Source of the DNA: Christensenellaceae bacterium
Lineage (GTDB): Bacteria; Bacillota; Clostridia; Christensenellales; UBA1750
Direction: 5' to 3'
Length of the DNA: 64,000 nucleotides
Assembly: GCA_031280685.1 (NCBI GenBank)
Contig: JAITGM010000007.1
Location: 62,001-126,000, forward strand
Shown here: piece after piece, positions 1 through 64,000 of the stretch
Position numbering within the stretch: the first letter of the stretch is position 1
Layout: every line of letters begins with the position of its first letter
Position numbers and translations under genes: made by a program
The notes under the pieces: model-generated
Databases searched by the model: none
The model's input: the letters and a program-made list of their open reading frames with translations, nothing else
What the model was told of the DNA's origin: nothing

Positions 1-1
1 G

Positions 2-1183
2 GCCCCTCTTCAGGACGACGAGGAGCGGGAGCGCCTTCGCTGGTACGAGATCCTCTGGTTTCCGCTCAGGCCGCTGCTCATCTTCGCCACGGCGCTGCTG
101 ATCGCGGCGGGCAGCATCATCAGCCTCTTCCTCTATAGCTACGAGCACTACGTCATGCCGGTCGATTCCGGCGACCTGCGCCCCGTCAAGCTCGTCATCA
201 AGCGCGGCTCATCGATTTCTTCCATCGCGGCGCAGCTCAAGGATGCCGACCTCATCCGCAACAAGGGCGTGTTCCAATATCTTGCGGACTTTTCCGGCAA
301 GGGCGGCAGGCTCAAGGCGGGCGAGTACGAGCTGAACCGCTCAATGTCGGTCACGGAGATCATGGCGGCCCTGGAAGCAGGCAGCGGCACCCTTGAGGTG
401 ATGCGGTTCACCCTCGTCGAGGGCCTGACCATCGAGCAGATGGGCAAATCCCTGGTAGAGCAAGGCGTGTTTAAGGACGATAAGCGTTTTCTCGCCCTCT
501 GCCGCGGCGGCGAAGCCTTCCGCGCGGAATTCCCCTTCGTGGACGAATTGCTAAATGCCGGCGTGAGCGGCCGCTTCTATGCCCTTGAGGGCCTTCTCTT
601 CCCCGACAAATACGAGATCTATGTGGATTCGAGCGAGGAGCTGGTCATCGGCAAGCTGCTCAGCAGGATGAACCAGATCTATGGCGCCAGCTACGCCACG
701 CGCGCCGGGGATCTGGGCCTTAACATGAATCAGGTCATTACGCTCGCCTCCCTCATCCAAAAAGAGGGCAAGCGCGCCAGCTTCGAAAGGGTTTCGGCGG
801 TGTTCCACAACCGCCTGAGCCAAAACATGGCCCTGGGTGCCGACGTGACTATCCACTACGCCCTGGGCATCAACGATTTGGTCCTGAGCCAGTCGGCGCT
901 CGATACCGAATCGCCCTACAATACTTATACCCACAAAGGCCTGCCCATCGGCCCTATCTGCAATCCCGGGCAAGAAACCATTGAGGCTGCCCTCTACCCG
1001 GACGATGAAACCCTCAGCGAAGGCTACCTCTACTTCACCCTTACCGATCCTGAAACCGGCGAGCTCGCCTTCTCAAAGACACTGAAGGAGCATAATAAGA
1101 TCGTCGAAGAATACCGCCCCCTTTGGGAGGAATACGACAAAAAGCGGAAGGAAACGGCCGCGGCCGCCTCCCCCGCGCCGTGA
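2..1183 (+). CDS. mltG: Endolytic murein transglycosylase MltG (5' end outside window)
   Basis: The reading frame is open from base 2, so the gene starts before the window. Visible residues about 27-47 form one membrane helix, followed by the extracytoplasmic YceG/MltG domain. Family hallmarks are the ASLIQKEGK segment carrying the expected catalytic glutamate, the ADVTIHYALG segment and the YNTY...GLPIGPICNPG motif. MltG cleaves nascent glycan strands at the membrane and sets their length. The stop overlaps the start of the next gene by 4 bases (GTGA), which indicates an operon. The first methionine in the visible frame (base 155) lies after the membrane helix and is not the real start. Confidence 0.93.
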   Translation, partial: APLQDDEERERLRWYEILWFPLRPLLIFATALLIAAGSIISLFLYSYEHYVMPVDSGDLRPVKLVIKRGSSISSIAAQLKDADLIRNKGVFQYLADFSGKGGRLKAGEYELNRSMSVTEIMAALEAGSGTLEVMRFTLVEGLTIEQMGKSLVEQGVFKDDKRFLALCRGGEAFRAEFPFVDELLNAGVSGRFYALEGLLFPDKYEIYVDSSEELVIGKLLSRMNQIYGASYATRAGDLGLNMNQVITLASLIQKEGKRASFERVSAVFHNRLSQNMALGADVTIHYALGINDLVLSQSALDTESPYNTYTHKGLPIGPICNPGQETIEAALYPDDETLSEGYLYFTLTDPETGELAFSKTLKEHNKIVEEYRPLWEEYDKKRKETAAAASPAP

Positions 1184-2403
1184 GCGCGCCGGAGCTTCTA
1201 GCCCCGGCCGGCGGGCCGCGCCAGCTCGCCGCTGCCCTGCGCTTTGGGGCGGATGCGGTCTACCTGGGCGGCAAGCAGTTCGGCCTGCGCGCCTTCGCGG
1301 GCAATTTCAGCGAGGAAGCCTTGGTTTCTGCCCTTGATCTGGCGCACAAGGCGGGCAAAAAGGCCTACGTGACCGTCAACGCCTTCCTTTATGAGCAAGA
1401 CCTGGAGCCCTGCGCGAAATGGCTTAGGCGCCTTTGCGATCTGGGGGCGGACGCGGCCATCGTTTCAGACCCGGCCGCCGTTCTGCTCGCCAGGCGCGAA
1501 GCCCCTTCCCTCCCCCTGCACCTTTCCACCCAGGCCAATACGCTCAACTCCATCAGCGCCGGGCACTTTCACGCGCTCGGCGTTTCGCGCGTCATCGCCG
1601 CGCGGGAACTGAGCCTTGAGCAGCTCGGTGCCTTGCGGCAAAACATCCCCGAAACCCTTCAAATCGAAAGCTTCGTGCACGGTGCCATTTGCGCCTCCTA
1701 CTCGGGGCGCTGCGTTCTCTCGAACCACCTCGCGGGGCGGGACGCCAACCAGGGCGCCTGCGCCCAGCCCTGCCGCTGGAAGTACGCCCTGGTCGAAGAA
1801 AAGCGCCCCGGGCAGTTTTTGCCCGTGTTCGAGGATGAATCGGGCAGCTACATCTACTCTGCGGACGATCTTTGCATGCTGGAGCACCTTACAGACCTTT
1901 TGGCGGCCGGCGTGTCGAGCTTCAAAATCGAAGGGCGCATGAAGAACGAATACTATGTGGCCCTTTCGGTTCTGGCCTACAGAAGGGCGCTCGACGCGGC
2001 GCTTGAGCACCCGGAGCGCCCCTTTGACCGGGGCCTGCTCAAGCTGGTGCATTACGCCAGCCATCGGCGCTTTTCAACTGGCTTTTATTATGGCACCCCC
2101 AAAAGCCCGCCTGGGCAGGGCGGTTACAGCCAGGGCGCGCAGTACGTCGCGCGCGTATTGAACGCCGAGGGCGATGAAAGCCTGGTCGAGCAGAAAAACC
2201 GCTTCTTTTTGGGTGAAGATCTGCTCCTGCTTTCGCCGGCAGGGCTTTTCCCCTTCCGGGCGGAGGATTTGCGCGACGAAGGCGGCAGCGCGCTCGCCGG
2301 CGCGCCCCACCCCGAACAGCGCCTGCATCTCAATCTGCCCAACACCGCCCAGCCGGGCGATCTCATCCTGCGCGAAGAGCCAAGCGAAGGAGGCCTTTCA
2401 TGA
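1180..2403 (+). CDS. U32 family peptidase/hydroxylase-like protein
   Basis: The N-terminus PELLAPAGG...ALRFGADAVYLGG and the later HGAICASYSGRC...ACAQPCRW cysteine-rich segment are typical of peptidase family U32. Several members are now known as tRNA/rRNA hydroxylation factors carrying an Fe-S cluster (RlhA, TrhP types). I chose the GTG at 1180 because it overlaps the mltG stop (GTGA); an upstream ATG at 1123 would overlap mltG by about 60 bases. The protein is 407 aa from this start. It lies between mltG and an aldo/keto reductase with 4-base overlaps, so the three are probably co-transcribed. Which substrate it modifies cannot be told from sequence. Confidence 0.85.
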   Translation: MSAPELLAPAGGPRQLAAALRFGADAVYLGGKQFGLRAFAGNFSEEALVSALDLAHKAGKKAYVTVNAFLYEQDLEPCAKWLRRLCDLGADAAIVSDPAAVLLARREAPSLPLHLSTQANTLNSISAGHFHALGVSRVIAARELSLEQLGALRQNIPETLQIESFVHGAICASYSGRCVLSNHLAGRDANQGACAQPCRWKYALVEEKRPGQFLPVFEDESGSYIYSADDLCMLEHLTDLLAAGVSSFKIEGRMKNEYYVALSVLAYRRALDAALEHPERPFDRGLLKLVHYASHRRFSTGFYYGTPKSPPGQGGYSQGAQYVARVLNAEGDESLVEQKNRFFLGEDLLLLSPAGLFPFRAEDLRDEGGSALAGAPHPEQRLHLNLPNTAQPGDLILREEPSEGGLS

Positions 2404-3248
2404 AAACCCTCGATTTAGGCTGCCTTTCCCTGCCCGTTTTGGGCCAGGGCGGCTGGTATATGGGCGACGATCCTGCCCTTGAGTCCTCGGAAGGCTCGGC
2501 GCTGCGCTTAGGGCTAGAAAAAGGCCTCTCCCTCATTGACACCGCGGAAATGTACGGCTCCGGCCGCTCAGAAAGCCTCATCGGCCGCGCGCTTGAGGGC
2601 ATCCCGCGCGAGAGCTACCTGCTCTGCTCCAAGGTCTATCCGCACAACGCGGGGCACGCGCAGATTTTCAAGAGCTGCGAAGCCTCGCTGCGGCGCCTAA
2701 AGACCGAATTTTTAGACCTTTACCTCCTCCATTGGCGCGGCTCCGTCCCGCTGGAAGAAACCATCGAGTGCATGGAGGAACTCGTCCTGCGCGACAGGAT
2801 TCGCCGCTGGGGCGTTTCGAACCTCGACCTTGGCGACATGCGGGAGCTTCTCTCCCTTCCGGGCGGCGAGCGTTGCGCGGTGAATCAGATCCTCTACCAC
2901 CTGGGTTCGCGCGGCGCGGAATATGATCTGCTCCCCTATCTGCGCCAAAACCACATCGCCGCCATGGCCTATTGCCCGCTAGCCCAGGCCGGCAGCCTGC
3001 GCCGCGGGCTGGTGCTCAACCCCGCCGTGGGCGCAGTAGCCAAAAGGCACGAAACCACGCCCTTTGCCGTGCTGCTCGCCTTCGTCCTGCGCCAAGACTG
3101 GCTGGTCGCCATCCCAAAGGCCGGCCGGATTGAGCACGTCCTGGCCAACGCGCAGGCGGCCGAGCTTGTTCTTGACGAAGCGGATCTTACCCTGCTGGAC
3201 GGAGCCTTCCCGCCGCCAACGCGCAGGCAGCCGCTCGACATCGTTTAA
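2400..3248 (+). CDS. Aldo/keto reductase
   Basis: 282 aa, one TIM-barrel domain of the aldo/keto reductase superfamily. The tetrad is readable: Asp and Tyr in LIDTAEMYGSG, Lys in LLCSKVYP and His in LYLLHWRG. The C-terminal cofactor segment VAIPKAGRIEHVLANAQA is where NADPH is usually bound. It would reduce a carbonyl substrate with NAD(P)H in the cytoplasm; the substrate is unknown. The ATG overlaps the U32 gene stop by 4 bases, and an intrinsic terminator follows about 60 bases downstream, so it closes the mltG operon. Confidence 0.9.
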   Translation: MKTLDLGCLSLPVLGQGGWYMGDDPALESSEGSALRLGLEKGLSLIDTAEMYGSGRSESLIGRALEGIPRESYLLCSKVYPHNAGHAQIFKSCEASLRRLKTEFLDLYLLHWRGSVPLEETIECMEELVLRDRIRRWGVSNLDLGDMRELLSLPGGERCAVNQILYHLGSRGAEYDLLPYLRQNHIAAMAYCPLAQAGSLRRGLVLNPAVGAVAKRHETTPFAVLLAFVLRQDWLVAIPKAGRIEHVLANAQAAELVLDEADLTLLDGAFPPPTRRQPLDIV

Positions 3249-3310
3249 CCAAAGGCAAAAAGCAGCCCGTTTTTCGCGGTCTCGGGTCGCCCTGTCAGCA
3301 TCGCGGCGCA

Positions 3311-3344
3311 AAAAAGGCCCCTCGAAAAAGAGGGGCCTTTTGCC
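3311..3344 (+). terminator. Intrinsic terminator after the aldo/keto reductase
   Basis: AAGGCCCCTC and GAGGGGCCTT form a 10-bp stem around a GAAAAA-type loop, followed by a short T run. It lies directly downstream of the aldo/keto reductase. Confidence 0.8.
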
Positions 3345-3349
3345 TGCCC

Positions 3350-3660
3350 ACGGGTTTGCTTCGCCGCTTTCATTCCTCGCGCATAGCCGGGGGAGCCGTA
3401 CGCGCTGCCGGCATGGCCTGCAACTTCGGAAGGGGCCGGCAGGCCGCAGGGCTGCCACTGCCGCGTAGCGGCAGACCGCGCGAAGCGCGGAGCCGGCCCC
3501 CGGCGCGCGAGCGAAGCGAGCGCGCCCGCCCTTTCTTCACAATGGACGGCAAAAGCATCGCTTTGGCGGCTGAAAGGCGCTGCTCCTGCGCGACCAGGGC
3601 ACCCACCTCCTCGTCGCACGGGGTACCGCAGCGCCCTTCCGCGAAGGCCCGGAGGGCCGT
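3350..3660. repeat. Palindrome-rich non-coding spacer
   Basis: About 310 bases without a supportable gene. The stretch is very GC-rich and packed with short hairpins such as TGCCGCGTAGCGGCA, CCGCGCGAAGCGCGG and GCGCGCGAGCGAAGCGAGCGCGC-type palindromes near 3455-3525. It separates the mltG operon from the convergent glmS gene. Similar hairpin-dense spacers recur near 6300 and 56600, so this may be a dispersed intergenic repeat family of the host. Confidence 0.5.
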
Positions 3661-3663
3661 GCT

Positions 3664-5493
3664 TTACTCCACCGTCACGGATTTGGCGAGGTTTCGCGGC
3701 TTATCTGGATCATAGCCTCGGAGCACGGCGCAATGGTAGGCGAAGAGCTGCAGCGGGATGATCGAAAGCAGCGGAGCGAAGAGATCGACGGTGCGCGGGA
3801 TGCGCAGAACCTGATCGGCCAGCTTTTCCCTCAAGTCCGTATCGCCGTAAGTCACGCAGAGGAGCTGAGCGCCGCGCGCGCGAACTTCCTGGATGTTGGA
3901 CTCGAGCTTATCTGCCACCAGGCCTTGGGTAGAAAGCGCGACCACGAGGGAGCCCGGCTCGATGAGCGCGATGGTGCCATGCTTGAGTTCGCCCGCCGCC
4001 ATGGCCTCTGAGTGAATATAGCTGATCTCTTTCAGCTTCAGCGAGGCCTCCATGGCGGCCGCGTAGTCCAGCCCCCTGCCGATGAAGAAGATATCCTTTT
4101 GGGCGTGGAAGAGCTCCGCGGCGCGCCGCATGGGCTCCGTGGACGACAGGATGGTTTCCGCCTTGTCGGGCAGGGTTTCCAGCTCGCGCAGGTAAAGGGC
4201 GTAGTCCTCTTCTGAAACCAGGCCCTTGTCGAAGGCGAGCTGAATGGCCAGAAGGTAGAGGCATAAGAGCTGCGTGAGGTAGGCCTTTGTTGAAGCGACG
4301 CCGATTTCCGGGCCGGCCCAGGTATAGAGCACCCTATCGGCTTCCCTAGCAATGGTGGAACCGACCACATTGGTCACGGCGAGCACCTTGCAGCCGCGCT
4401 CGCGCGCCAGGCGCATGGCCGCGATGGTGTCCGCGGTTTCGCCCGACTGGCTGACCACGATGCAAAGGTCATCCGGGCTTAAAATCGGGTCGCGGTAGCG
4501 GAATTCCGAGGCAATATCCCATTCCACGGGCACGCGGGCCAGCTTTTCGATGGCCGCCTTGCCCACCAGGCAGGCATGCGAGGCCGTGCCGCAGGCCACG
4601 AGCACCACGCGGGAAACGCCTTTTAGGTCTTCGTCGCTCAGGGCGGCCTCGCTCAGGTCGATGCTGCCCCGGCGCACGCGGGGCACCAAGGTGTCGCGCA
4701 GCGCCTTGGGCTGCTCGAAGATTTCCTTGAGCATGAAGTGGCTGTAGCCGCCGCGCTCGGCCGCGTCCACGGACCAGGTGACGGTATACAGCTCCTTTTC
4801 AACCCTCTTGCCCTCAGCGGAGTGGATTTCGACCCTGTCTTCAAAGACCAGCGCGATTTCCCCCTCGTCTAAAAGGTAAACCTCACGCGTATAGGGCAAA
4901 ACGGCCGGGATGTCGCTCGCGATATAGTTTCCTTCTGCGGAAACGCCCACAATGAGCGGGCTGCCGCGCCTGGCGGCCACCAGGCAGTTTGGCGTCTGCG
5001 CATCCAAAATGGCCAGGCCGTAGGAGCCGCGGAGCTTCGAAAGTGCCCTGACCACGGCGGGCAAAAGCCCGGCTTCGGCCTTTAGGCACTCTTCGATGAG
5101 GTGCGGAATCACCTCGGTGTCGGTCTGGCTGATGAAGGCATAGCCCGCCTTGCCCAGCTCTTCCTTCAATTGTAGGTAGTTTTCAATGATCCCGTTATGT
5201 GCCACGGCGACGCGGCCGGAGGCGCCGGTATGCGGGTGGGCGTTGATGTCTGAAGGCTCGCCGTGCGTGGCCCAGCGGGTGTGGCCGATGCCGGCGCTGC
5301 CTTTTGGGGCGCCGCCTTTGAGCTTTTCGACCAGGTTGCTCAGCTTGCCGCGCGCCTTGGCGACCTGAATCCTGCCGCCCGAAAGGGCGGCGACGCCCGC
5401 GGAATCATAGCCCCTGTATTCCAGGCGCGAAAGCCCCGAAAGCAGAACCGGAACGGCCTCCTTGGGGCCGATATAGCCAACGATGCCGCACAT
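3664..5493 (-). CDS. glmS: Glutamine--fructose-6-phosphate aminotransferase (isomerizing)
   Basis: 609 aa from the ATG at 5493, where mature GlmS starts with the nucleophile Cys (MCGIVGYIG). An N-terminal class II glutamine amidotransferase domain (to about 220) is followed by two SIS isomerase domains; the C-terminal DKPRNLAKSVTVE is the family signature. It makes glucosamine-6-phosphate for peptidoglycan precursors. A GGGAGGG ribosome site precedes the start. The leader between promoter and start is only about 60 nt, too short for a glmS ribozyme, so control must be by other means. It is monocistronic and convergent with the mltG operon. Confidence 0.97.
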   Translation of the reverse strand: MCGIVGYIGPKEAVPVLLSGLSRLEYRGYDSAGVAALSGGRIQVAKARGKLSNLVEKLKGGAPKGSAGIGHTRWATHGEPSDINAHPHTGASGRVAVAHNGIIENYLQLKEELGKAGYAFISQTDTEVIPHLIEECLKAEAGLLPAVVRALSKLRGSYGLAILDAQTPNCLVAARRGSPLIVGVSAEGNYIASDIPAVLPYTREVYLLDEGEIALVFEDRVEIHSAEGKRVEKELYTVTWSVDAAERGGYSHFMLKEIFEQPKALRDTLVPRVRRGSIDLSEAALSDEDLKGVSRVVLVACGTASHACLVGKAAIEKLARVPVEWDIASEFRYRDPILSPDDLCIVVSQSGETADTIAAMRLARERGCKVLAVTNVVGSTIAREADRVLYTWAGPEIGVASTKAYLTQLLCLYLLAIQLAFDKGLVSEEDYALYLRELETLPDKAETILSSTEPMRRAAELFHAQKDIFFIGRGLDYAAAMEASLKLKEISYIHSEAMAAGELKHGTIALIEPGSLVVALSTQGLVADKLESNIQEVRARGAQLLCVTYGDTDLREKLADQVLRIPRTVDLFAPLLSIIPLQLFAYHCAVLRGYDPDKPRNLAKSVTVE

Positions 5494-5562
5494 GCGGTGA
5501 ATCCCTCCCTTTTTGCGCCTTTTGCGCCGTGCTTTGGCCTGGCTCAGCCCAGGCTTTTCTCT

Positions 5563-5592
5563 AGTATATAGCAAATGCAAGGAAATGTTCAA
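5563..5592 (-). promoter_or_regulatory. Sigma-A-type promoter of glmS
   Basis: On the minus strand, TTGAAC (5592-5587) and TATACT (5568-5563) are separated by 18 bases, upstream of the glmS start with a leader of about 60 nt that contains a small GCCTGG...CCAGGC hairpin. Confidence 0.65.
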
Positions 5593-5747
5593 CCGCCGCG
5601 GTTTGAAATGTTATGCGCCCGAGAATGGCGCCGTGTTTTTCACGGCCCACGGCAGCTCCCATGCCTTATGCCCATGGGAATTTTGCGCTCTCTACCATGC
5701 AAAGAATAAAGAAGTTAAAAATAGAAAGCCTATTGATCAAAAACATA

Positions 5748-5776
5748 TTGACAGACAAGCCATTAAGTAATAGTGT
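5748..5776 (+). promoter_or_regulatory. Candidate promoter of the BlaI-like gene
   Basis: TTGACA at 5748-5753 and a TAGTGT-like -10 at 5771-5776 are 17 bases apart. The surrounding 5700-5775 stretch is AT-rich compared with the neighbourhood. If it is used, a GTG at 5773 cannot be the start codon of the downstream gene. Confidence 0.5.
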
Positions 5777-5805
5777 CTAGAAAAAAGAAACAAGGGATGG
5801 AAAAA

Positions 5806-6177
5806 ATGAAAGGTCCAAAATCACTGAGCAGTGCGGAACTGGAAATCATGCAGGTCTTCTGGCGGGAAGGCAAGGGCATGACGGCTCAGGAAATCCTATC
5901 AAAAATGCCAGAAAAGAACTGGCGAATCGAAACATTGCTGACCTTTCTCTCTCGCCTTTCGCACAAGGGCACTGTGAGCAGCGTGAAGGTTCCCGTCGCG
6001 CGGCGTAGGCCGCACAGTCTTTTTAGTGCCGGGATTAGCCGGCTCGACTATGCGAAGTGGCAGGATCAAATCCATATCGATAAATACCACGACGGCGATG
6101 CCGAAGATTTGGTCAAAATGCTGCTTGACGAAGGACTGATCACGAAGGAGTGCCTGCTCAAGATCGCGGCGAGCTAG
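5806..6177 (+). CDS. BlaI/MecI family transcriptional repressor
   Basis: About 124 aa. The N-terminal winged-helix LSSAELEIMQVFWREGKGMTA...ILSKMP matches the BlaI/MecI/CopY repressor family, and the C-terminal half fits its dimerisation arm. These proteins bind dyads in beta-lactamase or copper/antibiotic-response promoters and are usually inactivated by a BlaR-type sensor protease. No BlaR-like partner or resistance gene lies next to it, so its target is unknown and may be itself. In-frame starts are GTG 5773, ATG 5797 and ATG 5806. I prefer 5806 because GGGATGG sits at suitable spacing and the promoter overlaps 5773. Confidence 0.8.
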   Translation: MKGPKSLSSAELEIMQVFWREGKGMTAQEILSKMPEKNWRIETLLTFLSRLSHKGTVSSVKVPVARRRPHSLFSAGISRLDYAKWQDQIHIDKYHDGDAEDLVKMLLDEGLITKECLLKIAAS

Positions 6178-6229
6178 GCCGGGGAAGCACGAACATGGCT
6201 GGGGAGCATGAAGTTCCCCGGCCTTTTTT
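6176..6229 (+). terminator. Intrinsic terminator after the BlaI-like gene
   Basis: AGGCCGGGGAA pairs with TTCCCCGGCCT across a loop of about 27 nt and is followed by six T residues. The left arm includes the last bases of the gene's stop codon. Confidence 0.8.
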
Positions 6230-6310
6230 CATCTTGCCCCGCTTTAAGGCTCGGGCGGGGAGGCCGGCCTCTGCCGCCCCCTCGCCGCCGCAAATCCCGC
6301 CCGGCTCCCC

Positions 6311-6607
6311 GTCACTGCGAGCCGCAGCGAAGCCATCCTCCGGCGCGCTTCATTCTTGACCGGCCTTGCCGGGCTGCCCCGCCGCTTCGGGCAGCCGATG
6401 GGTGCCATGAACCCTCTAACGCAACCAAGGCAAACGGCGTTGAACCAGAGCGAGTGCTCAAGTCGCGCTCACGAAGGCGGCCCCGAAGCTTTCCTCCGGG
6501 GTGGCTACACGAAGGCTCAGGCCGAACCCACAGCTTCGAAGCCTGAGCCTTTGCAGTCGCCAGGCGCGCGGAGCGAGCACGCCCACTCCTTCGACCTTTG
6601 GAATGAC
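6311..6607. repeat. Degenerate MITE/REP-like intergenic element
   Basis: The segment opens with GTCACTGCGAG...GCGAAGCCATCC and closes with GGAATGAC, the two ends of a widespread class of imperfect-palindromic bacterial intergenic repeats (GTCATTGCGAG...GGAATGAC). No gene is supportable between 6230 and 6700. Open frames running through it have no ribosome site or family resemblance. Confidence 0.4.
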
Positions 6608-6700
6608 GAAATGGTTGATTTTCGCAATTCTCCCCTGAATAGAAATTACGAAGAGTTGCGTCCGAAAGCCTTCCTGCCTGAGGGAGCGGCTTGCCGCGGA

Positions 6701-6895
6701 CTAGTTTGCAGCGCCGTGCTCCAGTTCGTCTACAATGGCGCGCATCTCCTTGCGCGAGGCGACGTTTCTGGCGCGCCGCAAGAGCTGCGCCTTCGCATCC
6801 TCGCTCAGCGCGCTGTAGCCGCTCAACGCGCCGGGGCTTTGGGCCATCAGCGCGGCCAATCCCAGGGGAATATTCTTATACTGTTCGTCCTGCAT
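6701..6895 (-). CDS. Small conserved hypothetical protein, 64 aa
   Basis: The start at 6895 (MQDEQYKNIPLGL) has a purine-rich AGGAGG-type ribosome site just upstream; a longer frame to 6997 lacks one. The protein is predicted helical, charged at the C-terminus (EDAKAQLLRRARNVASRKEMRAIVDEL), and resembles small Clostridia proteins of the pattern lpxGxxxALAqn...fxxLsxeek. No function is known to me. It lies downstream of the GH88/105 gene on the same strand but is separated from it by about 115 bases. Confidence 0.6.
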   Translation of the reverse strand: MQDEQYKNIPLGLAALMAQSPGALSGYSALSEDAKAQLLRRARNVASRKEMRAIVDELEHGAAN

Positions 6896-7011
6896 TTTCT
6901 TCCTGCCTCCTGCCTGCTTGCGGGCGCCGTCTTTCCGGCCGCCCTCCCTATTTATATATGCCCAAAGCAGGTCATGGGGATACGGAGCGCGCGGCAAAAT
7001 GCGGGTAAAGC

Positions 7012-7995
7012 CTACACCTTCTCCCCGTTCAGCCTTGCGCGCCAGGCATCCATCATCAAAAAGCCGGCCTGCGCCTCCGCCGAGGTGCCTGAGCTTACGA
7101 AATGCGGGCAGCCGCAGACATCGTGCAGAAGGCCGATGGCATCAAACTTGCCGAGCATGGTTTGGTAGCTCTTTTCTGCATATTCGCGGCAGTTTTCGTC
7201 CAGCCAGCCCTCAAAAACGCCCCTGAAGATGAACGCCGCGGCCATCATCGCCGAGCTTCCGTCCACGAAGGAGCCTTCATCGTCCAGAATGTCATGGTAG
7301 AGGCCGTCCTTCCTTTGGAAGGGCAAAAGCGCCTTCAAAAGGGCCTTCCCCATCGCCCGAGCCCGCTCTTCCACGTCGTTTCGCCCGGCTGCTTCGGCCA
7401 GCGCGCGCAGGCGCGCAAGGCCCATCAGCGCCCAGCCGTTGCCCGTGGCCCAGAGCAGCTTGCGCACAAACCTCGCGCCGCTCACGTCATAGTTGTGGTA
7501 GAGCAGGCCGGTTTCCCCATCCTGCAAATAGCCAAAAAGCCCCTCCATCTGCAGGAGCGCATCGTCAAACTCGCCCATCGCCGCCAAAAACGGCGGGGCC
7601 ATATAGCAGCTATCCACCCATAGCTGGTCTGGCGAATAGCCCTCCGCAAACGAGACCTCGTTGTGATACAGCACGCCTTCCTTCGTGCGCGGGGCTTTTT
7701 CCTTTAAATAGGCGAGCATTTTCTCGGCCGCGGCCCTGTAAAGCGGCTCGCCGGTCAGCTCGTAGGCGCGCAGGACCGGCTCGCCGTTGGCCGCCGGATC
7801 CGTCACGGCGATGTTTTGGTTGATCACGGCCAGGCGGCCGTCCGGCTGCTGGCGCAGAACCGCGTCGTGCGCCATGGCGATGAAAAGCTCCATCTCGCCC
7901 GCCTCATACAGCGCCTGCGCGCAAACCCCTTGCTCCCAAGGGTAGCGCTGGATGGCCAGCATCGCACCCATAGCTCTCCTCGCGTAGTTGTTCAT
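7012..7995 (-). CDS. Glycoside hydrolase family 88/105-type unsaturated glucuronyl hydrolase
   Basis: 327 aa, an (alpha/alpha)6-barrel enzyme. Diagnostic pieces are RYPWEQG near the N-terminus, DQLWVDSCYMAPPFLA with the likely catalytic Asp, and WATGNGWALMGLARL, close to the RGNGW motif of YteR-like GH105 enzymes. Such enzymes remove unsaturated uronic acid ends left by pectin or rhamnogalacturonan lyases. No signal peptide is seen, so it acts in the cytoplasm on imported oligosaccharides. No transporter or lyase is adjacent, so the substrate is inferred from family only. Start ATG 7995 has a GGGGGAGG ribosome site. Confidence 0.85.
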   Translation of the reverse strand: MNNYARRAMGAMLAIQRYPWEQGVCAQALYEAGEMELFIAMAHDAVLRQQPDGRLAVINQNIAVTDPAANGEPVLRAYELTGEPLYRAAAEKMLAYLKEKAPRTKEGVLYHNEVSFAEGYSPDQLWVDSCYMAPPFLAAMGEFDDALLQMEGLFGYLQDGETGLLYHNYDVSGARFVRKLLWATGNGWALMGLARLRALAEAAGRNDVEERARAMGKALLKALLPFQRKDGLYHDILDDEGSFVDGSSAMMAAAFIFRGVFEGWLDENCREYAEKSYQTMLGKFDAIGLLHDVCGCPHFVSSGTSAEAQAGFLMMDAWRARLNGEKV

Positions 7996-8039
7996 GGTGT
8001 TCGTCCTCCCCCTTTTTGCGCCTTTAAGCGATTTTGCCC

Positions 8040-8068
8040 AGTATACGCCTAAAATCGCCCAAAAACAA
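8040..8068 (-). promoter_or_regulatory. Candidate promoter of the GH88/105 gene
   Basis: Minus-strand TTGTTT (8068-8063) and TATACT (8045-8040) are separated by 17 bases, about 45 bases upstream of the ATG. Confidence 0.5.
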
Positions 8069-8091
8069 ACCCTGGCCGCGCTCCGGCCCTA

Positions 8092-8149
8092 TTGTAAACC
8101 ATATCTTGCGCATATTTGGTTGACATATACCTTCACAGCCTGCTATACT
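8092..8149 (+). promoter_or_regulatory. bioY promoter with BirA-type biotin operator
   Basis: The dyad TTGTAAACC (8092-8100) and GGTTGACA (8118-8125) closely matches the BirA operator half sites known from Firmicutes and E. coli (TTGTAAACC...GGTTTACAA). The spacer here is 17 bases, close to the usual 14-16. The right half site contains the -35 TTGACA (8120-8125), and the -10 TATACT is at 8144-8149 with an 18-base spacer. BirA binding would block the -35, so bioY should be repressed when biotin is plentiful. Confidence 0.8.
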
Positions 8150-8178
8150 GGGCAAAACAATTTTGGAGGGATTTCCCC

Positions 8179-8715
8179 ATGCGTAAGATCAGGATTCGCG
8201 ATTTGACGCTTTGTGCGCTCTTCGCCGCGCTCAGCGCGATCTTTTCTCAGCTCAGCCTGCCCATCGGACCCGTACCTATCAACCTGACGCATCTTTCCAT
8301 CTTCCTGGCAGCCGGCCTGCTGGGGGCGAACCTGGGCGCGCTGAGCCAGCTCGCCTTTGTGCTGCTGGGCATCGTTGGCCTGCCGGTGTTTTCAGGCTTT
8401 TCGGGCGGGCTTTCGGTGCTGCTCGGGCCAACTGGGGGCTTCATCGCCGGGTACATCGCCTGCGCCTATGTCGCCGGCCTGGTCATCGAGCGCTTCGGCC
8501 ATAAACTGCCCAGCGCGCTTCTGGCCATGGTCCTGGGTCTCGTCGTCACCTATGCCCTTGGCCTTGCATGGTTTATGTACTCCACCGGCTCTTCCCTCGC
8601 CGCGTCCCTTCCTCTTTGCGTGCTGCCCTTTTTACCCGGTGACGCGGCAAAAATCCTCGTCAGCGCCCTCCTGGTCGGCCGCCTGAGGCCCCTTCTGCAC
8701 CGCGAAGCCCGTTAG
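8179..8715 (+). CDS. bioY: Biotin ECF transporter substrate-binding component BioY
   Basis: 178 aa with about six hydrophobic segments. The family pattern is clear: N-terminal FAALSAIFSQLSLPIG.VPINL, the GLLGANLGALSQLAFVLLGIVGLPVF segment, and GGLSVLLGPTGGFIAGYIA. BioY captures biotin in the membrane and works with the shared EcfA1-EcfA2-EcfT energising module. Genes for that module lie at 58219-60697, so a complete transporter is encoded within this window. Start ATG 8179 follows GGAGGG at good spacing. The upstream BirA-type operator supports the biotin assignment over other ECF S components. Confidence 0.93.
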   Translation: MRKIRIRDLTLCALFAALSAIFSQLSLPIGPVPINLTHLSIFLAAGLLGANLGALSQLAFVLLGIVGLPVFSGFSGGLSVLLGPTGGFIAGYIACAYVAGLVIERFGHKLPSALLAMVLGLVVTYALGLAWFMYSTGSSLAASLPLCVLPFLPGDAAKILVSALLVGRLRPLLHREAR

Positions 8716-8753
8716 GCCAAGGGTTCCGCATCCCAAAACCGTGTTTCATTTTC

Positions 8754-8782
8754 TTGCTCTCGCCCCCGCTCTGTGCTACACT
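8754..8782 (+). promoter_or_regulatory. Candidate promoter of the IclR gene
   Basis: TTGCTC (8754-8759) and TACACT (8777-8782) with a 17-base spacer, about 65 bases before the start codon. Confidence 0.5.
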
Positions 8783-8854
8783 TATCAAAAGGGCGCGCCC
8801 GGCGCAAAAACCAGGGTGCGCCACACAGACCGCGCTTGCGGAGGGGTGTTTTTC

Positions 8855-9616
8855 ATGGAAAAGGCGACCGTTCAATCCATCGACAGGGCTCTGACCATCA
8901 TCGAAACCCTGGCTAGCGAAAAGGATGGACTCGGCGTGACCGAAATCGCCGGCAAGGTGAGCCTGCACAAGTCCACCGTCCACCGCCTGCTCTCTGCCCT
9001 TGCAGAGCGCGGCTATGTGGAGCAGCGCGCGGGCAGCGCCTACCGCCTGGGCATGAAGCTGGTCGAGCTTTCGAGCCTGTACCTCAATCAGGTCGAGCTG
9101 AAGACCGAAGCGCAGCCCTATTTGCGGTGGCTTCTGCAAAAGACCCGGCAGCCGGTGCATCTCTCCATCCTCGAGGATTTGGAGATCGTCTACATCGACA
9201 AGATCGAGTCTATTCACTCCATCCGAATGTATTCGCAGATCGGCAGGCGCTGCCCGGCGATGTGCACCGCCATGGGCAAGGCACTGCTCTCGGGCTTGCC
9301 GGATGCCGAGCTTTGCGCCAAGGTGCGCGCCGCAAAGATCCCGACCTACACCTCCCGCTCCATCACCGATCCGGCGCTTTTAATCAAGGAGATCCGCTCG
9401 GCCCGCGCGCAGGGCTGGTCGAGGGACGATCAGGAGCACGAGCCCGGCATCCGCTGCATCGCCGCGCCGATCCGCGACTATCGGGGCAACGTCATCGCCG
9501 CGGTTTCCACCTCCGGCCAAAAGCAGATTTTGAGCCCCGCGCGCGACCAAGAAATCGCGGGCTTTGTCATGGAGGCGGCCGAGAGCATCTCCCAGCGCAT
9601 CGGCTACCACCCATAG
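8855..9616 (+). CDS. IclR family transcriptional regulator
   Basis: 253 aa. Residues 1-65 form a winged helix-turn-helix (VQSIDRALTIIETLA...GLGVTEIAGKVSLHKSTVHRLLSALAERGYV), followed by the IclR effector-binding domain with RCPAMCTAMGKALLSGLP and DDQEHEPGIRCIAAPIRD, the segment that lines the small-molecule pocket. Such proteins typically repress or activate sugar or aromatic acid catabolism operons. The start at 8855 follows GGAGGGG. The HAD-kinase gene begins 10 bases after its stop, so the pair probably form an operon; the effector is unknown. Confidence 0.92.
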   Translation: MEKATVQSIDRALTIIETLASEKDGLGVTEIAGKVSLHKSTVHRLLSALAERGYVEQRAGSAYRLGMKLVELSSLYLNQVELKTEAQPYLRWLLQKTRQPVHLSILEDLEIVYIDKIESIHSIRMYSQIGRRCPAMCTAMGKALLSGLPDAELCAKVRAAKIPTYTSRSITDPALLIKEIRSARAQGWSRDDQEHEPGIRCIAAPIRDYRGNVIAAVSTSGQKQILSPARDQEIAGFVMEAAESISQRIGYHP

Positions 9617-9625
9617 AGGCGCAGG

Positions 9626-10876
9626 ATGACTCTCTTTTTTGATCTGGACGGCACCCTGTTTGAAACCGGGCCCTGCGTCGCTACCGCGGCGCAGGGCCTG
9701 CTTGCGGAATATGGCCTGCCTTCCCTGACGGAAGCCGCGATCTTAAGCGGCCTTGGCAAGCCCTCCCTGGAGTTCCTGCGCGGCCTCTTGCCGGATGGAA
9801 TGGATCCCGCGAGCGTTCGCGGCCGCTTCCGCGAGCTGGAGCGCGACGCGATCCGAGCGCGGGGCAAGCTCTATCCCGGCGCGCGTGAGCTGCTCGAGAA
9901 TCTGCGCAAGGCAGGGCATTCCCTTCATATTTGCTCGAACGGCAGCGCGGAGTACCTTCAAATCGTGCTCCGGGCGACGGGCATTGAAGGGCTTTTCGAT
10001 GGGGTGCACAGCGCGAGCGAGCACCCGAGCAAGGGCGCGCTGCTGCGGGCTCTTTTGCGGCCTGGCGAAGCTGCGCTGCTCATCGGCGATACGCGCTTTG
10101 ACCTGCAGGCGGCCGAATGCTGCCGCATCCCCTTCATCGCGGCGCGCTACGGCTATGGCTCGCGCGGAGAGCTGGCGCCCGCCTGCCTTTTTGCGGACTC
10201 GCCGAGCGAAATCGCCTCCCGCGTCGCCCAGGCCTGCGTTTTCGTGGCCATTTCAGAGGAAATCAAACGAAAAAGCGCTAAAATTGTGGGCGTCAACGGT
10301 GTGGACTGCTCCGGCAAAACGCGCTTTGCCCAAACGCTCGCGCGCTTCCTTCAAGCGTCAGGGCAAGAGGCCTCGGTCGTTCACGGGGACGACTTCCACA
10401 ACCCTGCGGCCCTCCGCGCACAGGGGGATGACGAGGCCGAAAGCTACCTGCGCAACGCCTTCGATCAGGAGCGGCTCGCCCGCGAGATTCTTGCGCCTTT
10501 CCGGACCGATGGCGCCCTGCGAAAGGAGTTGCTTTGCCTAGATCTTCAAAGCGATCTCTTCGAGCGGCGCATCCGGCTGGACGCGGGCGAAGGCAGCGTT
10601 TTGCTCGTCGAAGGGGTTCTGCTCTTCCGCGAGCCGCTTTTGCCCTATTTTGACTTAAAAATCTTCCTAAAAGTCGGCTTTGACGAGCTTCTGCGGCGCG
10701 CCGCGCTGCGGGATGTTCCCCTGATGGGCGAGGGCATCCTCGGAAAGTACCGGCGGCGTTATATTCCGGCGCAAACGCGCTATTTGAATGAAAACGCCCC
10801 CGAAAGCGGCGCGGATTTCGTCGTTTGCAACGAAGACTTTGCCCGGCCTGCCATCCTGCGGCAACCGGGGCGTTAA
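9626..10876 (+). CDS. HAD-family phosphatase fused to a P-loop nucleoside kinase-like domain
   Basis: 416 aa with two domains. Residues about 1-205 are a phosphoglycolate-phosphatase-like HAD domain: motif I FFDLDGTL, motif II ICSNGS, motif III Lys in the HPSKGALL segment, and motif IV LIGDTRFDLQAA. Residues about 220-416 are a uridine-kinase-like P-loop domain with Walker A GVDCSGKT, a VVHGDDFHNP segment and a C-terminal lid-like RRRYIPAQTRY. Opposite activities (dephosphorylation and phosphorylation) on one chain suggest a nucleoside or sugar salvage role, but the substrate is not recognisable. It follows the IclR gene by 10 bases. Confidence 0.82.
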   Translation: MTLFFDLDGTLFETGPCVATAAQGLLAEYGLPSLTEAAILSGLGKPSLEFLRGLLPDGMDPASVRGRFRELERDAIRARGKLYPGARELLENLRKAGHSLHICSNGSAEYLQIVLRATGIEGLFDGVHSASEHPSKGALLRALLRPGEAALLIGDTRFDLQAAECCRIPFIAARYGYGSRGELAPACLFADSPSEIASRVAQACVFVAISEEIKRKSAKIVGVNGVDCSGKTRFAQTLARFLQASGQEASVVHGDDFHNPAALRAQGDDEAESYLRNAFDQERLAREILAPFRTDGALRKELLCLDLQSDLFERRIRLDAGEGSVLLVEGVLLFREPLLPYFDLKIFLKVGFDELLRRAALRDVPLMGEGILGKYRRRYIPAQTRYLNENAPESGADFVVCNEDFARPAILRQPGR

Positions 10877-10930
10877 AGCTTTTCGCCAAGCGCGTCATTT
10901 GACTCAAACCCAGCAAAAAGAAGGCCGTGT

Positions 10931-11138
10931 TTCGTCATTTTGGAGGGGATGGGTTCCCTTCCGGCCACTCCGCGCGGGGCATGGCTAGGGCTGCAATAAG
11001 TCCGTGCGGCGCTTGGTTGTTTGCGCCCGAAACTGCGTCAGCTTGGCCTTAAAGCGCCTTGAAACCATGAAAAACGCCTCGTTTTCGCCGTTTTTCGTCG
11101 TTTTTGAAGGGGCAAGTTCCCTCCCGGCCGTTCTGCGC
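10931..11138. repeat. Imperfect direct repeat in a non-coding spacer
   Basis: The spacer 10877-11223 holds no gene. Two imperfect copies of a roughly 44-base unit lie at about 10931-10974 and 11094-11138; both read TTCGTC..TTTTGnAGGGG...TTCCCT..CCGGCC..TC.GCG. Sequence upstream of each copy is also loosely similar, so this could be an old duplication of about 160 bases. Confidence 0.45.
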
Positions 11139-11141
11139 TCC

Positions 11142-11162
11142 AAAAAAGCGGGGCGCTTTTTT
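11142..11162. terminator. Short bidirectional hairpin with T run
   Basis: AAAAAAGCG and CGCTTTTTT form a 9-bp stem with a GGG loop immediately before the PadR promoter. It could stop readthrough from the HAD-kinase gene. Confidence 0.5.
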
Positions 11163-11164
11163 GC

Positions 11165-11193
11165 TTGACATACTGTGTGAAACACCATATAAT
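11165..11193 (+). promoter_or_regulatory. Consensus promoter of the padR-HAAS operon
   Basis: TTGACA (11165-11170) and TATAAT (11188-11193) with a 17-base spacer, a perfect sigma-A match. The sequence between them and the start codon is AT-rich with short dyads, the expected place for PadR autoregulation. Confidence 0.85.
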
Positions 11194-11223
11194 ATCTATA
11201 ACGATACAATGTGAGGTGAGGGC

Positions 11224-11580
11224 ATGCCCACGAAGGAGGAGCTGCTTTCGGGCTTTATTCAGGAGCTTCGGCGCGGAACGATCCTGCTACCGGTGCTGAG
11301 CAAGCTGCAAAGGCCCGCCTATGGCTACGAGCTGATCGCGGATCTGGCGCGGGGCGGTGTGCGGATCGAGGCCAACACGCTCTATCCCCTTTTGCGCAGG
11401 CTAGAAGGGCAGGGGCTGCTCGAAGCCAGCTGGAGCCTGGACGCCGCCAAGCCGCGCAAGTACTATGCGGCCACGCTCCTTGGGCTGGAGCTGCTGCGCG
11501 ACATGAAGGCGCACTGGCAAAGGGCCGTTTTGAGCCTGCAGACCATCTTGGAGGAGGATTTGCCGCATGACCAACCCTGA
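11224..11580 (+). CDS. PadR family transcriptional regulator
   Basis: 118 aa. A winged-helix domain with GTILLPVLSKLQRPAYGYELIADLARGGVRIEANTLYPLLRRLEGQGLLEASW, the classic PadR signature, followed by a short C-terminal dimerisation helix. PadR proteins repress small operons, often of membrane proteins or efflux pumps. The gene overlaps the downstream HAAS-domain gene by 14 bases, a pairing common in Bacillota where PadR controls a HAAS-domain membrane protein. A perfect promoter lies upstream and autorepression is likely. Confidence 0.92.
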   Translation: MPTKEELLSGFIQELRRGTILLPVLSKLQRPAYGYELIADLARGGVRIEANTLYPLLRRLEGQGLLEASWSLDAAKPRKYYAATLLGLELLRDMKAHWQRAVLSLQTILEEDLPHDQP

Positions 11581-12565
11581 GCTGACCGAACGCTACATCT
11601 ACGCAGCCACCAGACGGCTGCCGCCCAAGATGCGCACGGACTTGGAAAAGGAACTGCGCGGCCTGATCGCGGATATGCTTGAAGAACGCTGCGGCGAAGT
11701 GACTCCCACGGAGCACGACCTGCGCGTGGTGCTAACTGAGCTTGGCAGCCCGGGCGAGTTCGCGCGGAAAAGCCTGGGCGACCGGCCGCAGGCGCTGCTT
11801 GGCGGCGAGGTTTACCCAAGCTATGTGCTCGTGCTGAAAATCGTGATAGCGGCGACCGCCTTTGGGCTGACGCTGGCCATGGTTTTGTCTTTTGTGACCG
11901 ACGGCGCGGCGACGCATCCTTTAGTGGCGGCGCTGGAATGGCTTTCCTCCTTATTTTTTGGCGAAATGCTCGCCTTTGGTTTCGTCACGCTGATCTTCGT
12001 CCTCTTCGAGCGGCGCGGCGTGAAATTCCAAATGGGGGAAGAAGGGCTCGACTCCCTGCCACCCGTGCCCAAGTCCAGGGAGCGCATCCCGCCTTGGGAG
12101 CCGATTTGCGGCATCGCGTTTTGCCTCGGGTTCCTCTTCGTCTTTCTCGTTTGCCCGCAGATCATTGGCGGCTATTTCAGCCGAGATTTCGTCTGGACGC
12201 CGATCTTCGAGGCCGCGGCCATCCGGCGGGGCTGGCCGATCTTGCTGGCCTTTGCGGCGCTGGGCATCTGCCGCGAAATCATCAAGCTGCTGGAGGGACG
12301 CTATTCCAGGCGCGTGGCGCTGGTTTCCCTTGGCGCCGACCTGCTCTCGCTCCCGCTGGCGCTTGGCTTCTTTTGGAACCCCGCTCTGATCAACCCGATC
12401 TTCGTCGGGCAGATCCATGCGCTGCTGGCGGATGTGGGCGAGCTAATGCTCTTTGGGCGCATGCATCACTTCATGGGCTGCGTGGTGCTCTTCGCCCTCG
12501 TTTTGGATGCCGCGACCTCTCTCTTTCGCGCATTCCGGGCGGGGCGCGAGCAGGGCGAGGTCTAG
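11567..12565 (+). CDS. HAAS-domain integral membrane protein
   Basis: 332 aa. The N-terminal 75 residues (YIYAATRRLPPKMRTDLEKELRGLIADMLEE...LTELGSPGEFARK) match the HAAS signalling-domain pattern that accompanies PadR regulators. About six hydrophobic segments follow (near 88-110, 120-145, 180-205, 222-240, 255-270 and 295-315). It overlaps padR by 14 bases and is clearly co-expressed. The role is probably envelope stress or sensory signalling; no transport signature is visible. Confidence 0.8.
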   Translation: MTNPELTERYIYAATRRLPPKMRTDLEKELRGLIADMLEERCGEVTPTEHDLRVVLTELGSPGEFARKSLGDRPQALLGGEVYPSYVLVLKIVIAATAFGLTLAMVLSFVTDGAATHPLVAALEWLSSLFFGEMLAFGFVTLIFVLFERRGVKFQMGEEGLDSLPPVPKSRERIPPWEPICGIAFCLGFLFVFLVCPQIIGGYFSRDFVWTPIFEAAAIRRGWPILLAFAALGICREIIKLLEGRYSRRVALVSLGADLLSLPLALGFFWNPALINPIFVGQIHALLADVGELMLFGRMHHFMGCVVLFALVLDAATSLFRAFRAGREQGEV

Positions 12566-12629
12566 GCAGGCGCCGGGGGCTGTGCTATACTCAAATTACC
12601 TATTTTGCTTAAAAGAGGAGGCGCCTTTC

Positions 12630-13277
12630 ATGCCAAAGAGGGTTCTCATCCTGCTGGACGACTACTGGCACCCCAGGCATACCATCGAGCCCGCCCTGCC
12701 CCTGATCCTTCCCGCCGAAGAGTTCGACTTGAGCATCGTGGAAACCGTGGAAGAAGCCCAGGCTCTTCCCTTTGCACCCGATTTGATCGTCAACTTCAAG
12801 GATGGCATCGCCAACACTCAGATTCCGACGCCGAACTGGTACTCAAGCGCGCTGGCCGGGCAGATCCTTGCACTGGTGGAAGGCGGCGCGGGGTTTTTGG
12901 GCATCCATTGCGGGCTGGCCAACATCCCGGATGGCAACGCCGTCTTCACTAAGGTGCTGAAGGGGCGCTTTCTGCGCCACCCACCGCGCTGCCAGGTTCG
13001 CTTTGAGCCAAAGGGCGAGCATCCCATCCTTCAAGGCGTCGAAGCCTTCACGGCGGAGGATGAGCACTACATGGTAGAGGTGCTTGAAGCGCAAACCCAG
13101 GTGCTGGGCAGCAATACCTCGGAGCACGGCACGACCATCGCGCTTTGGGCGCATGCGCTGGGCCGGGGCCGCGTCGCGGGCGTGACGCCCGGGCACAGCA
13201 CCGAGGTGCTGTGCCACCCGCAATACGCCAAGCTGCTGCACAACGCGGCAAAATGGTGTGCCGGGCTCATCTGGTAA
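12630..13277 (+). CDS. ThuA-like domain protein
   Basis: 215 aa, one ThuA (class I glutamine amidotransferase-like) domain. Features are an N-terminal beta strand RVLILLDDYWH, LIVNFKDG, the GGAGFLGIHCGLANI turn, and the histidine-rich end GRGRVAGVTPGHSTEVL. ThuA proteins occur in trehalose or other sugar utilisation loci, but their reaction is poorly defined. The start at 12630 follows a GAGGAGG ribosome site. An SGNH esterase starts 17 bases after it, so a two-gene carbohydrate-related operon is likely. Confidence 0.82.
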   Translation: MPKRVLILLDDYWHPRHTIEPALPLILPAEEFDLSIVETVEEAQALPFAPDLIVNFKDGIANTQIPTPNWYSSALAGQILALVEGGAGFLGIHCGLANIPDGNAVFTKVLKGRFLRHPPRCQVRFEPKGEHPILQGVEAFTAEDEHYMVEVLEAQTQVLGSNTSEHGTTIALWAHALGRGRVAGVTPGHSTEVLCHPQYAKLLHNAAKWCAGLIW

Positions 13278-13293
13278 AAAGGAGGCCTGCCTT

Positions 13294-14379
13294 ATGCCCC
13301 TTATGGAATGGAAGCCCAGGGAACTCAAGCACCTCCGCGTGCTGGGCCGCAGCACTCCCATCGAGCCGCTGAACCTGTTTTGGACGGGCAGCGGCGTGGA
13401 GTTTGACCTGCGCGGCGGCGAACTTTGGGCTGAATTCGAGGCCGATTATGACGATTTGGAACCCTGGTTTTCGGTGCTGCTCAACGGCCATTGCGTATTG
13501 CGCCAGCCGCTTGAAAGGGGCAGGCGCTGGCTGCCCCTGCTCCGCGGGCTCGACGCAAGCAAGCCCCATCACATCCTGATCCTGCGCGAAACCCAGCCCA
13601 TGCCGACCGACCGCTCGACCTGCTTGAAGCTGCACGCGCTGCGCTTCAGCGGCGAGCTTGCCCCCCTGCCCCCACCGAGCTGCCGCATCGAGCTTCTGGG
13701 CGACAGCCTGAGCAGCGCCGAGGGCGCGCTCGGCGGCCCGCAGGATGGCGAATGGCGGCCGATCTGGTTCTCGGCCTGGCAAAACTATGGCAGGCTCTGC
13801 GCCGAGCGGCTCGGCGGCGAGGTGCGCATCCTTACGCAGAGCGGATGGGGCGTTCGCTCCTCGTGGGATAACGACCCTGCCTGCAACCTGCCCGAGTATT
13901 ACGAAAGAGTCTGCGGCGTGGCGCCCGAGGGCGCGAAAGGCGCCTGCCATCAGCCCAACGACTTTGGCGCCTGGAAGCCGGATGTGGTGGTTTGTGCGCT
14001 GGGCACGAACGACCGCGGCGCGACGAACCAGCCTTCCAGGCTAGATGAGCGCACAAACCGCCTCTTTAAGCAGGAAAAGGACGATTTGCAGCCCTTCGAG
14101 AACGCAGCGCTGGCCTTTTTGCAAAAACTTCGCGCCTGCAACCCAGACGCCTACCTTCTGTGGATGTTCTTCGAGGAGGAAGAAGTCGTCCTGCCCCGCC
14201 TGCGCGCCGCCATGGAGCGCTTTCAGGCGCAGGGGGATGCGCGCGCAGAGCTCTTTCTCGTGCCCATGATGAAGCCCAGCGGCGCGCGCTTTCATCCGGG
14301 CGGGGATGAGCACCTGCGCGTGGCGGAGCGCCTTTCGGCCAAAATCGCCGCGATTTTGGGCCTTGCGCGCCCCGAATGA
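13294..14379 (+). CDS. SGNH/GDSL hydrolase, carbohydrate esterase-like
   Basis: 361 aa. The N-terminal ~125 residues form a beta-rich domain as in CE2 acetyl-xylan esterases. The SGNH domain follows: GDSLS with the nucleophile Ser near residue 136, a Gly in TQSGWGVRS, Asn in ALGTNDRG and the terminal FHPGGDEH catalytic His. No signal peptide is visible, so it probably deacetylates imported sugars. It follows the ThuA-like gene by 17 bases with AAGGAGG before the ATG and is ended by a strong terminator. Confidence 0.88.
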   Translation: MPLMEWKPRELKHLRVLGRSTPIEPLNLFWTGSGVEFDLRGGELWAEFEADYDDLEPWFSVLLNGHCVLRQPLERGRRWLPLLRGLDASKPHHILILRETQPMPTDRSTCLKLHALRFSGELAPLPPPSCRIELLGDSLSSAEGALGGPQDGEWRPIWFSAWQNYGRLCAERLGGEVRILTQSGWGVRSSWDNDPACNLPEYYERVCGVAPEGAKGACHQPNDFGAWKPDVVVCALGTNDRGATNQPSRLDERTNRLFKQEKDDLQPFENAALAFLQKLRACNPDAYLLWMFFEEEEVVLPRLRAAMERFQAQGDARAELFLVPMMKPSGARFHPGGDEHLRVAERLSAKIAAILGLARPE

Positions 14380-14400
14380 CCGATGCGCTTTTATGGAGAG

Positions 14401-14430
14401 AACCGGGAAGCCTGGGGCTTCCCGGTTTTC
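14401..14430 (+). terminator. Intrinsic terminator after the SGNH esterase
   Basis: AACCGGGAAGCC and GGCTTCCCGGTT form a near-perfect stem with a short loop and a following T run. Confidence 0.85.
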
Positions 14431-14434
14431 GTTC

Positions 14435-14463
14435 TTGACAGGGGCGGCTTCGCCCGATATACT
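14435..14463 (+). promoter_or_regulatory. Promoter of tRNA-Ser(GGA)
   Basis: TTGACA (14435-14440) and TATACT (14458-14463) with a 17-base spacer, about 45 bases upstream of the tRNA. Confidence 0.85.
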
Positions 14464-14508
14464 AAAGGGCGTTCGGCGGCTTGCCGCCTCGCCGTGTGAC
14501 CGGCCTTT

Positions 14509-14599
14509 GGAGAGATGGCTGAGTGGTCTAAGGCGCGCGACTGGAAATCGCGTGTGCGTTAATAGCGCACCTAGGGTTCAAATCCCTATCTCTCCGCCA
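14509..14599 (+). tRNA. tRNA-Ser(GGA), prophage insertion site
   Basis: GGAGAGA at the 5' end pairs with TCTCTCC at 14589-14595, followed by discriminator G and an encoded CCA. The anticodon loop CTGGAAA gives anticodon GGA, and the long variable arm (GTGCGTTAATAGCGCAC) is typical of tRNA-Ser. The prophage begins inside its last bases; the phage supplies an identical GCCA so the tRNA stays intact. Its original terminator now lies 34 kb away at 48985. Confidence 0.96.
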
Positions 14600-14620
14600 A
14601 TGCAATTCAAATCCGAACCC
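14592..14620. other. attL (core plus phage-side arm)
   Basis: Core CTCCGCCA at 14592-14599, followed by the phage arm AAATCCGAACCC (14609-14620). This arm is the exact inverse complement of the arm at 48953-48964, which flanks the other junction. Confidence 0.8.
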
Positions 14621-14675
14621 GCAATTTATCTTCGTAAACGGTGTGTTCGGCTGTGTCTTCAAGCGGTAAGATGCA

Positions 14676-14721
14676 GAAAAAGCCCCCGTGCCAAGCCATA
14701 AGGCCAGCACGGGGGCTTTCA
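14676..14721 (-). terminator. Terminator at the left end of the prophage
   Basis: AGCCCCCGTGC and GCACGGGGGCT form an 11-bp stem. On the minus strand it is followed by TTTTTC and ends the lysis operon. In the excised circle the integrase gene would converge on it from the other side. Confidence 0.8.
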
Positions 14722-14749
14722 CATGTGTAAGTAGTTTTCTTCGCCGGGT

Positions 14750-15592
14750 TTATTCCTTCCACGTACCGCCCAGCGCGGTAACGGTGAATTTGCCCGCTCT
14801 GCCGTCTACAATAAGACGGTTCATTGACTGGAAGTGTCGCACGGCCTGCGCTGTGAAGCGCCCGTAGATACCGTCCGCGCCCATAGCACCGCAACCAAAG
14901 CTGCGGGCAATCAGGGCATTTTGCAAGGCTGCCACGTCGTCGCCTTTAACAAGCGGCTTCGTAATTTTCAGAACGCGCGATACTTCAAAGCCTCCACCTG
15001 CCGCGGGCGGCGCTTGCGGTTGTGGTGTGGTGTCGCCTGTTGGCGTGTCCGGCGCGGCGGGTTCAATATCAGCCTTAAAGAATGAAGGCCGCCCGTATGC
15101 GTTCCAGCCTCCAGCCTTCAACGGGCGCTTTACTACGCCGTCGTCGCGGCCTTTGGCCTCGATCACGTTTAATTCGCCGTCTACCACATAACCAATATGG
15201 TAGGCTTCGCCCTTCTTCTGCTTGCCGTCGTCGCTGTCCTTCGTATAGGTTTTGAAAACCCAATCGCCGCGGCGCACATCTGCCTTTGCCAACTTTTCGC
15301 AATTTCGCAAAAGGCCGTTTGCCGTGGTGTCGCTCTTCAAAATTCCCTTCATATTTTGCAGGAAATACATAGCAAGGCCGGAACAATCGAAGGCGCGCAA
15401 CACGTCGCCAAAACCTGCTTCGCATTGAGCCTTCCAGAATTCCATAGCCCGCTTTGCGTTTTTCTCTGACGTTTCCCGCCCCTTGATCCATTCTTCGGTT
15501 ATCTCGCCGCCCTGCTGCCCCTGTGCGCCCCAAACATAAATAGAGTGGTTGCGCAACTGTTCTTCAAGGTATTGTATAAACTCATTCAGCAT
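14750..15592 (-). CDS. Phage lysin: NlpC/P60-type peptidase with peptidoglycan-binding domain
   Basis: 280 aa. The N-terminal domain has FDCSGLAMYFLQ with the catalytic Cys, and HIGYVVDG with the His, as in NlpC/P60/CHAP amidases. A Pro/Thr linker (DTPTGDTTPQPQAPPAAG) leads to a C-terminal PG_binding_1 repeat (VKGDDVAALQNALI...ADGIYGRFTAQAVRHFQ). It cleaves peptidoglycan peptides at host lysis. I chose ATG 15592 because GGAGGG sits 6 bases upstream; a longer frame to 15649 lacks one. It is the last gene of the late operon. Confidence 0.88.
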   Translation of the reverse strand: MLNEFIQYLEEQLRNHSIYVWGAQGQQGGEITEEWIKGRETSEKNAKRAMEFWKAQCEAGFGDVLRAFDCSGLAMYFLQNMKGILKSDTTANGLLRNCEKLAKADVRRGDWVFKTYTKDSDDGKQKKGEAYHIGYVVDGELNVIEAKGRDDGVVKRPLKAGGWNAYGRPSFFKADIEPAAPDTPTGDTTPQPQAPPAAGGGFEVSRVLKITKPLVKGDDVAALQNALIARSFGCGAMGADGIYGRFTAQAVRHFQSMNRLIVDGRAGKFTVTALGGTWKE

Positions 15593-15729
15593 ATAAAGCC
15601 CTCCAGTTATAGAGAAGCCCCGCACCGCTGCGAAGCCAGCGCGGGGCATTCCTGTTATTTACGGCGGGGAAGCCCCCGCCGCCATTAAGCTAACCGCCGA
15701 AAGGAAGAAAGAGCGGCCAGCGAAACGGT

Positions 15730-16152
15730 TTATTCGTTTGTCTTCGGCAAGGCGAAGACTGCCGCTTCAATGCACCCGTTTACAATCTTGCGCACATCGT
15801 CGGTTACGTCAATGTCGGCAATGCGCAAGCAATCGAATACAATGTCGGTTGCTGCCTGCTTCCGCTGTGCCGCCTCGATCTGGCTTGTTTTATATAGCTG
15901 CTCGGCGGCCTCCGTTGCCTCTTTTGCGTATTTGATGATCTTGTCCACGATTGTAAAGGCTCCCACTTCGGGGAAGAACCCTTGCAGGCCGTCAACTACC
16001 AATTCGGCAGTATCCAGCGCGCCGGACGTGCCAGACAGCACGCCGGAAATGTCCACGCCCTTTTTCACAAGTCGGGGAATGACGATTGCCAGCCCGCCGA
16101 AGACGGCCAGCACCATAGCCACGATAAAAATAATAACCTGATAACCTTCCAT
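15730..16152 (-). CDS. Phage holin, LLH-like
   Basis: 140 aa with one N-terminal membrane helix (VIIFIVAMVLAVFGGLAIVIP) followed by an amphipathic helical tail (DTAELVVDGLQGFFPE...KIIKYAKEATEAAEQLY), the layout of LLH-type holins. It would form membrane lesions that let lysins reach the wall. It lies between the amidase and the NlpC/P60 lysin genes. Confidence 0.75.
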   Translation of the reverse strand: MEGYQVIIFIVAMVLAVFGGLAIVIPRLVKKGVDISGVLSGTSGALDTAELVVDGLQGFFPEVGAFTIVDKIIKYAKEATEAAEQLYKTSQIEAAQRKQAATDIVFDCLRIADIDVTDDVRKIVNGCIEAAVFALPKTNE

Positions 16153-16173
16153 GTTTGAAACCCTCGCTTTCTT

Positions 16174-16917
16174 TTAGTCCTGTTTTATGAATGCGTCAGT
16201 AAAGCCCGCCGCCTTCGCCTTCTTCAAGGTTGCTTCGGCGTTGGCTTTTACCGAATACGCGCCAATTTGTACGCGGTAGAGCTTGCCGGACGGCTCCGGC
16301 GTGGTCGTCCCGCTCCCGTCGCCCGGCGTGTTGGCCGCCTTCATTTCGGCGGCTACGTCTGCGCGGAAGGTGTCCATGCTCTTCCCATGCTTCGGAAACC
16401 AGTTTTTCGGATCGCCGTGATTGCTGGCAATGCCGCGGGCGTGTCCCTCATAATGCCCGATAATCACGCCATCGGCTGCCGGGTTCAGCCCGAAAAGCCC
16501 GCATAAATAGGCGCAAAGCTCCACGGCCTCGCGGTACACTGCGTTGAAGTATGCCGCGTCGGTCAAGCCGTCTTCGCAAATCTCGAAGCCTATGTGCGTG
16601 TCGTTCACCGAACCTTTATTACCGCTGCCGCCGTGCCATCCGCGCATATCCCACGGCAAGGTTTGATATGTTGCAATGCTGCCATCGGCCAGCTTTCCAA
16701 TAAATCCATGCACGCAAACTTGCCGCCCGTCCGGTTTGTTCTGGTTCCAGTGGTTGTTATACTGGTTTTTTCCTAACAAGCCGTCGTCCGGCCCCACGTA
16801 GCGCTTCAAATTCGGATTGTTCGCACCCGTGGAGTGAACCATAATACCCTTCACCGCAAGAGCCTTGCCCGCTTTGTAACAGTCGTTTTCCGTGAAAATC
16901 AGCTTTCGCAAATTCAT
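16174..16917 (-). CDS. N-acetylmuramoyl-L-alanine amidase with SPOR domain
   Basis: 247 aa. An Amidase_2 (PGRP-like) domain covers residues 1-180: IMVHSTGANNPNLKRYV carries the first zinc His, and GHYEGHARGIASNHGDPKNWFP the later zinc ligands. A Gly/Thr/Pro linker leads to a C-terminal SPOR-like repeat (YRVQIGAYSVKANAEATLKKAKAAGF). It cuts the amide between muramic acid and the stem peptide. Its start overlaps the stop of the upstream small membrane gene by 4 bases. Confidence 0.92.
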   Translation of the reverse strand: MNLRKLIFTENDCYKAGKALAVKGIMVHSTGANNPNLKRYVGPDDGLLGKNQYNNHWNQNKPDGRQVCVHGFIGKLADGSIATYQTLPWDMRGWHGGSGNKGSVNDTHIGFEICEDGLTDAAYFNAVYREAVELCAYLCGLFGLNPAADGVIIGHYEGHARGIASNHGDPKNWFPKHGKSMDTFRADVAAEMKAANTPGDGSGTTTPEPSGKLYRVQIGAYSVKANAEATLKKAKAAGFTDAFIKQD

Positions 16918-17231
16918 TGCATCTTCCCACCTTTCACAATGTCGTCAATGCGCTTGTGCGCCTGTTTCGCGGAAGCCTCCACCGTTGTAAGCCGCGATAT
17001 GACTTCAAGGTGCTGTACTTCCTGTTTTTCGTCTTGTTTTTCCTGCTTGCGCTTTATATCGTCTACACTGGACTTGATATAGCCCAAATCAGACATAATC
17101 GAAGCGCCTTTCGCGCCGCCCTCTTCGTCGTCCTTCTTCTTATTGCGGGTAAAGGCGGCATACCCGAAGATGATTGCGCAAAGTGTACTTATAACGCTAA
17201 TCGCCGTTAGTAGCCCGTTCATTCCGTCCAT
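16914..17231 (-). CDS. Small membrane protein, XhlA/holin-like
   Basis: About 105 aa. An N-terminal membrane helix (LLTAISVISTLCAIIFGYAAF) is followed by a Lys/Glu-rich segment and a long coiled-coil (IKSSVDDIKRKQEKQDEKQEVQHLEVISRL), the general plan of haemolysin XhlA-like phage proteins encoded beside amidases. The ATG at 17231 overlaps the upstream stop (TAATG). Confidence 0.65.
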   Translation of the reverse strand: MDGMNGLLTAISVISTLCAIIFGYAAFTRNKKKDDEEGGAKGASIMSDLGYIKSSVDDIKRKQEKQDEKQEVQHLEVISRLTTVEASAKQAHKRIDDIVKGGKMQ

Positions 17232-17758
17232 TATTTCACCGCCTCCCACTGCCACATTCCCGGCGTATCAGGCGGGTAAACGCAATTCGGCATATCGGCC
17301 TTCGCCAGATATACCGCGCCTTTGTAGCTGTAATATTTGCCGCTTTCCACCGCTACCAGAATACCCGCCGTTTCCGGGTATGGCATGGGATCGTCCTTTG
17401 TCCCGGCTGCGGTAAGCTCCACAAGGCGGTAATACGCAAAAGTGGTTTCAACCGGGTAGGCTGCATTCGACGTGTGCGCCGCCACGATTTCAAAGAGAAG
17501 ATCGCCGCTGCGTATGATTTCGCCTTTCTTGTAGGCTGTGTCAAGCGCATATTCTGGATAGTCCACAATGTCAGCGGATTGCAGGATCATTTCGTCAGTA
17601 ATGACATTTGCGCCGCTGGCACGGTCTGCTGCAATCTGCGCCCGGAATGAAAGCGAAAGCAAAGCGGCGGTGCTTTCGCCCGCCGCCTGTATCTGCTCCA
17701 TATCCTTTTTTATGGCCTCTGTTTCGTCCGGCCTGTCTTTTTTATGATTTACACTCAT
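17231..17758 (-). CDS. Phage tail accessory protein with CBM5/12-like segments
   Basis: 175 aa. Two short modules resemble the carbohydrate-binding type 5/12 fold: YALDTAYKKGEIIRSGDLLFEIVAAHTS and GKYYSYKGAVYLAKADMPNC...PGMWQW. Such modules are frequent in proteins at the tip of Firmicute phage tails, where they may touch cell-wall sugars. It directly follows the DGR target gene with a 4-base overlap, so it belongs to the tail tip/receptor-binding group. Confidence 0.6.
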   Translation of the reverse strand: MSVNHKKDRPDETEAIKKDMEQIQAAGESTAALLSLSFRAQIAADRASGANVITDEMILQSADIVDYPEYALDTAYKKGEIIRSGDLLFEIVAAHTSNAAYPVETTFAYYRLVELTAAGTKDDPMPYPETAGILVAVESGKYYSYKGAVYLAKADMPNCVYPPDTPGMWQWEAVK

Positions 17759-19488
17759 TCAAAATTACCTCCCACACCGGAAACCCAGCATTCGCCGACA
17801 GCGCCGTTTCTGGCTACCGTAATACGAAGCCCCAAGCCGGAATTTATGGCATACTGTGACGTATTTTCAAATACGTGCGCCGTACCCTGCAAAACCTTTG
17901 TTGTCATGTCCTCCCACACGGGCGACGTGTCAAACGGGTTATTGCTCACTTCCACGCGGAAGGTTGCGCCCGCGGGTATCTGCCTGTGAACAATGACATT
18001 TACGCGCTTCGGCTGCGCGTCAGCATTGAAAGGCTGCGAAAGCCCGATTGTGAAGCCGTCAACCTGTTTCGTGAATGTCATTGTGCGGGAAGCAGTATTC
18101 CCGGCGCTGTCTGTGGCCGTGATTTTCAAAGAATGCTGGCCGTTTGCCAGCTTCACGAAGTCCACGCCCGCCACATTCGCCGTTTGCTCCACGCCCAGCG
18201 GCGGCGTGAACGTGCGGATCGTGTTGTCGCCCACGGCCTCAACCGCCGTTACCGCGTCGCCGTCCGGATCGGTCACGGTGTAGGCGTAGCCGAAGTCCCC
18301 GGACTTAACGCCCAAATCGCCGTTTGTGCCGGAAATGGCCGGCGGCTGGTTGTGTATGACGGCAACCGCGCCGCCTGTTACATAGGCGCTTTCGTTTCCG
18401 TAGCTGTCCACGGCCTTCACGCGGTATTTTATCGTATTCCACGCCGTAGACACGGTTTCGCTGAACGTCAGCCCCGCCGTGCTTGTGGCCTGCGTGTAGC
18501 TGCCGTTATTTACGCTTCGTTCCAGCTTGTAGGTGATTGCGTCGCCGTCCGGATCAGTGGCCGCGCCCCACGAAATATTTATAGGCTGGCTGCTGTAGCA
18601 CGTCGAAGGCGTGGTTATCCCCGCGGGCGCGGAAGGCGCACTATTGAAGATAATTTCATAGTTGCCATCTGAATTTACACTGTCAGATACCAAGATTTCA
18701 GAGGACAGATTACAAAGCGGACGAACGCCCCTGACACCGTAGTACGCGCTGTAGTTGATCAACGCGCCGGACGTGATGACGCTGCGCACGTTGCAGGAGT
18801 TCGACACGTTAGGCGTGCGAAGCCACCAGTACCACGCCGCCGTAGTATTCAAGCTTGCGTTTGTGTACTCTGAATTACTCACGCATTCGCTTGTCGGATA
18901 CGCAAGGCGGCTTGCATCGTCGCTGAAAAGCGCCAGCTTCACGCCCTCGGCAATGCTGTTTTCATTGGCAAGCCCTACTTCGGTAGTGGACGGCAAAAAC
19001 ATTTTCGCCGTGAAGGTTTCGTAGCTGCCGCCGTCTACCGTTGCTTTAACCACCGAAAGCGTAGTTGTCATAAGCGCATCTACAAACTGCGCCGGAAGCA
19101 TGGCAAGGAAGCCCGCCCACTGATCGTATTCGTTATAATTCTGGTACACGTTCGCATTCGTCGGCGGCGCGTCCGCGCTGTGCTTCGCGCTGTACCACGC
19201 TCCCGCCGCGGCGTTGCTGTTCAGCCATTGCAGAATATTTGAATGAATGTGCCTGTTATTACCGTACTGCTTGCGGTTGCTGTCGCTGTTGCTGGCCTCT
19301 ATAGCGTCAGAACACATTAGCTGTATAATTTTATCCGTTATGAGCGTTACCGCCCCGGACGGATAACCCGTATGGTTCTTGTCAGCAACCTTGAATACAA
19401 TTTTGCTGCCGAAACGCGATTGAAACGCCGAATTGACAGGTATTTCAACCTTGTTCCCCACCGCCAGCGTGCTTAATGCCTTTGGCAT
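17755..19488 (-). CDS. DGR target 1: tail protein with DUF6273-like variable domain and Ig/FN3-like repeats
   Basis: 577 aa. Residues about 1-265 form a DUF6273/C-type-lectin-like domain (WYWWLRTPN...GVRGVRPLC) whose residues 228-258 are variable region 1. An FN3-like domain (about 275-365), a second Ig/cadherin-like domain with two TDPDGDA motifs, and a C-terminal beta-rich region follow. By analogy to Mtd-type and other DGR targets it is inferred to be the receptor-binding tip of the tail. Start ATG 19488 follows GGAAGGTG; a GTG 9 bases upstream lies within that site. It overlaps the RT gene by 44 bases. Confidence 0.88.
   Translation of the reverse strand: MPKALSTLAVGNKVEIPVNSAFQSRFGSKIVFKVADKNHTGYPSGAVTLITDKIIQLMCSDAIEASNSDSNRKQYGNNRHIHSNILQWLNSNAAAGAWYSAKHSADAPPTNANVYQNYNEYDQWAGFLAMLPAQFVDALMTTTLSVVKATVDGGSYETFTAKMFLPSTTEVGLANENSIAEGVKLALFSDDASRLAYPTSECVSNSEYTNASLNTTAAWYWWLRTPNVSNSCNVRSVITSGALINYSAYYGVRGVRPLCNLSSEILVSDSVNSDGNYEIIFNSAPSAPAGITTPSTCYSSQPINISWGAATDPDGDAITYKLERSVNNGSYTQATSTAGLTFSETVSTAWNTIKYRVKAVDSYGNESAYVTGGAVAVIHNQPPAISGTNGDLGVKSGDFGYAYTVTDPDGDAVTAVEAVGDNTIRTFTPPLGVEQTANVAGVDFVKLANGQHSLKITATDSAGNTASRTMTFTKQVDGFTIGLSQPFNADAQPKRVNVIVHRQIPAGATFRVEVSNNPFDTSPVWEDMTTKVLQGTAHVFENTSQYAINSGLGLRITVARNGAVGECWVSGVGGNFE
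18715..18807 (-). other. DGR variable region VR1
   Basis: 93 bases aligned without gaps to the template repeat at 20704-20796. They differ at nine positions, all of them A in the template on the coding strand. The 3' end in coding sense is an adenine-free 17-base block (GGGGCGTTCGTCCGCTT), the expected G/C-rich initiation segment. Homology to TR stops sharply on both sides. Confidence 0.96.
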
Positions 19489-20527
19489 CGTCGTCACCTT
19501 CCTTTTTGAATAGTTTGTCGTAGTAAATATCCATCCGGTGAATTAAGTGGTAACAGTCACCTTTAGAGGCATGAGCGCGCCAGCTTTGATATGATTGCGC
19601 AACCGTGGCGCGGTCAATTTTGCCTTCGTCCAGCAAATGCCGCATTTTCTTTAACTTCCTGCGCGCGTTATTCTTTGACTTGCGGCGCACCTTTCGGACA
19701 ACGCCGCCCGTTTCGGTCAAATACGTATGAAAGCCTAAAAAGTCAATACCGTTTTTCAGCGGATAAATATTTGTTTTTCCATTAAGCGAAAGCCCCAAAG
19801 CGCCGACGTGCTTTTCGATCTCCCGCAAGCAATGGCGCAAATATTCCTTGTCTTCATGGATTAAGTAGAAGTCGTCCATGTAGCGCCCGTAGAATTTCAC
19901 GCCCAATTTTTCCTTGATAAAATGATCCATGTCATTCAGGTAGAGCAAGGCGAACAGCTGCGAAGTTTGGTTGCCTATAGGAATGCCGACATTGCCTTCG
20001 GTGCTGTCTATAATCATATCCAGCAACCAAATGACATCGGGATCGGCAATGCGTTTGCGGATTAAAAGTTTTAACAGGTCGTGCCTAATGGAATAGAAAT
20101 ACTTTGAAATGTCGCATTTCAATACCCACCCGTCAACACTGTTTCTTCTGTAAAACTTCCGCATGAAGCCCTCCAGCCTGTCAAGCCCGTAATGCGTGCC
20201 TTTTCCTACTTGCGAAGCGTAGTTGTCTTGAATGAAACTGCGCGTAAAATTCGGCTGTAAGACATTATCGCATAGGGCGTGCTGCACAACCTTGTCTTTG
20301 TAGCTGTTCGACATGACAACCCGCTTTTTCGGTTCGTACACCATAAATACGTTGTACGGCGAAAGCGTGTATGTCTTCGTGCGTAGCTGCTCACTTAACA
20401 GGTTCAAAGCCTCCAGCAAATTCACTTCAAATTTAGCTGCCGCCTGCTTCCACCTTTTGCCCCGGCGCGCCGCTCTGTAGGCGCGGTAGAGGCTTTCAAA
20501 CTGGTAAACCTTTTCAAATTCGCTCAT
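19445..20527 (-). CDS. DGR reverse transcriptase
   Basis: 360 aa. Catalytic Asp lies in KCDISKYFYSI (about residue 139) and in YGRYMDDFYLI (YMDD at about 216-219). The IPIGNQTSQ motif at about 182-190 is the DGR-lineage version of RT motif 4. C-terminal GIDFLGFHTYL and a basic thumb region follow. The protein copies TR RNA into cDNA with errors at adenines, and the cDNA then replaces VR sequence. No endonuclease or maturase domain is present, so it is not a group II intron RT. It sits directly after TR and overlaps the first target gene. Confidence 0.96.
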   Translation of the reverse strand: MSEFEKVYQFESLYRAYRAARRGKRWKQAAAKFEVNLLEALNLLSEQLRTKTYTLSPYNVFMVYEPKKRVVMSNSYKDKVVQHALCDNVLQPNFTRSFIQDNYASQVGKGTHYGLDRLEGFMRKFYRRNSVDGWVLKCDISKYFYSIRHDLLKLLIRKRIADPDVIWLLDMIIDSTEGNVGIPIGNQTSQLFALLYLNDMDHFIKEKLGVKFYGRYMDDFYLIHEDKEYLRHCLREIEKHVGALGLSLNGKTNIYPLKNGIDFLGFHTYLTETGGVVRKVRRKSKNNARRKLKKMRHLLDEGKIDRATVAQSYQSWRAHASKGDCYHLIHRMDIYYDKLFKKEGDDDAKGIKHAGGGEQG

Positions 20528-20703
20528 AAAAGAAACTCCTTGCCGTATATAGCCTTCGCCTTGCCGGGCAATGCATCGGCATCGGCAATCCTGTATTTAT
20601 CCCCGCTGTGGTTGGCGGCGACGGGATGCACCTTCCTTTGATGGTGGTTCTCTGTTTTCGGCCGGCCGCATGGCGGCGGCCTACTCAATCGCAATTTCCA
20701 CCG

Positions 20704-20796
20704 AAGCGGACGAACGCCCCTGTTACCGTTGTACGCGTTGTTGTTGTTCAACGCGCCGGACGTGTTGACGTTGCGCACGTTGTAGGAGTTCGACAC
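20704..20796 (-). other. DGR template repeat (TR)
   Basis: A 93-base non-coding unit between avd and the RT, read on the minus strand. It carries clustered AAC codon-like triplets corresponding to NSYNVRNVNTSGALNNNN, the adenine-rich positions that become variable. It matches VR1 over all 93 bases and VR2 over 78 bases except at adenines. The transcript from 20818 to 20528 would be the template RNA. Confidence 0.96.
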
Positions 20797-20818
20797 TACA
20801 AGGCACACCCCCGCGGTT

Positions 20819-21217
20819 CTATGCTCTCGTTTTATCCCGCTTTTTCCACGCGGCGGTCATAGCCTTAACTTCGATAACCAGTTTTGACCAATATTCGCAA
20901 CTGGAAAGCGAAATGAAGCCCATTTCCTGCGAAAGCTCTATAAGAAAAAGAAGCTCCTTGCAATAGGTCATCGCCCTTGCCTGTAGCCTCTGCCGCTGCA
21001 CCTTTTCGGCTGCGTCCCGTAGGTCTAATTCGTTGGCCTCTAAGACGCATTCAAAAATGCTTAATGATTTATCCTGTATCCGGTTCACTATGGTAAATCG
21101 GTACTTCTTCGGGAATTTGTTTGTGTTGCTGCTCACTGTGAAGGTGTGCTTTACAAGGTCTTTCGCCTTCACAATCACCCCGAATTCGTTTTGTTCCTTT
21201 TGCTGTTGTGGCGGCAT
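20819..21217 (-). CDS. avd: DGR accessory variability determinant (Avd)
   Basis: 132 aa, predicted all-helical four-helix bundle with a basic surface. Recognisable segments are VKAKDLVKHTFTVSSNTNKFPKKYRFTIVNRI, LEANELDLRDAAEKVQRQRLQ and MTYCKELLFLIELSQEMGFIS, the usual pattern of bacterial Avd proteins. In studied DGRs, Avd forms a pentameric barrel that binds RT and TR RNA and is needed for cDNA synthesis. It lies immediately upstream of TR, the usual avd-TR-RT order. Confidence 0.9.
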   Translation of the reverse strand: MPPQQQKEQNEFGVIVKAKDLVKHTFTVSSNTNKFPKKYRFTIVNRIQDKSLSIFECVLEANELDLRDAAEKVQRQRLQARAMTYCKELLFLIELSQEMGFISLSSCEYWSKLVIEVKAMTAAWKKRDKTRA

Positions 21218-21476
21218 TTATACACCGTTCCTTTCTCATGCGCTCCAATGCCGCCACATCTTCCGCGCTTCCCATAAAGTTAAACCCGGCCTGTGTTACA
21301 ATCAGCACCGCCGCGCCGCCCGTAACCGTGCGCCCGCATATTGTAAGCTCACCCGCACCGCAAGCGCTGCACGGCGGTTCTAATTCTGCAAAAATGTTTC
21401 CAATAACGCACGACAATTCCGTAGGCGTGCAGGCGTAGCGCCTTAACACTCTATCCGCTGCAAGGCCGCATTCCAT
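21069..21476 (-). CDS. Small cysteine-containing phage protein overlapping avd
   Basis: Up to 135 aa. The ATG at 21476 has GGAGG at good spacing inside the end of the upstream tail gene. The N-terminal part holds a PPCSACGAGELTICG zinc-finger-like pair of cysteines. The last roughly 50 residues overlap the avd start by 149 bases in another frame, unusual for this compact but orderly operon. Either the real protein is the full frame, or a frameshift or early stop shortens it. No family was recognised. Confidence 0.5.
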   Translation of the reverse strand: MECGLAADRVLRRYACTPTELSCVIGNIFAELEPPCSACGAGELTICGRTVTGGAAVLIVTQAGFNFMGSAEDVAALERMRKERCINAATTAKGTKRIRGDCEGERPCKAHLHSEQQHKQIPEEVPIYHSEPDTG

Positions 21477-22333
21477 ACGCCCGTAACCTCCACGCCGTCC
21501 AAATTATCAAACTGCACCACAAACGGGTTCGTGCTTATGTCGTTGAAAAGAACGGCTTCGATCAGCGTTACCCGGTCGGTAAGGTTGGTTATCATGGAAA
21601 GCAAGTGCGCCGCCGTGTTTTCGTCAAGCACATTCTGGAGGCTTGCGAACCATGCGTTAAACTCGTTTTCCGATACAGACTTAAAATTGTTAAACCATGC
21701 TTGCAGCGCCGCGAATTCTGCGTCGCTCTGAATTTTCCGCGCGTCCATATAGGCCACAAGGTCGTTGAATTCCTGATCGCTCATTAGCTGGTAGTCAGCA
21801 AACCACGCCTGCAACTGCGCGTTGAAAGCGTCTGTGTCAATCTGCTGCACCACGCCCGCCACCACGCCGCACAAGTCACCGTTCAAGCGCTGGTCTGTAA
21901 TTGCTGCCTGTGAAATGGCCGTAACGCCCGCGCCTACCATTACGTCGGCTACGCATATTTCGTATGCGTCCGCGTCCCGCTGGAGGGCTGGCGCTGTCGG
22001 GTTTGCCGAAGGCGTAGAGGACTTCACACGCGCCGATATTGTCCGCTCGGTCAAGTCCCACCGAATAACAATGCGGTCAATGCGTTTCAAAACGCCGTCT
22101 GCCGTCGCTATGGTAATGGTAAGGTCGGTTGTGTTGGTGTAGAAGTAACCATTGATCCACGCTTTACCCGCTCGAAGCGCAATATTCATGCCTTCATCTG
22201 CTACGGCTTGCAGTCCAGACGACGGAAGGGGGAATACCCCGTTTCCGATAAACGAAGAGAAATACGCCGCCCACTCTTCGGCCTTGTATTTTCTGTCGCC
22301 GCCTATCGAATTAAAAAAACTGGATTTTTCCAT
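21443..22333 (-). CDS. Phage baseplate/tail fibre-type protein
   Basis: 296 aa from ATG 22333. The N-terminal part (SSFFNSIGGDRKYKAEEWAAYFSSFIGNGVFP...GMNIALRAGKAWINGYFY) is a widespread Firmicute phage/prophage tail module, usually attached to the distal tail. The C-terminal half is helical with repeating LQAWFADYQ/LQAWFNNFK/FNAWFASLQ units, likely a trimeric coiled shaft. It sits between the tail-tip protein and the DGR cassette, consistent with a baseplate or receptor-binding scaffold. Confidence 0.7.
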   Translation of the reverse strand: MEKSSFFNSIGGDRKYKAEEWAAYFSSFIGNGVFPLPSSGLQAVADEGMNIALRAGKAWINGYFYTNTTDLTITIATADGVLKRIDRIVIRWDLTERTISARVKSSTPSANPTAPALQRDADAYEICVADVMVGAGVTAISQAAITDQRLNGDLCGVVAGVVQQIDTDAFNAQLQAWFADYQLMSDQEFNDLVAYMDARKIQSDAEFAALQAWFNNFKSVSENEFNAWFASLQNVLDENTAAHLLSMITNLTDRVTLIEAVLFNDISTNPFVVQFDNLDGVEVTGVWNAALQRIEC

Positions 22334-22345
22334 GCTGTTCACCTC

Positions 22346-23467
22346 TTATTTAGCTATTTGCCGGATTTTATCAATAAGCGCGGGCAGACTTTCGCCGAAG
22401 GTTATATCAATTTCGGGTATGTTCTGTTCGTACACTTCGGAAATTTCCGTAATGCGCACGTTGATTTTTATACCCCAACGCTTATTTATGCAAGTGACGC
22501 GATCCCCTAAGTCGTAGTCGGTTCTGTACTGTAAATTGCTGTGCGTGTTTACCTTGCTGGAAAACGCCAGCGTTTCAGCCATGCCACCAAGCTCGGAAGC
22601 GCCCCGCTGCTCCAACATTTCAATGTATTGCGCGTCCGGCATGGTTACGTCGTTGTCGTTATTGTCTTTGTACGTCTGCGTAATATCGGTTGCATTCACA
22701 AAGACTTCTTCGCGGTCAAGCCCCGCCGTAGAGCCGCCAACCTCGGCAACCTTCCGCGGCGTGTCCTGCAATTCCTCGCCGCCCACGTAAGCGGTAGTTT
22801 TCAGGTTTTCAACGCTATTTGTGTATTCCTGCTCTAAAATATTGTCAAATTCCTGCGAAAAGGTGCAGGGCGGGTTCCCGTCGTTATTGTCCGAAGTCAG
22901 ATCACGCCCGGCATACACCCGGAATGTGTGAAGCCCGGTCTTTACGTCCGTGGTAATCTGAAAGCCCAGCTTCGCGGCCTTCGCCGCCGTTTCACAAGCA
23001 AGCAGGGCATTCATGTAATATTCCGAAGCGTATTCTATTGTCCCGCTCCCCAAATCCTCCATAGCGGCAATAACCACATTCGGGATTATGCGGGCGGCCA
23101 CGGAAGGGTTCGTTATGTTCTCGGACACGATACGGGTTAAAATGTTTTGCGTGTTATCCGTCGTCACTATCTGCCGGCGCACAACCCGCTTTCCAATCCA
23201 GCCCGTAACGAATTTCCCCTGTACTTCGATTTCCTCCAGCCCTTGCGAATTCTTTTTGATATTGACATACTTTATTTCGCCCGCTTCGTCATCGCCGCGC
23301 TTCATAATCAGCCTGTTTTTAAGCAGAAGGGCGACATGCCTTTCAGTAAACGGCACAAGCAGTTTGAATTCACCGCAAGCCCAATAACGGCGCGTCCAGA
23401 TAAGCGACGAAATTTCGTCAATCACGCCTTGCAGCGTCATTTCCCTGTCGTATACGTAAATTTCCAT
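22346..23467 (-). CDS. Siphovirus ReqiPepy6 Gp37-like tail protein
   Basis: 373 aa. MEIYVYDREMTLQGVIDEISSLIWTRRYWACGEFKL at the start and the late YDLGDRVTC...ITEISEVYE...ITFGESLP pattern match the Gp37-like tail-associated family that follows the distal tail protein in many Firmicute siphoviruses. It probably forms part of the tail tip hub. It is separated from the distal tail gene by only 3 bases. Confidence 0.8.
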   Translation of the reverse strand: MEIYVYDREMTLQGVIDEISSLIWTRRYWACGEFKLLVPFTERHVALLLKNRLIMKRGDDEAGEIKYVNIKKNSQGLEEIEVQGKFVTGWIGKRVVRRQIVTTDNTQNILTRIVSENITNPSVAARIIPNVVIAAMEDLGSGTIEYASEYYMNALLACETAAKAAKLGFQITTDVKTGLHTFRVYAGRDLTSDNNDGNPPCTFSQEFDNILEQEYTNSVENLKTTAYVGGEELQDTPRKVAEVGGSTAGLDREEVFVNATDITQTYKDNNDNDVTMPDAQYIEMLEQRGASELGGMAETLAFSSKVNTHSNLQYRTDYDLGDRVTCINKRWGIKINVRITEISEVYEQNIPEIDITFGESLPALIDKIRQIAK

Positions 23468-23470
23468 TCG

Positions 23471-24364
23471 TCACACCCCCAAATAAAGGTTATTGTGATA
23501 AATGGACACTTCTAAATTTTCAAGGTTTCCATCTGCATCATACCTGAACAGGTTGTCGCCAACCGATAATTGCAAGTATGAGCTGTCCACATCCAAGTAG
23601 CGGAAAGCGTCCGTAATAACGCCGTTTCGGTTGAGCGTCACGGCCTTTTCGCCGTAGCCCGTGGAAACTGTCAGCACGTCGCCCGCCTCCATTTCAAGGT
23701 TCAGGCGTATATACTGCTGCGTGTTGACGTTCAGCAAGGACGGGTTCGACACCACGCCCAGCGCCCGAAAGTCAATTCGTATACCCGAAACAACGTCGCC
23801 GTCATTGTATACGTTGACAATCAGCGACGGTTCGCGGAAGCCGATTTCCCAGCCCTCAATAGGAATTTCCAAGCCGTCCGGCACCGGGAATTCAAAACCG
23901 CCCGTCCATGTCGCTATATCCTCGCGGGTTTCTGCTTCTTCCCTCCAGAACGGATTAAGGCAAAGAAGCTGTATTGTGAACTGCTCAAAGATCGGTTCAC
24001 GCTTAAAAACGGGCGCGTTGTCTACCTTGCAACCGATCACCCGCTTGTAGTCGTCGTATTCATAAATCAACGTGGCTTCGTACTGCGGGTTCAAAATATG
24101 GTTCATTCGGCGGCGCATGGCCTGCGCCCGCTCTTTGTTTCGCTCTTTGAAGTAGCCTACGATCTCAATGTCGCGGCTTTCAATGCGGTTCCCTAAGTAG
24201 GTGTCGCCGTCCTGTCCCATGCTGTTTATGCTGTAAATGGCGTTGCGAATATCCGAAAGCCCGCTAACGTCCTTAAAATTGACATGGAAGGAAGAGGCGG
24301 GGGAAAAGACAATACTTTCCCCCCGCTCGTTCACATAGGTAAGTTTTTCTATTTTGCCGCTCAT
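23471..24364 (-). CDS. Distal tail protein (Dit family)
   Basis: 297 aa. The N-terminal tail-fold (FKDVSGLSDIRNAIYSINSMGQDGDTYLGNRIESRDIEIVGYF) and the linker NHILNPQYEATLIYEYDDYKR are typical of phage tail family/Dit proteins, which form the hexameric ring joining tube to tip. The C-terminal beta domain carries LNLEMEAGDVLTVSTGYGEKAVTLN. Its start overlaps the tape measure stop by 4 bases. Confidence 0.85.
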   Translation of the reverse strand: MSGKIEKLTYVNERGESIVFSPASSFHVNFKDVSGLSDIRNAIYSINSMGQDGDTYLGNRIESRDIEIVGYFKERNKERAQAMRRRMNHILNPQYEATLIYEYDDYKRVIGCKVDNAPVFKREPIFEQFTIQLLCLNPFWREEAETREDIATWTGGFEFPVPDGLEIPIEGWEIGFREPSLIVNVYNDGDVVSGIRIDFRALGVVSNPSLLNVNTQQYIRLNLEMEAGDVLTVSTGYGEKAVTLNRNGVITDAFRYLDVDSSYLQLSVGDNLFRYDADGNLENLEVSIYHNNLYLGV

Positions 24365-27300
24365 ATTCCAACCTCCCGCGCCGCTAACCTGAACTGTTTT
24401 GCCGCCGCGCGCTGCTGCTCGGCGTAGCTTGTTTCGTTAGCGTAAATAGTCTGGTTGACTGTCACGCCGCCGCGCTCACGCCCGCCGTTTCTGCCTGGCT
24501 TCTTCGGCGCTTCTGGCACAACCGCATTCGTGGCTTTGCGTATGGTCTTTTCCACGTTGCGCATTTCGTCGGCGAAGCCCTCACCGATACCCAGCGCCAT
24601 AAATTCACCGATCCCAGCGAATACCAATGAAGGTGAATTTATGTCCATCTCTTCTTCTACCGCTCGGACAATGGCGCGCATCATGGAACGCACGTTGCTT
24701 TCCAGCCAGTTTTGCATATTCTGAAAGCCCTGCCAGATACCCCGCACCATATCTTCGCCAGCTGTAACGAACTGATTTTTGAAACTGTTTACCGCCGTTA
24801 CAATAGCCGTTATGACTTGCGGAACCTTGCTTGTAAGCTCTGATATGCCGGAAACCATACCGGAAGCAATGGCTTTGTCCATGTCCACGCCTTCCGTAAC
24901 AAACTTTTGGTGCTGCGCTACGAAGGCGGTAATGATAGACTGCACCAGCTGCGGAACCTTGCCCGTAATTTCCACTGTCCCGGCAATCATGCCGGAAGCT
25001 ATTTGCTTGTCAATGTCGCGGCCTTCCGTTACAAACTTCTGGTGCTGCGACACGAAGGCGGTAATAATGGACTGCGTTATTTGCGGCACTTTCGCCGTAA
25101 TCTCGGTTGTGGCCGCAACCAGCCCGGAAGAAATTTGCTTCGCAATGTCCTTGCCGATATTTATAAGCTGCTGGCTCTTCGCGGTCAGCCCGGTAATGAT
25201 TTTTTCTACAATGGCGTTTACCGCTGCGTCAAGCTGCGACACGTTAGACATAATGCCGTCGTTCACCGCTCGGATTGCCTCGGCTGCCGTAACGCCTCCA
25301 GCGCTGCCCATCGCGGCTTGCATGTCGCCTTCCACGCCGCCCATTTCGTCGCCGAAGCCCACGCCTACGCCATCGGCCATATTGCCGCCGATTTCCGCAA
25401 AGACGGTTGACGGGCTTTTAATGCCAAGAAAGCCTTTTATCCCGTCCACAATCCCGCCGAAGAAGCCTGTAACTTTTTCTTTGAGCCATTCCCCCGCGGC
25501 GGTAATGCCTTCCCATATGCCTTTTATGAGATTGCCGCCCACTTCGATAATTTGCGGGAATAGCCCTGTGAACGCCTCCACGATACCGCCCACAATCTGC
25601 GGAACCGCTTTTACGATTTCAATTATGATCGTTGGTAGGTTTTCGATTAAGGCTACAAACAGCTGCACGCCCGCTAAGATAATTTGATCAATGTTTCCTA
25701 TGACGGCCTCTACAATGCTGCTGATAATCTGCGGTATGGCCTGCACTATGGTAACAATGATTTCCGGCAACGCCTGAATGAGCGAAACAAGAAGGTCAAT
25801 GCCCGCCTGAATAATCAGCGGTATGTTTTCCGTAAGCGCCGTTATAATGCTGTCGATTATCTGCGGTATGGCTTCCACGATAGACGTTATAATATCCGGC
25901 AACGCCTCTACAAGCGCGGTCAATAGGTCAATTCCCGCCTGAATGATTAGCGGTATGCTTGTAAGTATCGCGGTTATTATGCTGTCAATTATCTGCGGTA
26001 TGGCCTCCACCAGCACGGGTATAGCTGCAATCAAGCCTTCCGCAAGCCCAAGCACCAGTTGCAAGGCCGCTTCGATAAGAAGCGGTATATTGTCAATAAG
26101 CCCCTGAACCGTCGTCGTTATGGCCTGAACCGCTGCCGGAATAAGCCGCGGCAACGCCGATCCTATACCTTGCACAAGCGAAGCCACCAGCTGCACGGCT
26201 GCCGAAATGAGTAATGGCAGATTATCAATAAGCGCGCCCACTATTGTTATAAGCGCATCGACAGCCACCGGGATCAAGTCCGGCAGTAGTGACAAAAGCA
26301 TTTCCAGCACTTCGCTAAACAAGCTTGTAACCGTATTCAGCAAAACCGGAAGCAGTGATTGAAGCGCGCTTGAAATTGCGCCCATCGCGGAAGGAAGGGC
26401 GGCAACAATGTTATTTATGATTGGAACGACGTTTGAAACAACCGCGCCGAAAGCGTCTACAAGGTTTTCCGTAAGGTTTGTCATGTCGGCATTGGCATTT
26501 CCCAGCCCCGCCGTGAATGAGCCAAGCGCCGCTTGAAGCAATCCAAGCGAACCCGTAACGGTTTGTGTGCTTTCCCGCGCGAAGTTTCCTGCGTATTGCT
26601 CTGTTTTCTCAAAGAACATTTGCATAGCAACTTCTGCTTTTTCCGCTTCCGTCGCCTTGCTCCACACAAAATCAAGGCCGTTTGCTACGGCATAGGCTTC
26701 AATACTGGTTGCGTTCATGGCAACGCCCAAGTTATCCATCATTGTGAAATTGCCTTTAGCCGCTCCCGCTACGCTGTCAAGGGCTACTTGCATGTCAATA
26801 CCCATGACAGAAGCCATATCTGCGGCGCGCTGCATGGCCTGCTCTGTTAATTCAAGGCTTTTTTGCTGCTCTACGCCGCTGCCCTGAAAAAGCGCGCCCA
26901 TTTTGTTAGCCGTTGCAAGGTATTCGCTTTGTGAAACGCCAAGGTTCTTATATGCTTCTTCGCCCGTCTTCTGTATCGAAGCCGCATACTCACCGAATAC
27001 AGCTTCGGAGCCGCCAAGATTTTGTTCTAATTCGCCGAACTGCTGGACAACTTCTTTTCCAAGCTTTATAGCCGCTGCACTCGCCGCAATAGTCGCCGCG
27101 CCCAAAGCCGCGCCAACACCTTTTAGAATGCCGCCCAGCCCCTCGAATTTCCCGCCGGCCTTTTCTGCCTCTTCACCTGTTTTCTTGATTTCGTCGCCGA
27201 ATTCGTCTGCGTTTTTTTCCGCTTCTTCCAATTCGTCGCCCGTTTTGTCCAACTCTTTTTGAGTTTTGATCATTTCGGCCTTTGCGTTGTTCAGGTTGGT

Positions 27301-27594
27301 TTCCATCTTTTTGAAGGCCGGATCGGTTGGCTCCATTCCTGCCGTTCTGAATTTTTCAAGGGCTTTTTCGGCTGCTTCAACCGTTTTGCTCTGTTCGTCC
27401 AGCTTTTTTTGCAAAGTATCTTGCTTTTTTGTAAGCCCTTCTATGCTGGTGTCGTTTTTTCCGTATTCGGCAGTAACAACCTTCATTTCAGAAGAAACCA
27501 GTTTTAGGCTTGCTGTAATTTCTTTACAGGCCGCCTTATATTCGCGTTCGCCCTCCAGCACAATAGCCGAACTTATTTTGCCTTCCTTCGCCAT
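24361..27594 (-). CDS. Tail tape measure protein
   Basis: 1077 aa. An N-terminal coiled coil (to about 150), a phage tape measure core with a Gly/Ala-rich hydrophobic stretch (about 155-180), a TP901-type segment, and then a long series of hydrophobic repeats of the type LPxIIxxIVxAIPQIIxxI (about 380-690). Later ones read VPQ(I/L/V)xxxIxTAFV. This is the ruler that sets tail length and is the longest gene in the window. It starts 4 bases after the stop of the frameshifted chaperone. Confidence 0.95.
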   Translation of the reverse strand: MAKEGKISSAIVLEGEREYKAACKEITASLKLVSSEMKVVTAEYGKNDTSIEGLTKKQDTLQKKLDEQSKTVEAAEKALEKFRTAGMEPTDPAFKKMETNLNNAKAEMIKTQKELDKTGDELEEAEKNADEFGDEIKKTGEEAEKAGGKFEGLGGILKGVGAALGAATIAASAAAIKLGKEVVQQFGELEQNLGGSEAVFGEYAASIQKTGEEAYKNLGVSQSEYLATANKMGALFQGSGVEQQKSLELTEQAMQRAADMASVMGIDMQVALDSVAGAAKGNFTMMDNLGVAMNATSIEAYAVANGLDFVWSKATEAEKAEVAMQMFFEKTEQYAGNFARESTQTVTGSLGLLQAALGSFTAGLGNANADMTNLTENLVDAFGAVVSNVVPIINNIVAALPSAMGAISSALQSLLPVLLNTVTSLFSEVLEMLLSLLPDLIPVAVDALITIVGALIDNLPLLISAAVQLVASLVQGIGSALPRLIPAAVQAITTTVQGLIDNIPLLIEAALQLVLGLAEGLIAAIPVLVEAIPQIIDSIITAILTSIPLIIQAGIDLLTALVEALPDIITSIVEAIPQIIDSIITALTENIPLIIQAGIDLLVSLIQALPEIIVTIVQAIPQIISSIVEAVIGNIDQIILAGVQLFVALIENLPTIIIEIVKAVPQIVGGIVEAFTGLFPQIIEVGGNLIKGIWEGITAAGEWLKEKVTGFFGGIVDGIKGFLGIKSPSTVFAEIGGNMADGVGVGFGDEMGGVEGDMQAAMGSAGGVTAAEAIRAVNDGIMSNVSQLDAAVNAIVEKIITGLTAKSQQLINIGKDIAKQISSGLVAATTEITAKVPQITQSIITAFVSQHQKFVTEGRDIDKQIASGMIAGTVEITGKVPQLVQSIITAFVAQHQKFVTEGVDMDKAIASGMVSGISELTSKVPQVITAIVTAVNSFKNQFVTAGEDMVRGIWQGFQNMQNWLESNVRSMMRAIVRAVEEEMDINSPSLVFAGIGEFMALGIGEGFADEMRNVEKTIRKATNAVVPEAPKKPGRNGGRERGGVTVNQTIYANETSYAEQQRAAAKQFRLAAREVGI

Positions 27595-27598
27595 AGCC

Positions 27599-28200
27599 TT
27601 ATAACCCCCCTAACGCAAAGTCAATATCATCCACGCCATCCGGCTTTTCCGGCGCGAATTTATCAGGATTGAATTGTCTGTGAATTTTGAAGAGGGTAGT
27701 TATTTTGTACGGTGTCATTTTCCAGACTTCCCGTTCAGGCCACCGAAGAATTGTCACGCCAATATAAAGCAGGCGGGCAAGGTCTATTCTTCCTTGCCCG
27801 CCTGCGCGTTTTTTCCCTCTTCTTCACCTTCGCCGCCGCTGTCGTCGCCGTCTTCGTCCGGCTCTTCGTCTTCTTCGGCGGGCGGCTCGGTTGTGCCACG
27901 GTTCCCAAGCGCGAACGACTTATAAATAGCGTTCTGGATTTCGGCCATATTGCCGCCGTGAATCATTTTGCCGACTTGCTTTTCGGTCAATGGCTCTTCG
28001 TTGTCAGCTGCGCCTTCATTCAGAAGAAGCGTAAAAAGCCACCGCACATTTTTCATTCTGCCTTCGCCGTTCAAAGCGTCGGTTAGTTTGTCAAGGCTGC
28101 CGAAGCGGTCTTCTACTTCGTCCATGACATTCAGCGAAAAGAGCATGTGCCGCTCTTTGTCCAATGTAATAGGCAAACGCCCGTCTTTAATTGCGCTCAT
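27599..28200 (-). CDS. Tail assembly chaperone pair G/GT with -1 frameshift
   Basis: The zero-frame product (28200 to 27784, 138 aa) starts MSAIKDGRLPITL and ends in an acidic tail. A slip by -1 at AAAAAAC (27814-27808) lets ribosomes continue through a second frame (RAGGQGRIDLARLLYIGV...DDIDFALGGL) to a TAA at 27601-27599, giving about 200 aa. The G and GT proteins guard tape measure assembly in long-tailed phages, and the position just before the tape measure gene fits exactly. Confidence 0.85.
27808..27814 (-). promoter_or_regulatory. Programmed -1 frameshift slippery heptamer
   Basis: A AAA AAC in the correct phase of the G frame (GGA AAA AAC), the canonical X XXY YYZ form, 25 bases before the zero-frame stop. 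A GC-rich stretch follows. Confidence 0.85.
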
Positions 28201-28204
28201 AACA

Positions 28205-28255
28205 AAAATAGCCCCCGCCCGCTAATCGTAAATAATCAGCAAGCGGGGGCTTTCC
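28205..28255 (-). terminator. Terminator between major tail protein and tail chaperone genes
   Basis: AGCCCCCGC..GCT pairs with AGC..GCGGGGGCT around a 14-nt loop, followed on the minus strand by ATTTTTG. A partial terminator here would lower chaperone and tape measure levels relative to tail tube protein. Confidence 0.7.
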
Positions 28256-28275
28256 TCCTTTCGATATTCCGGCCT

Positions 28276-28836
28276 TTAGCCGCCTGTGTTGTTCGGTTCG
28301 CGCACGGCGGTAAACCAAGCCGCCGCCGCGGTTTCGGTCGGAAGCGCCACATGCTCGGCCTTCCAAAGCCCATCCGGGCGCTTAATGAATTGCCCGGTAA
28401 TTTCCGGCGTGGAGAACTCCAGTTTGTCGCCCTTCGTGTTGTACTTCTCGTTCGGAATGGCGAATTTCACCTTGTAAAGCCACAAGTATTTGTACTGGCC
28501 GCCCGCCTTCTTCGCCCGGAACCCGATTGCGAAGTAGGGCGGTTCGTCTTCCTCCCCGGCGTAAACTACCTGGTCGTCGTCCTGTGTCTGCCCCAAAATG
28601 GCGGCAAGGTCTGCGGGCAACAGGTCGTTTACGTTCAATTTCAATTCGCCGCTGACGAATTCTTTTACAATTTCGTCTGCGCCGTCGTCTGCGTATAAAA
28701 TCGCCTCGGCGACTTCAACGGACAATTCGGCAGTAATGGCCTTCGCCATTCTTACAGGCGTGCCGTAGGTTTCTACGCCGCCTTCGCCGACAGTGATCGG
28801 CGCGCGATACAGATCGCGCAATCCAACTGTAGCCAT
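28276..28836 (-). CDS. Major tail tube protein
   Basis: 186 aa. The beginning MATVGLRDLYRAPIT..EGGVETYGTPVRMAKAITAELSVE and the KYKYLWLYKVKFAIPNE-like beta strand region fit the phi13-type/major tail protein family. It forms the tail tube by hexamer stacking. Position between the connector genes and the frameshifted chaperone is the standard siphovirus order, and a terminator follows. Confidence 0.85.
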   Translation of the reverse strand: MATVGLRDLYRAPITVGEGGVETYGTPVRMAKAITAELSVEVAEAILYADDGADEIVKEFVSGELKLNVNDLLPADLAAILGQTQDDDQVVYAGEEDEPPYFAIGFRAKKAGGQYKYLWLYKVKFAIPNEKYNTKGDKLEFSTPEITGQFIKRPDGLWKAEHVALPTETAAAAWFTAVREPNNTGG

Positions 28837-28839
28837 CTG

Positions 28840-29178
28840 TTATACCTCCATAAAATAGAATTCAAGCGGCACATGATAAAAGCCCGTGTCGTTTTCGTAG
28901 GCTTCCGCATTTACGGTTATTCCGTAGAAACCCGCTTGCTTTAATGCTCGTTCCGCTTGTCTGACAAGGGCTACATAATCCGTTTTTGAATATATGTCAG
29001 CCCGGTAAAATTGTTCTTTCGCTATGTCTTCGTCGTCTGCAAAGGCTGCGTCGCGCCCTAAGACAAGCTGAAAGGTGATATAGGTATTTGCCTTGCCTTT
29101 GTAGCGCAAGCGGGCAACAGGCACACCCAGCGCCGCCAGCGTTGATTTAACAAGGCTGTCAACGGTAGGTTCAGCCAT
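28840..29178 (-). CDS. Tail terminator/tail completion-type protein
   Basis: 112 aa from ATG 29178 (MAEPTVDSLVKSTLAALG). The AFADDEDIAKEQFYRADIYSKTDYVALVRQAERALKQAGFYG segment resembles the minor capsid/tail terminator proteins placed just before the major tail protein. Function is inferred mainly from position and size. Confidence 0.65.
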   Translation of the reverse strand: MAEPTVDSLVKSTLAALGVPVARLRYKGKANTYITFQLVLGRDAAFADDEDIAKEQFYRADIYSKTDYVALVRQAERALKQAGFYGITVNAEAYENDTGFYHVPLEFYFMEV

Positions 29179-29623
29179 CTTGTTTTTCCTCCCATTTCTT
29201 GCGCATGGCCTCATGCACGGCGTTTTCGCTCTTCGCTGCCGCTACTGACATCCACGGGCGGGCGGGCATTTCAGAACTTCCGTTTTCAATCGTGAAGCCG
29301 ACTTGCGCGTTTGAAACCATGCCCCTTTTCTTTTTGCCGCCGCCCGAAGGCGTGCCGTGTGGCTGGTTCCCTTGCGGGTAAACGTCAACGTAGTATTTCA
29401 GCCCGCTTTTGCTTTTCTTCGGCGTTCCTGTACCGATTGAAGCCGCCAGCGTGCCTATGCTGCGATCACCCCTCGAAATGCGCTGCAATTCCTGCCGCTG
29501 CGCATTCGCAAGGATTTTCGCGCCAGCCTCCAGCATATCGGGCGCGAAGTTTTCCACGTCCTCGGAACGACGCAAAAGCATTGCTTCTACTTCGTCGAAG
29601 CCCGCTACTGTAAAATCAGCCAT
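29171..29623 (-). CDS. HK97 gp10-like head-tail/tail completion protein
   Basis: 150 aa. GFDEVEAMLLRRSEDVENFAPDMLEAGAKILANAQRQEL followed by a Gly/Lys-rich middle and MPARPWMSVAAAKSENAVHEAMRKKWEE is the HK97-gp10 family layout. It acts where tail joins head. Overlaps both neighbours by a few bases in the late operon. Confidence 0.8.
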   Translation of the reverse strand: MADFTVAGFDEVEAMLLRRSEDVENFAPDMLEAGAKILANAQRQELQRISRGDRSIGTLAASIGTGTPKKSKSGLKYYVDVYPQGNQPHGTPSGGGKKKRGMVSNAQVGFTIENGSSEMPARPWMSVAAAKSENAVHEAMRKKWEEKQDG

Positions 29624-29963
29624 CAACCGCGCCCCCTCTCTCCGAAAGGTCGGAAAGCGTCAATTCTGTAAACTCTCCGCTTTTGCTGACGTAGGTTCGC
29701 AAAATTTTATAGCGCTTGCCGCTGTATTCGGCGTATTCCTGCCCGCTGTATTCCTCGGTGTACATGTCAAACTTCAATTCAGTGCTATAGCCCGCCTGTT
29801 GTGCTTTGTAAAATTCGCTGTAGCCTACAGACTTCTTATTGCAATAAACCGTTGTTTGCGTTTCCTCCGGTGACAGTGTGAAGCCGTTTTCGTTCGTGGT
29901 TTCGTCGTCTTCGGCAGGCGGTACAATGCCGATCAGTGTGATTTCGTCACTCCACCGCATCAT
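29616..29963 (-). CDS. Head closure/head-tail adaptor protein
   Basis: 115 aa from ATG 29963 (GGCGGG spaced 6 bases upstream). MMRWSDEITLIG and the beta-rich YSTELKFDMYTEEYSGQEYAEYSGKRYKILRTY segment fit phage head-tail joining proteins of the SPP1 gp16/HK97 gp7 type. Assignment relies on position between connector and gp10-like genes. Confidence 0.7.
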   Translation of the reverse strand: MMRWSDEITLIGIVPPAEDDETTNENGFTLSPEETQTTVYCNKKSVGYSEFYKAQQAGYSTELKFDMYTEEYSGQEYAEYSGKRYKILRTYVSKSGEFTELTLSDLSERGGAVDG

Positions 29964-30246
29964 AATCACCCGCCAAGCTCAAAGAGCATTTCAAGTAGTC
30001 GTATGCCCTCTGGTATTTTTCGCCGTCGTCGGTGTAGCCGAAATTCGCTTTGGCGTAAAGGATAATCGCCCGTTCAATAAGAGGATCGCCCGCCGTTGGC
30101 TCTTCACCTTCGGCGGGCGGCTCGGTTTCCGGTATGTTTACCCCTACTAAGCGTAAGTCGGCAAGGCTGGCGGCGATCAAGCCTTCGATCTCACCGTCAA
30201 ACGCGGCAGTTTTTACGCGCAAGGCGGCTTTAACCTTTTCCAGCAT
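29947..30246 (-). CDS. Head-tail connector (gp6-like)
   Basis: 99 aa. The helical pattern MLEKVKAALRVKTAAFDGEIEGLIAASLADLRLVGV...DPLIERAIILYAKANFGY is the gp6-like head-tail connector/DNA packaging family (SPP1 gp15, HK97 gp6). It forms a ring under the portal. It directly follows the capsid gene. Confidence 0.85.
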   Translation of the reverse strand: MLEKVKAALRVKTAAFDGEIEGLIAASLADLRLVGVNIPETEPPAEGEEPTAGDPLIERAIILYAKANFGYTDDGEKYQRAYDYLKCSLSLAGDYDAVE

Positions 30247-30266
30247 TTCGCCACCCCTTCCCGCTA

Positions 30267-31487
30267 TTATGCCGATTTCGCAATCGTCACCAGCGAATTG
30301 TTGTCAACAACCTTGCCGTCAACCAGCATAATAGCCTTCGTTACAAGGTCGTCGGTGTCGTTGTCTTCGTACTTCTTAATGCCCATCTGGTAATTCGTGT
30401 TTAACACATAGTCCGCGAAGTTGAACAGGAATGCGAACACCTGACCAGTAGCAAGGCCGGAAGCGTAGGAGGGTACATAGTCGCATACTACGACAGGGCG
30501 GCCAAGCAAAGAGCGTTCGGGCTTCCCGGCAAGGCCGTAATTTACCCTGCCGATAGGCTGCCCGGTTTCGTCCTGCAAGCCGTAGTACGACATAAAGGTT
30601 TTCTTGCTCATGCACCACACCGCGCCGTTTTCATATGCCTGCGGCAAGGCTGCTTCGGCGTTGATAAGGTCGGCATACGAAGGCGCACCGCTGGTGAGCG
30701 CCTGCCCGGTTGCGGGCGTTTCTGCAAGAATGCCCTTCGGCTTGCCCGTGCCGTCGCCGGATACAATCGCCTGTTCAATGGCTTTTGTCATGGCCTCCAC
30801 TGCGTTATTGATAAGCGTAGCTTCAAAGGCAGACATTGCCATTGTGTCAACTTCCAGCGAAACGGCCACCGCGCAACGCAACTTATGGTATGCGAAGGTG
30901 ATCATGCCGTCTTTTGCCACGGTCTTTTTCTGCTTGTCGCTGCCCGCCCCCTCATTTACCCACGTTGCAACGGGCTTCGCCGTCGAAACGGGGATTGCAA
31001 GGCCGCCGCGGTATGCAGTGCGGGTTACAAGCGGAAGGATCATGCCGACAGCTTCCAGCTTTTCGACAATCTTGTTCAGAACGGTAGTAGGAATAACCGC
31101 GCCTACGTCCGTTGTTTTGGTCAGCGCGTCGGCGCGGTACTCGGCGGGAATAGGCGTGCCGCGCAATGCGTATGCCATAAATGCCCGGCGATACTCTACC
31201 GTCGCGTAGCGGTCGTCGTCCAGCGCGCGGGCTTCGTCACCCTCTGCGGGCGTGGAAGGCGACGGGAAAGAACGGGTAACAGTCGCGCCAGCTTCGCGGC
31301 CTTCCGCAATAGAAGAAAGAAGGTTGCTGCGCTGCTCATTGGCGGCCAGAATGCCCGCCCGCTCGGTTTTAAGGTCGTTTACTTCGGTTTCCAGTGCCGA
31401 AAGCTGATCCGCGGTAAGCTCTGCGCCGCGGCTTTCGATCTCGCTTGCAATAGCGGCAAGCCTCGCTTCAATAGCTGCTAATCTCAT
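30267..31487 (-). CDS. HK97-family major capsid protein
   Basis: 406 aa. A coiled-coil delta-type scaffold (residues 1-65, RLAAIEARLAAIASEIESRGAELT) precedes the mature HK97 fold (from about 95; VGAVIPTTVLNKIVEKLEAVGMILPLVTRTAYRGGLAIPV...AIVSGDGTGKPKGIL...LLGRPVVVCDYVPS). The protease gene upstream would remove the N-terminal scaffold. It starts 2 bases after the protease stop. Confidence 0.95.
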   Translation of the reverse strand: MRLAAIEARLAAIASEIESRGAELTADQLSALETEVNDLKTERAGILAANEQRSNLLSSIAEGREAGATVTRSFPSPSTPAEGDEARALDDDRYATVEYRRAFMAYALRGTPIPAEYRADALTKTTDVGAVIPTTVLNKIVEKLEAVGMILPLVTRTAYRGGLAIPVSTAKPVATWVNEGAGSDKQKKTVAKDGMITFAYHKLRCAVAVSLEVDTMAMSAFEATLINNAVEAMTKAIEQAIVSGDGTGKPKGILAETPATGQALTSGAPSYADLINAEAALPQAYENGAVWCMSKKTFMSYYGLQDETGQPIGRVNYGLAGKPERSLLGRPVVVCDYVPSYASGLATGQVFAFLFNFADYVLNTNYQMGIKKYEDNDTDDLVTKAIMLVDGKVVDNNSLVTIAKSA

Positions 31488-31489
31488 GG

Positions 31490-32110
31490 TTAAACCTCCA
31501 GTTTTAATTTAATTCGTAGTAGCTGTAGCTGCCGCGCTAACGCCTCCCGTTTCTCTTCCTCAATCACTCCGTTAAAGAAGGAACGCGCGGAAATATCAGT
31601 ATCGGCATTCGCCGGATAACTGACGGCTGACACGTCATACACCTTTTTGATTTTCAAAATGCGGCGCGTGCGTGTGTCTTCGTCGTAGCTGTCTTCCGCA
31701 ACCCGGAACGCCCATGACATTTTGTATATAAGCCCGCTATCAATCGAAGCGTAAAGGCTCTTCGCTTCTTCGATAACGCCAAGATCGGCGGCAACAAAAA
31801 GGCCGCTTTCCTGTGGTTCTACCAACAGGCACGGCGGCTTCCCTTTGGCCATCTTGTTTCTTGCAAAAACTGTTCCGGCGTGATCATATTGCATAATCAC
31901 GTCGGACAGGTCAGCGCCCGCAAGCGCGTTCCGGTCTACGACTTCAAAGACCTGTATGCCGTCGTACTCATAAAGCACGTAAGGCGTGTCGAAGGTGGTT
32001 GCAAAACCTTCTACGTAGAAGTCACTGTCAAACCGTTTCGTCGCTACCCCCGGCGCTGTTGCCAGCGGAAGCGCCATTGCCCGGTATTCCCGATCCTTCG
32101 CTATTGGCAT
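31490..32110 (-). CDS. HK97-family prohead protease
   Basis: 206 aa from ATG 32110 (MPIAKDREYRAM). DSDFYVEGFATTFDTPYVL, VIMQYDHAGTVFARN with the catalytic His, and VYDVSAVSYPANADTDISAR with the Ser motif define the U35/HK97 protease family. It matures the prohead by cutting the capsid delta domain. Its 5' end overlaps the portal gene by about 80 bases, longer than usual but compatible with both frames being conserved. Confidence 0.9.
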   Translation of the reverse strand: MPIAKDREYRAMALPLATAPGVATKRFDSDFYVEGFATTFDTPYVLYEYDGIQVFEVVDRNALAGADLSDVIMQYDHAGTVFARNKMAKGKPPCLLVEPQESGLFVAADLGVIEEAKSLYASIDSGLIYKMSWAFRVAEDSYDEDTRTRRILKIKKVYDVSAVSYPANADTDISARSFFNGVIEEEKREALARQLQLLRIKLKLEV

Positions 32111-33263
32111 TTCCTGTAACCTCCTTTCCAAGCTCGTTTACTTCGGCGTATTCCTTGCGAATATAGTAGACTTCGCCGCCCTCAACATGCGCCATATTCC
32201 ATATATCCATAACGCCGTTACGGTTTAGCAACCCCCGGTCGAAAAGCTGCGTGGAAATGCTTAACTTTGTTTGGTTGCTGGCGTATTGAAGCCTGTTGGC
32301 CGTCCAGTATATGGCGTTGTTGTGGGCGATTTCCCGCGGCGTGAATGTCATGTTGGACATGACAAGCGACAGCTGGAGCGCGAAGGGTTCAATTTTCCCT
32401 TCATAGTAGGCGTTCCATTCGTCTTCTGTATATTTATTTTGGATAATGGCCGCGTTCGTGCCGAAGTAGTGAAAAACATTGTCGTTTATCTGCTGCATTT
32501 GCAGGGGATTAACAACAAAGGGCTTGCTGTCTACCTGTTTCAAGTCCGAAAACTTGTTGTCGTATATGATCATGCCGCTTTGGTTGTCTGCTGAAAGGTT
32601 GTCTTCCGTGAAGCGCTTGCGCTCTTTGGCTATGTCCTCCGGGCTGATCATGTTGGCGATTTTGGCAAGAAACCGAATTGAAGCTGAATTCTTCACGCCG
32701 TTTATGATCCCTTGATTTTGCGTATGTATCAGCTGCATGGTAGGCTTCAAGGCGCGGTTGTCAGAGCCGAAAAAGTCATCGTCATACTGAAACTGCGTCA
32801 AGATACCTACGCGGTTAAACTCAATCGCTGCGCGCTGTCCGTTTGAAAACGTGTAGCGCAAGAATGGTTCGCCTTTTACTTCTACAACCTCGCACCGCTG
32901 CGGCAAAATAGGGTAGTATCCCGTAATAAAGCCGCCTTCGTCCTCCAGCGGCACAATGAACGCCGTGTTGTTCACCGAAAGAATGGTTGCAAGCCTATAT
33001 ACGAACTTGCTTGTGTCCATGAACGGGTTCGGGCGAAATTGCAGCGTTTTTTCAAGGTTTTTGTATGCGCTTCCCCTGATTTCCGGCTTTAGTTTGCTGG
33101 CGAAACTCGCAAACGAATGAATGGCCGCCCGGATAAGCTCCATTTCGTAGAGGCTTTCCGGCGCGTTCGTAAATACGGGCGTATAGCCGTTCAGCAACTC
33201 GAAAAAGCCATCTGCCGTAATGTCGCCCCGCGGCTTCCTAAAGATTTTTTCAAATAGTCCCAT
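32028..33263 (-). CDS. Phage portal protein
   Basis: 411 aa from ATG 33263 (MGLFEKIFRKPRG). Typical portal features are FFELLNGYTPVF, ELIRAAIHSFASFASKLKPE, NPFMDTSKFVYRLATILSVNNTAFI and TPREIAHNNAIYWTANRLQYA. The dodecameric portal is the DNA entry gate at one capsid vertex and docks the terminase. The C-terminal Gly/Asn/Ser-rich tail overlaps the protease gene. Confidence 0.9.
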   Translation of the reverse strand: MGLFEKIFRKPRGDITADGFFELLNGYTPVFTNAPESLYEMELIRAAIHSFASFASKLKPEIRGSAYKNLEKTLQFRPNPFMDTSKFVYRLATILSVNNTAFIVPLEDEGGFITGYYPILPQRCEVVEVKGEPFLRYTFSNGQRAAIEFNRVGILTQFQYDDDFFGSDNRALKPTMQLIHTQNQGIINGVKNSASIRFLAKIANMISPEDIAKERKRFTEDNLSADNQSGMIIYDNKFSDLKQVDSKPFVVNPLQMQQINDNVFHYFGTNAAIIQNKYTEDEWNAYYEGKIEPFALQLSLVMSNMTFTPREIAHNNAIYWTANRLQYASNQTKLSISTQLFDRGLLNRNGVMDIWNMAHVEGGEVYYIRKEYAEVNELGKEVTGNANSEGSGIPGNGASAGNSAGGSDETV

Positions 33264-33278
33264 TTTATCACCCCGCAT

Positions 33279-34937
33279 TTAAGCTGCATTTTTGAGCATT
33301 TCGCCAACTTCGGCGAAGTATTTTTGCCGCACCGTCAGCGCGTCTATGACGGACACAAAGCCGTCTATGCGCGCCCGCTGCTCTATTTTTACAGGCCGGA
33401 ATTTCCTTGTTTCCATGTTGTGCTTGTATGCCACGTTCAGGAAATGGCCTTGTAAAAGCGTGTTTTCGTCGGCAAATAGGAAATTGCCGTCTAATAAAAT
33501 CCCCTCAAACTCACGAATAACAGGCGCTAAGTTTTCGCCCTGCCACACGTCATCCATGTGGAAGCCGTAGCCCCGCATATCGTCAACCAGATATTGCGCG
33601 CTGTATCGGTCATAGCCCACTTTCAGTACGTAAATTCTGTATTCCTCTTTGAGCTTTACAAACCAGTTGAACACGTCTTTATAATTCACATGGTTTTCGC
33701 CGGACAGCGTGACAATTCCACGCTTAACAAAAATATCATATGGCACGCCGTCTATAGCCGTGGCCGTTTCTATCCGGTTGGCCGGCATGAAGAATTGACA
33801 GAATGCGTATAACTTGCCGTCCCGCTCTATTACCACGCTTGCGGCGGTAAGGTCGGTTGTCTGCGAAAGGTCAATACCTCCCACGGCGTAGGTATTACGG
33901 AAACTGTCAAGCGTAAGCCCTGCGCTGGCTGCATAAATAACGGGCGCGTCGAAGGCCGCCATTGAAGAATTCTGCTTGATATTGCAATACTTCACAAGGA
34001 ATTCTGTTTTTTTGCTTATGCTGCCTTCGGCTATGGCGATCTCTTCTTCAAAGAATGCCGGGAATACTGAAACGCCCATATTCGGGTTCGCTTTTTTAAG
34101 CTCTGCTATGTCGTTCCACTTGTCCGGATCGTCCACCATGTAGATAAACGGAAGCAAGCGGCGTTCCTTGCTATTGCCTTTCAGGAATGCCGTAGAGCGC
34201 TTCATAAGCTCATCGTAAATACCGTCGTTCTCATAGCCCGCCGTGGAAATGGATAAAATAAAAGGCTGTCGCCGCGCGCCCAAAGCAGATTTCATAACTT
34301 CATACTGCTTTAGTCCAGCGTCGCCGCGCCAGCTTGCCACTTCGTCGTTTACAACTAAGTGCGGATTGAAACCATCTGACTTTTTAGCGTTAAATGCCAA
34401 CGGCTTTATAGCCGTGTTGCTTTCCTCAATGTAAATATCACTTCGACGCTTTTTTGAAAGCTCGGCAAGCTCCGGTTCCTTCTTGAGCATTTGAAAAAAG
34501 TTGTCGTAAACTATGTTCGCCTGCTCCAATTTCGGGGCTAAACAGTAAATTTTTGCCCCGTATTCACCGTCCAAATACGCCATGCAAGCGATAATCGCGG
34601 ACGCAAAAAGGGTTTTTCCGTTCTTTCTGCCAATGACAACAAACACTTCGCGCCAGACGCGCAAGCCGTCTGCATCCACAATGCCGAAAAGCGCTGAAAC
34701 AAGGGCTTTTTGCCATAGCTCCAGCTTTAATAAATCGTCGCGGCCTTCGCAATGATGGCAGAAGTTTTCAATAAAGCGAATGGCCTTGTTTGCCTTCTTC
34801 GCATTGAATAGATATTCGCCCCGCTCCAGCCCGGCAACGATAATTTCATAGACGGCAAGCACCCATTTTCCAACCGTTATTTCGCCGCTTTTTATGCGCG
34901 AATAGTAGTCGTAAATGTAATTCGCCGCCGCCATCAT
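33279..34937 (-). CDS. Terminase large subunit
   Basis: 552 aa. N-terminal ATPase: VIGRKNGKTLFASAIIACMAYLDGE carries the Walker A-like motif, and NPHLVVNDEVASWRGD carries the Walker B region. C-terminal nuclease: YAVGGIDLSQTTDLTAASVV with the acidic Asp, VLKVGYDRYSAQYLVDDM and RIDGFVSVIDALTV. The enzyme pumps DNA into proheads and cuts concatemers. It overlaps the TerS gene by 4 bases. Confidence 0.95.
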   Translation of the reverse strand: MMAAANYIYDYYSRIKSGEITVGKWVLAVYEIIVAGLERGEYLFNAKKANKAIRFIENFCHHCEGRDDLLKLELWQKALVSALFGIVDADGLRVWREVFVVIGRKNGKTLFASAIIACMAYLDGEYGAKIYCLAPKLEQANIVYDNFFQMLKKEPELAELSKKRRSDIYIEESNTAIKPLAFNAKKSDGFNPHLVVNDEVASWRGDAGLKQYEVMKSALGARRQPFILSISTAGYENDGIYDELMKRSTAFLKGNSKERRLLPFIYMVDDPDKWNDIAELKKANPNMGVSVFPAFFEEEIAIAEGSISKKTEFLVKYCNIKQNSSMAAFDAPVIYAASAGLTLDSFRNTYAVGGIDLSQTTDLTAASVVIERDGKLYAFCQFFMPANRIETATAIDGVPYDIFVKRGIVTLSGENHVNYKDVFNWFVKLKEEYRIYVLKVGYDRYSAQYLVDDMRGYGFHMDDVWQGENLAPVIREFEGILLDGNFLFADENTLLQGHFLNVAYKHNMETRKFRPVKIEQRARIDGFVSVIDALTVRQKYFAEVGEMLKNAA

Positions 34938-35287
34938 TCATCCCTCAAAGCCTGTAATTTGCTTTCTTTTTTCTTCACGGGCGGCGCAAGGTCGGCAAGC
35001 TGTTTCATAATTGCGGCGTGGTTTTTTGTCATGGCAATATGAGTTTTCACCGCCTCGGACTGCTTACGCCCGGACTGGTTCGCGCCGTTCTGGTATTCCT
35101 CGGTGTAGCCCTCTACGTTTATGATTTCCTGCAACTCTTCAAGCGACACCGCCATGAACGCGGCGTTGCGGATCAGGCTTTCAACGGTCTGCAATTTGTT
35201 TTTGTCAAGGTCACGAAAAACCCGCTTTAGTCGGCTGATCTCTTTCTTGATTTTCTGTTCTTTCGTAAGCTCTGCTTTTGTCGCCAT
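34934..35287 (-). CDS. Terminase small subunit
   Basis: 117 aa from ATG 35287 (MATKAELTKEQKIKKEISRLKRVF). Helical, with FRDLDKNKLQTVESLIRNAAFMAVSLEELQEIINVEG, a common P27-like small subunit pattern. It recognises the packaging start site and recruits TerL. Directly upstream of TerL on the same transcript. Confidence 0.8.
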   Translation of the reverse strand: MATKAELTKEQKIKKEISRLKRVFRDLDKNKLQTVESLIRNAAFMAVSLEELQEIINVEGYTEEYQNGANQSGRKQSEAVKTHIAMTKNHAAIMKQLADLAPPVKKKESKLQALRDE

Positions 35288-35392
35288 AAAAACGCCCCCT
35301 TCCTCCCGGCTACACACCACCCCCTCACGCTACACCCGTCATGCGCGCCTGTGTGGAGTAAAGTTAGCCGGCACGCTCGGTGCGGAAGCCGC

Positions 35393-35713
35393 CTAAAATT
35401 TTTCAAACGATGGGGGGGATAGTATCAAGTTGCCGTCGCTGTCGAAACTGTACCGCGAATTCCTTTCCGCTGCGTGATGCTCCCTGTTGTGGCAATCTTG
35501 ACAAAGTGCTTCAAGGTTGCCCCATGCAAGCGAAACGTAAGGATTATTTATATTATCCTGTGTCAAGTATTCCTTGTGGTGAACTATCTTTGCCGCAACC
35601 GGATTGCTCGGCGTGCTGCACCGTTCGCACAAGTAGCCCTTGCTTTGCATGAATGCCTCGCGGCATTGCTGCCATGCCACCGAAGCATAGAAGCGTTCAG
35701 CCCATGCTTTCAC
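35393..35713 (-). CDS. HNH endonuclease
   Basis: 106 aa from GTG 35713, preceded by a GGGAGG ribosome site. The HNH core reads CERCSTPSNPVAAKIVHHKEYLT...ALCQDCHNREHH with two CxxC zinc pairs. In HK97-type phages an HNH protein next to terminase is needed for specific cutting at packaging. A longer frame to 35935 crosses a terminator and a promoter region, so it is not the real start. Confidence 0.87.
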   Translation of the reverse strand: MKAWAERFYASVAWQQCREAFMQSKGYLCERCSTPSNPVAAKIVHHKEYLTQDNINNPYVSLAWGNLEALCQDCHNREHHAAERNSRYSFDSDGNLILSPPSFEKF

Positions 35714-35726
35714 ATCCTCACCGCCT

Positions 35727-35771
35727 CCCCAAAAAGAAAATAGCCGTGCCCTCGAAAGGGTACGGCTATAG
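35727..35771 (-). terminator. Terminator/attenuator between early and late regions
   Basis: ATAGCCGTACCCT and AGGGCACGGCTAT form a stem of about 13 bp with a short loop, followed on the minus strand by TTTTCTTTTT. It lies between the early operon and the packaging genes. Confidence 0.75.
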
Positions 35772-35790
35772 GCAATTCTGCATCGTCCAT

Positions 35791-35851
35791 AAGTATACCA
35801 TGTCGTTTGTGCATATGGAAAGTGCAAGTTATGCGCACGCCGTTTGTGCAT
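35791..35851 (-). promoter_or_regulatory. Candidate late promoter with direct repeats
   Basis: On the minus strand a -10-like TATACTT (35797-35791) has no good -35. Instead two direct copies of an 11-base motif (plus-strand reading CGTTTGTGCAT at 35804-35814 and 35841-35851), 37 bases apart, lie upstream. This is what an activator-dependent late promoter would look like, and an ArpU-like regulator gene ends at 35851. Confidence 0.5.
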
Positions 35852-36381
35852 TACAGCGCCGCCGCGCCATATAGCCATACCGCCAGCCGACGCACCAGCC
35901 GCCCCCGGTTCCGGCGCACTGTCGAAGCGTCGCATGGAATGACCGCCGCTATGTCGTCATCCGTCCGGCCTTCAAGAAATTTCCCGGCCACCGCCGCATA
36001 GTAGGGATCGGCCTCTATAGTTTTGAGCGCGCCCGCTATTGTGGCAACTTCGTATTCGTCGGCGGCAATTCGTGCTTCCATGTCCTGCACCAGCGCGTCA
36101 AGTATTTCTTCCGGCGTTAGTCGTGTTCCCGTTCTGGTGAACCGTACAATGTCTTTGCTGCGCCCCGGCGCTCCATGTAATAAATATTCTTGTAGCCGCT
36201 CCCTGTTGTCCACAATCCGGTTTTGCAAGACAGGAAAGGCGTAAAGCCGCTTTTCTGTGTCCTTGTATGCGTTCTTCGTTTCACTGGCGGCCTGAACCCG
36301 CCCGGCTTGCAGTCCAGCATTTACCGCCTTTTCAATTACCGCGTTTATATCCAGCGGTTTAGGTTTCTTGTTTTGTGCCAT
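35851..36381 (-). CDS. ArpU-like late transcription regulator
   Basis: 176 aa. The C-terminal part (VATIAGALKTIEADPYYAAVAGKFLEGRTDDDIAAVIPCDASTVRRNRGRLVRRLAVWLY) is a sigma-70 region 4-like helix-turn-helix found in ArpU/RinA-type phage regulators that switch on late genes. It is the last gene before the packaging operon and its stop abuts the candidate late promoter repeats. Alternative: a terminase-associated DNA-binding protein. Confidence 0.75.
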   Translation of the reverse strand: MAQNKKPKPLDINAVIEKAVNAGLQAGRVQAASETKNAYKDTEKRLYAFPVLQNRIVDNRERLQEYLLHGAPGRSKDIVRFTRTGTRLTPEEILDALVQDMEARIAADEYEVATIAGALKTIEADPYYAAVAGKFLEGRTDDDIAAVIPCDASTVRRNRGRLVRRLAVWLYGAAAL

Positions 36382-36778
36382 ATGCCATATCCTCCATTTT
36401 CAAATAATCTAAAATTACCTGTGCCGCTGGTTCCCACCCAAAGCAAAGGGCAACGCAATAACCCTGCGCCTTTAATCGCTCCATCCATTCCGTTTGTGTT
36501 TCGCTTACCTTGCCGCCCCGCTGCCGCTTTAGCTCTATGTAAAGGCCGTGGAAGCCTCCGCGGGCAACGGGTAAGCATATGTCCGGTATGCCAGCTTTCA
36601 CGCCCTCGGCTTTGAAGCGTCCCGCCTCGGCCTTGCTGCGGCTGCCGCCGTTCGGCACGTGGTACATAAGCGCCAATTCCGGAAAGCGCCCGCTTTGTAT
36701 AACTGCCCACTGAAATAGCGTTTGCTGTTCCTCGCTTTCCGTAGGAACTGGCAATGCGGCATTATTACGGCGTTGCAT
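36359..36778 (-). CDS. VRR-NUC domain nuclease
   Basis: 139 aa. TESEEQQTLFQWA, YHVPNGGSRSKAEAGRFKAEGVKAGIPDICLP and GLYIELKRQRGGKVSETQTEWM give the VRR-NUC core with catalytic Asp and Glu-x-Lys. Phage VRR-NUC proteins are structure-specific or Holliday-junction-type nucleases linked to replication and recombination. Overlaps both neighbours by short stretches. Confidence 0.9.
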   Translation of the reverse strand: MQRRNNAALPVPTESEEQQTLFQWAVIQSGRFPELALMYHVPNGGSRSKAEAGRFKAEGVKAGIPDICLPVARGGFHGLYIELKRQRGGKVSETQTEWMERLKAQGYCVALCFGWEPAAQVILDYLKMEDMAYGTKQET

Positions 36779-37136
36779 ATTGCGCCCCCTCTTGAAGCCC
36801 CTCTTTCAAGCCTTCTTTTAGTTTTTGTTCCCATTCGGCGAAGTAGAATATTTCCATTCCGTGGGCGGCGGCGTAACCGTGTTCAAACATTGCCCCGCGG
36901 CTGTCTGTCCAGTCCGGCAAAAAGCAAGCGGCTTTGCATTCTGCCAGCATTGCGCCGGATATGCGCATATATGCTTCGTAGTCAAACCCGCTCGAAGGAA
37001 GCATAGCGGGATTGAGAACGATAAACCCCGCCTTTTCCAGCGTTTGCGCCGCATCTAAGAATTTTAAGCGGTAATACGGATCACCTGTGATTTTCCCCGC
37101 AAGGTAAACTGTTGTCGCGTGTTTAGGCATTTTCAT
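36765..37136 (-). CDS. DUF4406-type nucleoside 2-deoxyribosyltransferase-like protein
   Basis: 123 aa. TTVYLAGKITGDPYYRLKFLDAAQTLEKAGFIVLNPAMLP and SRGAMFEHGYAAAHGMEIFY match the DUF4406 group of the nucleoside deoxyribosyltransferase fold. It may act on nucleotides or nucleosides during phage DNA synthesis; the reaction is not established. Confidence 0.82.
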   Translation of the reverse strand: MKMPKHATTVYLAGKITGDPYYRLKFLDAAQTLEKAGFIVLNPAMLPSSGFDYEAYMRISGAMLAECKAACFLPDWTDSRGAMFEHGYAAAHGMEIFYFAEWEQKLKEGLKEGLQEGAQYATP

Positions 37137-37441
37137 AGCTCCCCCTTTTCTCTTCTCGCTTGCATTTTATCGTTTAGGCGGTCGGCCACCCTCTGCGCCC
37201 GCCGCTGCGTGCGGTATAGCTCGCGCCGGGAAGCGTCGTATTCCTCGGCATAGCCCGGATCGCCTTCGTACATGTCATTCGGCGGCACAAGCTGCCATTC
37301 GCCCACGAATAGCTTTTTCGTTTTGTTGCTGTAGCTGAAAAGGCCACCTTTGCGAACCAGTGTCACGGGTACGGCGCAAAATGTTTCGTACATGTCCGTT
37401 ACAATCCAATATCGCCCGCCAATTCTCGGAAATATCACCAT
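37133..37441 (-). CDS. Phage hypothetical protein, 102 aa
   Basis: Begins at ATG 37441 (MVIFPRIGGRYWIVTDM) after a GGAGGG site. It has an N-terminal beta-rich half and a C-terminal Arg/Lys/Glu-rich helix (RRELYRTQRRAQRVADRLNDKMQARREKGEL). No family recognised. It sits between the MT-A70 methylase and DUF4406 genes with a 4-base overlap to the latter. Confidence 0.65.
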   Translation of the reverse strand: MVIFPRIGGRYWIVTDMYETFCAVPVTLVRKGGLFSYSNKTKKLFVGEWQLVPPNDMYEGDPGYAEEYDASRRELYRTQRRAQRVADRLNDKMQARREKGEL

Positions 37442-37445
37442 GCCT

Positions 37446-38078
37446 TTAACCCTCCTGTGCTTCAAAGTAATCAAAGAACGATAATTGCCCGTCGTCGTTG
37501 CCGGCCGCATTATCTGGCAACACTTCGGCTTCTTCGTCCGGCGCTTCGTTGCCCCAACAATCCCACCCCGGCGCGGATTGCCGGGCGAAAAGCTCTATTG
37601 CCTCGCCACCGCCCATAAGCTCCATAATTTTCTTCCGGACAATCGGCGGTTTTGCACTATGGCGGCCAAGTGGCCATTCGATAAGCTGCGATACGCTGGC
37701 CGAAACCCGCTTCGGCTTTCCTCGCGTCGCAATAAAGCAAGGTTCCGTATTTCCTCGCGTCCAGCGGCCAAGCCCGAAGAACCAGCCTTTGCCGCTTCGG
37801 TTCTGCTTTATCCACTGGAACCCGATTGTTTTATATTCAAAGCCCCATGCCTCAATAAGCCGTAAGGCTTCGCGCATCATGGGATATGTAGCCCAAAGAA
37901 ATAATACGCAATCCTTTTCCGCTATCCGTTCGACTGGTAGGGCGCATATGTCGTCGATCTTCATGGTCTGGTAATGCAATTCACAAGCTCCATTGCATTT
38001 CTTGTCGTTATAGCTCCACGGCGGATCGGCGTAAATTATGCTGTATTTCTTGTCTGTGTTGAAAATGTCCACATACAA
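37446..38078 (-). CDS. MT-A70 family DNA adenine methyltransferase
   Basis: 210 aa. The catalytic DPPW lies in YSIIYADPPWSYND; VLFLWATYPMMREALRLIEAWGFEYKTIGFQWIK and RGNTEPCFIATRGKP complete the MT-A70 pattern. It transfers a methyl group from SAM to N6 of adenine in DNA, probably to protect phage DNA. It is one of three methyltransferases in the early operon. Confidence 0.92.
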   Translation of the reverse strand: MYVDIFNTDKKYSIIYADPPWSYNDKKCNGACELHYQTMKIDDICALPVERIAEKDCVLFLWATYPMMREALRLIEAWGFEYKTIGFQWIKQNRSGKGWFFGLGRWTRGNTEPCFIATRGKPKRVSASVSQLIEWPLGRHSAKPPIVRKKIMELMGGGEAIELFARQSAPGWDCWGNEAPDEEAEVLPDNAAGNDDGQLSFFDYFEAQEG

Positions 38079-38084
38079 ACGCCG

Positions 38085-38963
38085 TCACCCCCTCTTTTTC
38101 TGCTTTTTCGTTTTTCGCGGCGGCGGCTCCGGCTTTAGGTGCATTTTCGCATATATGTAAGCCCCTGCCACGAATTTAGAACTTTTCACCGCTACTTCGT
38201 CGAAGTCGTATTCGGGAAATAGCTTGCTGAAAATCATCGGCGCGGCTGCGTCCATATCCTGCGCCATGCGCTCGGCCTGCCTTTTGCTGATCTTCGTGTC
38301 GGCGGTTGTTATGGTCGGCTCCTTCAAATTCCGCGAAGCCTGCCAGCGCTTGCTTTTCGTCGGCTGCTTCGTGATATACCGCGCCAACCCTTCCAGCGTG
38401 CCATCCTCCGGCTCTAATTCATCAACGCGAACGCTGCCATGCGGCCAAAGGCTTTTTACTGTTTTTCTATCCATGCCGGACATGATAACGTGATGGTGAA
38501 CCCGTGTCCTGCGCCCGTCGCCGTTGTAAAACTCAATCACGTAAACATACTTCAATTCCGAAAGCCCGTTTTTGCGCCGATATGTGCGAACCCGACGAAT
38601 GAAATTGCGTATGTCCCGGCGCGCCTGTTCTTCCTCTGGTAACACGCCGCGCTTGTAAGTAAGCGTTACATGGAGGTCTTCCGGCGTAAAGTTGGCATTG
38701 ATTTTCCGGATCAGTTTCTTTTTTGCGTTCCGGTCGTTCAAATTCTGCTGTGCTTCTCGGCTGGAATGCACCTTCGCCGCCCGAACCTCGTTTTTCGTGT
38801 TCCAAAGCGGGTAAACCTCCACTTCCAGAACCTGACCGCTTTTTATCGTGGCCGCCCTGTATCTGAAAATATCTTTGTGCCGCAATGCTTCAAAAGCGCT
38901 TTCTGTAAGCTCGCCGCACATCTGGTCAAAAAGAAATTCATAGTTTTTTGCGCTATACGGCAT
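38085..38963 (-). CDS. HUH rolling-circle replication initiator-like protein
   Basis: 292 aa. Three HUH endonuclease motifs are visible: motif 1 LHVTLTYKRG, the HUH motif RVHHHVIMSG and motif 3 LARYITKQ with the presumed nicking Tyr and Lys. Such proteins nick one DNA strand and stay covalently attached, starting rolling-circle synthesis. The C-terminus is strongly basic. Rep proteins of this class occur in filamentous phages, plasmids and some Firmicute prophages. Confidence 0.8.
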   Translation of the reverse strand: MPYSAKNYEFLFDQMCGELTESAFEALRHKDIFRYRAATIKSGQVLEVEVYPLWNTKNEVRAAKVHSSREAQQNLNDRNAKKKLIRKINANFTPEDLHVTLTYKRGVLPEEEQARRDIRNFIRRVRTYRRKNGLSELKYVYVIEFYNGDGRRTRVHHHVIMSGMDRKTVKSLWPHGSVRVDELEPEDGTLEGLARYITKQPTKSKRWQASRNLKEPTITTADTKISKRQAERMAQDMDAAAPMIFSKLFPEYDFDEVAVKSSKFVAGAYIYAKMHLKPEPPPRKTKKQKKRG

Positions 38964-38977
38964 TTTCCCTTACCCCC

Positions 38978-39532
38978 TCAATATCCGAAGTCATGCTTTA
39001 CTTGATTGCTGTAATGCGCGTCAAGCTCAAACACGGAATTGTAAAGGGCGGTCTGCAAGTATGCCTTTTTGTTATAAATTTTGCTGGTTATCTGTGCGAA
39101 GTTGTCCGCTACAAGTTCGGCGTGGGCGTGTGTCAACTGCGAATAAACTTCCTGCACCATTTCAACATTCGTAAATGAGCCGTTTATTTTTATCGCCTTC
39201 GGTGCGCCGTCCCGGTCTTCGATTTCCATTGCCAGCACTTCGGCGATTATGTAGCAGATTTCCTTATATCGCGGCAAGTCCGGATTTCCCGTATAATCCA
39301 AGTGGGCAAAATCAATTTGCCGCTTTGCTATTTCTATGGCTGCGGCCAAAGAAAGACGGACGGGACGGACTGACATTGACGCGCCGATGCATGAATGATT
39401 TTTTTCAAGAAGCGAAAGCGCACGGGATATATTTTGCATCGCCTCTTCTTCTGGCATCCCTCCTAAAAACCTTTCAAGCCTGTTTTTGATCTCTTGATAT
39501 TCTGCCAATGGCAGGGAAATATATTTATCCAT
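38978..39532 (-). CDS. DUF6017-like replication-associated protein
   Basis: 184 aa from ATG 39532, which follows GGAGG. The C-terminal part (FTNVEMVQEVYSQLTHAHAELVADNFAQITSKIYNKKAYLQTALYNSVFELDAHYSNQVKHDFGY) resembles the DUF6017 domain found at the C-terminus of RepA-type initiators of Firmicute plasmids and ICEs. Here it stands alone without the DNA-binding half. It precedes the HUH Rep-like gene by 15 bases, suggesting a shared role in replication. Confidence 0.7.
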   Translation of the reverse strand: MDKYISLPLAEYQEIKNRLERFLGGMPEEEAMQNISRALSLLEKNHSCIGASMSVRPVRLSLAAAIEIAKRQIDFAHLDYTGNPDLPRYKEICYIIAEVLAMEIEDRDGAPKAIKINGSFTNVEMVQEVYSQLTHAHAELVADNFAQITSKIYNKKAYLQTALYNSVFELDAHYSNQVKHDFGY

Positions 39533-39606
39533 TTTCACGGCCTCCATCGTTCAGATGATAATACCCATTACAAGCCCGTAATGCGCCACGGTTAGGCGCT
39601 TTTCGC

Positions 39607-39635
39607 TTGACTTGTAGCCGTGTGTTTGATATAAT
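39607..39635 (+). promoter_or_regulatory. Promoter of a plus-strand small RNA
   Basis: TTGACT (39607-39612) and TATAAT (39630-39635) separated by 17 bases, near consensus. It points against the direction of the surrounding early genes. Confidence 0.75.
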
Positions 39636-39641
39636 AATTAT

Positions 39642-39719
39642 GTTAGTTATCGCACTTACACACGGCATAAACCCTTCGGGGGAAAGCGGCTTGCAGTCTA
39701 CGCAAGCCGCTTTTGTTTT
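39642..39719 (+). ncRNA. Predicted prophage small RNA, about 75-80 nt
   Basis: A near-consensus promoter is followed within 80 bases by a perfect 11-bp stem (AAGCGGCTTGC at 39684-39694 and GCAAGCCGCTT at 39702-39712) and a T-rich tail, so a short transcript should be made. A second small hairpin (CCCTTCGGGG) lies in its middle. The only open frame begins at the very transcription start without a ribosome site. It sits between the Cys-rich early protein and the DUF6017-like replication gene, inside an otherwise minus-strand operon. No known RNA family is recognised. Confidence 0.65.
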
Positions 39720-39727
39720 GCGTTCTT

Positions 39728-40102
39728 TTATCCGTAATTTTCGCCGTCGAATTCTTCATACTCGCCGCAATCTGGTTCGCCCTCTTTTGGCGAATAGCGG
39801 ATACCGTCCACGCAACCGACGCACGGGAACGGATTTTCTTCATCCGTTTCGGCGCTGCCATCGTCAAGCGGGCAATGCGCCAGCTTCGCGCACGTGTTGC
39901 ACCAACACGCTTTACAGTCGGCAATATTCGTTTTGCCCGGCGTTGCCGCTGCTGGTTTTTCGTCCTGCGTCCAGTAAAGAGCCTCCATCGCCGTAGGGAA
40001 CACAACTTCAAGAAACTTCGTGCGTTCCCGGTCGATAAAGTCCGGATCACCGTGCGCTTCGAATTCAATGTCGGCTATCTTATATCTAACGCGGCTTTCC
40101 AT
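39728..40102 (-). CDS. Cysteine-rich early phage protein, 124 aa
   Basis: N-terminal half MESRVRYKIADIEFEAHGDPDFIDRERTKFLEVVFPTAMEALYW is followed by a cysteine cluster (DCKACWCNTCAKLAHCPL...FPCVGCVDG...DCGEYEE) that could bind zinc or an Fe-S cluster. No family recognised. The start overlaps the end of the 48-aa membrane peptide gene, so translation is probably coupled. Confidence 0.7.
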   Translation of the reverse strand: MESRVRYKIADIEFEAHGDPDFIDRERTKFLEVVFPTAMEALYWTQDEKPAAATPGKTNIADCKACWCNTCAKLAHCPLDDGSAETDEENPFPCVGCVDGIRYSPKEGEPDCGEYEEFDGENYG

Positions 40103-40232
40103 TCCCGCGGCCTCCTTTTATAATGTTGCGTATGCAGGCCAGCACCACGGCCACGATCAGCGCCGCGCCTCCTGCGCAAGCAACGCCCACAAGCAAATAG
40201 AAGGCGTTTGCCATAAATTGAAATGCCGTCAT
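40086..40232 (-). CDS. 48-aa single-pass membrane peptide downstream of the VR2 protein
   Basis: ATG 40232 overlaps the stop of the VR2 gene (ATGA) and its own TAG overlaps the start of the next gene. One hydrophobic helix (FYLLVGVACAGGAALIVAVVLACI) is followed by a basic tail (RNIIKGGRGNGKPR), so the C-terminus should face the cytoplasm. Tight translational coupling to the DGR-diversified protein suggests stoichiometric expression and perhaps membrane anchoring of it; this is inference. Confidence 0.7.
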   Translation of the reverse strand: MTAFQFMANAFYLLVGVACAGGAALIVAVVLACIRNIIKGGRGNGKPR

Positions 40233-41044
40233 TTGTCATCGCCTCCGAAAAAGTTTATAGTGCGGGCGAAGTGGAACATCAATTCCCACGCTTGCGTTTC
40301 ATTAAAGCCCGCCGTTTGAAATTCGCTATACATATTAAATAAGGTATGTGCCAGCTGGCCGAAGTCGCATTCGTCTTCGTCCGGCTCTTCTTTTTCCTGT
40401 GCGTATGGCGCGGGCGGCGCTTCGCCGAAGAAGTTTTTGTAAAGCGCGTCCATGATTTCCGAAAATGGCGCTTTTACACGCTGCTTCACTTCGGCTTCAT
40501 CGTAAGATACCGAAATATCAGATTTCAGATAACAAAGCGGACGAACGCCCCAGCTACCGTGGTACGCGCGGCTGTTGTCCAACGCGCCGGACGTGTTGAC
40601 GCTGCGCACGTTACGGGAATTTCCGTTCCGCTCGGTCGTCCACGGTGTACAAGTCCACCACCAATCAGACGCATCCGGGATCAGCTTTCTATAATGGCGG
40701 TACATGTCGCATGTGATAAGGCCAATTGTTACGGTTTCCTTGCCGTAGTCCGTTAACCCGTCGTCCGAAGTCAAATCCAGCGCAATAGGCCGGAAAGCTT
40801 CCTTGTCCGCGCCGCCCTCTATGAGCGCGCTCAAAAACTCTTCATTCAAATATGCGCGAAGAGAAGAGGCGGCAAAGTCGTTTTTGTTGTCTTCGTCGAA
40901 GGCGCGTTCCTCCAGCACGTCGGCGGCAAGGCACAACGCCGCATTTGGCCTATGCTCCAGCACAACCCATTTCACGCCGCCGTATGTAAAGCGGCTTCCG
41001 GCCTCCAGCGTCGAAAGTGTCCCGGTTTTCATTGCGGTTTCCAT
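40229..41044 (-). CDS. DGR target 2: early DUF6273-like protein carrying VR2
   Basis: 271 aa. The domain (LRAYLNEEFLSALI...WWWTCTPW...VRSVNTSGALDNSRAYHGSWGVRPLC) is homologous to the variable domain of the tail target, and residues 145-170 are VR2. No signal peptide or Ig-like repeats are present; the C-terminal 75 residues are a helical tail (FSEIMDALYKNFFGEAPP...CDFGQLAHTLFNMYSEFQTAG). It therefore seems to be an intracellular protein. It lies in the early operon after the MazG-like gene, with AAGGAG before its ATG, and is coupled to a small membrane peptide. Confidence 0.88.
   Translation of the reverse strand: METAMKTGTLSTLEAGSRFTYGGVKWVVLEHRPNAALCLAADVLEERAFDEDNKNDFAASSLRAYLNEEFLSALIEGGADKEAFRPIALDLTSDDGLTDYGKETVTIGLITCDMYRHYRKLIPDASDWWWTCTPWTTERNGNSRNVRSVNTSGALDNSRAYHGSWGVRPLCYLKSDISVSYDEAEVKQRVKAPFSEIMDALYKNFFGEAPPAPYAQEKEEPDEDECDFGQLAHTLFNMYSEFQTAGFNETQAWELMFHFARTINFFGGDDK
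40535..40612 (-). other. DGR variable region VR2 (remote)
   Basis: 78 bases aligned without gaps to the 3' part of the template repeat at 20704-20781. It differs at eight positions, all adenine in the template. The adenine-free 17-base 3' block is identical to TR and VR1. Beyond it, VR1 and VR2 continue to resemble each other (CTTTGT.ATCTG) while TR does not, as expected for the IMH side. It lies about 19.8 kb from TR. Confidence 0.95.
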
Positions 41045-41094
41045 GTTTCACTTCTCCTTATATATAATGTAGTGGTGCGCTGCCACCCGCTCGG

Positions 41095-41535
41095 TTAGCA
41101 TTTTTTGCCGCCGTGACGATATGGGCGGCTTTTGTTGTATTCGTGCTTAATACGGATCGCTCGTTCAATGTCAATTCCGGCGTGGCCGCAATAGTCCAAA
41201 ATGCGTATAATGCAGTCTGCCAGCTCCACGGCCACACCTTCCGGCTTTTCCACTCTGTCCGTGCATTCTTCGCAATGGCCGCAATCAGCGTCGGAACTGT
41301 CGGCAATCCGATCTTGCGGATCGTCTTCGTGCAATGTTTCTTTACACTTGTGATAAACCATCGGCATTCCGTCCCTAAATTCTTCCAACGCCTCCGCAAG
41401 CTCCGACACGCAAAGCATAAGAATTTCCGGAAGGCCACGCGGTTCTTCCCACCAGCCATGCGCAACCGCGTTTTGGTGGATTTCTGCGGCAAGCTCATTC
41501 ATGCCAGTGCCGGGCGCTACTGTGTTAATGTCCAT
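41095..41535 (-). CDS. MazG-like nucleotide pyrophosphohydrolase
   Basis: 146 aa from ATG 41535. LCVSELAEALEEFRDGMP and VAVELADCIIRILDYCGHAGIDIERAIRIKHEYNKSRP form the ExxE...ExxD metal-binding helices of the all-alpha NTP pyrophosphatase superfamily. A Cys-rich insert (DADCGHCEECTD) separates them. Phage MazG proteins hydrolyse dNTPs or (p)ppGpp-like signals. It lies just upstream of the VR2 protein gene. Confidence 0.85.
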   Translation of the reverse strand: MDINTVAPGTGMNELAAEIHQNAVAHGWWEEPRGLPEILMLCVSELAEALEEFRDGMPMVYHKCKETLHEDDPQDRIADSSDADCGHCEECTDRVEKPEGVAVELADCIIRILDYCGHAGIDIERAIRIKHEYNKSRPYRHGGKKC

Positions 41536-41539
41536 TTGT

Positions 41540-42172
41540 CTATTCCTCCCCGTCAATTTCTGTTTGTTCGCCCTCGCTCTCACGCCGGGCGGCTTCGCGT
41601 TCGGCTTTTCGCGCTTCTTTCAATTCAAAGGAAGTGCGGCATTTGCTCGAAAGCTGTTCCATGCTCTCAACAAATTTTGCTTCAAGGATATTCAGCGGCA
41701 TAATAACACCCGCTATCATAAGCCCCATTTTTGCCGCAAAGTACGTGCCGCCTTCCGGCGTGTGCCGCTCGTATAGTTCTAAATCGTCCGCTACATCTGC
41801 AAGCGGTGCTAAAAAATCAGCGTCGATAAACTCCAATCCTCCACGTGTGAACAGTGGTCGGACAACGCGCCCACTATAGCCAAGCGTTATTTTCTCGCGG
41901 TCAAGCATAGTTTCGTCTGTGTCTATATGGTCAAAATTGATAGAGGTCGGAAGCCGATCATGTCGAATGTAGATTTTTTCAAGTTGCTTTTCCGTTAGGT
42001 CGAACATTGCCGCAATGTTTTCTTCCGTCAGGTAAGGTAAGCCGGAAAGCGGGTAAACGGCTGCGTGTGTCCCTAACCACTGTTCCGTTATTTCGCCTTC
42101 GGCGCTTATGCGGTCGTACAAACAATACACGCCATCACGCTTGCACATGGCCGCCAGTGTCTTCAATTTCAT
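41540..42172 (-). CDS. Conserved early phage protein, 210 aa
   Basis: MKLKTLAAMCKRDGVYCLYDRI..EGEITEQWLGTHAAVYPLSGLPYLTEENIAAMFDLTE is a pattern I associate with conserved Firmicute prophage proteins of unknown function. The C-terminus is a charged helix (ELKEARKAEREAARRESEGEQTEIDGEE). It is followed 4 bases later by the MazG-like gene. Confidence 0.7.
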   Translation of the reverse strand: MKLKTLAAMCKRDGVYCLYDRISAEGEITEQWLGTHAAVYPLSGLPYLTEENIAAMFDLTEKQLEKIYIRHDRLPTSINFDHIDTDETMLDREKITLGYSGRVVRPLFTRGGLEFIDADFLAPLADVADDLELYERHTPEGGTYFAAKMGLMIAGVIMPLNILEAKFVESMEQLSSKCRTSFELKEARKAEREAARRESEGEQTEIDGEE

Positions 42173-42183
42173 ATCGCACCCCG

Positions 42184-42492
42184 CTACATTGATATTTTTT
42201 CATACACTTTGACCGCTTCGTGCCCGTAGGTGTCCCGCTGCACGTAGGTAACAAGCGCTGACTGCATCCACGAATTGCGAAGATGATCGCGGGCAACCCG
42301 CTTTGCCAGCTTCCACGCGGCGCGCTTGTCTTCGCCGCTGGAATAGACGGGGAATTCAGCTATAAGCCTGTAATCATTCCCCCGCATAGAGGCCGCGCGC
42401 TCTCGCATGAACTCTTTGCGCCCGTCCCTGCACTTGAAAATTTCCGTGTCCTTCGGAAAGCTCCAGCTTTTGCCGCCGTTGTCCTTTGCCAT
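42184..42492 (-). CDS. Early phage hypothetical protein, 102 aa
   Basis: From ATG 42492 (MAKDNGGKSWSFPKDTEIFKCRDGRKEFM). Basic, mixed alpha/beta, with DKRAAWKLAKRVARDHLRNSWMQSALVTYVQRDTYGHEAVKVYEKISM. No family recognised. Located between the SleB-like hydrolase and the 210-aa conserved protein. Confidence 0.6.
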   Translation of the reverse strand: MAKDNGGKSWSFPKDTEIFKCRDGRKEFMRERAASMRGNDYRLIAEFPVYSSGEDKRAAWKLAKRVARDHLRNSWMQSALVTYVQRDTYGHEAVKVYEKISM

Positions 42493-42506
42493 GTGTCCCG
42501 CTCCTT

Positions 42507-43124
42507 TCAATCTTTGTATGGATTTTGCAAGCTCCAGTCCCAAAGCTCGCCGCTACTGTAGGTGTTGCGAAAATGGTTGTTCTTGCCGTCGCCCGTGAAG
42601 AATGTGTATTCTGCTGGAAGAACGCGCCCCGCATCTCCAAGGCCGATTTTTTCAAGCTTCCACCGCGCCAGCACGTCGGCGGCTATGGCTATATGCTCTT
42701 CTGTGGCCGGATAGCTCGGCGAGTATCCCACGAACTGGTTTTCTTGCTTCACAACCTCGGCTATGGTATCCGGCCAGCGCGGATCGTCAACCCGGTTCAG
42801 CACGCACCATACAACCGCCGCTTTTTCCGCTGTAGAGGGAATGCCCCGTGCTTCGCCCCATATGAGCCGCGCCAGCATTTCAACGTCGTTTTCGTCCCGC
42901 TCCGCTTCCGGCGCTCTTATTACACTGTCGCCCGGTTCTGTTGCGCTTTCGGCTTGTTCGATAACACTTTCTGGTGTTTCAATAACGGTTTCCGGCGTTT
43001 CGGTCACATAATCGGGCGTTGTGTCGCTGTTGGTTGCCAGTGTCGGCGTATGTGGCGGCATAATTGCTGCGGCGAAAATAACAACGCCCGCTATCATGCA
43101 GATAAGAAGGGAAGGCTTTTTCAT
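42507..43124 (-). CDS. Membrane-anchored cell wall hydrolase, SleB/Hydrolase_2 type
   Basis: 205 aa. An N-terminal signal anchor (LLICMIAGVVIFAAAIM) is followed by a low-complexity linker with repeated ETPETVIETPESVIEQAES units and then a SleB-like Hydrolase_2 domain: MLARLIWGEARGIPSTAEKAAVVWCVLNRVDDPRWP carries the catalytic Glu. These enzymes are lytic transglycosylase-like. It lies in the early operon beside methyltransferase genes, not in the lysis cassette, so it may act during lysogeny or early infection. Confidence 0.82.
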   Translation of the reverse strand: MKKPSLLICMIAGVVIFAAAIMPPHTPTLATNSDTTPDYVTETPETVIETPESVIEQAESATEPGDSVIRAPEAERDENDVEMLARLIWGEARGIPSTAEKAAVVWCVLNRVDDPRWPDTIAEVVKQENQFVGYSPSYPATEEHIAIAADVLARWKLEKIGLGDAGRVLPAEYTFFTGDGKNNHFRNTYSSGELWDWSLQNPYKD

Positions 43125-43924
43125 ATAGCCGCCTCCTTTATCCAAAGAACTTCAATGCGTGCTTGCCCCCGCTCGGCGGCGGCTTTCTTTTCAATGCGCT
43201 GCCAGCCCGCCAAGCGCTCGTTGTAAAGTTCGTTGTCGTACCCGCTCAAAACCACGGAACCGGAATGCGCCGCCAATGCCTCCAGTAATTCCACATGCTG
43301 CGCATCGTTCATTTCAATGGCATATATGTTTTTTCGGCGGGTTCCCGGTACATATGGCGGATCGGCATAAATAAGACATTTTGGATCGTTGTACTTGCGG
43401 ATAAGCTCCAAAGCGTCCATGCACTCTATTTGCGCTTCCATTAGGCGGCCGGCCGCTTGTATGATCCTCTCTGGAACCTTCGCCCATTGCTGCGGCATTG
43501 CGGGCGCTCTGCCTGTAGCGCTGTGCCTCCAGCCTGTTTTTTGCCCGGTAAGCGTTCCGAAAGCCTGCCAGCATCGCACAAGGAAAAGGCGTGCGGCGTA
43601 TAAGTCGGCTTCGTCGCTATGCTTGCAAGCCTCCAGCGCTTCAAGCGCCGTGCAAGCGATTTCGTATTCTTCACGCGCCCACGGCGTTAAGGCTATGAGC
43701 GCCGCCAACTCTTCCGGTTGGCTACGAATGACGCGAAACAGATTTACCACGTTGTGATCGCGGTCGTTTATGGTTTCCAGTCGGGCGGGTTTTTTGTTAA
43801 AAAATATGGCTCCGCTACCGAAGAATGGTTCAAGGTAGATTTCATGCGCCGGAAGTTGTGGTATAATCCAGCTCGCCGCGCTCCATTTTGCACCGGGATA
43901 TTTCAAAAGCGGTCGTTGTGTCAT
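43121..43924 (-). CDS. DNA adenine methylase, Dam/D12 class
   Basis: 267 aa from ATG 43924 (GGAGG upstream). N-terminal PLLKYPGAKWS and YLEPFFGSGAIFF bind SAM; the catalytic motif is CLIYADPPYVPGTR. RARLFL-type features (AARLFLVRCWQAFGTLTG) also fit the D12 class. It methylates N6 of adenine, probably in a GATC-like site. Its start overlaps the stop of the C5 methyltransferase gene (ATGA). Confidence 0.92.
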   Translation of the reverse strand: MTQRPLLKYPGAKWSAASWIIPQLPAHEIYLEPFFGSGAIFFNKKPARLETINDRDHNVVNLFRVIRSQPEELAALIALTPWAREEYEIACTALEALEACKHSDEADLYAARLFLVRCWQAFGTLTGQKTGWRHSATGRAPAMPQQWAKVPERIIQAAGRLMEAQIECMDALELIRKYNDPKCLIYADPPYVPGTRRKNIYAIEMNDAQHVELLEALAAHSGSVVLSGYDNELYNERLAGWQRIEKKAAAERGQARIEVLWIKEAAI

Positions 43925-45264
43925 ATAGCTGCCTCCCTGCCCCGCCATACATCGAAGTAACCCGCTCGGCGCACTGCGAAAGCGTCCCCGCGCTGGACAA
44001 TATCCGGGTAATTGCTGCTTGCTATTTGCATTGCGTATTTGTCTATCTCAAAGGCGTAATACTTTATGTTGTTGTATCCCAACTGGTCGAAGCAATAGCG
44101 CCCCGTGCCGATCCCGTCATACATGGACATAACAACAATTCTTTCATCCAGCGGAACGCCCGCCAGCGCGTGGCGTAAAAGGTGTATAATAACTTCCGCT
44201 GTCCAACCGTTGCCAAGCCCTCTATACGCTTGCGTATCAGATACCGCCCGGCAATAATCGTCCGGCAAGGTCTGGAGGCGGCAAGCCTCGGTTACGCTTA
44301 ATTTTCGGATTATGTAATAGCCATCCGGTAATTTGATAGGATAGGTTTTGCCCTTAATCTCAATTTGTCCAGCTTCCACGCGATACACTGGCCGGCCGCG
44401 CTCCACATTATCAGAAGGCACGGCATAAAGCCCGGTTCGGCTACTGCTTTTATCGCTACATCCTCCTGCGGTCGTGGCCGCTTGCAGGGCAACGCTTTTT
44501 GCGTCTACCGCATAAATGCGCTTTGATTGTGTTGGTTTCAGCTCGCCCTTTTCATTCGGAAGACAACCAACCCGGACGGGTACGCCTTGATAACCCTTCG
44601 TGCGGATTATGTTTTCTTCGAAATTGCGTTTGCCGCATTTGTCATATGAAGCGCGGAAGCATTCGGCCTTTTCCCGGTCGGCAACTGGCATAGCGTAAAG
44701 CCCCGTTGCTGCACCCCCGCCGCCGTCCGTCGCTTTTAGTGTAACGCTCTTTCCGTCAACGCCATAAATGCGCCCCGCCTGCTGCTGGTAGTCCGGCCAC
44801 GTTCCCACACGGTTAGGTGCTACCGCCTCGGCAACCATATTCCGGGTATGTCGCTTCAAACTGTCTTCCGGCGTGGGGCCGTGCGCCGTGGTAAGTGTGT
44901 ATGCTTTATCGCTCCAACTTTCGCCCCGCTCCAAAATGTCTTGAAGTAATATGCCGCGGTCTTCCGGCTGCGGAACGTCGCCGAAATTGTGGCAATAGAA
45001 CCGTTCCCGCCGCTGCGCGGATACCAGCGCCGAATTGATATACTGGAGCGGCGCGCCAAGCTCGGCGGCTATCTGGTCTTTGATCGGCTGCGCGGCGCTT
45101 TTGTTGTTCTCGTATAAGAAGAAGTCCGGCTTGAAGCGCTCTTTGGCGATAAGGTAGTTTCTGAATAGCTCCCACCCTATGCCCTCGGCTTCGGTTTCGC
45201 GGTTCTTGCTCTGCGCTATGCTCCAGTGCGTGCAGGGCGAACCGCCGATTAAGAATTTGATCAT
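43921..45264 (-). CDS. Circularly permuted DNA cytosine-5 methyltransferase
   Basis: 447 aa from ATG 45264, with AAAGGTG upstream. Motif order is unusual: the N-terminus begins with motif IV (IGGSPCTHWSIA, catalytic Cys), then motif VI-like FFLYENN and motif VIII-like SAQRRERFY. Then come a variable target-recognition stretch with two repeated RIYxVDxKSV...GLYA(M/V)P units and motif IX/X (LSVTEACRLQTLPDDY, YRGLGNGWT). SAM-binding motif I (VVMSMYDGIGTGRYCFDQLGY) comes last, with motifs II-III. The DGIGTG form resembles Dnmt3-type sequences. It probably protects phage DNA. Confidence 0.88.
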   Translation of the reverse strand: MIKFLIGGSPCTHWSIAQSKNRETEAEGIGWELFRNYLIAKERFKPDFFLYENNKSAAQPIKDQIAAELGAPLQYINSALVSAQRRERFYCHNFGDVPQPEDRGILLQDILERGESWSDKAYTLTTAHGPTPEDSLKRHTRNMVAEAVAPNRVGTWPDYQQQAGRIYGVDGKSVTLKATDGGGGAATGLYAMPVADREKAECFRASYDKCGKRNFEENIIRTKGYQGVPVRVGCLPNEKGELKPTQSKRIYAVDAKSVALQAATTAGGCSDKSSSRTGLYAVPSDNVERGRPVYRVEAGQIEIKGKTYPIKLPDGYYIIRKLSVTEACRLQTLPDDYCRAVSDTQAYRGLGNGWTAEVIIHLLRHALAGVPLDERIVVMSMYDGIGTGRYCFDQLGYNNIKYYAFEIDKYAMQIASSNYPDIVQRGDAFAVRRAGYFDVWRGREAAI

Positions 45265-45349
45265 GTTAGTTAGCACCTTTCGTTAATGGTTAGCCAGGCG
45301 GGGGACGGGTTCGATCACGTCTGGCGGGGCAGTCAATATTTGAAGCCGC

Positions 45350-45589
45350 CTACTTCCCGCGGCGCTCCAGCTTTTTAGCCGCCTCCGCGTATTCGTGAAA
45401 CGCCGTGGACATGTCCCGCACTATGCCGTCACACACGGCCTTTTCGTCGCTTGTCATTTTGCCGCCGTCGTCCAGCGGCCTTTTGTCGGTGTAGAAGCGG
45501 ACGCTTTCCACTATGGAGCCGTCCGGCGCGCGAAGGCCGACAACGCCTTCGCGCGGTTCGCCGCTGGTTCGTTCGATTTTTACCGCCAT
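45350..45589 (-). CDS. Small early phage protein, 79 aa
   Basis: MAVKIERTSGEPREGVVGLRAPDGSIVESVRFYTDKRPLDDGGKMTSDEK followed by a helix (GIVRDMSTAFHEYAEAAKKLERRGK). First gene after the Cro-like repressor and just behind the second operator copy, so it is among the first early products. No family recognised. Confidence 0.65.
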   Translation of the reverse strand: MAVKIERTSGEPREGVVGLRAPDGSIVESVRFYTDKRPLDDGGKMTSDEKAVCDGIVRDMSTAFHEYAEAAKKLERRGK

Positions 45590-45606
45590 GTCGTCACCTT
45601 CCTAAA

Positions 45607-45623
45607 GTTACGTAAAACGCAAC
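45607..45623. promoter_or_regulatory. Operator copy downstream of the Cro-like gene
   Basis: GTTACGTAAAACGCAAC, an imperfect dyad (GTTACGT/ACGCAAC), and exactly the inverse complement of 45859-45875. It lies at the end of the Cro-like gene, before the next early gene. Confidence 0.7.
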
Positions 45624-45844
45624 TACGCCGCAAAAAAAATATCTTGCGGCCTTGCGTTTAGGACGGAAGCGAAGGCTTCCATCTCGCTTCGCGTAAAATC
45701 GGTTTTCCCGTTAATACGCGCGGAAAGAGTGGCACGGCTCATTCCCATCTTTTCGGCCATTGTGCCAATGTCAAGGCCAGCATCTACAAGTTTTGCCTTC
45801 AAACTCCGCGACTGGCCTTCTGTCAAATAGGCGTGTGCGCTCAT
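45623..45844 (-). CDS. Cro-like helix-turn-helix regulator
   Basis: 73 aa from ATG 45844 (GGAGGTG upstream). AGLDIGTMAEKMGMSRATLSARINGKTDFTRSEMEAFASVLN is a compact XRE-type HTH. It is divergent from the CI-like gene and is the first gene of the early operon. Two inverted copies of a 17-base operator flank it, so it probably controls both its own promoter and readthrough into the operon. Confidence 0.82.
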   Translation of the reverse strand: MSAHAYLTEGQSRSLKAKLVDAGLDIGTMAEKMGMSRATLSARINGKTDFTRSEMEAFASVLNARPQDIFFAA

Positions 45845-45858
45845 CGTTTTCACCTCCT

Positions 45859-45875
45859 GTTGCGTTTTACGTAAC
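45859..45875. promoter_or_regulatory. Operator copy upstream of the Cro-like gene
   Basis: Plus strand GTTGCGTTTTACGTAAC, the exact inverse complement of the copy at 45607-45623. It lies between the early promoter -10 and the Cro-like start codon, ideal for repression. Confidence 0.75.
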
Positions 45876-45876
45876 C

Positions 45877-45906
45877 ATGATAGCATACTGTTTGTGGGCT
45901 TGTCAA
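45877..45906 (-). promoter_or_regulatory. Early (PR-like) promoter
   Basis: On the minus strand TTGACA (45906-45901) and TATCAT (45882-45877), 18 bases apart, drive the Cro-like gene and the early operon. Confidence 0.7.
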
Positions 45907-45912
45907 TACGCC

Positions 45913-45936
45913 ACGTCAAAAAGTTTCGTTTGACGT
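45913..45936. promoter_or_regulatory. CI-type operator between divergent promoters
   Basis: ACGTCAAA-N8-TTTGACGT, a perfect 8-bp dyad midway between the two divergent -35 elements, a different sequence from the Cro-type operators. A CI dimer here could touch polymerase on both sides. Confidence 0.65.
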
Positions 45937-45937
45937 A

Positions 45938-45966
45938 TTGATTTTAAGACGCGCCAGTGGTACAAT
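45938..45966 (+). promoter_or_regulatory. Lysogenic (PRM-like) promoter of the CI-like gene
   Basis: TTGATT (45938-45943) and TACAAT (45961-45966), 17 bases apart, about 30 bases before the CI-like ATG. Confidence 0.65.
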
Positions 45967-45996
45967 GAAAGAACCTTATTGAAATGTGGTGGTTTT

Positions 45997-46368
45997 ATGA
46001 ACATAGGGGATAGGATAAGAGAATTAAGAGAACGGCGCGGCCTCACGCAAGAAGAGGTCGGAAGTCACCTGAATGTCAATAAGGCGACTGTGCAGCGTTA
46101 CGAAAGCGGTAACATTGATATTAAGCGTAAAACCGCTTTGCTGCTTGCCGAAGTCTTGCAAACAACCCCCGCTTACATTATGGGATGGGAAGACGAAGTT
46201 GTGGAGCCTGACACGCTCACCGCTGACGAACAACAGCTTTTGCGTGATTACCGGGCGTTGAGCGATCAGGGCAAAGAGTACATGCGCCAAACTATGGTTA
46301 TGGCGCTTCACACATATAAAAAAGATAGTGCTATTTCCGACATGGAAGTTGCCGAAGAAATAGGGTAA
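45997..46368 (+). CDS. CI-like lysogeny repressor (XRE family)
   Basis: 123 aa from ATG 45997. Strong N-terminal HTH (IGDRIRELRERRGLTQEEVGSHLNVNKATVQRYESGNIDIKRKTALLLAEVLQTTPAYIMGW), then an acidic hinge and a helical C-terminal region (DEQQLLRDYRALSDQGKEYMRQTMVMAL). No LexA-like peptidase domain is present, so induction cannot occur by RecA-stimulated self-cleavage and probably needs an antirepressor or metalloprotease, neither of which was found nearby. Confidence 0.9.
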   Translation: MNIGDRIRELRERRGLTQEEVGSHLNVNKATVQRYESGNIDIKRKTALLLAEVLQTTPAYIMGWEDEVVEPDTLTADEQQLLRDYRALSDQGKEYMRQTMVMALHTYKKDSAISDMEVAEEIG

Positions 46369-46433
46369 AGCATTCCAAAATAAAAAAGCCCCTCCAGCCC
46401 GAAGGCCGAAGGGTTATGAAAGGACGTTTAAGC

Positions 46434-47417
46434 ATGAGCGGTTTATACTTTTCTATAAACGCAAGCGGCGAACTCGTGCGTGTGGATGCGCCGGAAAAAC
46501 AAAAACCTTCGCGCGAAGGTAAGGGCAGAAGCCTACTTGAAGCGTTGTCAAGCTATGTCGTGCTTGATTTAGAAACTACAGGACTTGATCCCCGTTGGGA
46601 TAGCATAATAGAGATTGCCGCCGTGCGTGTGCAGGATGGCAAAATTACAGATCAATTCCAAACGCTTGTAAATCCGGGTTTTGAAGTAGACAACTTCATT
46701 ATTGAACTGACCGGAATAACCAACGAAATGCTTTCTTCCGCTCCATCTGTCGAAGATGTGTTGCCGCGCTTTGTTGAATTTGTCGGCGACAGTGTGGTAA
46801 TTGGCCACAACGTGAACTTTGACGTTAATTTCATATACGACGACTGCAAGCGCATTATGTCTGTTCCGTTCGCCAATGACTTTATAGACACTATGCGCGT
46901 AAGCCGCCGCCTCTACAAAGAATATTCAAATCATACGCTTTCGGACTTGCTGGAACGCTTTTCTATCGGCGGCAATGTAGAGCATCGCGCACTATCTGAC
47001 GTGTTGAAGACAAATGCTTGCTATGTCTACATGAAGGATTACGCCAGTAGCCACGATATAGAATTCGCTTCGCTCTATCCTTTGAAAGGCGGCGTTTCGG
47101 CGAAAAATATTCAGACTGGCGAAACGGAATTTGACGAAAGCACGGCAGTATATAACAAGCTCTTTGTATTCACCGGGGCTTTGGAGCGCATGACACGAAA
47201 AGAGGCTATGCAGATCGTTGTAGATATGGGCGGCAAGGTTGCCGACAATGTAACGAAAAAAACCAGTTACCTTGTGTTGGGCAATAACGATTACTGCACT
47301 ACAATAAAAGACGGCAAAAGCACGAAGCAAAAGAAAGCTGAACAGTTTAAGCTATCTGGCCTTGACATTGAAACCATTTCGGAAGACATCTTCTACGAAA
47401 TGCTATCAGGACAATAA
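46434..47417 (+). CDS. DEDDh exonuclease (PolC/DnaQ-like) with C-terminal BRCT domain
   Basis: 327 aa from ATG 46434 (AAAGGA upstream). The exonuclease has YVVLDLETTGLDPRWDSIIEIAAVRV, IGHNVNFDVNFIYDD and EHRALSDVLKT, giving the DEDDh residues. The last ~80 residues form a BRCT domain (LFVFTGALERMTRKEAMQIVVDMGGKVADNVTKKTSYLVLGN). It lies in the lysogeny module between cI and int on the plus strand, so it may be made in the lysogen. DNA repair, replication fidelity or a defence role are all possible. Confidence 0.87.
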   Translation: MSGLYFSINASGELVRVDAPEKQKPSREGKGRSLLEALSSYVVLDLETTGLDPRWDSIIEIAAVRVQDGKITDQFQTLVNPGFEVDNFIIELTGITNEMLSSAPSVEDVLPRFVEFVGDSVVIGHNVNFDVNFIYDDCKRIMSVPFANDFIDTMRVSRRLYKEYSNHTLSDLLERFSIGGNVEHRALSDVLKTNACYVYMKDYASSHDIEFASLYPLKGGVSAKNIQTGETEFDESTAVYNKLFVFTGALERMTRKEAMQIVVDMGGKVADNVTKKTSYLVLGNNDYCTTIKDGKSTKQKKAEQFKLSGLDIETISEDIFYEMLSGQ

Positions 47418-47436
47418 ACGCCGGGAAGGTGATTGT

Positions 47437-49230
47437 ATGGGCGCTGCTGCATTACAAAACGCCGTCATATATGCCCGCTACTCCAGCCACGGGCAGACGG
47501 AACAAAGCATAGAGGGACAATTACGGGACTGCTACGCCTTCGCCGAACGTGAAGGCTATGTTGTCGTGGAGGAATACATAGACAGGGCTTTAACCGGGCG
47601 TTCGGATGATCGCCCGGACTTCCAGCGCATGATCGCCGACGCGCCGAAGAAGCAGTTTTCCTATGTGATTGTCTGGAAGCTGGACAGGTTCGCCCGGAAC
47701 CGCTTTGACAGCGCCAACTATAAGCACCAGCTAAAAAAGCACGGCGTGCGCGTGGTGTCGGCCACGGAACGCATAAGCGACGATCCCGAAGGCATCATGC
47801 TTGAAGGTATGCTTGAAAGCCTTGCGGAATACTACAGCGCCAACCTTTCGCAAAACGTGAAGCGCGGCCAGCGGGAAAGCGTCATAAAAGGCACGTACAC
47901 GGGCGGCATTCCTCCCTTTGGCTTCAAAGTAGTAGACAAGAAGCTTGTAGCCGACGAAGCAACCGCGCCTATAATCAAATGGGTATTTGAGCAATATGCT
48001 TCCGGCGTGCCGAAGAAGTTAATTATGGATACGCTGAACGCCCGCGGCGTGAAAAACTATTATGGGCGGCCTATGTCGCTTTCCAGCCTCCAGCACGCGC
48101 TACGCAATCGAAAGTATATCGGCGAATACCTCTACAACGGGCAGGAAGTAACGGGCGGTTGTGAAGCGCTCATAGACGTAACAACCTTCAATCAGGTGCA
48201 GGAAAGGCTTGATAAGCTACGCCACGCGCCCGCTACGAAGAAGGCGCGGCAGGACTATTTATTGCAGGGCAAGGCGTTTTGCGGCTATTGCGGAACAAAG
48301 CTTGTAGGCGACGGCGGTACGGGCAAGATGGGGAAGGTATACCACTACTACGCTTGCGGCAAAAAGAAGAAATACCGCACATGCCAGAAACTCAACGAAA
48401 AGAAGGATTTTCTGGAATGGTACGTAGTGGAACAGACGGTTGAATACGTGCTTACGCCGCCGCGCATGAAGTATATTGCAAGCCGCCTTGTGGAGCGGTA
48501 CGAACAGGACTTCGGCGGCGCGAAGGTTAAGGAAATGGAACGCCAGCTTGAAAAGCTGGAGCGGGACATAAGCCGGGCGGTTGACGCTTCCATAGAAGCC
48601 CCATCGAAAAAAGCCCGCGAACGCTTCTATGAGAAAATAGAAACGCTGGAGGCTAAAAAGGAAGATTTAGAACTTGATCTTGCCCGGCTTCGTCTGGTGA
48701 ATGGCATTCAGTACACCGAAGAGCAAATAATAGCGTGGATGAAGACTTTTTGCAAAGGTGATCCGCTCGACGAAGTTTTCAGACGGCGCATTATCGACGT
48801 TTTCATAAATGCCGTGTACGTCTACGACGACAAAATAGTTATTTACTATAACGTGAAAAACGGCAAGCAAGTTTCGTATATGGAAATGTGCGAAGACTTA
48901 GAAGGGCTTGAAGATTTAGACGGCGCGTGCTATGATATGGACAAGTCAAGCGGGGTTCGGATTTCAGGTAACACGCTCCGCCACGCCGCCGCGAACTCTA
49001 CTGAGTTCGCGGCGGCTTTTTGCAAGCGACCTTTCTCATTCCGTCGTTTAACTCAAATTCCCGATTCTCGCATCGCTTCCCTTCGGCCGCGCCGCTCACG
49101 GCTCACTACACGCTCCGCCCACTTGCGAAGGGAATTTCACTGCGGGCGGTGCTTAATGAGCGAAAACGAAGGGAAAATCGGCTTAATTCCCCGGCAAAAA
49201 CGCGGCCCAAACGCCGCACGGCCAGGGTAA
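47437..49230 (+). CDS. Large serine integrase (C-terminus reads into host DNA)
   Basis: 597 aa as read in the lysogen. A resolvase domain (AVIYARYSSHGQTEQSIEGQLRDC, catalytic Ser in YARYSS), a recombinase domain, a zinc ribbon (KAFCGYCGTKLVG...YYACGKKKKYRTCQ) and a coiled-coil-containing C-terminal domain. ATG 47437 follows GGGAAGG. The attR core (48976-48983) lies inside the frame: residues up to about 515 are phage DNA and the last about 82 are host DNA. In the circular phage the frame would end after 23 other residues (538 aa). Confidence 0.93.
   Translation: MGAAALQNAVIYARYSSHGQTEQSIEGQLRDCYAFAEREGYVVVEEYIDRALTGRSDDRPDFQRMIADAPKKQFSYVIVWKLDRFARNRFDSANYKHQLKKHGVRVVSATERISDDPEGIMLEGMLESLAEYYSANLSQNVKRGQRESVIKGTYTGGIPPFGFKVVDKKLVADEATAPIIKWVFEQYASGVPKKLIMDTLNARGVKNYYGRPMSLSSLQHALRNRKYIGEYLYNGQEVTGGCEALIDVTTFNQVQERLDKLRHAPATKKARQDYLLQGKAFCGYCGTKLVGDGGTGKMGKVYHYYACGKKKKYRTCQKLNEKKDFLEWYVVEQTVEYVLTPPRMKYIASRLVERYEQDFGGAKVKEMERQLEKLERDISRAVDASIEAPSKKARERFYEKIETLEAKKEDLELDLARLRLVNGIQYTEEQIIAWMKTFCKGDPLDEVFRRRIIDVFINAVYVYDDKIVIYYNVKNGKQVSYMEMCEDLEGLEDLDGACYDMDKSSGVRISGNTLRHAAANSTEFAAAFCKRPFSFRRLTQIPDSRIASLRPRRSRLTTRSAHLRREFHCGRCLMSENEGKIGLIPRQKRGPNAARPG
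48953..48983. other. attR (phage-side arm plus core)
   Basis: Arm GGGTTCGGATTT (48953-48964) and core CTCCGCCA (48976-48983). After the core the sequence continues CGCCGCC, the natural downstream flank of a tRNA-Ser gene as seen at 61711. Confidence 0.8.
48985..49021 (+). terminator. Original terminator of tRNA-Ser(GGA), displaced by the prophage
   Basis: GCCGCCGCGAACTC and GAGTTCGCGGCGGC form a perfect 14-bp stem with a 4-nt loop and five T residues. It is nearly identical in sequence and placement to the terminator directly after tRNA-Ser(GCT) at 61712. This supports the idea that it once followed tRNA-Ser(GGA) and was separated from it by insertion. Confidence 0.85.
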
Positions 49231-49351
49231 GTGGCGTTGGGGCAGCAAAGAGGTTCGAGTTACGACTTCAGAGCCGGGCGAGCGCAGCTCGTTCCCACCG
49301 CGCTGAAGCGAGGCTACGGCGCCGCCTTCGCGCGGCGGGAGCGAGGAGAGC

Positions 49352-49379
49352 TTGCCTTCTTTCAGGGGCATGGTATACT
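49352..49379 (+). promoter_or_regulatory. Candidate rdgB promoter
   Basis: TTGCCT (49352-49357) and TATACT (49374-49379), 16 bases apart. The 330 bases before it (49022-49351) hold no supportable host gene; only the tail end of the integrase frame runs through part of them. Confidence 0.5.
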
Positions 49380-49416
49380 GGAACGCGAGAAAACGCAAGA
49401 GAAAGAAGGAATCCAT

Positions 49417-50016
49417 ACGCGCTTAATCATCGCCAGCGGCAACGCGCACAAGGTTCGCGAGATCAAGCAGATCGCCGCGCCCTTTTTCAACGAGATTTTG
49501 AGCCTGAAAGAGGCCGGGCTTTCGCTAGATGTCAAAGAAGACGGCCAGAGCTTTTATGAAAACGCCAAAAAGAAGGCGGCGGCGGTAGCGGCCCTGAGCG
49601 GCTGCGCCGCCTTGGCCGATGATTCCGGCCTTTGCGTCGATGCCCTGGGCGGCGCTCCCGGCATCTTTTCAGCGCGCTTCGCCGGGGAAGGCGCCAGCGA
49701 TGGCGACAACAACGCCCTGCTCCTAAAAAGGCTACAAAACAGCCCCGCGCCAAGGGCCGCACGCTATGCCTGCGCCATCGTGCTCCTTCTGCCGGATGGC
49801 GGCGAAAGCTCGGCCTACGGCGAGTGCGCCGGGCATATTCTCGAGGCCCCTCAGGGCAGCGGCGGCTTTGGCTACGACCCGCTCTTCGTACCCGAGGGCT
49901 TCTCGCTGAGCTTTGGGCAAATCCCCGCCGAGGAAAAGAACCAAATCAGCCACCGCGCCAAGGCGCTGCGGGCGCTCGCCGCCCAGCTAGGCGCCCAAAA
50001 GGGCGAGAAGGCATGA
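49417..50016 (+). CDS. rdgB: RdgB/HAM1 non-canonical purine NTP pyrophosphatase
   Basis: About 199 aa. TRLIIASGNAHKVREIKQI is the conserved N-terminus, ALADDSGLCVDALGGAPGIFSARFAG carries catalytic Asp residues, and GFGYDPLFVPEGFSLSFGQIPAEEKNQISHRAKAL is the C-terminal signature. It hydrolyses dITP/XTP to keep them out of DNA. No ATG, GTG or TTG lies between the candidate promoter and the conserved start. AAGGA precedes an ACG at 49417, which I take as the tentative start. It overlaps the phosphoesterase gene by 4 bases. Confidence 0.85.
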   Translation, partial: TRLIIASGNAHKVREIKQIAAPFFNEILSLKEAGLSLDVKEDGQSFYENAKKKAAAVAALSGCAALADDSGLCVDALGGAPGIFSARFAGEGASDGDNNALLLKRLQNSPAPRAARYACAIVLLLPDGGESSAYGECAGHILEAPQGSGGFGYDPLFVPEGFSLSFGQIPAEEKNQISHRAKALRALAAQLGAQKGEKA

Positions 50017-50492
50017 TGCGCCTCCTCGCCCTGAGCGATAGCCACGGCAACGCGCAGGCCCTGCGCGCCCTCGCACCCTTTATTGAGGCCCTGCGGCCCG
50101 ACCATATCGCCCATTTGGGCGACTATGCATCGGATGGACAACTGCTTGCGGCCTGCGCGGGGCGGGAAGTAATCCAAGTGCGTGGCAACGGCGATTTTGC
50201 CTTTGGCGAGCTGCCCGCCGAGCTCGTTCTTGAGTTGGGTGCCGCGAAAATCCTGCTCACGCACGGGCACCAGCACGCGGTCAAGAGCGGGCTTTCGCGC
50301 CTGTGCGAACGCGCGGGGCAGCTTGGCTGCGCGGCCGCGCTCTTTGGGCACACGCACCTTCCCCATTGCGAAAAGACGGACGGAATCTGGCTCGTAAACC
50401 CGGGTGCGCTCGCAGACCCCGCCGACCCGCGCCGCAAGGGCCTGGCCGTGCTCGAAGCCGAGGGCGACGCGCTCCGCGCGGCGCTTTTATAA
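50013..50492 (+). CDS. YfcE/MJ0936-type metallophosphoesterase
   Basis: 159 aa. LLALSDSHGN, HLGDYASDG, VRGNGDF, THGHQHAV and FGHTHLPH are the five metal-binding motifs of the calcineurin-like YfcE family, and WLVNPGAL is the typical end segment. Usually located after rdgB in Firmicutes, as here with a 4-base overlap. Probable phosphodiesterase; natural substrate unknown. Its last 96 bases are duplicated just downstream. Confidence 0.92.
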   Translation: MMRLLALSDSHGNAQALRALAPFIEALRPDHIAHLGDYASDGQLLAACAGREVIQVRGNGDFAFGELPAELVLELGAAKILLTHGHQHAVKSGLSRLCERAGQLGCAAALFGHTHLPHCEKTDGIWLVNPGALADPADPRRKGLAVLEAEGDALRAALL

Positions 50493-50646
50493 GCTAAACC
50501 CCGCCAGTTGAGCCGCCCCGCTTGTGAAAGGGCGGCGAAATCCGCCCACGAACCCGGGTGCGCTCGCAGACCCCACCGACCCGCGCCGCAAGGGCCTGGC
50601 CGTGCTCGAAGCCGAAGGCGACGCGCTCCAGGCGGCGCTATTTTAA
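50397..50646. repeat. 96-bp direct duplication of the phosphoesterase 3' end
   Basis: 50397-50492 (AACCCGGGTGCG to the stop codon) is repeated at 50551-50646 with six base differences and again ends in a TAA stop. The copies are 58 bases apart. The second copy has no start and is a dead remnant. Confidence 0.9.
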
Positions 50647-50699
50647 ACGCCGAGGTTTCCTCATTATAATTAACTTAGAAAATTTTTTTCTCAGGGTTT

Positions 50700-50728
50700 T
50701 TGCTTTTCTCTCAAGTCCGCAATATACT
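50700..50728 (+). promoter_or_regulatory. Candidate promoter with long leader
   Basis: TTGCTT (50700-50705) and TATACT (50723-50728), 17 bases apart, in an AT-rich patch. The next gene starts at 51019, so the leader would be about 285 nt. Confidence 0.55.
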
Positions 50729-50796
50729 TAAGCAAAAGGAGGGTTGCATCAACATTTTAGGAGTAAGGGATAAAATTCATTCTTGAAAAATCCCCC

Positions 50797-50882
50797 CTTC
50801 CTGCACGTCGCAGGGTGACCCCATTTTCGGAGCAAAAAGGGTTCTTTGAAAGGATCCGTCCCCGCACATGCGGGGGTGCCCA
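50797..50882. repeat. Pair of CRISPR-repeat-like hairpins, possible type I-E relic
   Basis: Two related segments exactly 60 bases apart: TTCCTGCACGTCGCAGGGTG (from 50799) and GTCCCCGCACATGCGGGGGTG (from 50858). The second strongly resembles a type I-E CRISPR repeat core (CCCCGC-ACAT-GCGGGG), and the spacing fits one repeat plus one ~32-nt spacer. No third copy and no cas gene are nearby, so this is at most a relic; a structured leader RNA is the alternative. Confidence 0.35.
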
Positions 50883-50892
50883 AGCAGAAAAA

Positions 50893-50933
50893 GAGATCAA
50901 GGCGAACATTGTGCAAGTGGGCGCCTTGATCTC
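50893..50933 (+). other. Strong leader hairpin
   Basis: GAGATCAAGGCG and CGCCTTGATCTC form a perfect 12-bp stem around a 17-nt loop, with no T run after it. It lies about 85 bases before the 58-aa membrane peptide gene and may be a regulatory RNA element. Confidence 0.5.
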
Positions 50934-51018
50934 CCGGCACTAAGAGGTCGCCCTCAAAGCCATTTTATTTTACCACGAGCGGCGGCCTCTTTCAACAAAA
51001 GAAGGAGGAAATGACTCA

Positions 51019-51195
51019 ATGAAAACATACCCAACGAAACGCCGCCGAAATGGAACCCACGAATCCAACTCTTTGGTCACAACCGCATGGCTTACCCTGC
51101 CGGTAACCCTCCTAGGGTTGCTCCTTCTCTTTCTTTCGAACTGGCACAACATCCACCCGAACGTCGTCGATCTCATCGGCCGCCTGATGGGCTAA
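51019..51195 (+). CDS. 58-aa single-pass membrane peptide
   Basis: ATG 51019 follows GAAGGAGG. A basic N-terminus (KTYPTKRRRNG) precedes one hydrophobic helix (AWLTLPVTLLGLLLLFLSNW) and a short C-terminus (HNIHPNVVDLIGRLMG). By the positive-inside rule the N-terminus stays in the cytoplasm. No family recognised. It has its own promoter, a long structured leader and a terminator at 51246, so it is a stand-alone transcription unit. Confidence 0.7.
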   Translation: MKTYPTKRRRNGTHESNSLVTTAWLTLPVTLLGLLLLFLSNWHNIHPNVVDLIGRLMG

Positions 51196-51245
51196 GCTCG
51201 TTTCCCCCCTTCCGCCTGCGATGAGACCCGAACCCCATTCCATAT

Positions 51246-51275
51246 AAAAAACGGCTTGTTTTAGGCCGTTTTTTT
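51246..51275. terminator. Bidirectional terminator between convergent genes
   Basis: AAAAAACGGC and GCCGTTTTTT form a stem with A and T runs on both sides, serving the membrane peptide gene (plus) and the deacetylase gene (minus). Confidence 0.8.
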
Positions 51276-52151
51276 GCCCTCATAGGCTCTGAGCAGGCTT
51301 TCGGCCGAGCGCCCGGGCGAGCGTAGCCAGCGCCGAAGGCCGAAGAGCGACTCGGGCGCCCCTCGCTCCACCGCGCTCACGCCCTCTTGGCAGCCGAGGG
51401 TGGCCTTAAAGCCCATTTCCCTCAAAATCGTGCTCTCGCCCTCCGAAATCTTCCCGAAGGGGAAGGTAAAGGCAGCCGGCTTTTCGCCCGTGATCTCCGC
51501 AAGCTTTTGCTGCAGCCTCGCCAAATCCTCCTGCAACCGCATGGAGTAGGCATCCACGGGCTCGTTGCTTCCCCTGGTCGAGCCTCGCTGGCTCACGTTA
51601 TCGTGCAGGTTCCACGAGTGGTTCTGGATCTCGAACACGCCCTCGCCCGCCATCTGCCGAACCTGTTCCCAGCTCAAGTACGAGTACTGCGGGTTGACGT
51701 CGCCGCTCTCGCTGCTCTTTTCGCAATAGCTGCCCACCAGCGAAATCACGGCCCGGAAGCCTTGCTCTTTAAGAAGCGGCTGGCCGTAAACGTAGTTGTT
51801 GTAATGCCCATCGTCAAAACTGAGCATGACCGGCCTTTCCGGCAGCGGAATCCCCTCTTCCACGAAGGCGATCAGATCCCGCACCACCACCGTTTGGTAG
51901 CCGTTTTGGTGAAGATAGGCAAGGTCAGCTTCCAGCGCGGCGAGGGAGATGACGTAGTCGTTGGCAAAGGGCTTTTTCAGCACGCTGTGATACATCAAAA
52001 TGGGCACCTCGACGCGCCCGGCGCCGCTCGCCGCCCCCAAGACCCCAAGGCCCCTTTCTTCGCCCCGCCTCAGGACGAAGAGCCCGACAAGGCCCAAAAA
52101 CAGGGCGAGCGCAGCGCAAAGGCCGCGCCTGCGCACGCGAATGACCGGCAT
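51261..52151 (-). CDS. Membrane-anchored polysaccharide deacetylase
   Basis: 296 aa from ATG 52151. N-terminal signal anchor (GLCAALALFLGLVGLFVL), then a NodB-homology domain: VPILMYHSV, VMLSFDDGHYNNY with catalytic and metal Asp, EIQNHSWNLHD with metal His, and FTFPFGKIS. It probably removes acetyl groups from peptidoglycan or another envelope glycan outside the membrane. The frame extends upstream to 52289, but the basic-hydrophobic start and ribosome site favour 52151. Confidence 0.88.
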   Translation of the reverse strand: MPVIRVRRRGLCAALALFLGLVGLFVLRRGEERGLGVLGAASGAGRVEVPILMYHSVLKKPFANDYVISLAALEADLAYLHQNGYQTVVVRDLIAFVEEGIPLPERPVMLSFDDGHYNNYVYGQPLLKEQGFRAVISLVGSYCEKSSESGDVNPQYSYLSWEQVRQMAGEGVFEIQNHSWNLHDNVSQRGSTRGSNEPVDAYSMRLQEDLARLQQKLAEITGEKPAAFTFPFGKISEGESTILREMGFKATLGCQEGVSAVERGAPESLFGLRRWLRSPGRSAESLLRAYEGKKTA

Positions 52152-52475
52152 CGCGAATCCCCCTTTTTCTTCGGCTCCTCTCCCCTGCGGCGAATTTCGC
52201 CGGCAGTCCCTCTTATGCCTATTCGAAGAAAGCCCCTGCCATGCGGGAATTCGCCATCTTTCAGGCATAAAACCTGCTTTTTTTCGCAAAAAAGGCAGGG
52301 GCAGCGAATTCCCCTTTTGGGCTGCCTTTTACGCAAATCGCCCCGATCTCATTCCGGGTTCCGCCCGCAAATGGCGTTCCCACTGCGTTTTGCCGCCCCT
52401 TGATGGCGTTGCTTTCGGCCTTCCCTTCGGCGCACGAGCGCCCCGTGCCCACAAGGGCGGCGCTGCGGGAAGGCC
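52152..52475. other. Non-coding spacer
   Basis: About 320 bases between the deacetylase start and the trxA terminator. It contains a loose inverted pair (CCTGCC..GCGGGAATTCGC near 52236 and GGCAGGGGCAGCGAATTCCCC near 52292) and no gene that I can support. Confidence 0.5.
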
Positions 52476-52517
52476 GAAAAAAGCCGCCCAAGGCACCGAA
52501 AAAGTGCCTTGGGCGGC
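52476..52517 (-). terminator. Terminator of the rseC-like/trxA operon
   Basis: GCCGCCCAAGGCAC (52483-52496) pairs perfectly with GTGCCTTGGGCGGC (52504-52517), a 14-bp stem. Minus-strand T run follows (plus-strand AAAAAA at 52477-52482). Confidence 0.9.
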
Positions 52518-52540
52518 CAAGAGTGCGTCTATGTAGCTAC

Positions 52541-52876
52541 TCAGAGATGGTTTTCGACGAACTCCTCGATGAGGGCCTTCGGAGCCGCGCCGACCATTCG
52601 GTCGACGGGCTGACCACCCTTGAAGAGCACCATGTTGGGAATGCTCATCACGCCGTATTCGGCGGCCAGCTCGCCAAGATCATCCACATTAACCTTAGCG
52701 ATGGTGAGCTTGCCCGCCTTTTCGGCCGCGATCTGCTCAAGCGCGGGGGCTATCATGCGGCAGGGGCCGCACCAGGCAGCCCAAAAGTCCACCAGCACGC
52801 CGCCCTCCGCGCCCAGAACCCTTTCTTTGAAGTCATCATCGCTCTGAATCTGCAGGATCAACTTGTTTTCGCTCAT
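52541..52876 (-). CDS. trxA: Thioredoxin
   Basis: 111 aa from ATG 52876. LVDFWAAWCGPCRMIAPALEQIA contains the WCGPC redox site, and YGVMSIPNMVLFKGG the cis-Pro loop. It reduces disulfides of cytoplasmic enzymes. Its start overlaps the stop of the upstream SoxR-reducing-system-like gene (ATGA), an unusual but sensible redox pair. Terminator follows. Confidence 0.95.
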   Translation of the reverse strand: MSENKLILQIQSDDDFKERVLGAEGGVLVDFWAAWCGPCRMIAPALEQIAAEKAGKLTIAKVNVDDLGELAAEYGVMSIPNMVLFKGGQPVDRMVGAAPKALIEEFVENHL

Positions 52877-53298
52877 GCTTCCTTCCTCCTCGTGCAAGGT
52901 TTTTCAATCGCCACCACCGTAGGGGTATACCGCTTTTCGCGCAGGGGCTCGCTAAGCTTGAGCCCAAAAAAGGCAAGGCCCGCAAACCCCAACCCAAGGC
53001 CAACCGCGATCAGATCCCGATTGCCCTGAAAGGGCAGCGTTTCGCCTAAGATCAGCCCCAGAAGCAGGCCCGCAAGCGGCAGGCCGTAAGCCAGCAGCGC
53101 GGCCTTTAGGAGCGTTCCGCCGCGAAGGCTTACCTTCACCCTATCGCCCACTTCGGCTTCCTCGGCGCGGCCCACCAGCATGCGCATTTCTTCGTTGGCC
53201 TTCTCGCAGGCGCCGCAGCGCTCGCACATCGCCGAGCGCTCAAAGAGCACCGTCATCGTTTCGCCATGAATCTCCAGCACCCGGCCGCTCTCTTCCAT
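52873..53298 (-). CDS. RseC/SoxR-reducing system family membrane protein
   Basis: 141 aa from ATG 53298. An N-terminal cytoplasmic part with CERCGAC, a short beta domain (VGDRVKVSLRGGTLL) and two membrane helices (LLAYGLPLAGLLLGLIL and LIAVGLGLGFAGLAFFGL). The family includes RseC and RsxC-linked proteins and often sits with Rnf or redox genes in Clostridia. It is translationally coupled to trxA. Divergent from hisS. Confidence 0.85.
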   Translation of the reverse strand: MEESGRVLEIHGETMTVLFERSAMCERCGACEKANEEMRMLVGRAEEAEVGDRVKVSLRGGTLLKAALLAYGLPLAGLLLGLILGETLPFQGNRDLIAVGLGLGFAGLAFFGLKLSEPLREKRYTPTVVAIEKPCTRRKEA

Positions 53299-53417
53299 GC
53301 AGCATTCCCCTCTTCGTTCGGAGGGCTTTGTGCCCCGCTCGCCTCTGCTATAATATACCCGCGAGCACAAACTTGTAAACAGGCCCGTAAAAGGCGCAAA
53401 AAGTCCCTCCTTTTGAT

Positions 53418-53446
53418 TTGACAAGCCCCCTTGCGCGCCCTATACT
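53418..53446 (+). promoter_or_regulatory. Promoter of hisS-aspS with leader hairpin
   Basis: TTGACA (53418-53423) and TATACT (53441-53446), 17 bases apart. The leader then contains AAAGCGCC...GGCGCTTTTT (about 53460-53487), a small terminator-like hairpin before the GGAGG ribosome site. It is too short for a T-box riboswitch. Confidence 0.75.
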
Positions 53447-53506
53447 GTTGTGTACTGGCCAAAGCGCCCGCTGAGCGGCGCTTTTTGGGGTTAGGAGGTT
53501 CTTTTT

Positions 53507-54775
53507 ATGATTCAGGCTCCCAGGGGCACGCGAGATGTGCTGCCTTCGCAGAGCGGGAACTGGCAGCACATCGAAGGCGTGATGCGTGAGGAGTGCAGGC
53601 TGGCCGGCTTTCGCGAGGTGCGCACGCCGGCGTTTGAGCACACCGAGCTTTTTTTGCGCGGCGTGGGGGACACGACCGATATCGTCCAAAAGGAAATGTA
53701 TACCTTCGAAGATAAGGGTGGTCGCTCCATCACCTTAAAACCCGAGGGCACGGCGGGCGCGGTGCGGCTCTTTTTGGAGCACGGCTTGTTCAACGAGCCC
53801 CTGCCCCTGAAGCTGTATTACCTAAACTGCCCTGTTTTTCGCTATGAGGCGCCGCAAGCCGGCCGCTTCCGCGAGCATCACCAATTCGGCGTCGAGGCCT
53901 TTGGCGCGCCGCTGCCGAGCATGGACGCGGAAATCATCGCGCTGGGCGCCGGCATCGTGCGGCGGCTAGGGCTTAAGGATCTGGAGCTGCACCTAAACTC
54001 GATCGGCTGCCCGAAGTGCCGGCCAAACTACCAGGAGGCTCTGCGCGAGTTTTTGCGGCCCAGGCTGCCCAAGCTCTGCGGTAGCTGCAACGAGCGCTTT
54101 TCGCGCAACCCCTTGCGCATTTTAGACTGCAAGCTGCCCTCTTGCCAAGAAGAGCTGAAGGGTGCGCCGGTTACGCTGGACTCCCTTTGCGAGGACTGCG
54201 CGAGCCATTTTTCGGCGCTGAAGGCTGCGCTTGAAAGGCTGAACGTGCCCTTCGTGATCGACACGGGGCTGGTTCGGGGGCTGGACTACTACAGCAAGAC
54301 CGTCTTTGAGATGATCGCAACCCTGCCGGATGGCGGGCACTTCACCACCTTTGGCGGCGGCCGCTACGACGGGCTGGTGGAACTCATCGGCGGGCCGCCC
54401 ACCGCCGGAATTGGCTTTGGGCTGGGCATGGAACGCATTTTGGCCGTAATGGAAAGCCAGGGGTTGTTCGAAGATGAGAAAAGCGACGTGCCCATGGTTT
54501 ACATCGCCTCAATGGGCCAAGACGCCCCGACGGCCGCCCTTCTTTTGGCGCAAGAACTGCGCCAAAGCGGCGTCAGCGCGGATATGGACCACGCGGGCAG
54601 GAGCCTGAAGGCGCAATTCAAGTACGCGGGGCGGCTCGGCAGCCCGTATGTGGTGATCATCGGTGAAAACGAGCTGCAAAGCGGAAAATACACCCTGCGC
54701 AATATGCAAACGAAGGACGAAAGCGCCCTTCCTCCCGCGGAACTCATCGAAACCCTTAAAGGAGTGAGAGTATGA
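53507..54775 (+). CDS. hisS: Histidyl-tRNA synthetase
   Basis: 422 aa, class IIa synthetase. PRGTRDVLPSQ at the start, motif 2-like YYLNCPVFRYEAPQAGRFREHHQFGVEAFG, the His-binding LVRGLDYYSKTVFE and a C-terminal anticodon-binding domain. It charges tRNA-His. The stop overlaps the aspS start by 4 bases, the hisS-aspS order common in Firmicutes. Confidence 0.97.
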   Translation: MIQAPRGTRDVLPSQSGNWQHIEGVMREECRLAGFREVRTPAFEHTELFLRGVGDTTDIVQKEMYTFEDKGGRSITLKPEGTAGAVRLFLEHGLFNEPLPLKLYYLNCPVFRYEAPQAGRFREHHQFGVEAFGAPLPSMDAEIIALGAGIVRRLGLKDLELHLNSIGCPKCRPNYQEALREFLRPRLPKLCGSCNERFSRNPLRILDCKLPSCQEELKGAPVTLDSLCEDCASHFSALKAALERLNVPFVIDTGLVRGLDYYSKTVFEMIATLPDGGHFTTFGGGRYDGLVELIGGPPTAGIGFGLGMERILAVMESQGLFEDEKSDVPMVYIASMGQDAPTAALLLAQELRQSGVSADMDHAGRSLKAQFKYAGRLGSPYVVIIGENELQSGKYTLRNMQTKDESALPPAELIETLKGVRV

Positions 54776-56571
54776 CGAATCCCTCTAAGGCCTTCCCCCG
54801 CAGCCAGTATTGCGGGGAGCTGCGGCCAGGCCACGCCGGGCAGCAGGTGCAGCTCTGCGGCTGGGTGCAGCGAAGCCGCAATTTGGGCGGACTGATCTTC
54901 GTCTGGCTGCGCGACAAGACTGGCCTCGTCCAGCTCGTGTTCGACGAAACCATTTGCGGCAAGGAGCTTTTTGCCTTGGGCGAAAGCCTGCGCGGCGAGT
55001 ATGTGCTCAGCGCCGAGGGCCGGGTTTCGCTCCGCGCGCCGGAAGCCGTGAACGCCAAGATCGAAACCGGAGAAATCGAGGTCTTCGTCCAGAAGGCGGC
55101 GCTGCTCAACTCCTCACAAACCCCGCCCATCTACATCGACGAAGACCACCCGGATGAAAACGAGGCGCTCCGCCTAAAATACCGCTATCTGGAGCTGCGC
55201 AAGCCCTCTATGCAGGCCATGCTGCGCCTGCGCTCGAAGCTGACGCAAACCCTGCGCAGCTATATGGACGGGCAGAACTTCATCGAGGTCGAAACCCCGA
55301 TTTTGACAAAATCGACCCCGGAAGGCGCGCGCGACTATCTCGTGCCCTCGCGCGTGCACCCGGGTGAATTCTACGCGCTGCCACAATCCCCGCAGATCTA
55401 TAAGCAGCTCCTGATGCTGGGCGGCTGCGACCGCTATTTTCAGCTCGCCCGCTGCTTCCGCGACGAGGACTCAAGGGCCGACCGCCAGCCTGAGTTCACC
55501 CAGTGCGACCTTGAAATGAGCTTCGTGGAGCCAGCCGACGTGCAAGCGGTGGTAGAAGGGGCCTTCCAGGCCGTGTTCGCGGCGGTCAAAGGGGCCGAAA
55601 TCCAGTTGCCGCTCCCGCGCATGACCTGGCGCCAGGCCATGGACGAGTACGGATCCGACAAGCCCGACCGCCGTTTTGGCCTAAAACTCAAAAACCTGAG
55701 CGATTGGGCCAAGGATTGCGGATTCTCGGTCTTTGAAGGCGCCCCGCAAGTGCGCGGCCTCAACGCCAAGGGCTGCGCGGGCCGCCTTTCGCGCAAGGAG
55801 ATCGACGCGCTGGGCGAGTTCGTCAAAGGCTTTAAAGCAAAGGGCCTGGCCTGGATGAGCCTTGGGGCCGACGGCGTGCGCTCGCCCTTTTTGAAGTTCC
55901 TGAGCGAAGAAAAGGCGGCGGAACTGAAGGGTTTGATGGACGCAGAAGAGGGCGATGTGCTCTTTTTCGTGGCGGACCGGCAATCCGTGGTGCTGCAGAG
56001 CCTGGGGCAGCTTCGCCTCGAGCTCGGCAGGCGGCTGCAGCTCATCGACCAAGGGAAGGACGACCTTTTTTGGGTGACCGAGTTCCCCTTGCTGGAGTGG
56101 AGTGAGGAAGATCAGCGCTTCATGGCCATGCACCACCCCTTTACCTCGCCCATGGACGAAGACCTGCCCCTCGTTGGTTCGAATCCGGGCGGCGTGCGCG
56201 CCAAGGCCTACGACCTAGTGCTCAACGGCCTTGAAATGGGCTCGGGCTCGATCCGCATCCACAAGCCCGAGGTGCAGGAGGAGATGTTCAGGCTCATCGG
56301 CCTGCCGCACGACCTCGCCTGGGAGCGTTTCGGCTTCCTGCTCGAAGCCTTCCGCTACGGCGTGCCCCCGCACGGCGGCTTCGCCTTCGGCATCGACCGA
56401 TTGATGATGGCGCTGACCCGCGCAAACTCGCTTCGCGACGTTTTGGCCTTCCCCAAGGCTTCAAACGGGGCCTGCCTGATGATGGATACCCCCTCTTCGG
56501 TGCAGGAAGAACAGCTTAGCGCGCTGCACATCGCGATTTTGCAGGCACAGCCGGGCGAAGCGGACCTTTAA
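54772..56571 (+). CDS. aspS: Aspartyl-tRNA synthetase (bacterial type)
   Basis: 599 aa. N-terminal OB-fold (VQLCGWVQRSRNLGGLIFVWLRDKTGLVQLVF), class IIb core with ETPILTKSTPEGARDYLVPSR and FRDEDSRADRQPEFTQ (motif 2), the bacterial GAD insertion in the middle, and motif 3 GGFAFGIDRLMM. It charges tRNA-Asp (possibly also tRNA-Asn if no AsnRS is present, which cannot be judged here). Confidence 0.97.
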   Translation: MTNPSKAFPRSQYCGELRPGHAGQQVQLCGWVQRSRNLGGLIFVWLRDKTGLVQLVFDETICGKELFALGESLRGEYVLSAEGRVSLRAPEAVNAKIETGEIEVFVQKAALLNSSQTPPIYIDEDHPDENEALRLKYRYLELRKPSMQAMLRLRSKLTQTLRSYMDGQNFIEVETPILTKSTPEGARDYLVPSRVHPGEFYALPQSPQIYKQLLMLGGCDRYFQLARCFRDEDSRADRQPEFTQCDLEMSFVEPADVQAVVEGAFQAVFAAVKGAEIQLPLPRMTWRQAMDEYGSDKPDRRFGLKLKNLSDWAKDCGFSVFEGAPQVRGLNAKGCAGRLSRKEIDALGEFVKGFKAKGLAWMSLGADGVRSPFLKFLSEEKAAELKGLMDAEEGDVLFFVADRQSVVLQSLGQLRLELGRRLQLIDQGKDDLFWVTEFPLLEWSEEDQRFMAMHHPFTSPMDEDLPLVGSNPGGVRAKAYDLVLNGLEMGSGSIRIHKPEVQEEMFRLIGLPHDLAWERFGFLLEAFRYGVPPHGGFAFGIDRLMMALTRANSLRDVLAFPKASNGACLMMDTPSSVQEEQLSALHIAILQAQPGEADL

Positions 56572-56790
56572 GGCCTGCGCCAGAGCGGCTCGCGCCTTCG
56601 CGGAAGGAATTGAAATTCGCCCACCACATGCCTCCCGATAGAGCCGGCTACGCTGAACGCGCCTGCACTTTCTCGCCGCCATTGTAAGGTGCGAGAAGCG
56701 GCGCGGCAAGCGCGAATGACGAAAAAGGGAGCCGGAAGGCCGCAGTGCGGCGGGTTCGCCCACCACAAGCAGGAATATTTTCATTTAAAG
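56572..56790. repeat. Palindrome-rich spacer before obg
   Basis: About 220 bases with inverted motifs (GAGCCGG..., GAGAAGCGGCGCGGC..., GGCCGCAGTGCGGC) and two copies of TTCGCCCACCACA (near 56616 and 56755). No gene supportable. Similar in style to the spacer at 3350-3660. Confidence 0.45.
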
Positions 56791-56800
56791 GAGAAGCGAT

Positions 56801-58063
56801 TTGGCACTCTTTGTTGACCAGGCAAAAATCGAGGTGAAGGCCGGCGACGGCGGGGACGGCAAGGTCTCGTTCCATCGCGAAAAGTACGTGGCCGCAGGCG
56901 GGCCGGATGGGGGCGACGGCGGACGCGGCGGCAGCGTGGTGTTCGTGGCAGACCCCGGCATGCATACCCTGCTGGACTTTCAATACCACCGCAAGTTCCT
57001 GGCCGAAAACGGCCAGCCCGGCGGCCCCAGCCGCATGGGCGGCAAGGCCGGGCAGGATCTGACCATCAAGGTGCCCCCGGGCACCCTAGTCAAGGATGGC
57101 GAAAGCGGCCTGATCTTGGCCGATTTGACCAACGAAGCGCTGCCGCAGGTGCTGTTTCGGGGCGGGCGCGGCGGCTGGGGCAACGCGCACTTTGCCAACC
57201 CCGTGCGCCAGGCCCCGCGCTTTGCCAACCCCGGCCAAAAGGGCAAGCGCGCCAGGCTGGTTTTGGAGCTTCGCTCCATCGCGGACGTAGGGCTGGTCGG
57301 CTTCCCAAACGTGGGCAAATCCACGATGCTCTCGGTTCTGACCGCGGCCAGGCCCAAGATCGCGAACTATCACTTCACCACCTTAACGCCGAACCTGGGC
57401 GTCGTCCGCGCCTACGGCGACGGCTTCGTTTTGGCCGATATTCCAGGCCTTATTGAAGGCGCAAGCGAGGGTGCGGGGCTTGGGCACACCTTTTTGCGGC
57501 ATATCGAGCGCACGCGGCTGCTGGTGCACGTCGTCGATGTTTCAGGCTCCGAGGGGCGCGACCCCGTAAAAGACGTTCACGCCATCAACCTTGAGCTTTC
57601 GCGCTATGGCGCTCTTTCGGCGCGGCCGCAGCTTCTTTGCGCCAACAAGACCGACCTGCCCGGCGCTGACGAGAACCTGCTTCGCCTCAAGGAGGCCTTC
57701 CCCGGGCTTGAGATCTACCCCGCCTGCGCGGCCATCCACGAAGGGCTGGAGCCCTTGGTGGCGCGCTGCGCCGAGCTGCTCAAAAGCCTCCCCCCCATCG
57801 AAAGCTTTGTGGACGATCTGCCCGAGGAGATCCCGGCCGACCCTTCCCAATTCCGCGTCTTTCGCCAAAACGACTGGTATGTGGTCGAGGGCCCGCTGGT
57901 CGAAGGGCTGCTTCGCCGCGTGGATCTGGATGACGATGAGTCGCTGGCCTATTTCGAGGGCGTTTTGCGCAGGAGCGGCGTCATTGACGCGCTGCGGCAG
58001 AAGGGTGCCAAGGATGGCGTCAGCGTGCGCCTGGGCGAGATCGAGTTCGACTTCGTGGATTGA
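56801..58063 (+). CDS. obg: Obg GTPase
   Basis: 420 aa with a TTG start at 56801, preceded by AAAGGAGA. The glycine-rich Obg fold (VKAGDGGDGKVSFHREKYVAAGGPDGGDGGRGGS) is followed by a GTPase domain with G1 GFPNVGKST, G3 DIPGL and G4 NKTD. The C-terminal OCT domain comes last (VVEGPLVEGLLRRVDL...GVIDALRQKGAKDGVSVRLGEIEFDFVD). Essential ribosome-assembly and stress GTPase. Confidence 0.97.
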   Translation: MALFVDQAKIEVKAGDGGDGKVSFHREKYVAAGGPDGGDGGRGGSVVFVADPGMHTLLDFQYHRKFLAENGQPGGPSRMGGKAGQDLTIKVPPGTLVKDGESGLILADLTNEALPQVLFRGGRGGWGNAHFANPVRQAPRFANPGQKGKRARLVLELRSIADVGLVGFPNVGKSTMLSVLTAARPKIANYHFTTLTPNLGVVRAYGDGFVLADIPGLIEGASEGAGLGHTFLRHIERTRLLVHVVDVSGSEGRDPVKDVHAINLELSRYGALSARPQLLCANKTDLPGADENLLRLKEAFPGLEIYPACAAIHEGLEPLVARCAELLKSLPPIESFVDDLPEEIPADPSQFRVFRQNDWYVVEGPLVEGLLRRVDLDDDESLAYFEGVLRRSGVIDALRQKGAKDGVSVRLGEIEFDFVD

Positions 58064-58218
58064 CGAAGCGGAGTGCGGCCGCACTGGGCGGTCGCGCCCT
58101 TTTTGCGTTTCCGACCCCGAAAGCGCAAAAAATTAACCTTTCTTCCTTTTAAAAAGCGCCGGGCGGATGCTAAACTTGAAAAACCGCTTTACCCTGCGCG
58201 ATCGGAGGCTTTTCATCC

Positions 58219-59061
58219 ATGGCACTCATAGATTTAAGCGAGGTATTCTTCCAATACGAAGGCCAAACCGAGGAGGACGGCGCTGTTCGCGGCGTTTCTT
58301 TTGGCGTAAACAAGGGCGAGTGGCTCTCGATCATCGGGCATAACGGCTCAGGCAAGTCCACGCTGATCAAGCTGCTGAACGGGCTGTATCTGCCCACTTC
58401 GGGCGAGGTCAAGGTGGAGGGCATCTCATCGGCCGCGGAGGATCGGATCTGGGAACTGCGTAAAAAGGTCGGCATGATCTTCCAAAACCCAGACAATCAG
58501 CTCGTGGCCACCGTGGTCGAGGAGGACGTGGCCTTCGGCCTTGAAAACCTCGGCGTGCCCCCGCTCGAAATTCAGGGGCGCGTGAAAAACGCCCTCGAAA
58601 AGGTGCGCATGGGCGAGTTCGCCAAGCACGCGCCGCACCATCTTTCGGGCGGGCAAAAGCAGCGCGTAGCCATTGCGGGCATCTTGGCCATGGAACCCGA
58701 GGTGCTCCTCATGGATGAGCCTACGGCCATGCTCGACCCCTCCGGCCGTAAGGAGGTTTTGGACACCGTTTTGCGCCTGCACGAAGAGCAGGGCATCACC
58801 GTGGTGCACGTCACGCACTTCATGGAGGAAGCGCTGGCCGCGGATCGCGTCCTTTGCATGGACGAGGGAAAGATCGCGCTTTCGGGCAGCCCGCGCGAGG
58901 TGTTTTTAAACATCGGCGGGCTGCACGCCCTGGGGCTTGAGGTTCCGCCGATGGCTGAGCTTTCGCTCAGGCTTCGCAAGAAGGGCCTGCGCATTCCCGA
59001 AACCGTAATGAGCATCGAAGAGATGACGGAGGCTTTATGCCAATTGAAGTCAGCCATTTAA
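58219..59061 (+). CDS. ecfA1: ECF transporter ATPase A1
   Basis: 280 aa ABC ATPase. Walker A GHNGSGKST, Q-loop FQNPDNQ, signature LSGGQKQR, Walker B VLLMDEPTAML and switch His in VHVTHF. EcfA1-type because it precedes the ecfA2 and ecfT genes and has the LxxLGVPPLE coupling segment. It powers vitamin uptake, including biotin through BioY. The first gene of ecfA1-ecfA2-ecfT-truA; overlaps ecfA2 by 25 bases. Confidence 0.95.
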   Translation: MALIDLSEVFFQYEGQTEEDGAVRGVSFGVNKGEWLSIIGHNGSGKSTLIKLLNGLYLPTSGEVKVEGISSAAEDRIWELRKKVGMIFQNPDNQLVATVVEEDVAFGLENLGVPPLEIQGRVKNALEKVRMGEFAKHAPHHLSGGQKQRVAIAGILAMEPEVLLMDEPTAMLDPSGRKEVLDTVLRLHEEQGITVVHVTHFMEEALAADRVLCMDEGKIALSGSPREVFLNIGGLHALGLEVPPMAELSLRLRKKGLRIPETVMSIEEMTEALCQLKSAI

Positions 59062-59894
59062 GCCATGTCTATATGCCTGGCAGCCCCTTCAGCGCGAGCG
59101 CGCTGGAGGATGTTTCTTTGCGCATTGAAGACGGCGAATTTGCAGCGGTGATCGGCCACACGGGCAGCGGCAAATCGACGCTGGTGCAGCATTTCAACGG
59201 GCTGATCCGGCCCAGTCAGGGCAAGGTGCTCGTCAACGGCCTTGAGCTTTCAGACCCCAAAACCTCGCTCAAGGAAGTCCGCCGCCAGGTCGGGCTGGTC
59301 TTTCAATACCCCGAGTATCAGCTCTTCGAAGAAAGCGTCGAGCTCGACATCGGCTTTGGCCCAAAAAACCTGGGGCTGCCGAAGGATGAGATCGCCGCGC
59401 GCGTCCGCCAGGCGCTGGCCGACGTGCACCTGCCCGAGGAGCTTTTGCAGCGCTCGCCCTTCGACCTATCGGGCGGGCAGAAGCGACGTGTGGCCATCGG
59501 CGGGGTTCTGGCGATGGAGCCTTCGATTTTAATCCTCGACGAACCCACGGCGGGACTTGATCCGCGCGGACGGGAGGAGATCCTATCCTTGATTCAGGGT
59601 TGGCACCGAAAGGGCCGCACCATCGTGATGGTTTCACATTCGATGGATGACGTTTCGCGCCTGGCCGAGCGCGTCTATGTGATGAGCCAAGGCCGGTTGG
59701 CCATGGAGGGCAGCCCAGCCGAGGTCTTTTCGCGCCCCGACGAGCTGCTTTCGATGGGGCTTGACCTGCCGGCCGCGGCCAAACTGCGCGCCGAGTTAGC
59801 AAAAAAGGGCTTCGCCCTGCCGAAGGGCATTCACCGCATGGAAGAGATCGAAACCGCGCTGCTTGCGTTCTTTTTGAAGGGAGGGGCTGCCTGA
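59037..59894 (+). CDS. ecfA2: ECF transporter ATPase A2
   Basis: 285 aa ABC ATPase. MPIEVSHLSHVYMPGSPF is the typical EcfA2 start. Walker A GHTGSGKST, Q-loop FQYPEYQLFEESV, signature LSGGQKRR, Walker B ILILDEPTAGLD, and MVSHSMDDVSRLAERV. It forms the heterodimeric motor with EcfA1. Shares one base with the ecfT start (TGATG). Confidence 0.95.
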   Translation: MPIEVSHLSHVYMPGSPFSASALEDVSLRIEDGEFAAVIGHTGSGKSTLVQHFNGLIRPSQGKVLVNGLELSDPKTSLKEVRRQVGLVFQYPEYQLFEESVELDIGFGPKNLGLPKDEIAARVRQALADVHLPEELLQRSPFDLSGGQKRRVAIGGVLAMEPSILILDEPTAGLDPRGREEILSLIQGWHRKGRTIVMVSHSMDDVSRLAERVYVMSQGRLAMEGSPAEVFSRPDELLSMGLDLPAAAKLRAELAKKGFALPKGIHRMEEIETALLAFFLKGGAA

Positions 59895-60697
59895 TGCTGG
59901 GTGATATTACCCTTGGCCAGTTCTTCCCAGGCGATTCGCCGGTGCATCGCGTCGATCCGCGCATGAAGCTGTTGCTCACGGCGCTCTATATCTGCCTGAC
60001 CTTCCTCGTCAAGGACTTTATCGGCTACGGGCTACTGCTGGCGCTGCTGCTCTTTTGCACCCTGCTCTCGGGCCTGAAGCTCAAGTTCATGCTGCGCAGC
60101 CTGAAGCCCATCCTAATGATCATCCTCTTTACTTTCTTCCTCAACATGTTCTTCGCCAAAGGCGACCGGGTTCTCTTTGCGTGGCGCTTCATCGTCATCA
60201 CCGAGGAAAGCCTCTATTTCGCCGCCTTCATGGCGCTTCGGCTGGTGTTTTTAATCCTCGGCACCTCGCTTCTCACCCTCACCACCTCGCCCATCGCCCT
60301 GACCGACGGGCTTGAGCGCGTCCTAAAGCCCCTGAAGCTCGTCCGCTTCCCAGTGCACGAGCTTTCGATGATGATGACCATCGCCCTGCGCTTCATCCCA
60401 ACGCTTTTGGAAGAAACCGATAAGATCATGAAGGCCCAGGCGGCCCGCGGCGCGGATTTTGACACGGGGAACCTTCTGCAGCGCGCCAAGGCCATGGTGC
60501 CCCTTCTAGTGCCGCTGTTCATCAGCGCCTTCCGCCGGGCAGATGAGCTGGCCATCGCCATGGAGGCGCGCTGCTACCGCGGCGGCGAAGGTCGCACCCG
60601 CATGAAGATTCTCAGGCTGCAGGCGGTCGATTACCTGGCGCTGCTGCTCTTCCTGGCGCTGCTGGCAGCCGAACTTCTGCGGCAAAGGCTGCTTTAA
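59894..60697 (+). CDS. ecfT: ECF transporter transmembrane scaffold T
   Basis: 267 aa. About five to six membrane segments and two coupling motifs with the Ala-Arg-Gly pattern: KAQAARGADFDTGN and AMEARCYRGGEGRT, which contact the ATPases. Begins with GQFFPGDSPVHRVDPRMKL, typical of EcfT. It links the S component (such as BioY) to the EcfA pair. Confidence 0.95.
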   Translation: MLGDITLGQFFPGDSPVHRVDPRMKLLLTALYICLTFLVKDFIGYGLLLALLLFCTLLSGLKLKFMLRSLKPILMIILFTFFLNMFFAKGDRVLFAWRFIVITEESLYFAAFMALRLVFLILGTSLLTLTTSPIALTDGLERVLKPLKLVRFPVHELSMMMTIALRFIPTLLEETDKIMKAQAARGADFDTGNLLQRAKAMVPLLVPLFISAFRRADELAIAMEARCYRGGEGRTRMKILRLQAVDYLALLLFLALLAAELLRQRLL

Positions 60698-60701
60698 CGC
60701 C

Positions 60702-61448
60702 ATGCGCCGCATCGCGCTGATCCTTGAATACGATGGTGGGCCCTACTGCGGCTGGCAGCGGCAAAAGAACGGCCTGTCGGTTCAGGCCGTGGCAGAGAAT
60801 GCCCTAAAACGGCTCTGCGGGGAGGAAATCGCCCTAACCGGCGCTTCCCGCACGGATGCCGGCGTCCACGCGCTGTATCAGGTCGCTCATTTCGATACGG
60901 AGTCGCGGATTCCGGCCGAAAAGTTCAGTTTCGCGCTCAATACCCTGCTGCCGTCCACCATCCGTGTGACGGGTTCCCTGCAGGTGCGAAGCGACTTCCA
61001 TGCTCGCTTCGACGCCAAGGGGAAAAGCTACGAATACCGCATCCTCAACCGGCCGCACCAGAGCGCGCTGAAGGCCAACACCCACGCGCACCTGCCCACG
61101 CCCCTCGATTTTGGGGCCATGGCGGAAGCCGCGGCCCTCTTCCTTGGCAGGCACGACTTTTCTGCCTTCATGGCGGCTGGCGGCAGCGCCAAGACCTTTA
61201 CCCGCGAAATGACGGCTTCTACCCTGCAAAAAAACGGCGACGAGCTCCTCTTCACCATCTGCGGCAGCGGTTTTTTATATAACATGGTGCGCATCATAGC
61301 CGGCACGCTGATCGCGATCGGTCAGGGCAAGCTCGCGCCAGGCTGCATCCCCCGCGCCTACCAAAGCCGCTCGCGCCTTGATCTTGGCCCCACAGCGCCC
61401 GCACACGGCCTGTGCCTGACCCGGGTCTTTTACGATTCCATGGCTTGA
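60702..61448 (+). CDS. truA: tRNA pseudouridine synthase A
   Basis: 248 aa. LEYDGGPYCGWQRQ, the catalytic Asp in GASRTDAGVHALYQVAHF and GSGFLYNMVRIIAGTLI are hallmark motifs. It modifies positions 38-40 of tRNA anticodon stems. It ends the ecf operon 4 bases after ecfT. Confidence 0.96.
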   Translation: MRRIALILEYDGGPYCGWQRQKNGLSVQAVAENALKRLCGEEIALTGASRTDAGVHALYQVAHFDTESRIPAEKFSFALNTLLPSTIRVTGSLQVRSDFHARFDAKGKSYEYRILNRPHQSALKANTHAHLPTPLDFGAMAEAAALFLGRHDFSAFMAAGGSAKTFTREMTASTLQKNGDELLFTICGSGFLYNMVRIIAGTLIAIGQGKLAPGCIPRAYQSRSRLDLGPTAPAHGLCLTRVFYDSMA

Positions 61449-61474
61449 CAAGGCCCCACCTTCCTTGGTATACT
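61445..61474 (+). promoter_or_regulatory. Promoter of the tRNA-Ser pair
   Basis: TTGACA (61445-61450) and TATACT (61469-61474), 18 bases apart, about 35 bases upstream of tRNA-Ser(TGA). It overlaps the end of truA. Confidence 0.8.
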
Positions 61475-61508
61475 CATCTTGGTAGCCCGCGGCCTGGCTG
61501 CCTTGCGC

Positions 61509-61598
61509 GGAGAGATGTCCGAGCGGTTTAAGGAGCTGGTCTTGAAAACCAGTGATGCTGCATAAGCACCGAGGGTTCGAATCCCCCTCTCTCCGCCA
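61509..61598 (+). tRNA. tRNA-Ser(TGA)
   Basis: GGAGAGA pairs with TCTCTCC, encoded CCA end, anticodon loop CTTGAAA giving TGA, and a long variable arm. It shares its acceptor stem with tRNA-Ser(GGA) at 14509. Confidence 0.95.
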
Positions 61599-61619
61599 TC
61601 TCTTTCGTGAAAACGATTC

Positions 61620-61710
61620 GGAGAAGTACCCAAGTGGCCAAAGGGGCTCCCCTGCTAAGGGAGTAGTGTGGGAAACTGCAGCGAGGGTTCAAATCCCTCC
61701 TTCTCCGCCA
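61620..61710 (+). tRNA. tRNA-Ser(GCT)
   Basis: GGAGAAG pairs with CTTCTCC, encoded CCA, anticodon loop CTGCTAA giving GCT, long variable arm. 21 bases after tRNA-Ser(TGA), same transcript. Confidence 0.95.
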
Positions 61711-61711
61711 C

Positions 61712-61751
61712 GCCGCCACGAACTCAATAGAGTTCGTGGCGGCTCTTTTTT
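61712..61751 (+). terminator. Terminator of the tRNA-Ser pair
   Basis: GCCGCCACGAACTC and GAGTTCGTGGCGGC form a perfect 14-bp stem with a 4-nt loop and a T-rich tail. Closely similar to the displaced terminator at 48985. Confidence 0.9.
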
Positions 61752-61919
61752 CCGCATCGCAGCATCGCCTGCGGCGATATTGAACCCTGATTCGTTCGGC
61801 GGCCGCAGGCGAAAGCGACGGCCGAGTCCGACCTTTCCCGCAGGCGGCAAGCCTACCATCGATCCAGAGCAGCTTTTAACCGTTCGGCCCCAAGCGTAGG
61901 GGTTTCATTTCCCCCACGT

Positions 61920-62597
61920 ATGGCGAAAATGGAGCCCTTTTCGCATCGCGACGGTGACTTTTCGCGTCTAATTGCGCGTGAGATTGCCCTCGACTTTGGT
62001 TATCCGAATGCTGTACTCCCCGCTTTCGTAGTTGACTTCCATGATGAGGATCTTCCCCTCGGCCTGGGATCCCAGTGGCGATCTGCGCGCTGCACGGCAG
62101 GGCCTTGAGGTTATCGTCCTAAACCTGTTGATTCAAGGCTAGGTGAGCTATGCGAAGGCCGTCGTCGAATCCCCTCCCCTGGCTGTGGCTTCCATCAGCC
62201 TCTGCCCGGCCACCGCCCTTGCCAGGCTTTTGGGCAGTCTCAGCCCCGCCTTGCCGTCCGCACAAGGCTCAATCCCGCGGCAATCGCGCACGACCAGGAC
62301 GCAATGCGGCGGCTGGTGGACGACGGCGTTTTTCACGATAGGCCGTCGTTCCGTCTCTATGCCCAAATCGCCGCAGCCGGCGAAAATGCACTCGCGGACG
62401 CGTCCAAAATCGCGAACCCTAGCCTGCTTCTGGGCGCGGACGGCGATCAAATCGTTTCCGCGCCCGCGATCGGCGAGCTGGCCTAAAGCGCAAGGCCCCA
62501 TCTGCGCCTGAAGGAGTTTACGGACGGATTTCACTGCCTGCGCCATGACAGCGCACGCGAAGAGGTCCTTTTGGCCATGCTTTGCTTCCTCAAGTGA
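61920..62597 (+). pseudogene. Decayed alpha/beta hydrolase (lysophospholipase-like)
   Basis: The 3' part reads MRRLVDDGVFHDRPSFRLYAQIAAAGENALADASKIANPSLLLGADGDQIV (from 62304), then an in-frame stop, then HLRLKEFTDGFHCLRHDSAREEVLLAMLCFLK. This is the C-terminal half of a monoacylglycerol-lipase-like hydrolase, with the Asp in GADGDQIV and the His in DGFHCL. Upstream the frame is broken repeatedly and no intact nucleophile elbow is seen. The 5' limit is uncertain. Confidence 0.65.
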
Positions 62598-62688
62598 CCG
62601 GCCTTCGGACTCCCAGGACGCAAGATGCCTTTCGCCGGCGCATAATGCTTCAATTCGTATCTTATCCCTTCTTTTTCAAGCAAGGTTC

Positions 62689-62717
62689 TTGCAAATTCAA
62701 GTTTTTCGTCTTATAAT
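62689..62717 (+). promoter_or_regulatory. Promoter of the Y-family polymerase gene
   Basis: TTGCAA (62689-62694) and TATAAT (62712-62717), 17 bases apart, in an AT-rich patch. No LexA/SOS box was recognised in the leader. Confidence 0.7.
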
Positions 62718-62754
62718 AGCTACAAAACGTTGATTATTGGGAGGGCAATTTATA

Positions 62755-63972
62755 ATGGGCGAAAGAACGATCCTTCACGCGGATCTCAATAACTTCTACG
62801 CCTCGGTCGAGAGCCTGGAACACCCCGAGTACAGGCAGGTTCCTCTGGCCGTCTGCGGGGAAGAGAGCCTGCGCCACGGCATCGTGCTGGCCAAGAACGA
62901 CGCGGCGAAGGCCCTAGGCATCTACACGGGCCAAGTCGTTTGGCAGGCGCGGCAGATCTGCCCGCATCTCCTAGTCGTGCCCCCGCATATGGAAAAATAC
63001 CGCGAATACGCCACGATGGCACGCGCCATTTATGCCCGCTATACCGATCGTGTCGAGCCCTTCGGCCTGGATGAAGCCTGGCTGGATGTCAGCGGGAGTG
63101 CCTCGCTCTTCGGCTCCGGCCGTCGGATCGCGGATCGACTCCGCGCCGACATGTTGCGCGAAACCGGCCTGAGCATCTCAGTCGGCGTGGCCAACAACAA
63201 GGTCTTCGCCAAGCTCGGCTCGGATATGAAAAAGCCCAATGCCACCACGGTCTTGCTCCCGAGCGAATACCGGCAGACGATTTGGCCCCTGCCTGCGGGC
63301 GAGATGCTCTATGTGGGGCGCTCCGCCAGGCGCAAGCTGCAAGATATCGGCCTATATACAATTGGCGACCTGGCGCGCGCCCCTCTTGGCACCTTAAGCG
63401 CCCTACTAGGCAAGTGGGGGGAAACGCTGCATGCCTACGCAAACGGTCTGGACGACTCCCCGGTCGCCTTCTTCGACCATCGGGATGCCATCAAGAGCAT
63501 CGGCAACTCCACTACTTTGGCCCAAAACCTCCAAAACGCCGAAGAAATCAAGCTCGTCTTTCAGGTTTTGGCCGACTCAGTTTCGTCACGGCTGCGCAAG
63601 GCGGGATTAAAGGCCGCGACCCTGCACATCGGCGTGCGCAACGCCGACCTTACCTGGGCCGGCAAGCAAACCAAACTCGCCGCCCCGAGCTGCCTCTTTC
63701 GCGAGCTTTGGGAAAGCGCCCTCGCGCTTTATCTGAGCGCCTTTGACCAAGGCAATCCGGTCCGTGCGCTGGGGCTGCGTTGCTCCGATCTGCGGCCCTT
63801 CAGCGAGGGCATGCAGATGGACATTTTCTCTCGCCAGCTCCGCAGGGCCCGCGACGAGAACCTGGAGCTCGCCGTGGATTCCCTCCGCGAGCGCTTCGGC
63901 TTCTTTTCGGTTCGCCACGCCTCACTTTTGGAAACCGCTAAGGTCGAGCAGTCGAGCTTTCAATACTTCTAA
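62755..63972 (+). CDS. dinB: Y-family DNA polymerase (DNA polymerase IV type)
   Basis: 405 aa from ATG 62755 after GGGAGGG. ILHADLNNFYASVESLEHPEYRQVPLAVCG binds metal and dNTP, and EPFGLDEAWLDVSGSASLFG carries the catalytic Asp-Glu pair. SISVGVANNKVFAKLGSDMKKPNATTVL is the family helix and the helix-hairpin-helix thumb follows. A C-terminal little-finger domain is present but there is no obvious beta-clamp peptide of QLSLF type; QSSFQYF at the end is only a weak candidate. Translesion synthesis after DNA damage. Confidence 0.92.
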   Translation: MGERTILHADLNNFYASVESLEHPEYRQVPLAVCGEESLRHGIVLAKNDAAKALGIYTGQVVWQARQICPHLLVVPPHMEKYREYATMARAIYARYTDRVEPFGLDEAWLDVSGSASLFGSGRRIADRLRADMLRETGLSISVGVANNKVFAKLGSDMKKPNATTVLLPSEYRQTIWPLPAGEMLYVGRSARRKLQDIGLYTIGDLARAPLGTLSALLGKWGETLHAYANGLDDSPVAFFDHRDAIKSIGNSTTLAQNLQNAEEIKLVFQVLADSVSSRLRKAGLKAATLHIGVRNADLTWAGKQTKLAAPSCLFRELWESALALYLSAFDQGNPVRALGLRCSDLRPFSEGMQMDIFSRQLRRARDENLELAVDSLRERFGFFSVRHASLLETAKVEQSSFQYF

Positions 63973-64000
63973 GGTTCTTTTTGAGGGGACGATGTACCCC

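What the first reader, a model, noticed from the sequence alone, without database searches (positions are those of the whole stretch)
40535..40612. Shared IMH-side flank of VR1 and VR2 absent from TR
Downstream of the adenine-free GGGGCGTTCGTCCGCTT block both VRs continue CTTTGT.ATCTG... and stay similar for about 40 bases, while TR diverges at once. That is the expected IMH versus IMH* difference that makes transfer one-way from TR to VR, and it supports both VRs being competent recipients.
Basis: seen in the sequence. Interest (0 to 1): 0.7.

Follow-up and report, generated by a model that had tools for sequence, protein, structure and literature searches.

The report
Repeat signal marking hypermutation target sites
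The DNA just after both hypermutated gene segments of this prophage carries a short beat of "TCT/CTG" words every 7-8 letters; the same signal follows the target segments of many distantly related mutation-generating retroelements but never their templates, so it is probably a landing mark that tells the machinery which copy to rewrite.

Summary
VR1 and VR2 flanks match 28/40; TR matches each at 7/40, which is chance level. Protein homology does not explain it. The flank is the local form of an array of 3-5 TCT/CTG words spaced 7-8 nt, present after VRs of many divergent diversity-generating retroelements (DGRs) and absent after TRs. In a first set (82 clusters), chains of four or more units occur in 22 VR flanks against 0 TR flanks and 0.13 expected. 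A test fixed before the data were seen gave 20 of 26 VR flanks, 0 TR flanks, 0.8 expected. The array persists where the gene stops before it. Where it is translated, it runs through three reading frames and forces serine codon TCT (63% against 11% elsewhere in the same genes). The DGR is a new member of the nd12-like two-target type. I found no description of the array in the open-access literature searched. Which factor reads it is unknown.

The parts
40535..40612 (-).
   Evidence: 78 nt, 8/8 mismatches to TR at adenines
40495..40534 (-). VR2 3' flank: TGTTATCTGAAATCTGATATTTCGGTATCT; array units (TCT) at 40529, 40522, [40515 decayed to TTT], 40507
40229..41044 (-). Target gene 2, 271 aa, DUF6273 C-terminal part holds VR2
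   Evidence: PF19789 E 4.7e-11, phrog_9958
18715..18807 (-). VR1, variable repeat in target gene 1
   Evidence: 93 nt, 9/9 mismatches to TR at adenines
18675..18714 (-). VR1 3' flank: TGTAATCTGTCCTCTGAAATCTTGGTATCTGAC; array units (TCT) at 18709, 18702, 18695, 18687 (steps 7, 7, 8)
17755..19497 (-). Target gene 1, 580 aa, N-terminal DUF6273 plus Ig-like domains (tentaclin/Hoc-like)
   Evidence: PF19789 E 1.8e-31, phrog_10993 E 2e-189
20704..20796 (-). TR, template repeat
20639..20703 (-). TR 3' flank (spacer towards RT): no array; folds into a GGTGG/CCACC-closed structure with a GC-rich inner stem
19445..20527 (-). DGR reverse transcriptase, 360 aa, IGNQTSQ and YMDD
   Evidence: PF00078, phrog_1423
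20819..21217 (-). Avd accessory protein, 132 aa
   Evidence: phrog_3206 'Avd protein of DGR' E 7e-27, NF033474 42.7 bits (below its cut-off of 80)

Best explanation
The shared flank is a cis-acting target-site element of the DGR: an array of 3-5 YCTG-like words at about 7.4-nt spacing on the coding strand, immediately 3' of VR. It marks VR, and not TR, as the place where the mutagenised cDNA may be installed. Shown here: the array, its orientation, its restriction to VR flanks, its presence in untranslated DNA, and the DNA-level codon constraint where it is translated. Inferred: it is read as a strand-specific and possibly single-stranded signal by the RT-Avd-RNA-cDNA complex or a helper, next to where the 5' end of the cDNA pairs with the coding strand; it works with the hairpin where both exist, and without it in this phage. 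Because both VRs carry it (4 units and 3 units), one TR can feed both genes.
For: Divergent VR flanks (82 clusters, at most 60% identity): TCT/CTG chains of four or more units at 7/8 nt in 22 VR flanks; 0 TR, 0 further downstream, 0 inside VR, 0 reverse complement, 0.13 expected from shuffles. Test fixed beforehand on a new RT group: 20/26 against TR 0, reverse complement 0, far 1, shuffles 0.76. Pair distances form a comb at 7/8, 14/15 and 22/23; where a hairpin follows, the array mostly ends 4-10 nt before the stem (23 of 25), and the VR-end-to-stem distance clusters around 37 nt. Lag-7/8 signal persists in 49 clusters whose gene stops within 12 nt of VR. In coding flanks TCT starts at +5, +12, +19/20 and +27, three frames; Ser TCT 97/153 against 295/2619. 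Both two-target prophages of this genome have it after all four VRs and after neither TR.
Against: No functional test. BPP-1, the hankyphage, cr10_1, ANMV-1, Bise and Shimadzu lack the array by this definition, so it is not universal. VR2 has one decayed unit. BPP-1 homes with only IMH plus hairpin (PMC3240598).
Confidence: 0.68

Rival explanations
1. Pure protein homology: both flanks encode the last strand of the DUF6273/C-type-lectin domain (RPLC.L.S.I.VS), so the DNA looks alike.
For: Both targets match PF19789 and the similarity falls inside or next to its end; related peptides RP[LA].NL.S.ILVSD recur in relatives.
Against: The array occurs in untranslated DNA in dozens of unrelated clusters. 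It runs through three reading frames at 7/8-nt steps and Ser codon TCT is 63% in the flank against 11% in the same genes. The 5' flanks, also in the same domain, are not alike.
Confidence: 0.07
2. Shared ancestry only: target 2's VR plus flank was copied from target 1 (or the reverse) and has not yet diverged.
For: One-sided similarity (3' flank only) in the window.
Against: The decay pattern is not random: unit positions are kept and intervening codons vary over 56 flanks; unrelated DGRs have the same spacing with no other DNA similarity.
Confidence: 0.06
3. One reading: the flank is the IMH, and TR's own flank is IMH*.
For: Recipient and donor differ exactly where the array is. BPP-1 IMH (TCTGTGACCACCTGATTCTTG) holds CTG-10-CTG-7-TTG while IMH* (TCTGTGCCCATCACCTTCTTG) has lost the middle CTG (sequences), so IMH may be a degenerate array.
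Against: BPP-1 IMH/IMH* are homologous near-copies inside the repeats; here the flanks share nothing (7/40) and lie outside them.
Confidence: 0.14
4. The words are lagging-strand primase start sites (E. coli DnaG starts at CTG; from memory) that open a single-stranded gap for cDNA pairing.
For: CTG is the commonest unit in the proteobacterial-type set; DGR editing prefers the coding strand as lagging-strand template (PMC12875486).
Against: Primase needs no 7-8 nt spacing; Bacillota arrays are TCT rather than CTA/TTA; changing DnaG dose or recruitment did not alter BPP-1 editing in E. coli (PMC12875486), though BPP-1 lacks the array.
Confidence: 0.05

Closest known systems
nd12 and nd4 phage DGRs with two targets (PMC10743442)
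   Same: RT 74.8% identical to nd12 over 341 aa; adjacent tentaclin-like target 1 (DUF6273 plus Ig domains) and remote DUF6273 target 2; one TR for both; VR flanks of nd12 carry the same array
   Different: The paper compares the repeats and the proteins; the passages found there do not describe a repeat array in the flanks
BPP-1 DGR target site: IMH plus hairpin/cruciform (PMC3240598)
   Same: A cis element 3' of VR, outside TR/VR homology, on the recipient only
   Different: BPP-1 has a GC-rich hairpin with GAAA loop just after VR and no clear array; VR1/VR2 here have an array and no such hairpin
BalMu-1, VP58.5 and phiARM81mr DGRs
   Same: Array (TCTG, CTG or TTG words at 7-8 nt) directly followed by a GNNA-loop hairpin
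   Different: Untranslated, with hairpin; in the window the array is translated and the hairpin is missing
Faecalibacterium phage Lelie two-target DGR (PMC11792537)
   Same: Two DUF6273 targets, one TR, TCT words in both VR flanks
   Different: Spacing less regular; RT 45% identical

Membership tests
Diversity-generating retroelement | RT with (I/V/L)GxxxSQ and YxDD | tested here: met
   IGNQTSQ and YMDD in P0003; phrog_1423 E 1e-134
Diversity-generating retroelement | TR/VR pair differing only at TR adenines | tested here: met
   VR1 9/9 over 93 nt, VR2 8/8 over 78 nt
Diversity-generating retroelement | Avd accessory protein | tested here: met
   phrog_3206 E 7e-27; NF033474 and PF22296 hits below their curated cut-offs
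Diversity-generating retroelement | Target VR in a C-type-lectin-like domain | tested here: met
   PF19789 (DUF6273) in both targets; C-lec fold of this domain from PMC10743442
BPP-1-type target site | IMH/IMH* near-identical with few differences at the 3' ends of the repeats | tested here: not met
   17-nt identical adenine-free block, then 7/40 identity
BPP-1-type target site | 7-10 bp GC-rich hairpin with 4-nt GRNA loop 4-34 nt after VR | tested here: not met
   No such hairpin in the 65 nt after VR1 or VR2; weak folds, z -1.75 and -0.48
nd12-like two-target DGR | Target 1 with 5'-proximal VR in DUF6273 plus Ig domains next to RT; remote target 2 with VR near the 3' end of a DUF6273 gene | tested here: met
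Diversity-generating retroelement | Ongoing retrohoming into both VRs | not testable with these tools
   Needs experiment; nd12-like relatives vary in both VRs (PMC10743442)

The most novel reading that the evidence does not exclude
A general, previously undescribed DGR target code: a strand-specific array with one word per about 7.4 nt, 3-5 words, is bound as single-stranded DNA by the pentameric Avd (one word per subunit; 5 x 7.4 nt = 37 nt, the median VR-end-to-hairpin distance) and so selects recipients and sets the direction of transfer. The BPP-1 IMH would be a degenerate form of it.
Probability: 0.15. Interest if true: 0.92.

Novelty: new variant of a known kind. Interest (0 to 1): 0.76.

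Why it matters
How a DGR finds the copy it may rewrite, and why TR is spared, is still open: the 2026 reconstitution paper calls cDNA integration incompletely understood (PMC12875486). A sequence signal that recurs across divergent DGRs makes this directly testable. It would also let remote targets be found from sequence and inform the design of targeted mutagenesis systems. Within this phage it explains how two unlike genes share one template.

Tried and rejected
Coding-only explanation: rejected by untranslated flanks, frame spread and codon bias. Canonical hairpin in VR1/VR2 flanks: not found. Pairing of the array with CAGA words in the TR spacer RNA: CAGA is about as common in array loci (28/43) as in the others (21/39). 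Rfam match for the TR spacer: none. Link to Avd presence: no contrast, Avd is in all 245 loci. Clade property: 30 of 56 RT clusters carry the array, with 14 changes on the RT tree and at least 9 forced by well-supported branches; only weakly clustered, so old and repeatedly lost or gained. DUF6273 genes without DGR as a control: only about two usable, neither with an array, too few to count. slicing failed for the alignment and was redone.

Full report
What is there. The minus strand carries a complete DGR: Avd (20819-21217), TR (20704-20796), RT (19445-20527) and target 1 (17755-19497, VR1 18715-18807). A second target lies 20 kb upstream in transcription order (40229-41044, VR2 40535-40612). 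VR1 differs from TR at 9 positions and VR2 at 8, all of them TR adenines. RT has IGNQTSQ and YMDD. Both targets hold DUF6273; target 1 is a Hoc-like/tentaclin protein. The nearest named relative by RT is phage nd12 (74.8% identity), which has the same two-target layout (PMC10743442).

The observation. The three copies share GGGGCGTTCGTCCGCTT. Beyond it VR1 and VR2 agree at 28 of 40 positions, TR with either at 7 of 40, and similarity stops after about 40 nt. The finding's coordinates denote VR2; the flank is 40495-40534.

First test: is it only protein homology? The two flanks encode CNLSSEILVSD and CYLKSDISVSY. Four synonymous choices are identical (CTG, TCT, GTA, TCT), while the 5' flanks, in the same domain, show no similarity. 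In 56 distinct translated flanks from relatives, TCT starts pile up at +5, +12, +19/20 and +27 after the RPx codons. These steps of 7, 7 and 8 nt fall in three reading frames. Serine is TCT in 97 of 153 cases in the flank and in 295 of 2619 elsewhere in the same ORFs (Fisher p about 2e-48, but the genes are related, so this p is only indicative).

Second test: other DGRs. From 284 loci a script found 191 TR/VR pairs, in 82 clusters whose VR flanks are at most 60% identical. TCT-TCT pairs at lag 7/8/9 number 44/26/11 in the first 60 nt after VR, 0/1/0 after TR and 3/3/2 in nt 60-120. In 49 clusters whose gene stops within 12 nt of the VR end they are still 22/15/5. Chains of four or more TCT/CTG at 7/8 nt: 22 of 82 VR flanks; none after TR, further downstream, inside VR or on the reverse complement; 0.13 expected from dinucleotide shuffles. 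The unit is roughly (A)TCTG(W)AA; in the first set no chain exceeded five units.

Third test, fixed in advance. A new scan with BalMu-1, VP58.5, phiARM81mr, Bise and BPP-1 RTs gave 26 clusters unlike all earlier flanks. Chains of three or more: VR 20, TR 0, far 1, reverse complement 0, shuffles 0.76 (maximum 4 in 200). Chains of four or more: VR 15, shuffles 0.06. Over 123 clusters pooled (a looser, greedy clustering), 75 have the array (3 units 27, 4 units 34, 5 units 13, 6 units 1). The spacing comb is 7/8, 14/15, 22/23. Where a GNNA-loop hairpin follows, the array ends 4-10 nt before it in 23 of 25 cases, and the VR-to-stem distance has a median of 37 nt. Array plus hairpin thus often form one module.

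Within this genome. A second two-target DGR prophage sits on contig C16 (RT at 102352-103398). Its VR1' flank reads TGAATCTGCCATCTTCAATCTTGGTATCTGATAG and its remote VR2' flank TTGCTTCTGAAATCTGACATCGCGGTATCTGAC, while its TR flank has no array. Window VR2 and VR2' share the same three kept positions (+5, +12, +27). In 2.24 Mb the three-word pattern ATCTN{4,5}TCTN{4,5}TCT occurs at six places, two of them the VR1 flanks.

How it probably works. Known from BPP-1: cDNA is made from TR RNA by RT-Avd; a recipient needs IMH and, for efficiency, a hairpin downstream (PMC3240598); editing is favoured when the strand complementary to the cDNA is the lagging-strand template (PMC12875486). The array lies on that same (coding) strand, just beyond where the cDNA's TR-derived part pairs. 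A 7.4-nt period is out of phase with B-DNA, which argues against side-by-side binding on one face of a duplex and fits single-strand or ring-like recognition; this is inference. I propose that the array docks the cDNA complex or keeps the site open, and so marks recipients. In nd12-like phages, where the flank must also encode protein, the array is kept by codon choice and the hairpin has been given up.

Limits. Loci were gathered by RT similarity and all have Avd. Clusters are not fully independent. Six named DGRs lack the array, and it is scattered on the RT tree. Nothing here was tested in cells. The literature check covers open-access full text only; neither the searches nor the passages found in the 14 papers opened describe the array. 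Guo et al. cite unpublished surveys of VR downstream regions, so prior awareness cannot be excluded.

Noticed in passing
own genome, contig C16:95500-113000 (L299) and C16:58000-66000 (L300): A second, divergent (RT 55% identical) two-target DGR prophage in the same bacterial genome, with its own Avd, TR, tentaclin-like target and remote DUF6273 target.
   Followed up: partly
window 20639-20703 (-) and TR flanks of relatives: TR 3' flanks in this group share a motif GAGTA + GC stem + GCCGAAAnCAGA closed by GGTGG/CCACC, probably the structured spacer RNA that recruits RT-Avd; no Rfam match.
   Followed up: partly
L143 (BPP-1) IMH: BPP-1 IMH holds CTG-10-CTG-7-TTG, and IMH* lacks the middle CTG; IMH could be a degenerate form of the array.
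   Followed up: no
VR2-type remote targets: window, L300, L014, L141: Remote VR2 flanks each keep three of the four unit positions, with a different or the same one decayed, suggesting three units suffice.
   Followed up: partly
window 24818-26112 (-): 132-nt spaced repeats inside the 1077-aa ORF (probable tape-measure protein, by position; no Pfam match).
   Followed up: no
window 43921-45276 (-): C-5 cytosine DNA methylase gene near target 2, in the prophage.
   Followed up: no

Follow-up and report, generated by a model that had tools for sequence, protein, structure and literature searches.

In their 2018 survey of REBASE, Albert et al. found natural circular permutants of C5-cytosine DNA methyltransferases cut only in the target-recognition (TRD) region, and cuts between motifs II and III (II/III) or between motifs III and IV (III/IV) existed as laboratory constructs only (PMC5944983). 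Laboratory variants of M.HaeIII that start between motifs II and IV are active, and laboratory II/III enzymes are highly active; a natural II/III example was not found in that survey, and weaker SAM binding was proposed as a possible reason (PMC5944983). The natural type H/J enzymes (M.BssHII, M.Alw26I, M2.Eco31I, M.Esp3I, M2.BsaI) have their N-terminus in the variable region between motifs VIII and IX, with IX and X placed before I–VIII (PMC5944983), and in plant DRM motifs VI–X come first and are followed by I–IV, with IV on the C-terminal side (PMC3934875).

The protein considered here is encoded in a 64,000-nucleotide stretch (the window) of a Christensenellaceae bacterium genome (GCA_031280685.1, contig JAITGM010000007.1, positions 62,001 to 126,000). 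It resembles the type H/J enzymes in having motif X before motif I and a complete motif set, but its N-terminus falls between motifs III and IV, and motifs IV–VIII precede the TRD. Like plant DRM (4onq, 7l4c) it places X before I, with a colinear structural match over VI-X-I-III (Z 16–18), whereas its motif IV is N-terminal. The chain opens with IV and closes after III, giving a III/IV (type C-like) order with the same kind of cut as permutants that are active in the laboratory; those, however, were designed or selected in vitro, and type B among them appeared, by that account, to have no natural counterpart (PMC5944983).

Motif order and predicted fold of the window protein

The gene is a 447-aa open reading frame on the minus strand, unbroken and without a frameshift, which runs from an ATG at 45264 to a stop at 43921, with an in-frame GTG alternative at 45276 (Table 1). 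Its motifs stand in the order IV-VI-VIII-TRD-IX-X-I-II-III, and the set of C5-methyltransferase motifs I, IV (PC), VI (ENx), VIII (QxRxR), IX and X is full. Motif IV (GGSPCT) occupies residues 7–12, with six residues ahead of GGSPC, and motif I (SMYDGIGTG) lies at about residues 380–388, which bears out the first-pass annotation in its reading of a circular permutation with the PC motif first and motif I last. The cores of motifs VIII and X read SAQRRERFY and GNGWT, motif IX is also given as RKLSVTEACRLQTLP, and the catalytic residues are invariant across 46 aligned homologues. PF00145 matches the protein in two stretches, the better of which pairs residues 2–363 with model positions 62–319; this stretch begins at model position 62, and the N-terminal part of the model therefore sits elsewhere in the protein. 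The NCBIfam model dcm matches only below the NCBIfam cut-off. The source genome carries a single copy of the gene (100% identical) and two further C5-methyltransferases of conventional order on other contigs. We conclude from the sequence that the gene product is very probably a C5-cytosine DNA methyltransferase that is complete in a single chain and circularly permuted, with the cut between motifs III and IV.

Table 1. Methylase gene, its motifs and TRD modules, and neighbouring genes (positions in the window)
Feature	Position	Strand	Basis
Putative permuted C5-cytosine DNA methyltransferase	43921..45264	-	Intact ORF; PF00145 1.1e-19
Motif IV FLIGGSPCTHWS, catalytic Cys11, extreme N-terminus	45220..45255	-	G7–T12 invariant in 46 homologues
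Motif VI FFLYENN	45103..45123	-	E52, N53, N54 invariant in 46 homologues
Motif VIII SALVSAQRRERFYCHNFG	44980..45033	-	Q84, R86, R88 invariant in 46 homologues
TRD module type A, residues 119–148	44821..44910	-	Module HMM
TRD module type D copy 1 (first unit of the first-pass annotation), residues 160–193	44686..44787	-	Module HMM; direct repeat
TRD module type M, residues 198–228	44581..44673	-	Module HMM
TRD module type D copy 2 (second unit of the first-pass annotation), residues 244–283	44416..44535	-	Module HMM; direct repeat
Motif IX IIRKLSVTEACRLQTLPDDY	44254..44313	-	Alignment of homologues
Motif X YRGLGNGWTAEVIIHLL, Asn352 retained	44176..44226	-	G351, G353, W354, T355 invariant; N352 nearly
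New junction, ancestral C-terminus (X) joined to ancestral N-terminus (I)	44140..44175	-	Fixed spacing
Motifs I, II, III (SMYDGIGTG, FEID, GDAF), C-terminal	43969..44139	-	D383, G384, E406, G426, D427, A428, F429 invariant
D12-class adenine methyltransferase, overlaps the 3' end of the methylase gene by 28 nt	43121..43948	-	PF02086 6.3e-23
Cro-like HTH gene, upstream, same leftward operon	45623..45919	-	HTH_3 2.1e-07; transcriptional repressor phrog_2328
Divergent prophage repressor	45979..46368	+	phrog_8 2.4e-20

Structure prediction, which had been proposed as a check on the permutation, was run with AlphaFold2. In the window protein (pLDDT 74, pTM 0.74) the core is modelled with confidence and the TRD array poorly, much of the array (116–225) falling below pLDDT 50. 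In the model of a one-module relative of 308 aa with the window-type order (L044), the chain forms a single compact C5-methyltransferase domain (pLDDT 88.5, pTM 0.89). Structural alignments follow chain order, and ntDRM is itself permuted. In the VIA alignments residues 1–237 of the L044 model superpose on M.HhaI 71–326 (Z 20.8, rmsd 3.2, 233 aligned), with M.HhaI 1–70 (motifs I–III) lacking a counterpart as permutation predicts, and residues 46–308 superpose on ntDRM 287–555 (Z 18.3, rmsd 3.3, 224 aligned). The latter alignment spans X and I–III and therefore ties them into one superposition. The window protein model gives the same two patterns, with Z 18.5 for M.HhaI and 16.3 for ntDRM. The earlier label ‘Dnmt3-like’ is fair, though weak. 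DNMT3A is indeed the top PDB match by sequence (1.7e-6, mostly over IV–VIII), but the top match by fold is M.HhaI. Folding of the permuted chain would return motifs I–III to their usual place beside X for SAM binding; Cys11 would then attack C6 of the flipped cytosine and the methyl group would pass to C5, as in M.HhaI.

Two other readings of the protein bear on this mechanism. Phage homologues of C5-methyltransferases can be carboxymethyltransferases (PMC12783734), and the window enzyme might transfer such a group from Cx-SAM, as phage CmoX does. CmoX, however, has Arg at the position of HhaI Asn304 in motif X together with SPPC, whereas the window family retains GNGW, with N352 nearly invariant, and GGSPC; motif X thus opposes a carboxymethyltransferase, which we regard as scarcely tenable. 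It could also be argued that the protein works only as one half of a heterodimer, in which the I–III tail or the IV–X part needs a partner methyltransferase, since C5 enzymes bisected between VIII and TRD can complement (PMC5944983) and a split permuted pair occurs in nature. The Faecalibacterium phage FP_Toutatis (MG711466; L403, 1501–2912) carries a methylase of the II/III family described below as two adjacent genes (AUV56727 and AUV56728), the first of which starts at III and has IV and VI, and the second TRD-IX-X-I-II. The window chain nevertheless lacks none of the motifs, scanning for motifs revealed no other C5-methyltransferase within the window, and the minimal relative gave its high pTM when modelled alone, so that a required partner is very improbable.

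Distribution, selection and independent permutations

A first scan of viral contigs returned 50 related loci, the majority with an identical motif order, and all loci together yielded 79 distinct ORFs of the window-type order; IMG/VR loci overlap between scans, and counts are therefore given as distinct sequences. Permuted C5-methyltransferases had been called rare in the first-pass annotation, a description that does not hold for the window-type order, which is common in the phages of gut Bacillota. Members occur in isolates including Butyricicoccus pullicaecorum DSM 23266, Criibacterium bergeronii and Flavonifractor sp. An82, and one permuted ORF is present in a 2-contig, 100% complete genome (G366). 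Some members are recorded as hypothetical or of unknown function, and phage DNA methylation is therefore probably under-annotated: the intact permuted member of phage nd4 (WRQ08028) reads hypothetical protein, and phrog_17284 (PHROG 17284, unknown function) matches the TRD-IX-X-I region of the window protein at 3.7e-68, neither record bearing a methyltransferase name. The family chain usually ends about 17 residues past GDA. Five loci (L015, L016, L021, L063, L064) have well over 150 additional residues C-terminal to motif III (MTLREANAYVEQNHRHHGPV...), an extension that looks like a separate fused domain.

The distance from GNGW to SMYDG is 27–29 residues in all 76 permuted ORFs measured, the short X-to-I linker is more variable than the conserved blocks, and dN/dS is 0–0.18 in the IV–VIII, IX–X and I–III blocks wherever estimable, which indicates purifying selection on every conserved block of the permuted family. 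These data bear on the suspicion, raised in part with the original call, that a frameshift, an assembly join or a prophage-end effect makes two genes mimic one permuted gene. Split ORFs do exist at some loci (L014, L026, L027, L042, L050, L054), but the 79 distinct intact ORFs with one order, the copy in the complete 2-contig genome, the purifying selection and the fixed junction spacing contradict such an origin, whose remaining probability we put as negligible.

Trees were built with the conserved blocks rearranged beforehand into conventional order. In the tree of the concatenated blocks, a branch with SH-aLRT 100 separates 66 permuted proteins from the rest, and a careful subset tree supports the permuted branch at 100/100 (bootstrap 100). 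The branch adjoins eight conventional-order phage enzymes (L086, L189, L191, L196–L199, L202), the nearest relatives in the concatenated tree, which have a GGSPCT.WSIAQ-like motif IV and, unlike the window family, run I–III then IV–X. Trees of I–III only and of IV–X only are less resolved and recover no single clade; because each needs two changes for the permuted label, a single origin of the window family, resting on the concatenated tree, is likely and short of proven. Between the two halves, pairwise distances are correlated (Mantel r 0.51; null maximum 0.18), as expected if both halves travelled together.

The III/IV order also occurs outside the window family. A second lineage (GGSPCQGFSFAGKQLNF) is an intact ORF in a complete one-contig genome (G179; L229, 4412–5260), with a TTG start behind a GAGGAG site, and recurs in another contig (L233, 1983–2936). 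Joining this lineage with the window family was rejected by the AU test (p = 0.006, the group having been named after the pattern was seen), and this comparison marks it as an independent III/IV permutation in a different phage C5-methyltransferase lineage. A third family begins at motif III (MKHLGDITKING...GGSPCQDL) and ends with I–II (TMASLFDGIGGFPLIWE...EIEEFPIAVTK), a II/III cut; because both cut and sequence differ, the sequences point to a separate event. The scan yielded 13 distinct single-ORF members of this large family, with loci that include L188 (4990–6702) and L313–L348; there are also copies in genome G129 and in the faecal phage MT835513, and conventional-order relatives in G366, G136 and G201. 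On contig 3300035507_000091 a II/III member adjoins a member of the window family. Phages thus appear to have evolved rotations of C5-methyltransferases at least three times. Each probably began with the duplication in tandem of a conventional phage enzyme, followed by in-frame fusion and trimming of the ends; this would have happened once in the window family and on separate occasions in at least two more. A conventional-order relative (L231/L225, G130:C1) lacks motifs I–II in frame and has unrelated sequence instead.

No natural II/III or III/IV permutant described after 2017 was found in the open-access literature, to which the search was confined; as far as that literature goes, both are new natural topologies within a known kind of enzyme. 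Natural III/IV and II/III enzymes make the SAM-affinity idea (PMC5944983) directly testable.

Modular organization of the TRD

The two repeated units of the original annotation are real and correspond to two type D modules, between which a 43-nt direct repeat (44479–44521 and 44731–44773) is 79% identical, but they are an incomplete account of a four-module region with the arrangement A-D-M-D. Modules were assigned with profile HMMs built from 14 hand-picked seeds, several of which overlap: A, B, H, I, J and M seem to be related, and C, R and K seem to form a second such group. Across the 66 permuted proteins these profiles detect one to six modules per protein in 52 arrangements. Modules of these kinds are also present in the conventional-order relatives, and the array is therefore probably older than the permutation. 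Locus L066 has two tandem permuted methylase genes (2998–4173 and 4231–5769) with the arrays GD and HHDD. In L026, L050 and L075 permuted ORFs that are otherwise good are split by frameshifts within the glycine-rich part of a D module; sequencing error, decay or slippage could account for these.

Multispecific C5-methyltransferases of Bacillus phages, such as M.H2I, have the conventional order. They are phage orphan methylases with several tandem TRD-like units, and the likeness shown to the window protein, with its four HMM-assigned modules, is one of tandem arrangement. As cited in a published account (PMC8936443), tandem TRDs give Bacillus phage C5 enzymes several specificities, and for this reason it is reasonable to infer by analogy that the window enzyme is multispecific, its modules setting specificity; the four modules between VIII and IX would serve as alternative target-recognition units. 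An active single-chain methylase might instead read DNA through one module, the rest being spacers or decaying remnants, and two observations are in keeping with this: only the last module clearly packs in the model, confident prediction of the array being limited to that region, and 12 of the 66 family members have a single detected module. Against it, most copies keep a K[SAT]xx[LI] core and the modules recur in many orders, TRD dN/dS is 0.05–0.14 in five of six estimable pairs, and the Bacillus phage precedent has tandem TRDs conferring several specificities (PMC8936443). We consider a single reading module unlikely. We lean modestly towards a combined account in which phages have repeatedly and independently permuted these enzymes inside the SAM-binding half (III/IV at least twice, II/III once), in topologies thought missing from nature, with combinatorial modules in the window family yielding multispecific anti-restriction methylases. 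The large natural set of rearranged recognition modules offers a means of learning how C5 enzymes read DNA.

Genomic setting and proposed function

The prophage that contains the gene also has terminase, head and tape-measure genes. Within a leftward operon that faces the divergent repressor and a serine integrase, the gene lies downstream of the Cro-like HTH gene and of a gene for a 79-aa protein. On the question of an endonuclease partner, the neighbours searched include the HTH gene, the 79-aa protein, which has no Pfam match, and the D12 adenine methylase. The permuted gene of G366 also has a D12 adenine methylase neighbour; a conserved unit with the adenine methylase was rejected, as one lies just downstream in only 1 of 82 permuted ORFs of the locus set, a test limited by locus ends. 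From its operon position the methylase is probably expressed in the lytic phase, and the best fit to that position is an early-lytic orphan methylase that would shield phage DNA from host restriction. Absence of 5mC from the lysogen had been offered as a refutation of the methylase call; because gene position points to probably lytic expression, it would be a weak one.

Phase variation of the window gene was also considered and rejected, the coding sequence having no homopolymer of six bases or longer and the gene no internal inverted repeat of 14 nt or longer. At two identical loci (L200 and L203; IMGVR 3300029705_000082 and 3300024270_000132), the half of a permuted methylase that carries motifs IV–VIII lies on the opposite strand (2626–3025). 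A search for the alternative orientation of this segment returned the same two contigs only, with no on state, and no recombinase for the inversion was identified. The segment is bounded by perfect 15-nt inverted repeats (2626–2640 and 3011–3025), its inversion in silico gives one in-frame ORF with a ribosome-binding site, and these features may mark a phase-variable switch that is turned off.

Follow-up and report, generated by a model that had tools for sequence, protein, structure and literature searches.

What becomes of a phage integrase whose own attachment site lies inside its gene? This question is raised by a prophage of a gut bacterium, located in a 64,000-nt window of the host contig (the whole stretch of DNA that was analyzed; coordinates are positions within this window unless a contig is named, Table 1). 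Terminase, portal, major head, tape-measure and endolysin proteins are encoded between two att sites, and the target of integration, a tRNA-Ser(GGA) gene, is intact in the lysogen because the att core restores its 3' end. The 8-bp core was rejected as evidence on its own: CTCCGCCA occurs six times in the window, with 3.3 copies expected, and three of these six copies are 3' ends of tRNA-Ser genes. The att assignment is real because the flanking arms, and not the 8-mer, decide it: joining the phage ends creates an attP with perfect 12-bp inverted arms (GGGTTCGGATTT/AAATCCGAACCC) centred in the core, and arms of equal quality arose in 5 of 100,000 joins made at random within the window. In addition, attP shows GTTC at -21 and GAAC at +23 relative to the core start, and the corresponding elements of attB are found at -16 (GTTC, in the T-arm of the tRNA) and +17 (GAAC, in the terminator stem), 5 and 6 bp nearer to the centre. 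In serine integrases, the recognition motif is located about 5 bp further out in attP than in attB (PMC3783163). Both the short core (8 bp) and the outward shift of the attP elements (5 and 6 bp) are thus those of a large serine integrase. Uninterrupted tRNA-Ser genes of relatives are in most cases directly followed by a terminator-like hairpin, and one of them (L191) is preceded by the same GDSL-lipase-like gene as in the window; right-hand synteny for an empty attB was not found in the relatives.

Table 1. Features of the prophage, its attachment sites and the integrase gene (positions in the 64,000-nt window)
Feature	Position	Strand	Remarks
Prophage	14600..48983	.	34.4 kb; based on att sites and phage hallmark genes
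tRNA-Ser(GGA), integration target	14509..14599	+	ARAGORN and Rfam tRNA
att core CTCCGCCA at attL	14592..14599	+	3' end of tRNA-Ser(GGA)
att core CTCCGCCA at attR	48976..48983	+	in frame within int
Left inverted arm of attP, GGGTTCGGATTT	48953..48964	+	inside int
Right inverted arm of attP, AAATCCGAACCC	14609..14620	+	
Large serine integrase (int), lysogen form	47437..49230	+	597 aa; ATG at 47437
Orphaned int 3' end	14598..14669	+	23 codons and stop TAA (14667-14669)
Conserved hairpin motif FIFVNGVFGCVFKR	14625..14666		within orphaned int 3' end
Phage terminator-like hairpin AAGCCCCCGTGC..GCACGGGGGCTTT	14680..14719	+	after int stop in circle; carries T-run; read directly in sequence
Host tRNA-Ser terminator	48985..49021	+	14-bp stem and T run; inside lysogen int frame, before any stop
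XRE-type repressor-like gene	45979..46368	+	upstream of int; attP not inside

The gene that contains attP codes for a large serine integrase with matches above cut-off to PF00239, PF07508 and PF13408, representing a resolvase domain followed by Recombinase and zinc-ribbon domains; the integrase alignment shows invariant Tyr, Arg and Ser in the catalytic region and four invariant Cys columns. The initial annotation had placed the core inside the integrase reading frame and proposed that integration swaps the tail of the enzyme, with a 538-aa form in the excised circle and a 597-aa form in the lysogen. Joining the ends bore out each of these points. The core is in frame, and the lysogen form comprises a phage-encoded body up to residue 515 followed by 82 host codons; in the circle the frame instead closes with 23 phage codons ending ..QFIFVNGVFGCVFKR, which gives an open reading frame of 538 aa. 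The initial annotation had overlooked the host terminator inside the lysogen frame. The gene directly upstream of int (46416-47417) encodes a protein that resembles a DNA polymerase exonuclease subunit and whose C-terminal part gives a DNA-ligase-like match (probably BRCT).

A one-off accident was rejected as an explanation by the recurrence of the tail arrangement in relatives. The peptide [IV]F[VA]xGxxGxVxx[RK], represented in the window by FIFVNGVFGCVFKR, follows attP in 29 relatives, and the arrangement is kept at 43-76% identity with different targets, including several tRNA types. Among full-length genes scored with a pattern tuned on this integrase family, which may miss diverged tails, 25 of 43 on viral contigs carried the motif, vs 4 of 61 on genome contigs (Fisher p 1.2e-8). 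For example, a tailed member (L104) and a lysogen member (L014) match up to ..GCTCCACCA and then diverge, one continuing into the tail and the other into host DNA. Among 34 distinct tails, differences at codon positions 1, 2 and 3 amount to 0.45, 0.24 and 0.62, respectively, and pN/pS is 0.42, which indicates selection on the peptide and not just on the DNA. Conservation at the DNA level was rejected as an explanation, since the greater part of the motif is situated past the right attP arm and its variation is concentrated at third positions. The earlier suggestion that the swap matters thus gains support, since the lost tail is conserved across the family and evolves as a protein; altered stability or a changed direction of recombination, as also suggested in the initial annotation, would be a possible consequence. 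No PHROG match was obtained for the 35-residue tail of L099. Two sequenced phages are also worth mentioning. The integrase of Roseburia phage Shimadzu (LR596903.1; L140), recorded as a pseudogene, ends with NPVYFFKKVFAVVVNFTRK, reminiscent of the tail, and a gene of Acutalibacter phage Fontainebleau annotated as 'similar to integrase' (ON453893.1, bases 1-1446; L141) runs to the end of the record, perhaps because the record was opened at an att site within the integrase gene.

AlphaFold2 models of two tailed members predict the motif as a beta-hairpin (E515-519/E522-528 in one member, E514-518/E521-527 in the other) that is preceded by a disordered linker of some 40 residues, encoded in part by attP. 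Linker pLDDT is below 50; confidence in the hairpin is moderate (block means of about 67 and about 80), and most alignment rows are common to both models. Alignment with the solved integrase structures (Bxb1, SPbeta, phiC31) stops at residue ~478 of the model, and the predicted hairpin therefore seems to be an extra element of the known integrase fold.

Where, then, is the tail in lysogens? Integrases of lysogens lack it, and a tail profile search recovered an orphan copy elsewhere in lysogen genomes; the orphan tail of the window itself was found by the profile in its own genome with an E-value of 2.3e-12. Three tails (L148, L152, L158) are profile matches only and were missed by the motif pattern. 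In several cases the orphan tails adjoin tRNA genes for Ser, Trp, Leu, Tyr or Ala, or a tmRNA gene. As in the window, joining at the core reopens the frame in the integrase and tail pairs L149/L012, L153/L017 and L154/L015; no clear shared core of at least 7 bases was found for the pairs L151/L025, L155/L009 and L156/L011, or for L157 or L164 with L007/L008. The genome from which the window derives contains two further tails, on contigs C40 and C31. Contig C40 encodes a 65%-identical integrase (13050-14609), which ends ..SVRISKTKA; an orphan tail (48799-48858) is located on the same strand at a distance of 34 kb, and the junction shows no recognizable tRNA. On contig C31 (688-1101) a family tail, which reads PPTTPKAEPLFVFLNGIFGVVCFR, begins precisely where the tmRNA gene ends, and another element of this integrase family thus appears to be inserted at the tmRNA in the same genome. 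Anaerotruncus sp. G3, a named strain, offers a natural experiment: its genome carries nearly the same integrase twice (L007 and L008; 4 differences in 1560 nt) with different host-derived tails (ARHEPVYRFCRQAFILFTG vs ARHNLKNEKPFNPAN), and two orphan tails (L157, L164) after two tRNA-Ser genes. The core shared by these copies seems to be shorter than 7 bases. In three other relatives (L013, ~11500; L019, ~6368; L044, ~2434) the integrase runs into sequence resembling a tRNA or tmRNA 3' end in antisense, and one of these tails contains GIRTPG. Judged from such junctions, insertion may occur in either orientation in some relatives.

Insertion at a tRNA 3' end also places a host terminator downstream of the phage-encoded part of int. 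Considering lysogens with a recognizable terminator, it lies ahead of any in-frame stop codon in 27 of 36, and a stop codon comes first in the remaining 9; in tailed forms a terminator precedes the stop codon in 0 of 29 and follows it in 18 of 29. A non-stop design selected in the integrase frame was rejected, as the same geometry is present in the other two frames (29/36 and 25/36); the non-stop geometry is therefore a by-product of tRNA-end insertion and not selected. Because of the position of the host terminator, the 597-aa form may rarely be completed, and the product in the lysogen is likely a truncated, non-stop one. Non-stop int mRNA, a substrate of tmRNA, is predicted to be common in lysogens, and the host has tmRNA.

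We propose that attP splits int into two parts, namely the complete body of a large serine integrase and a short C-terminal beta-hairpin, which is conserved and attached by a flexible linker. The circular phage would produce body and hairpin, ending at the gene's own stop codon. Integration at the tRNA 3' end would then separate the hairpin codons, which come to lie at the opposite prophage end, from the body, which becomes fused to host DNA, so that the lysogen would make Int without a hairpin, usually from an mRNA that ends at the tRNA terminator without an in-frame stop codon. The hairpin would serve the infecting phase, in which integration takes place; integration would switch off the integration-proficient Int, and Int made by the prophage would act in excision without driving re-integration. 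The split gene, the conserved tail with its protein-level selection, its loss in lysogens and the terminator geometry can be read from the sequences themselves, and it is the role of the tail (required for integration, degron or RDF-like) that we infer. Taken as a whole, an integration-state switch that removes a selected element of Int appears to us evenly poised between right and wrong. Excision needs Int, and tail-less Int must therefore keep some activity or arise by read-through, which counts against a switch. According to a more specific version, the hairpin is an intramolecular directionality element, and Int with the hairpin only integrates and without it can excise. This version is tentative and rather unlikely to hold in full; if true, the state of the DNA would encode the direction of recombination and replace the RDF partly or wholly.

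There are several other conceivable explanations for the conserved tail and its loss. The tail might be a destabilizing tag, with the tailed Int of the infecting phage degraded fast and the Int of the prophage stable, similar to the BPs repressor switch. Hydrophobic C-terminal peptides can be degrons, which would suit this idea. Moreover, switches in which attP lies within a gene and integration removes a C-terminal degron are established (PMC4557955; PMC8092301). However, none of the 29 tails has an ssrA-like -AA end, the last residues vary (the window tail ends in KR), and conservation is seen in the hairpin strands and the glycines rather than at the extreme C-terminus. The lack of -AA ends disfavours an ssrA-type degron in particular, and a predicted hairpin also fits poorly with a tag; we consider this explanation unlikely. 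Alternatively, the main effect might be exerted at the level of mRNA, with the tail being secondary: the host terminator ahead of the stop codon would give rise to non-stop Int mRNA, which would be cleared by trans-translation. The terminator counts in lysogens vs tailed forms and the tmRNA of the host are in line with this, but the stop codon precedes the terminator in a quarter of the lysogens, there is no bias for the real frame, and the conservation of the tail peptide is left unexplained, so that such a mechanism seems improbable as the main effect.

Still another interpretation is that the tail serves the folding or activity of Int in an ordinary way and that the position of attP is historical, the Int of the lysogen being just less active without any regulation. 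Conservation alone is indeed no proof of regulation, and the prophage needs Int only at induction. Yet the arrangement has been kept in relatives and across targets and tRNA types, and the split persists although a stop codon before attP should be easily reached by selection. We therefore give this interpretation little credence as well. A built-in integration switch is plausible because many related phages share the arrangement.

The one-way action of serine integrases and the avoidance of futile excision have so far been explained by RDFs and the coiled-coil. The family described here adds a selected C-terminal element that is removed by the enzyme's own reaction, in many clostridial phages and at several tRNA and tmRNA targets. 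If the tail controls direction or activity, this would be a self-inactivating integrase, possibly useful as a tool. In any case, an integrase of this family that is retrieved from a prophage genome is missing its genuine C-terminus.

The principle of an attP located within a gene is not new, with Mx8 int and the BPs repressor as precedents. In Myxococcus phage Mx8 (and Mx9) attP likewise lies within the int coding sequence, which receives a new 3' end on integration, and the same position of attP and alteration of the C-terminus are found in the window. The altered Int of Mx8 is reportedly not inactivated but changed in specificity (PMC6070905). For the Mx8 type, neither a conserved hairpin tail nor a family with many tRNA genes as targets was reported in the literature searched. 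The Int of Mx8 is of the tyrosine type. In mycobacteriophages of the BPs type attP is located in the repressor gene and a degron is lost on integration (PMC4557955; PMC8092301). This integration-dependent immunity resembles the window in that attP lies inside a gene whose C-terminus differs between virus and prophage. However, the gene concerned is a repressor gene in the BPs type and the lost tail is often an ssrA-like degron, whereas here attP is located in a serine integrase gene and not in the repressor-like gene, and the tail is not ssrA-like; the -AA tag, typical but not universal for such systems, is absent from all 29 tails. With Bxb1, SPbeta YokA, phiC31 and A118/LI the integrase of the window shares the domain order, the catalytic and zinc-ribbon motifs, the short core and the attP/attB spacing. 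In contrast to these enzymes, it targets tRNA and tmRNA 3' ends, has its attP within the coding sequence and possesses a predicted C-terminal hairpin. Targeting of tRNA and tmRNA 3' ends has been described as typical of tyrosine integrases (PMC6109161), and the literature searched, which was covered in part, contained no report of the attP-in-gene arrangement in serine integrases. What would be new is thus the combination of a serine integrase, tRNA and tmRNA targeting and a conserved, putatively structural tail in many clostridial phages.
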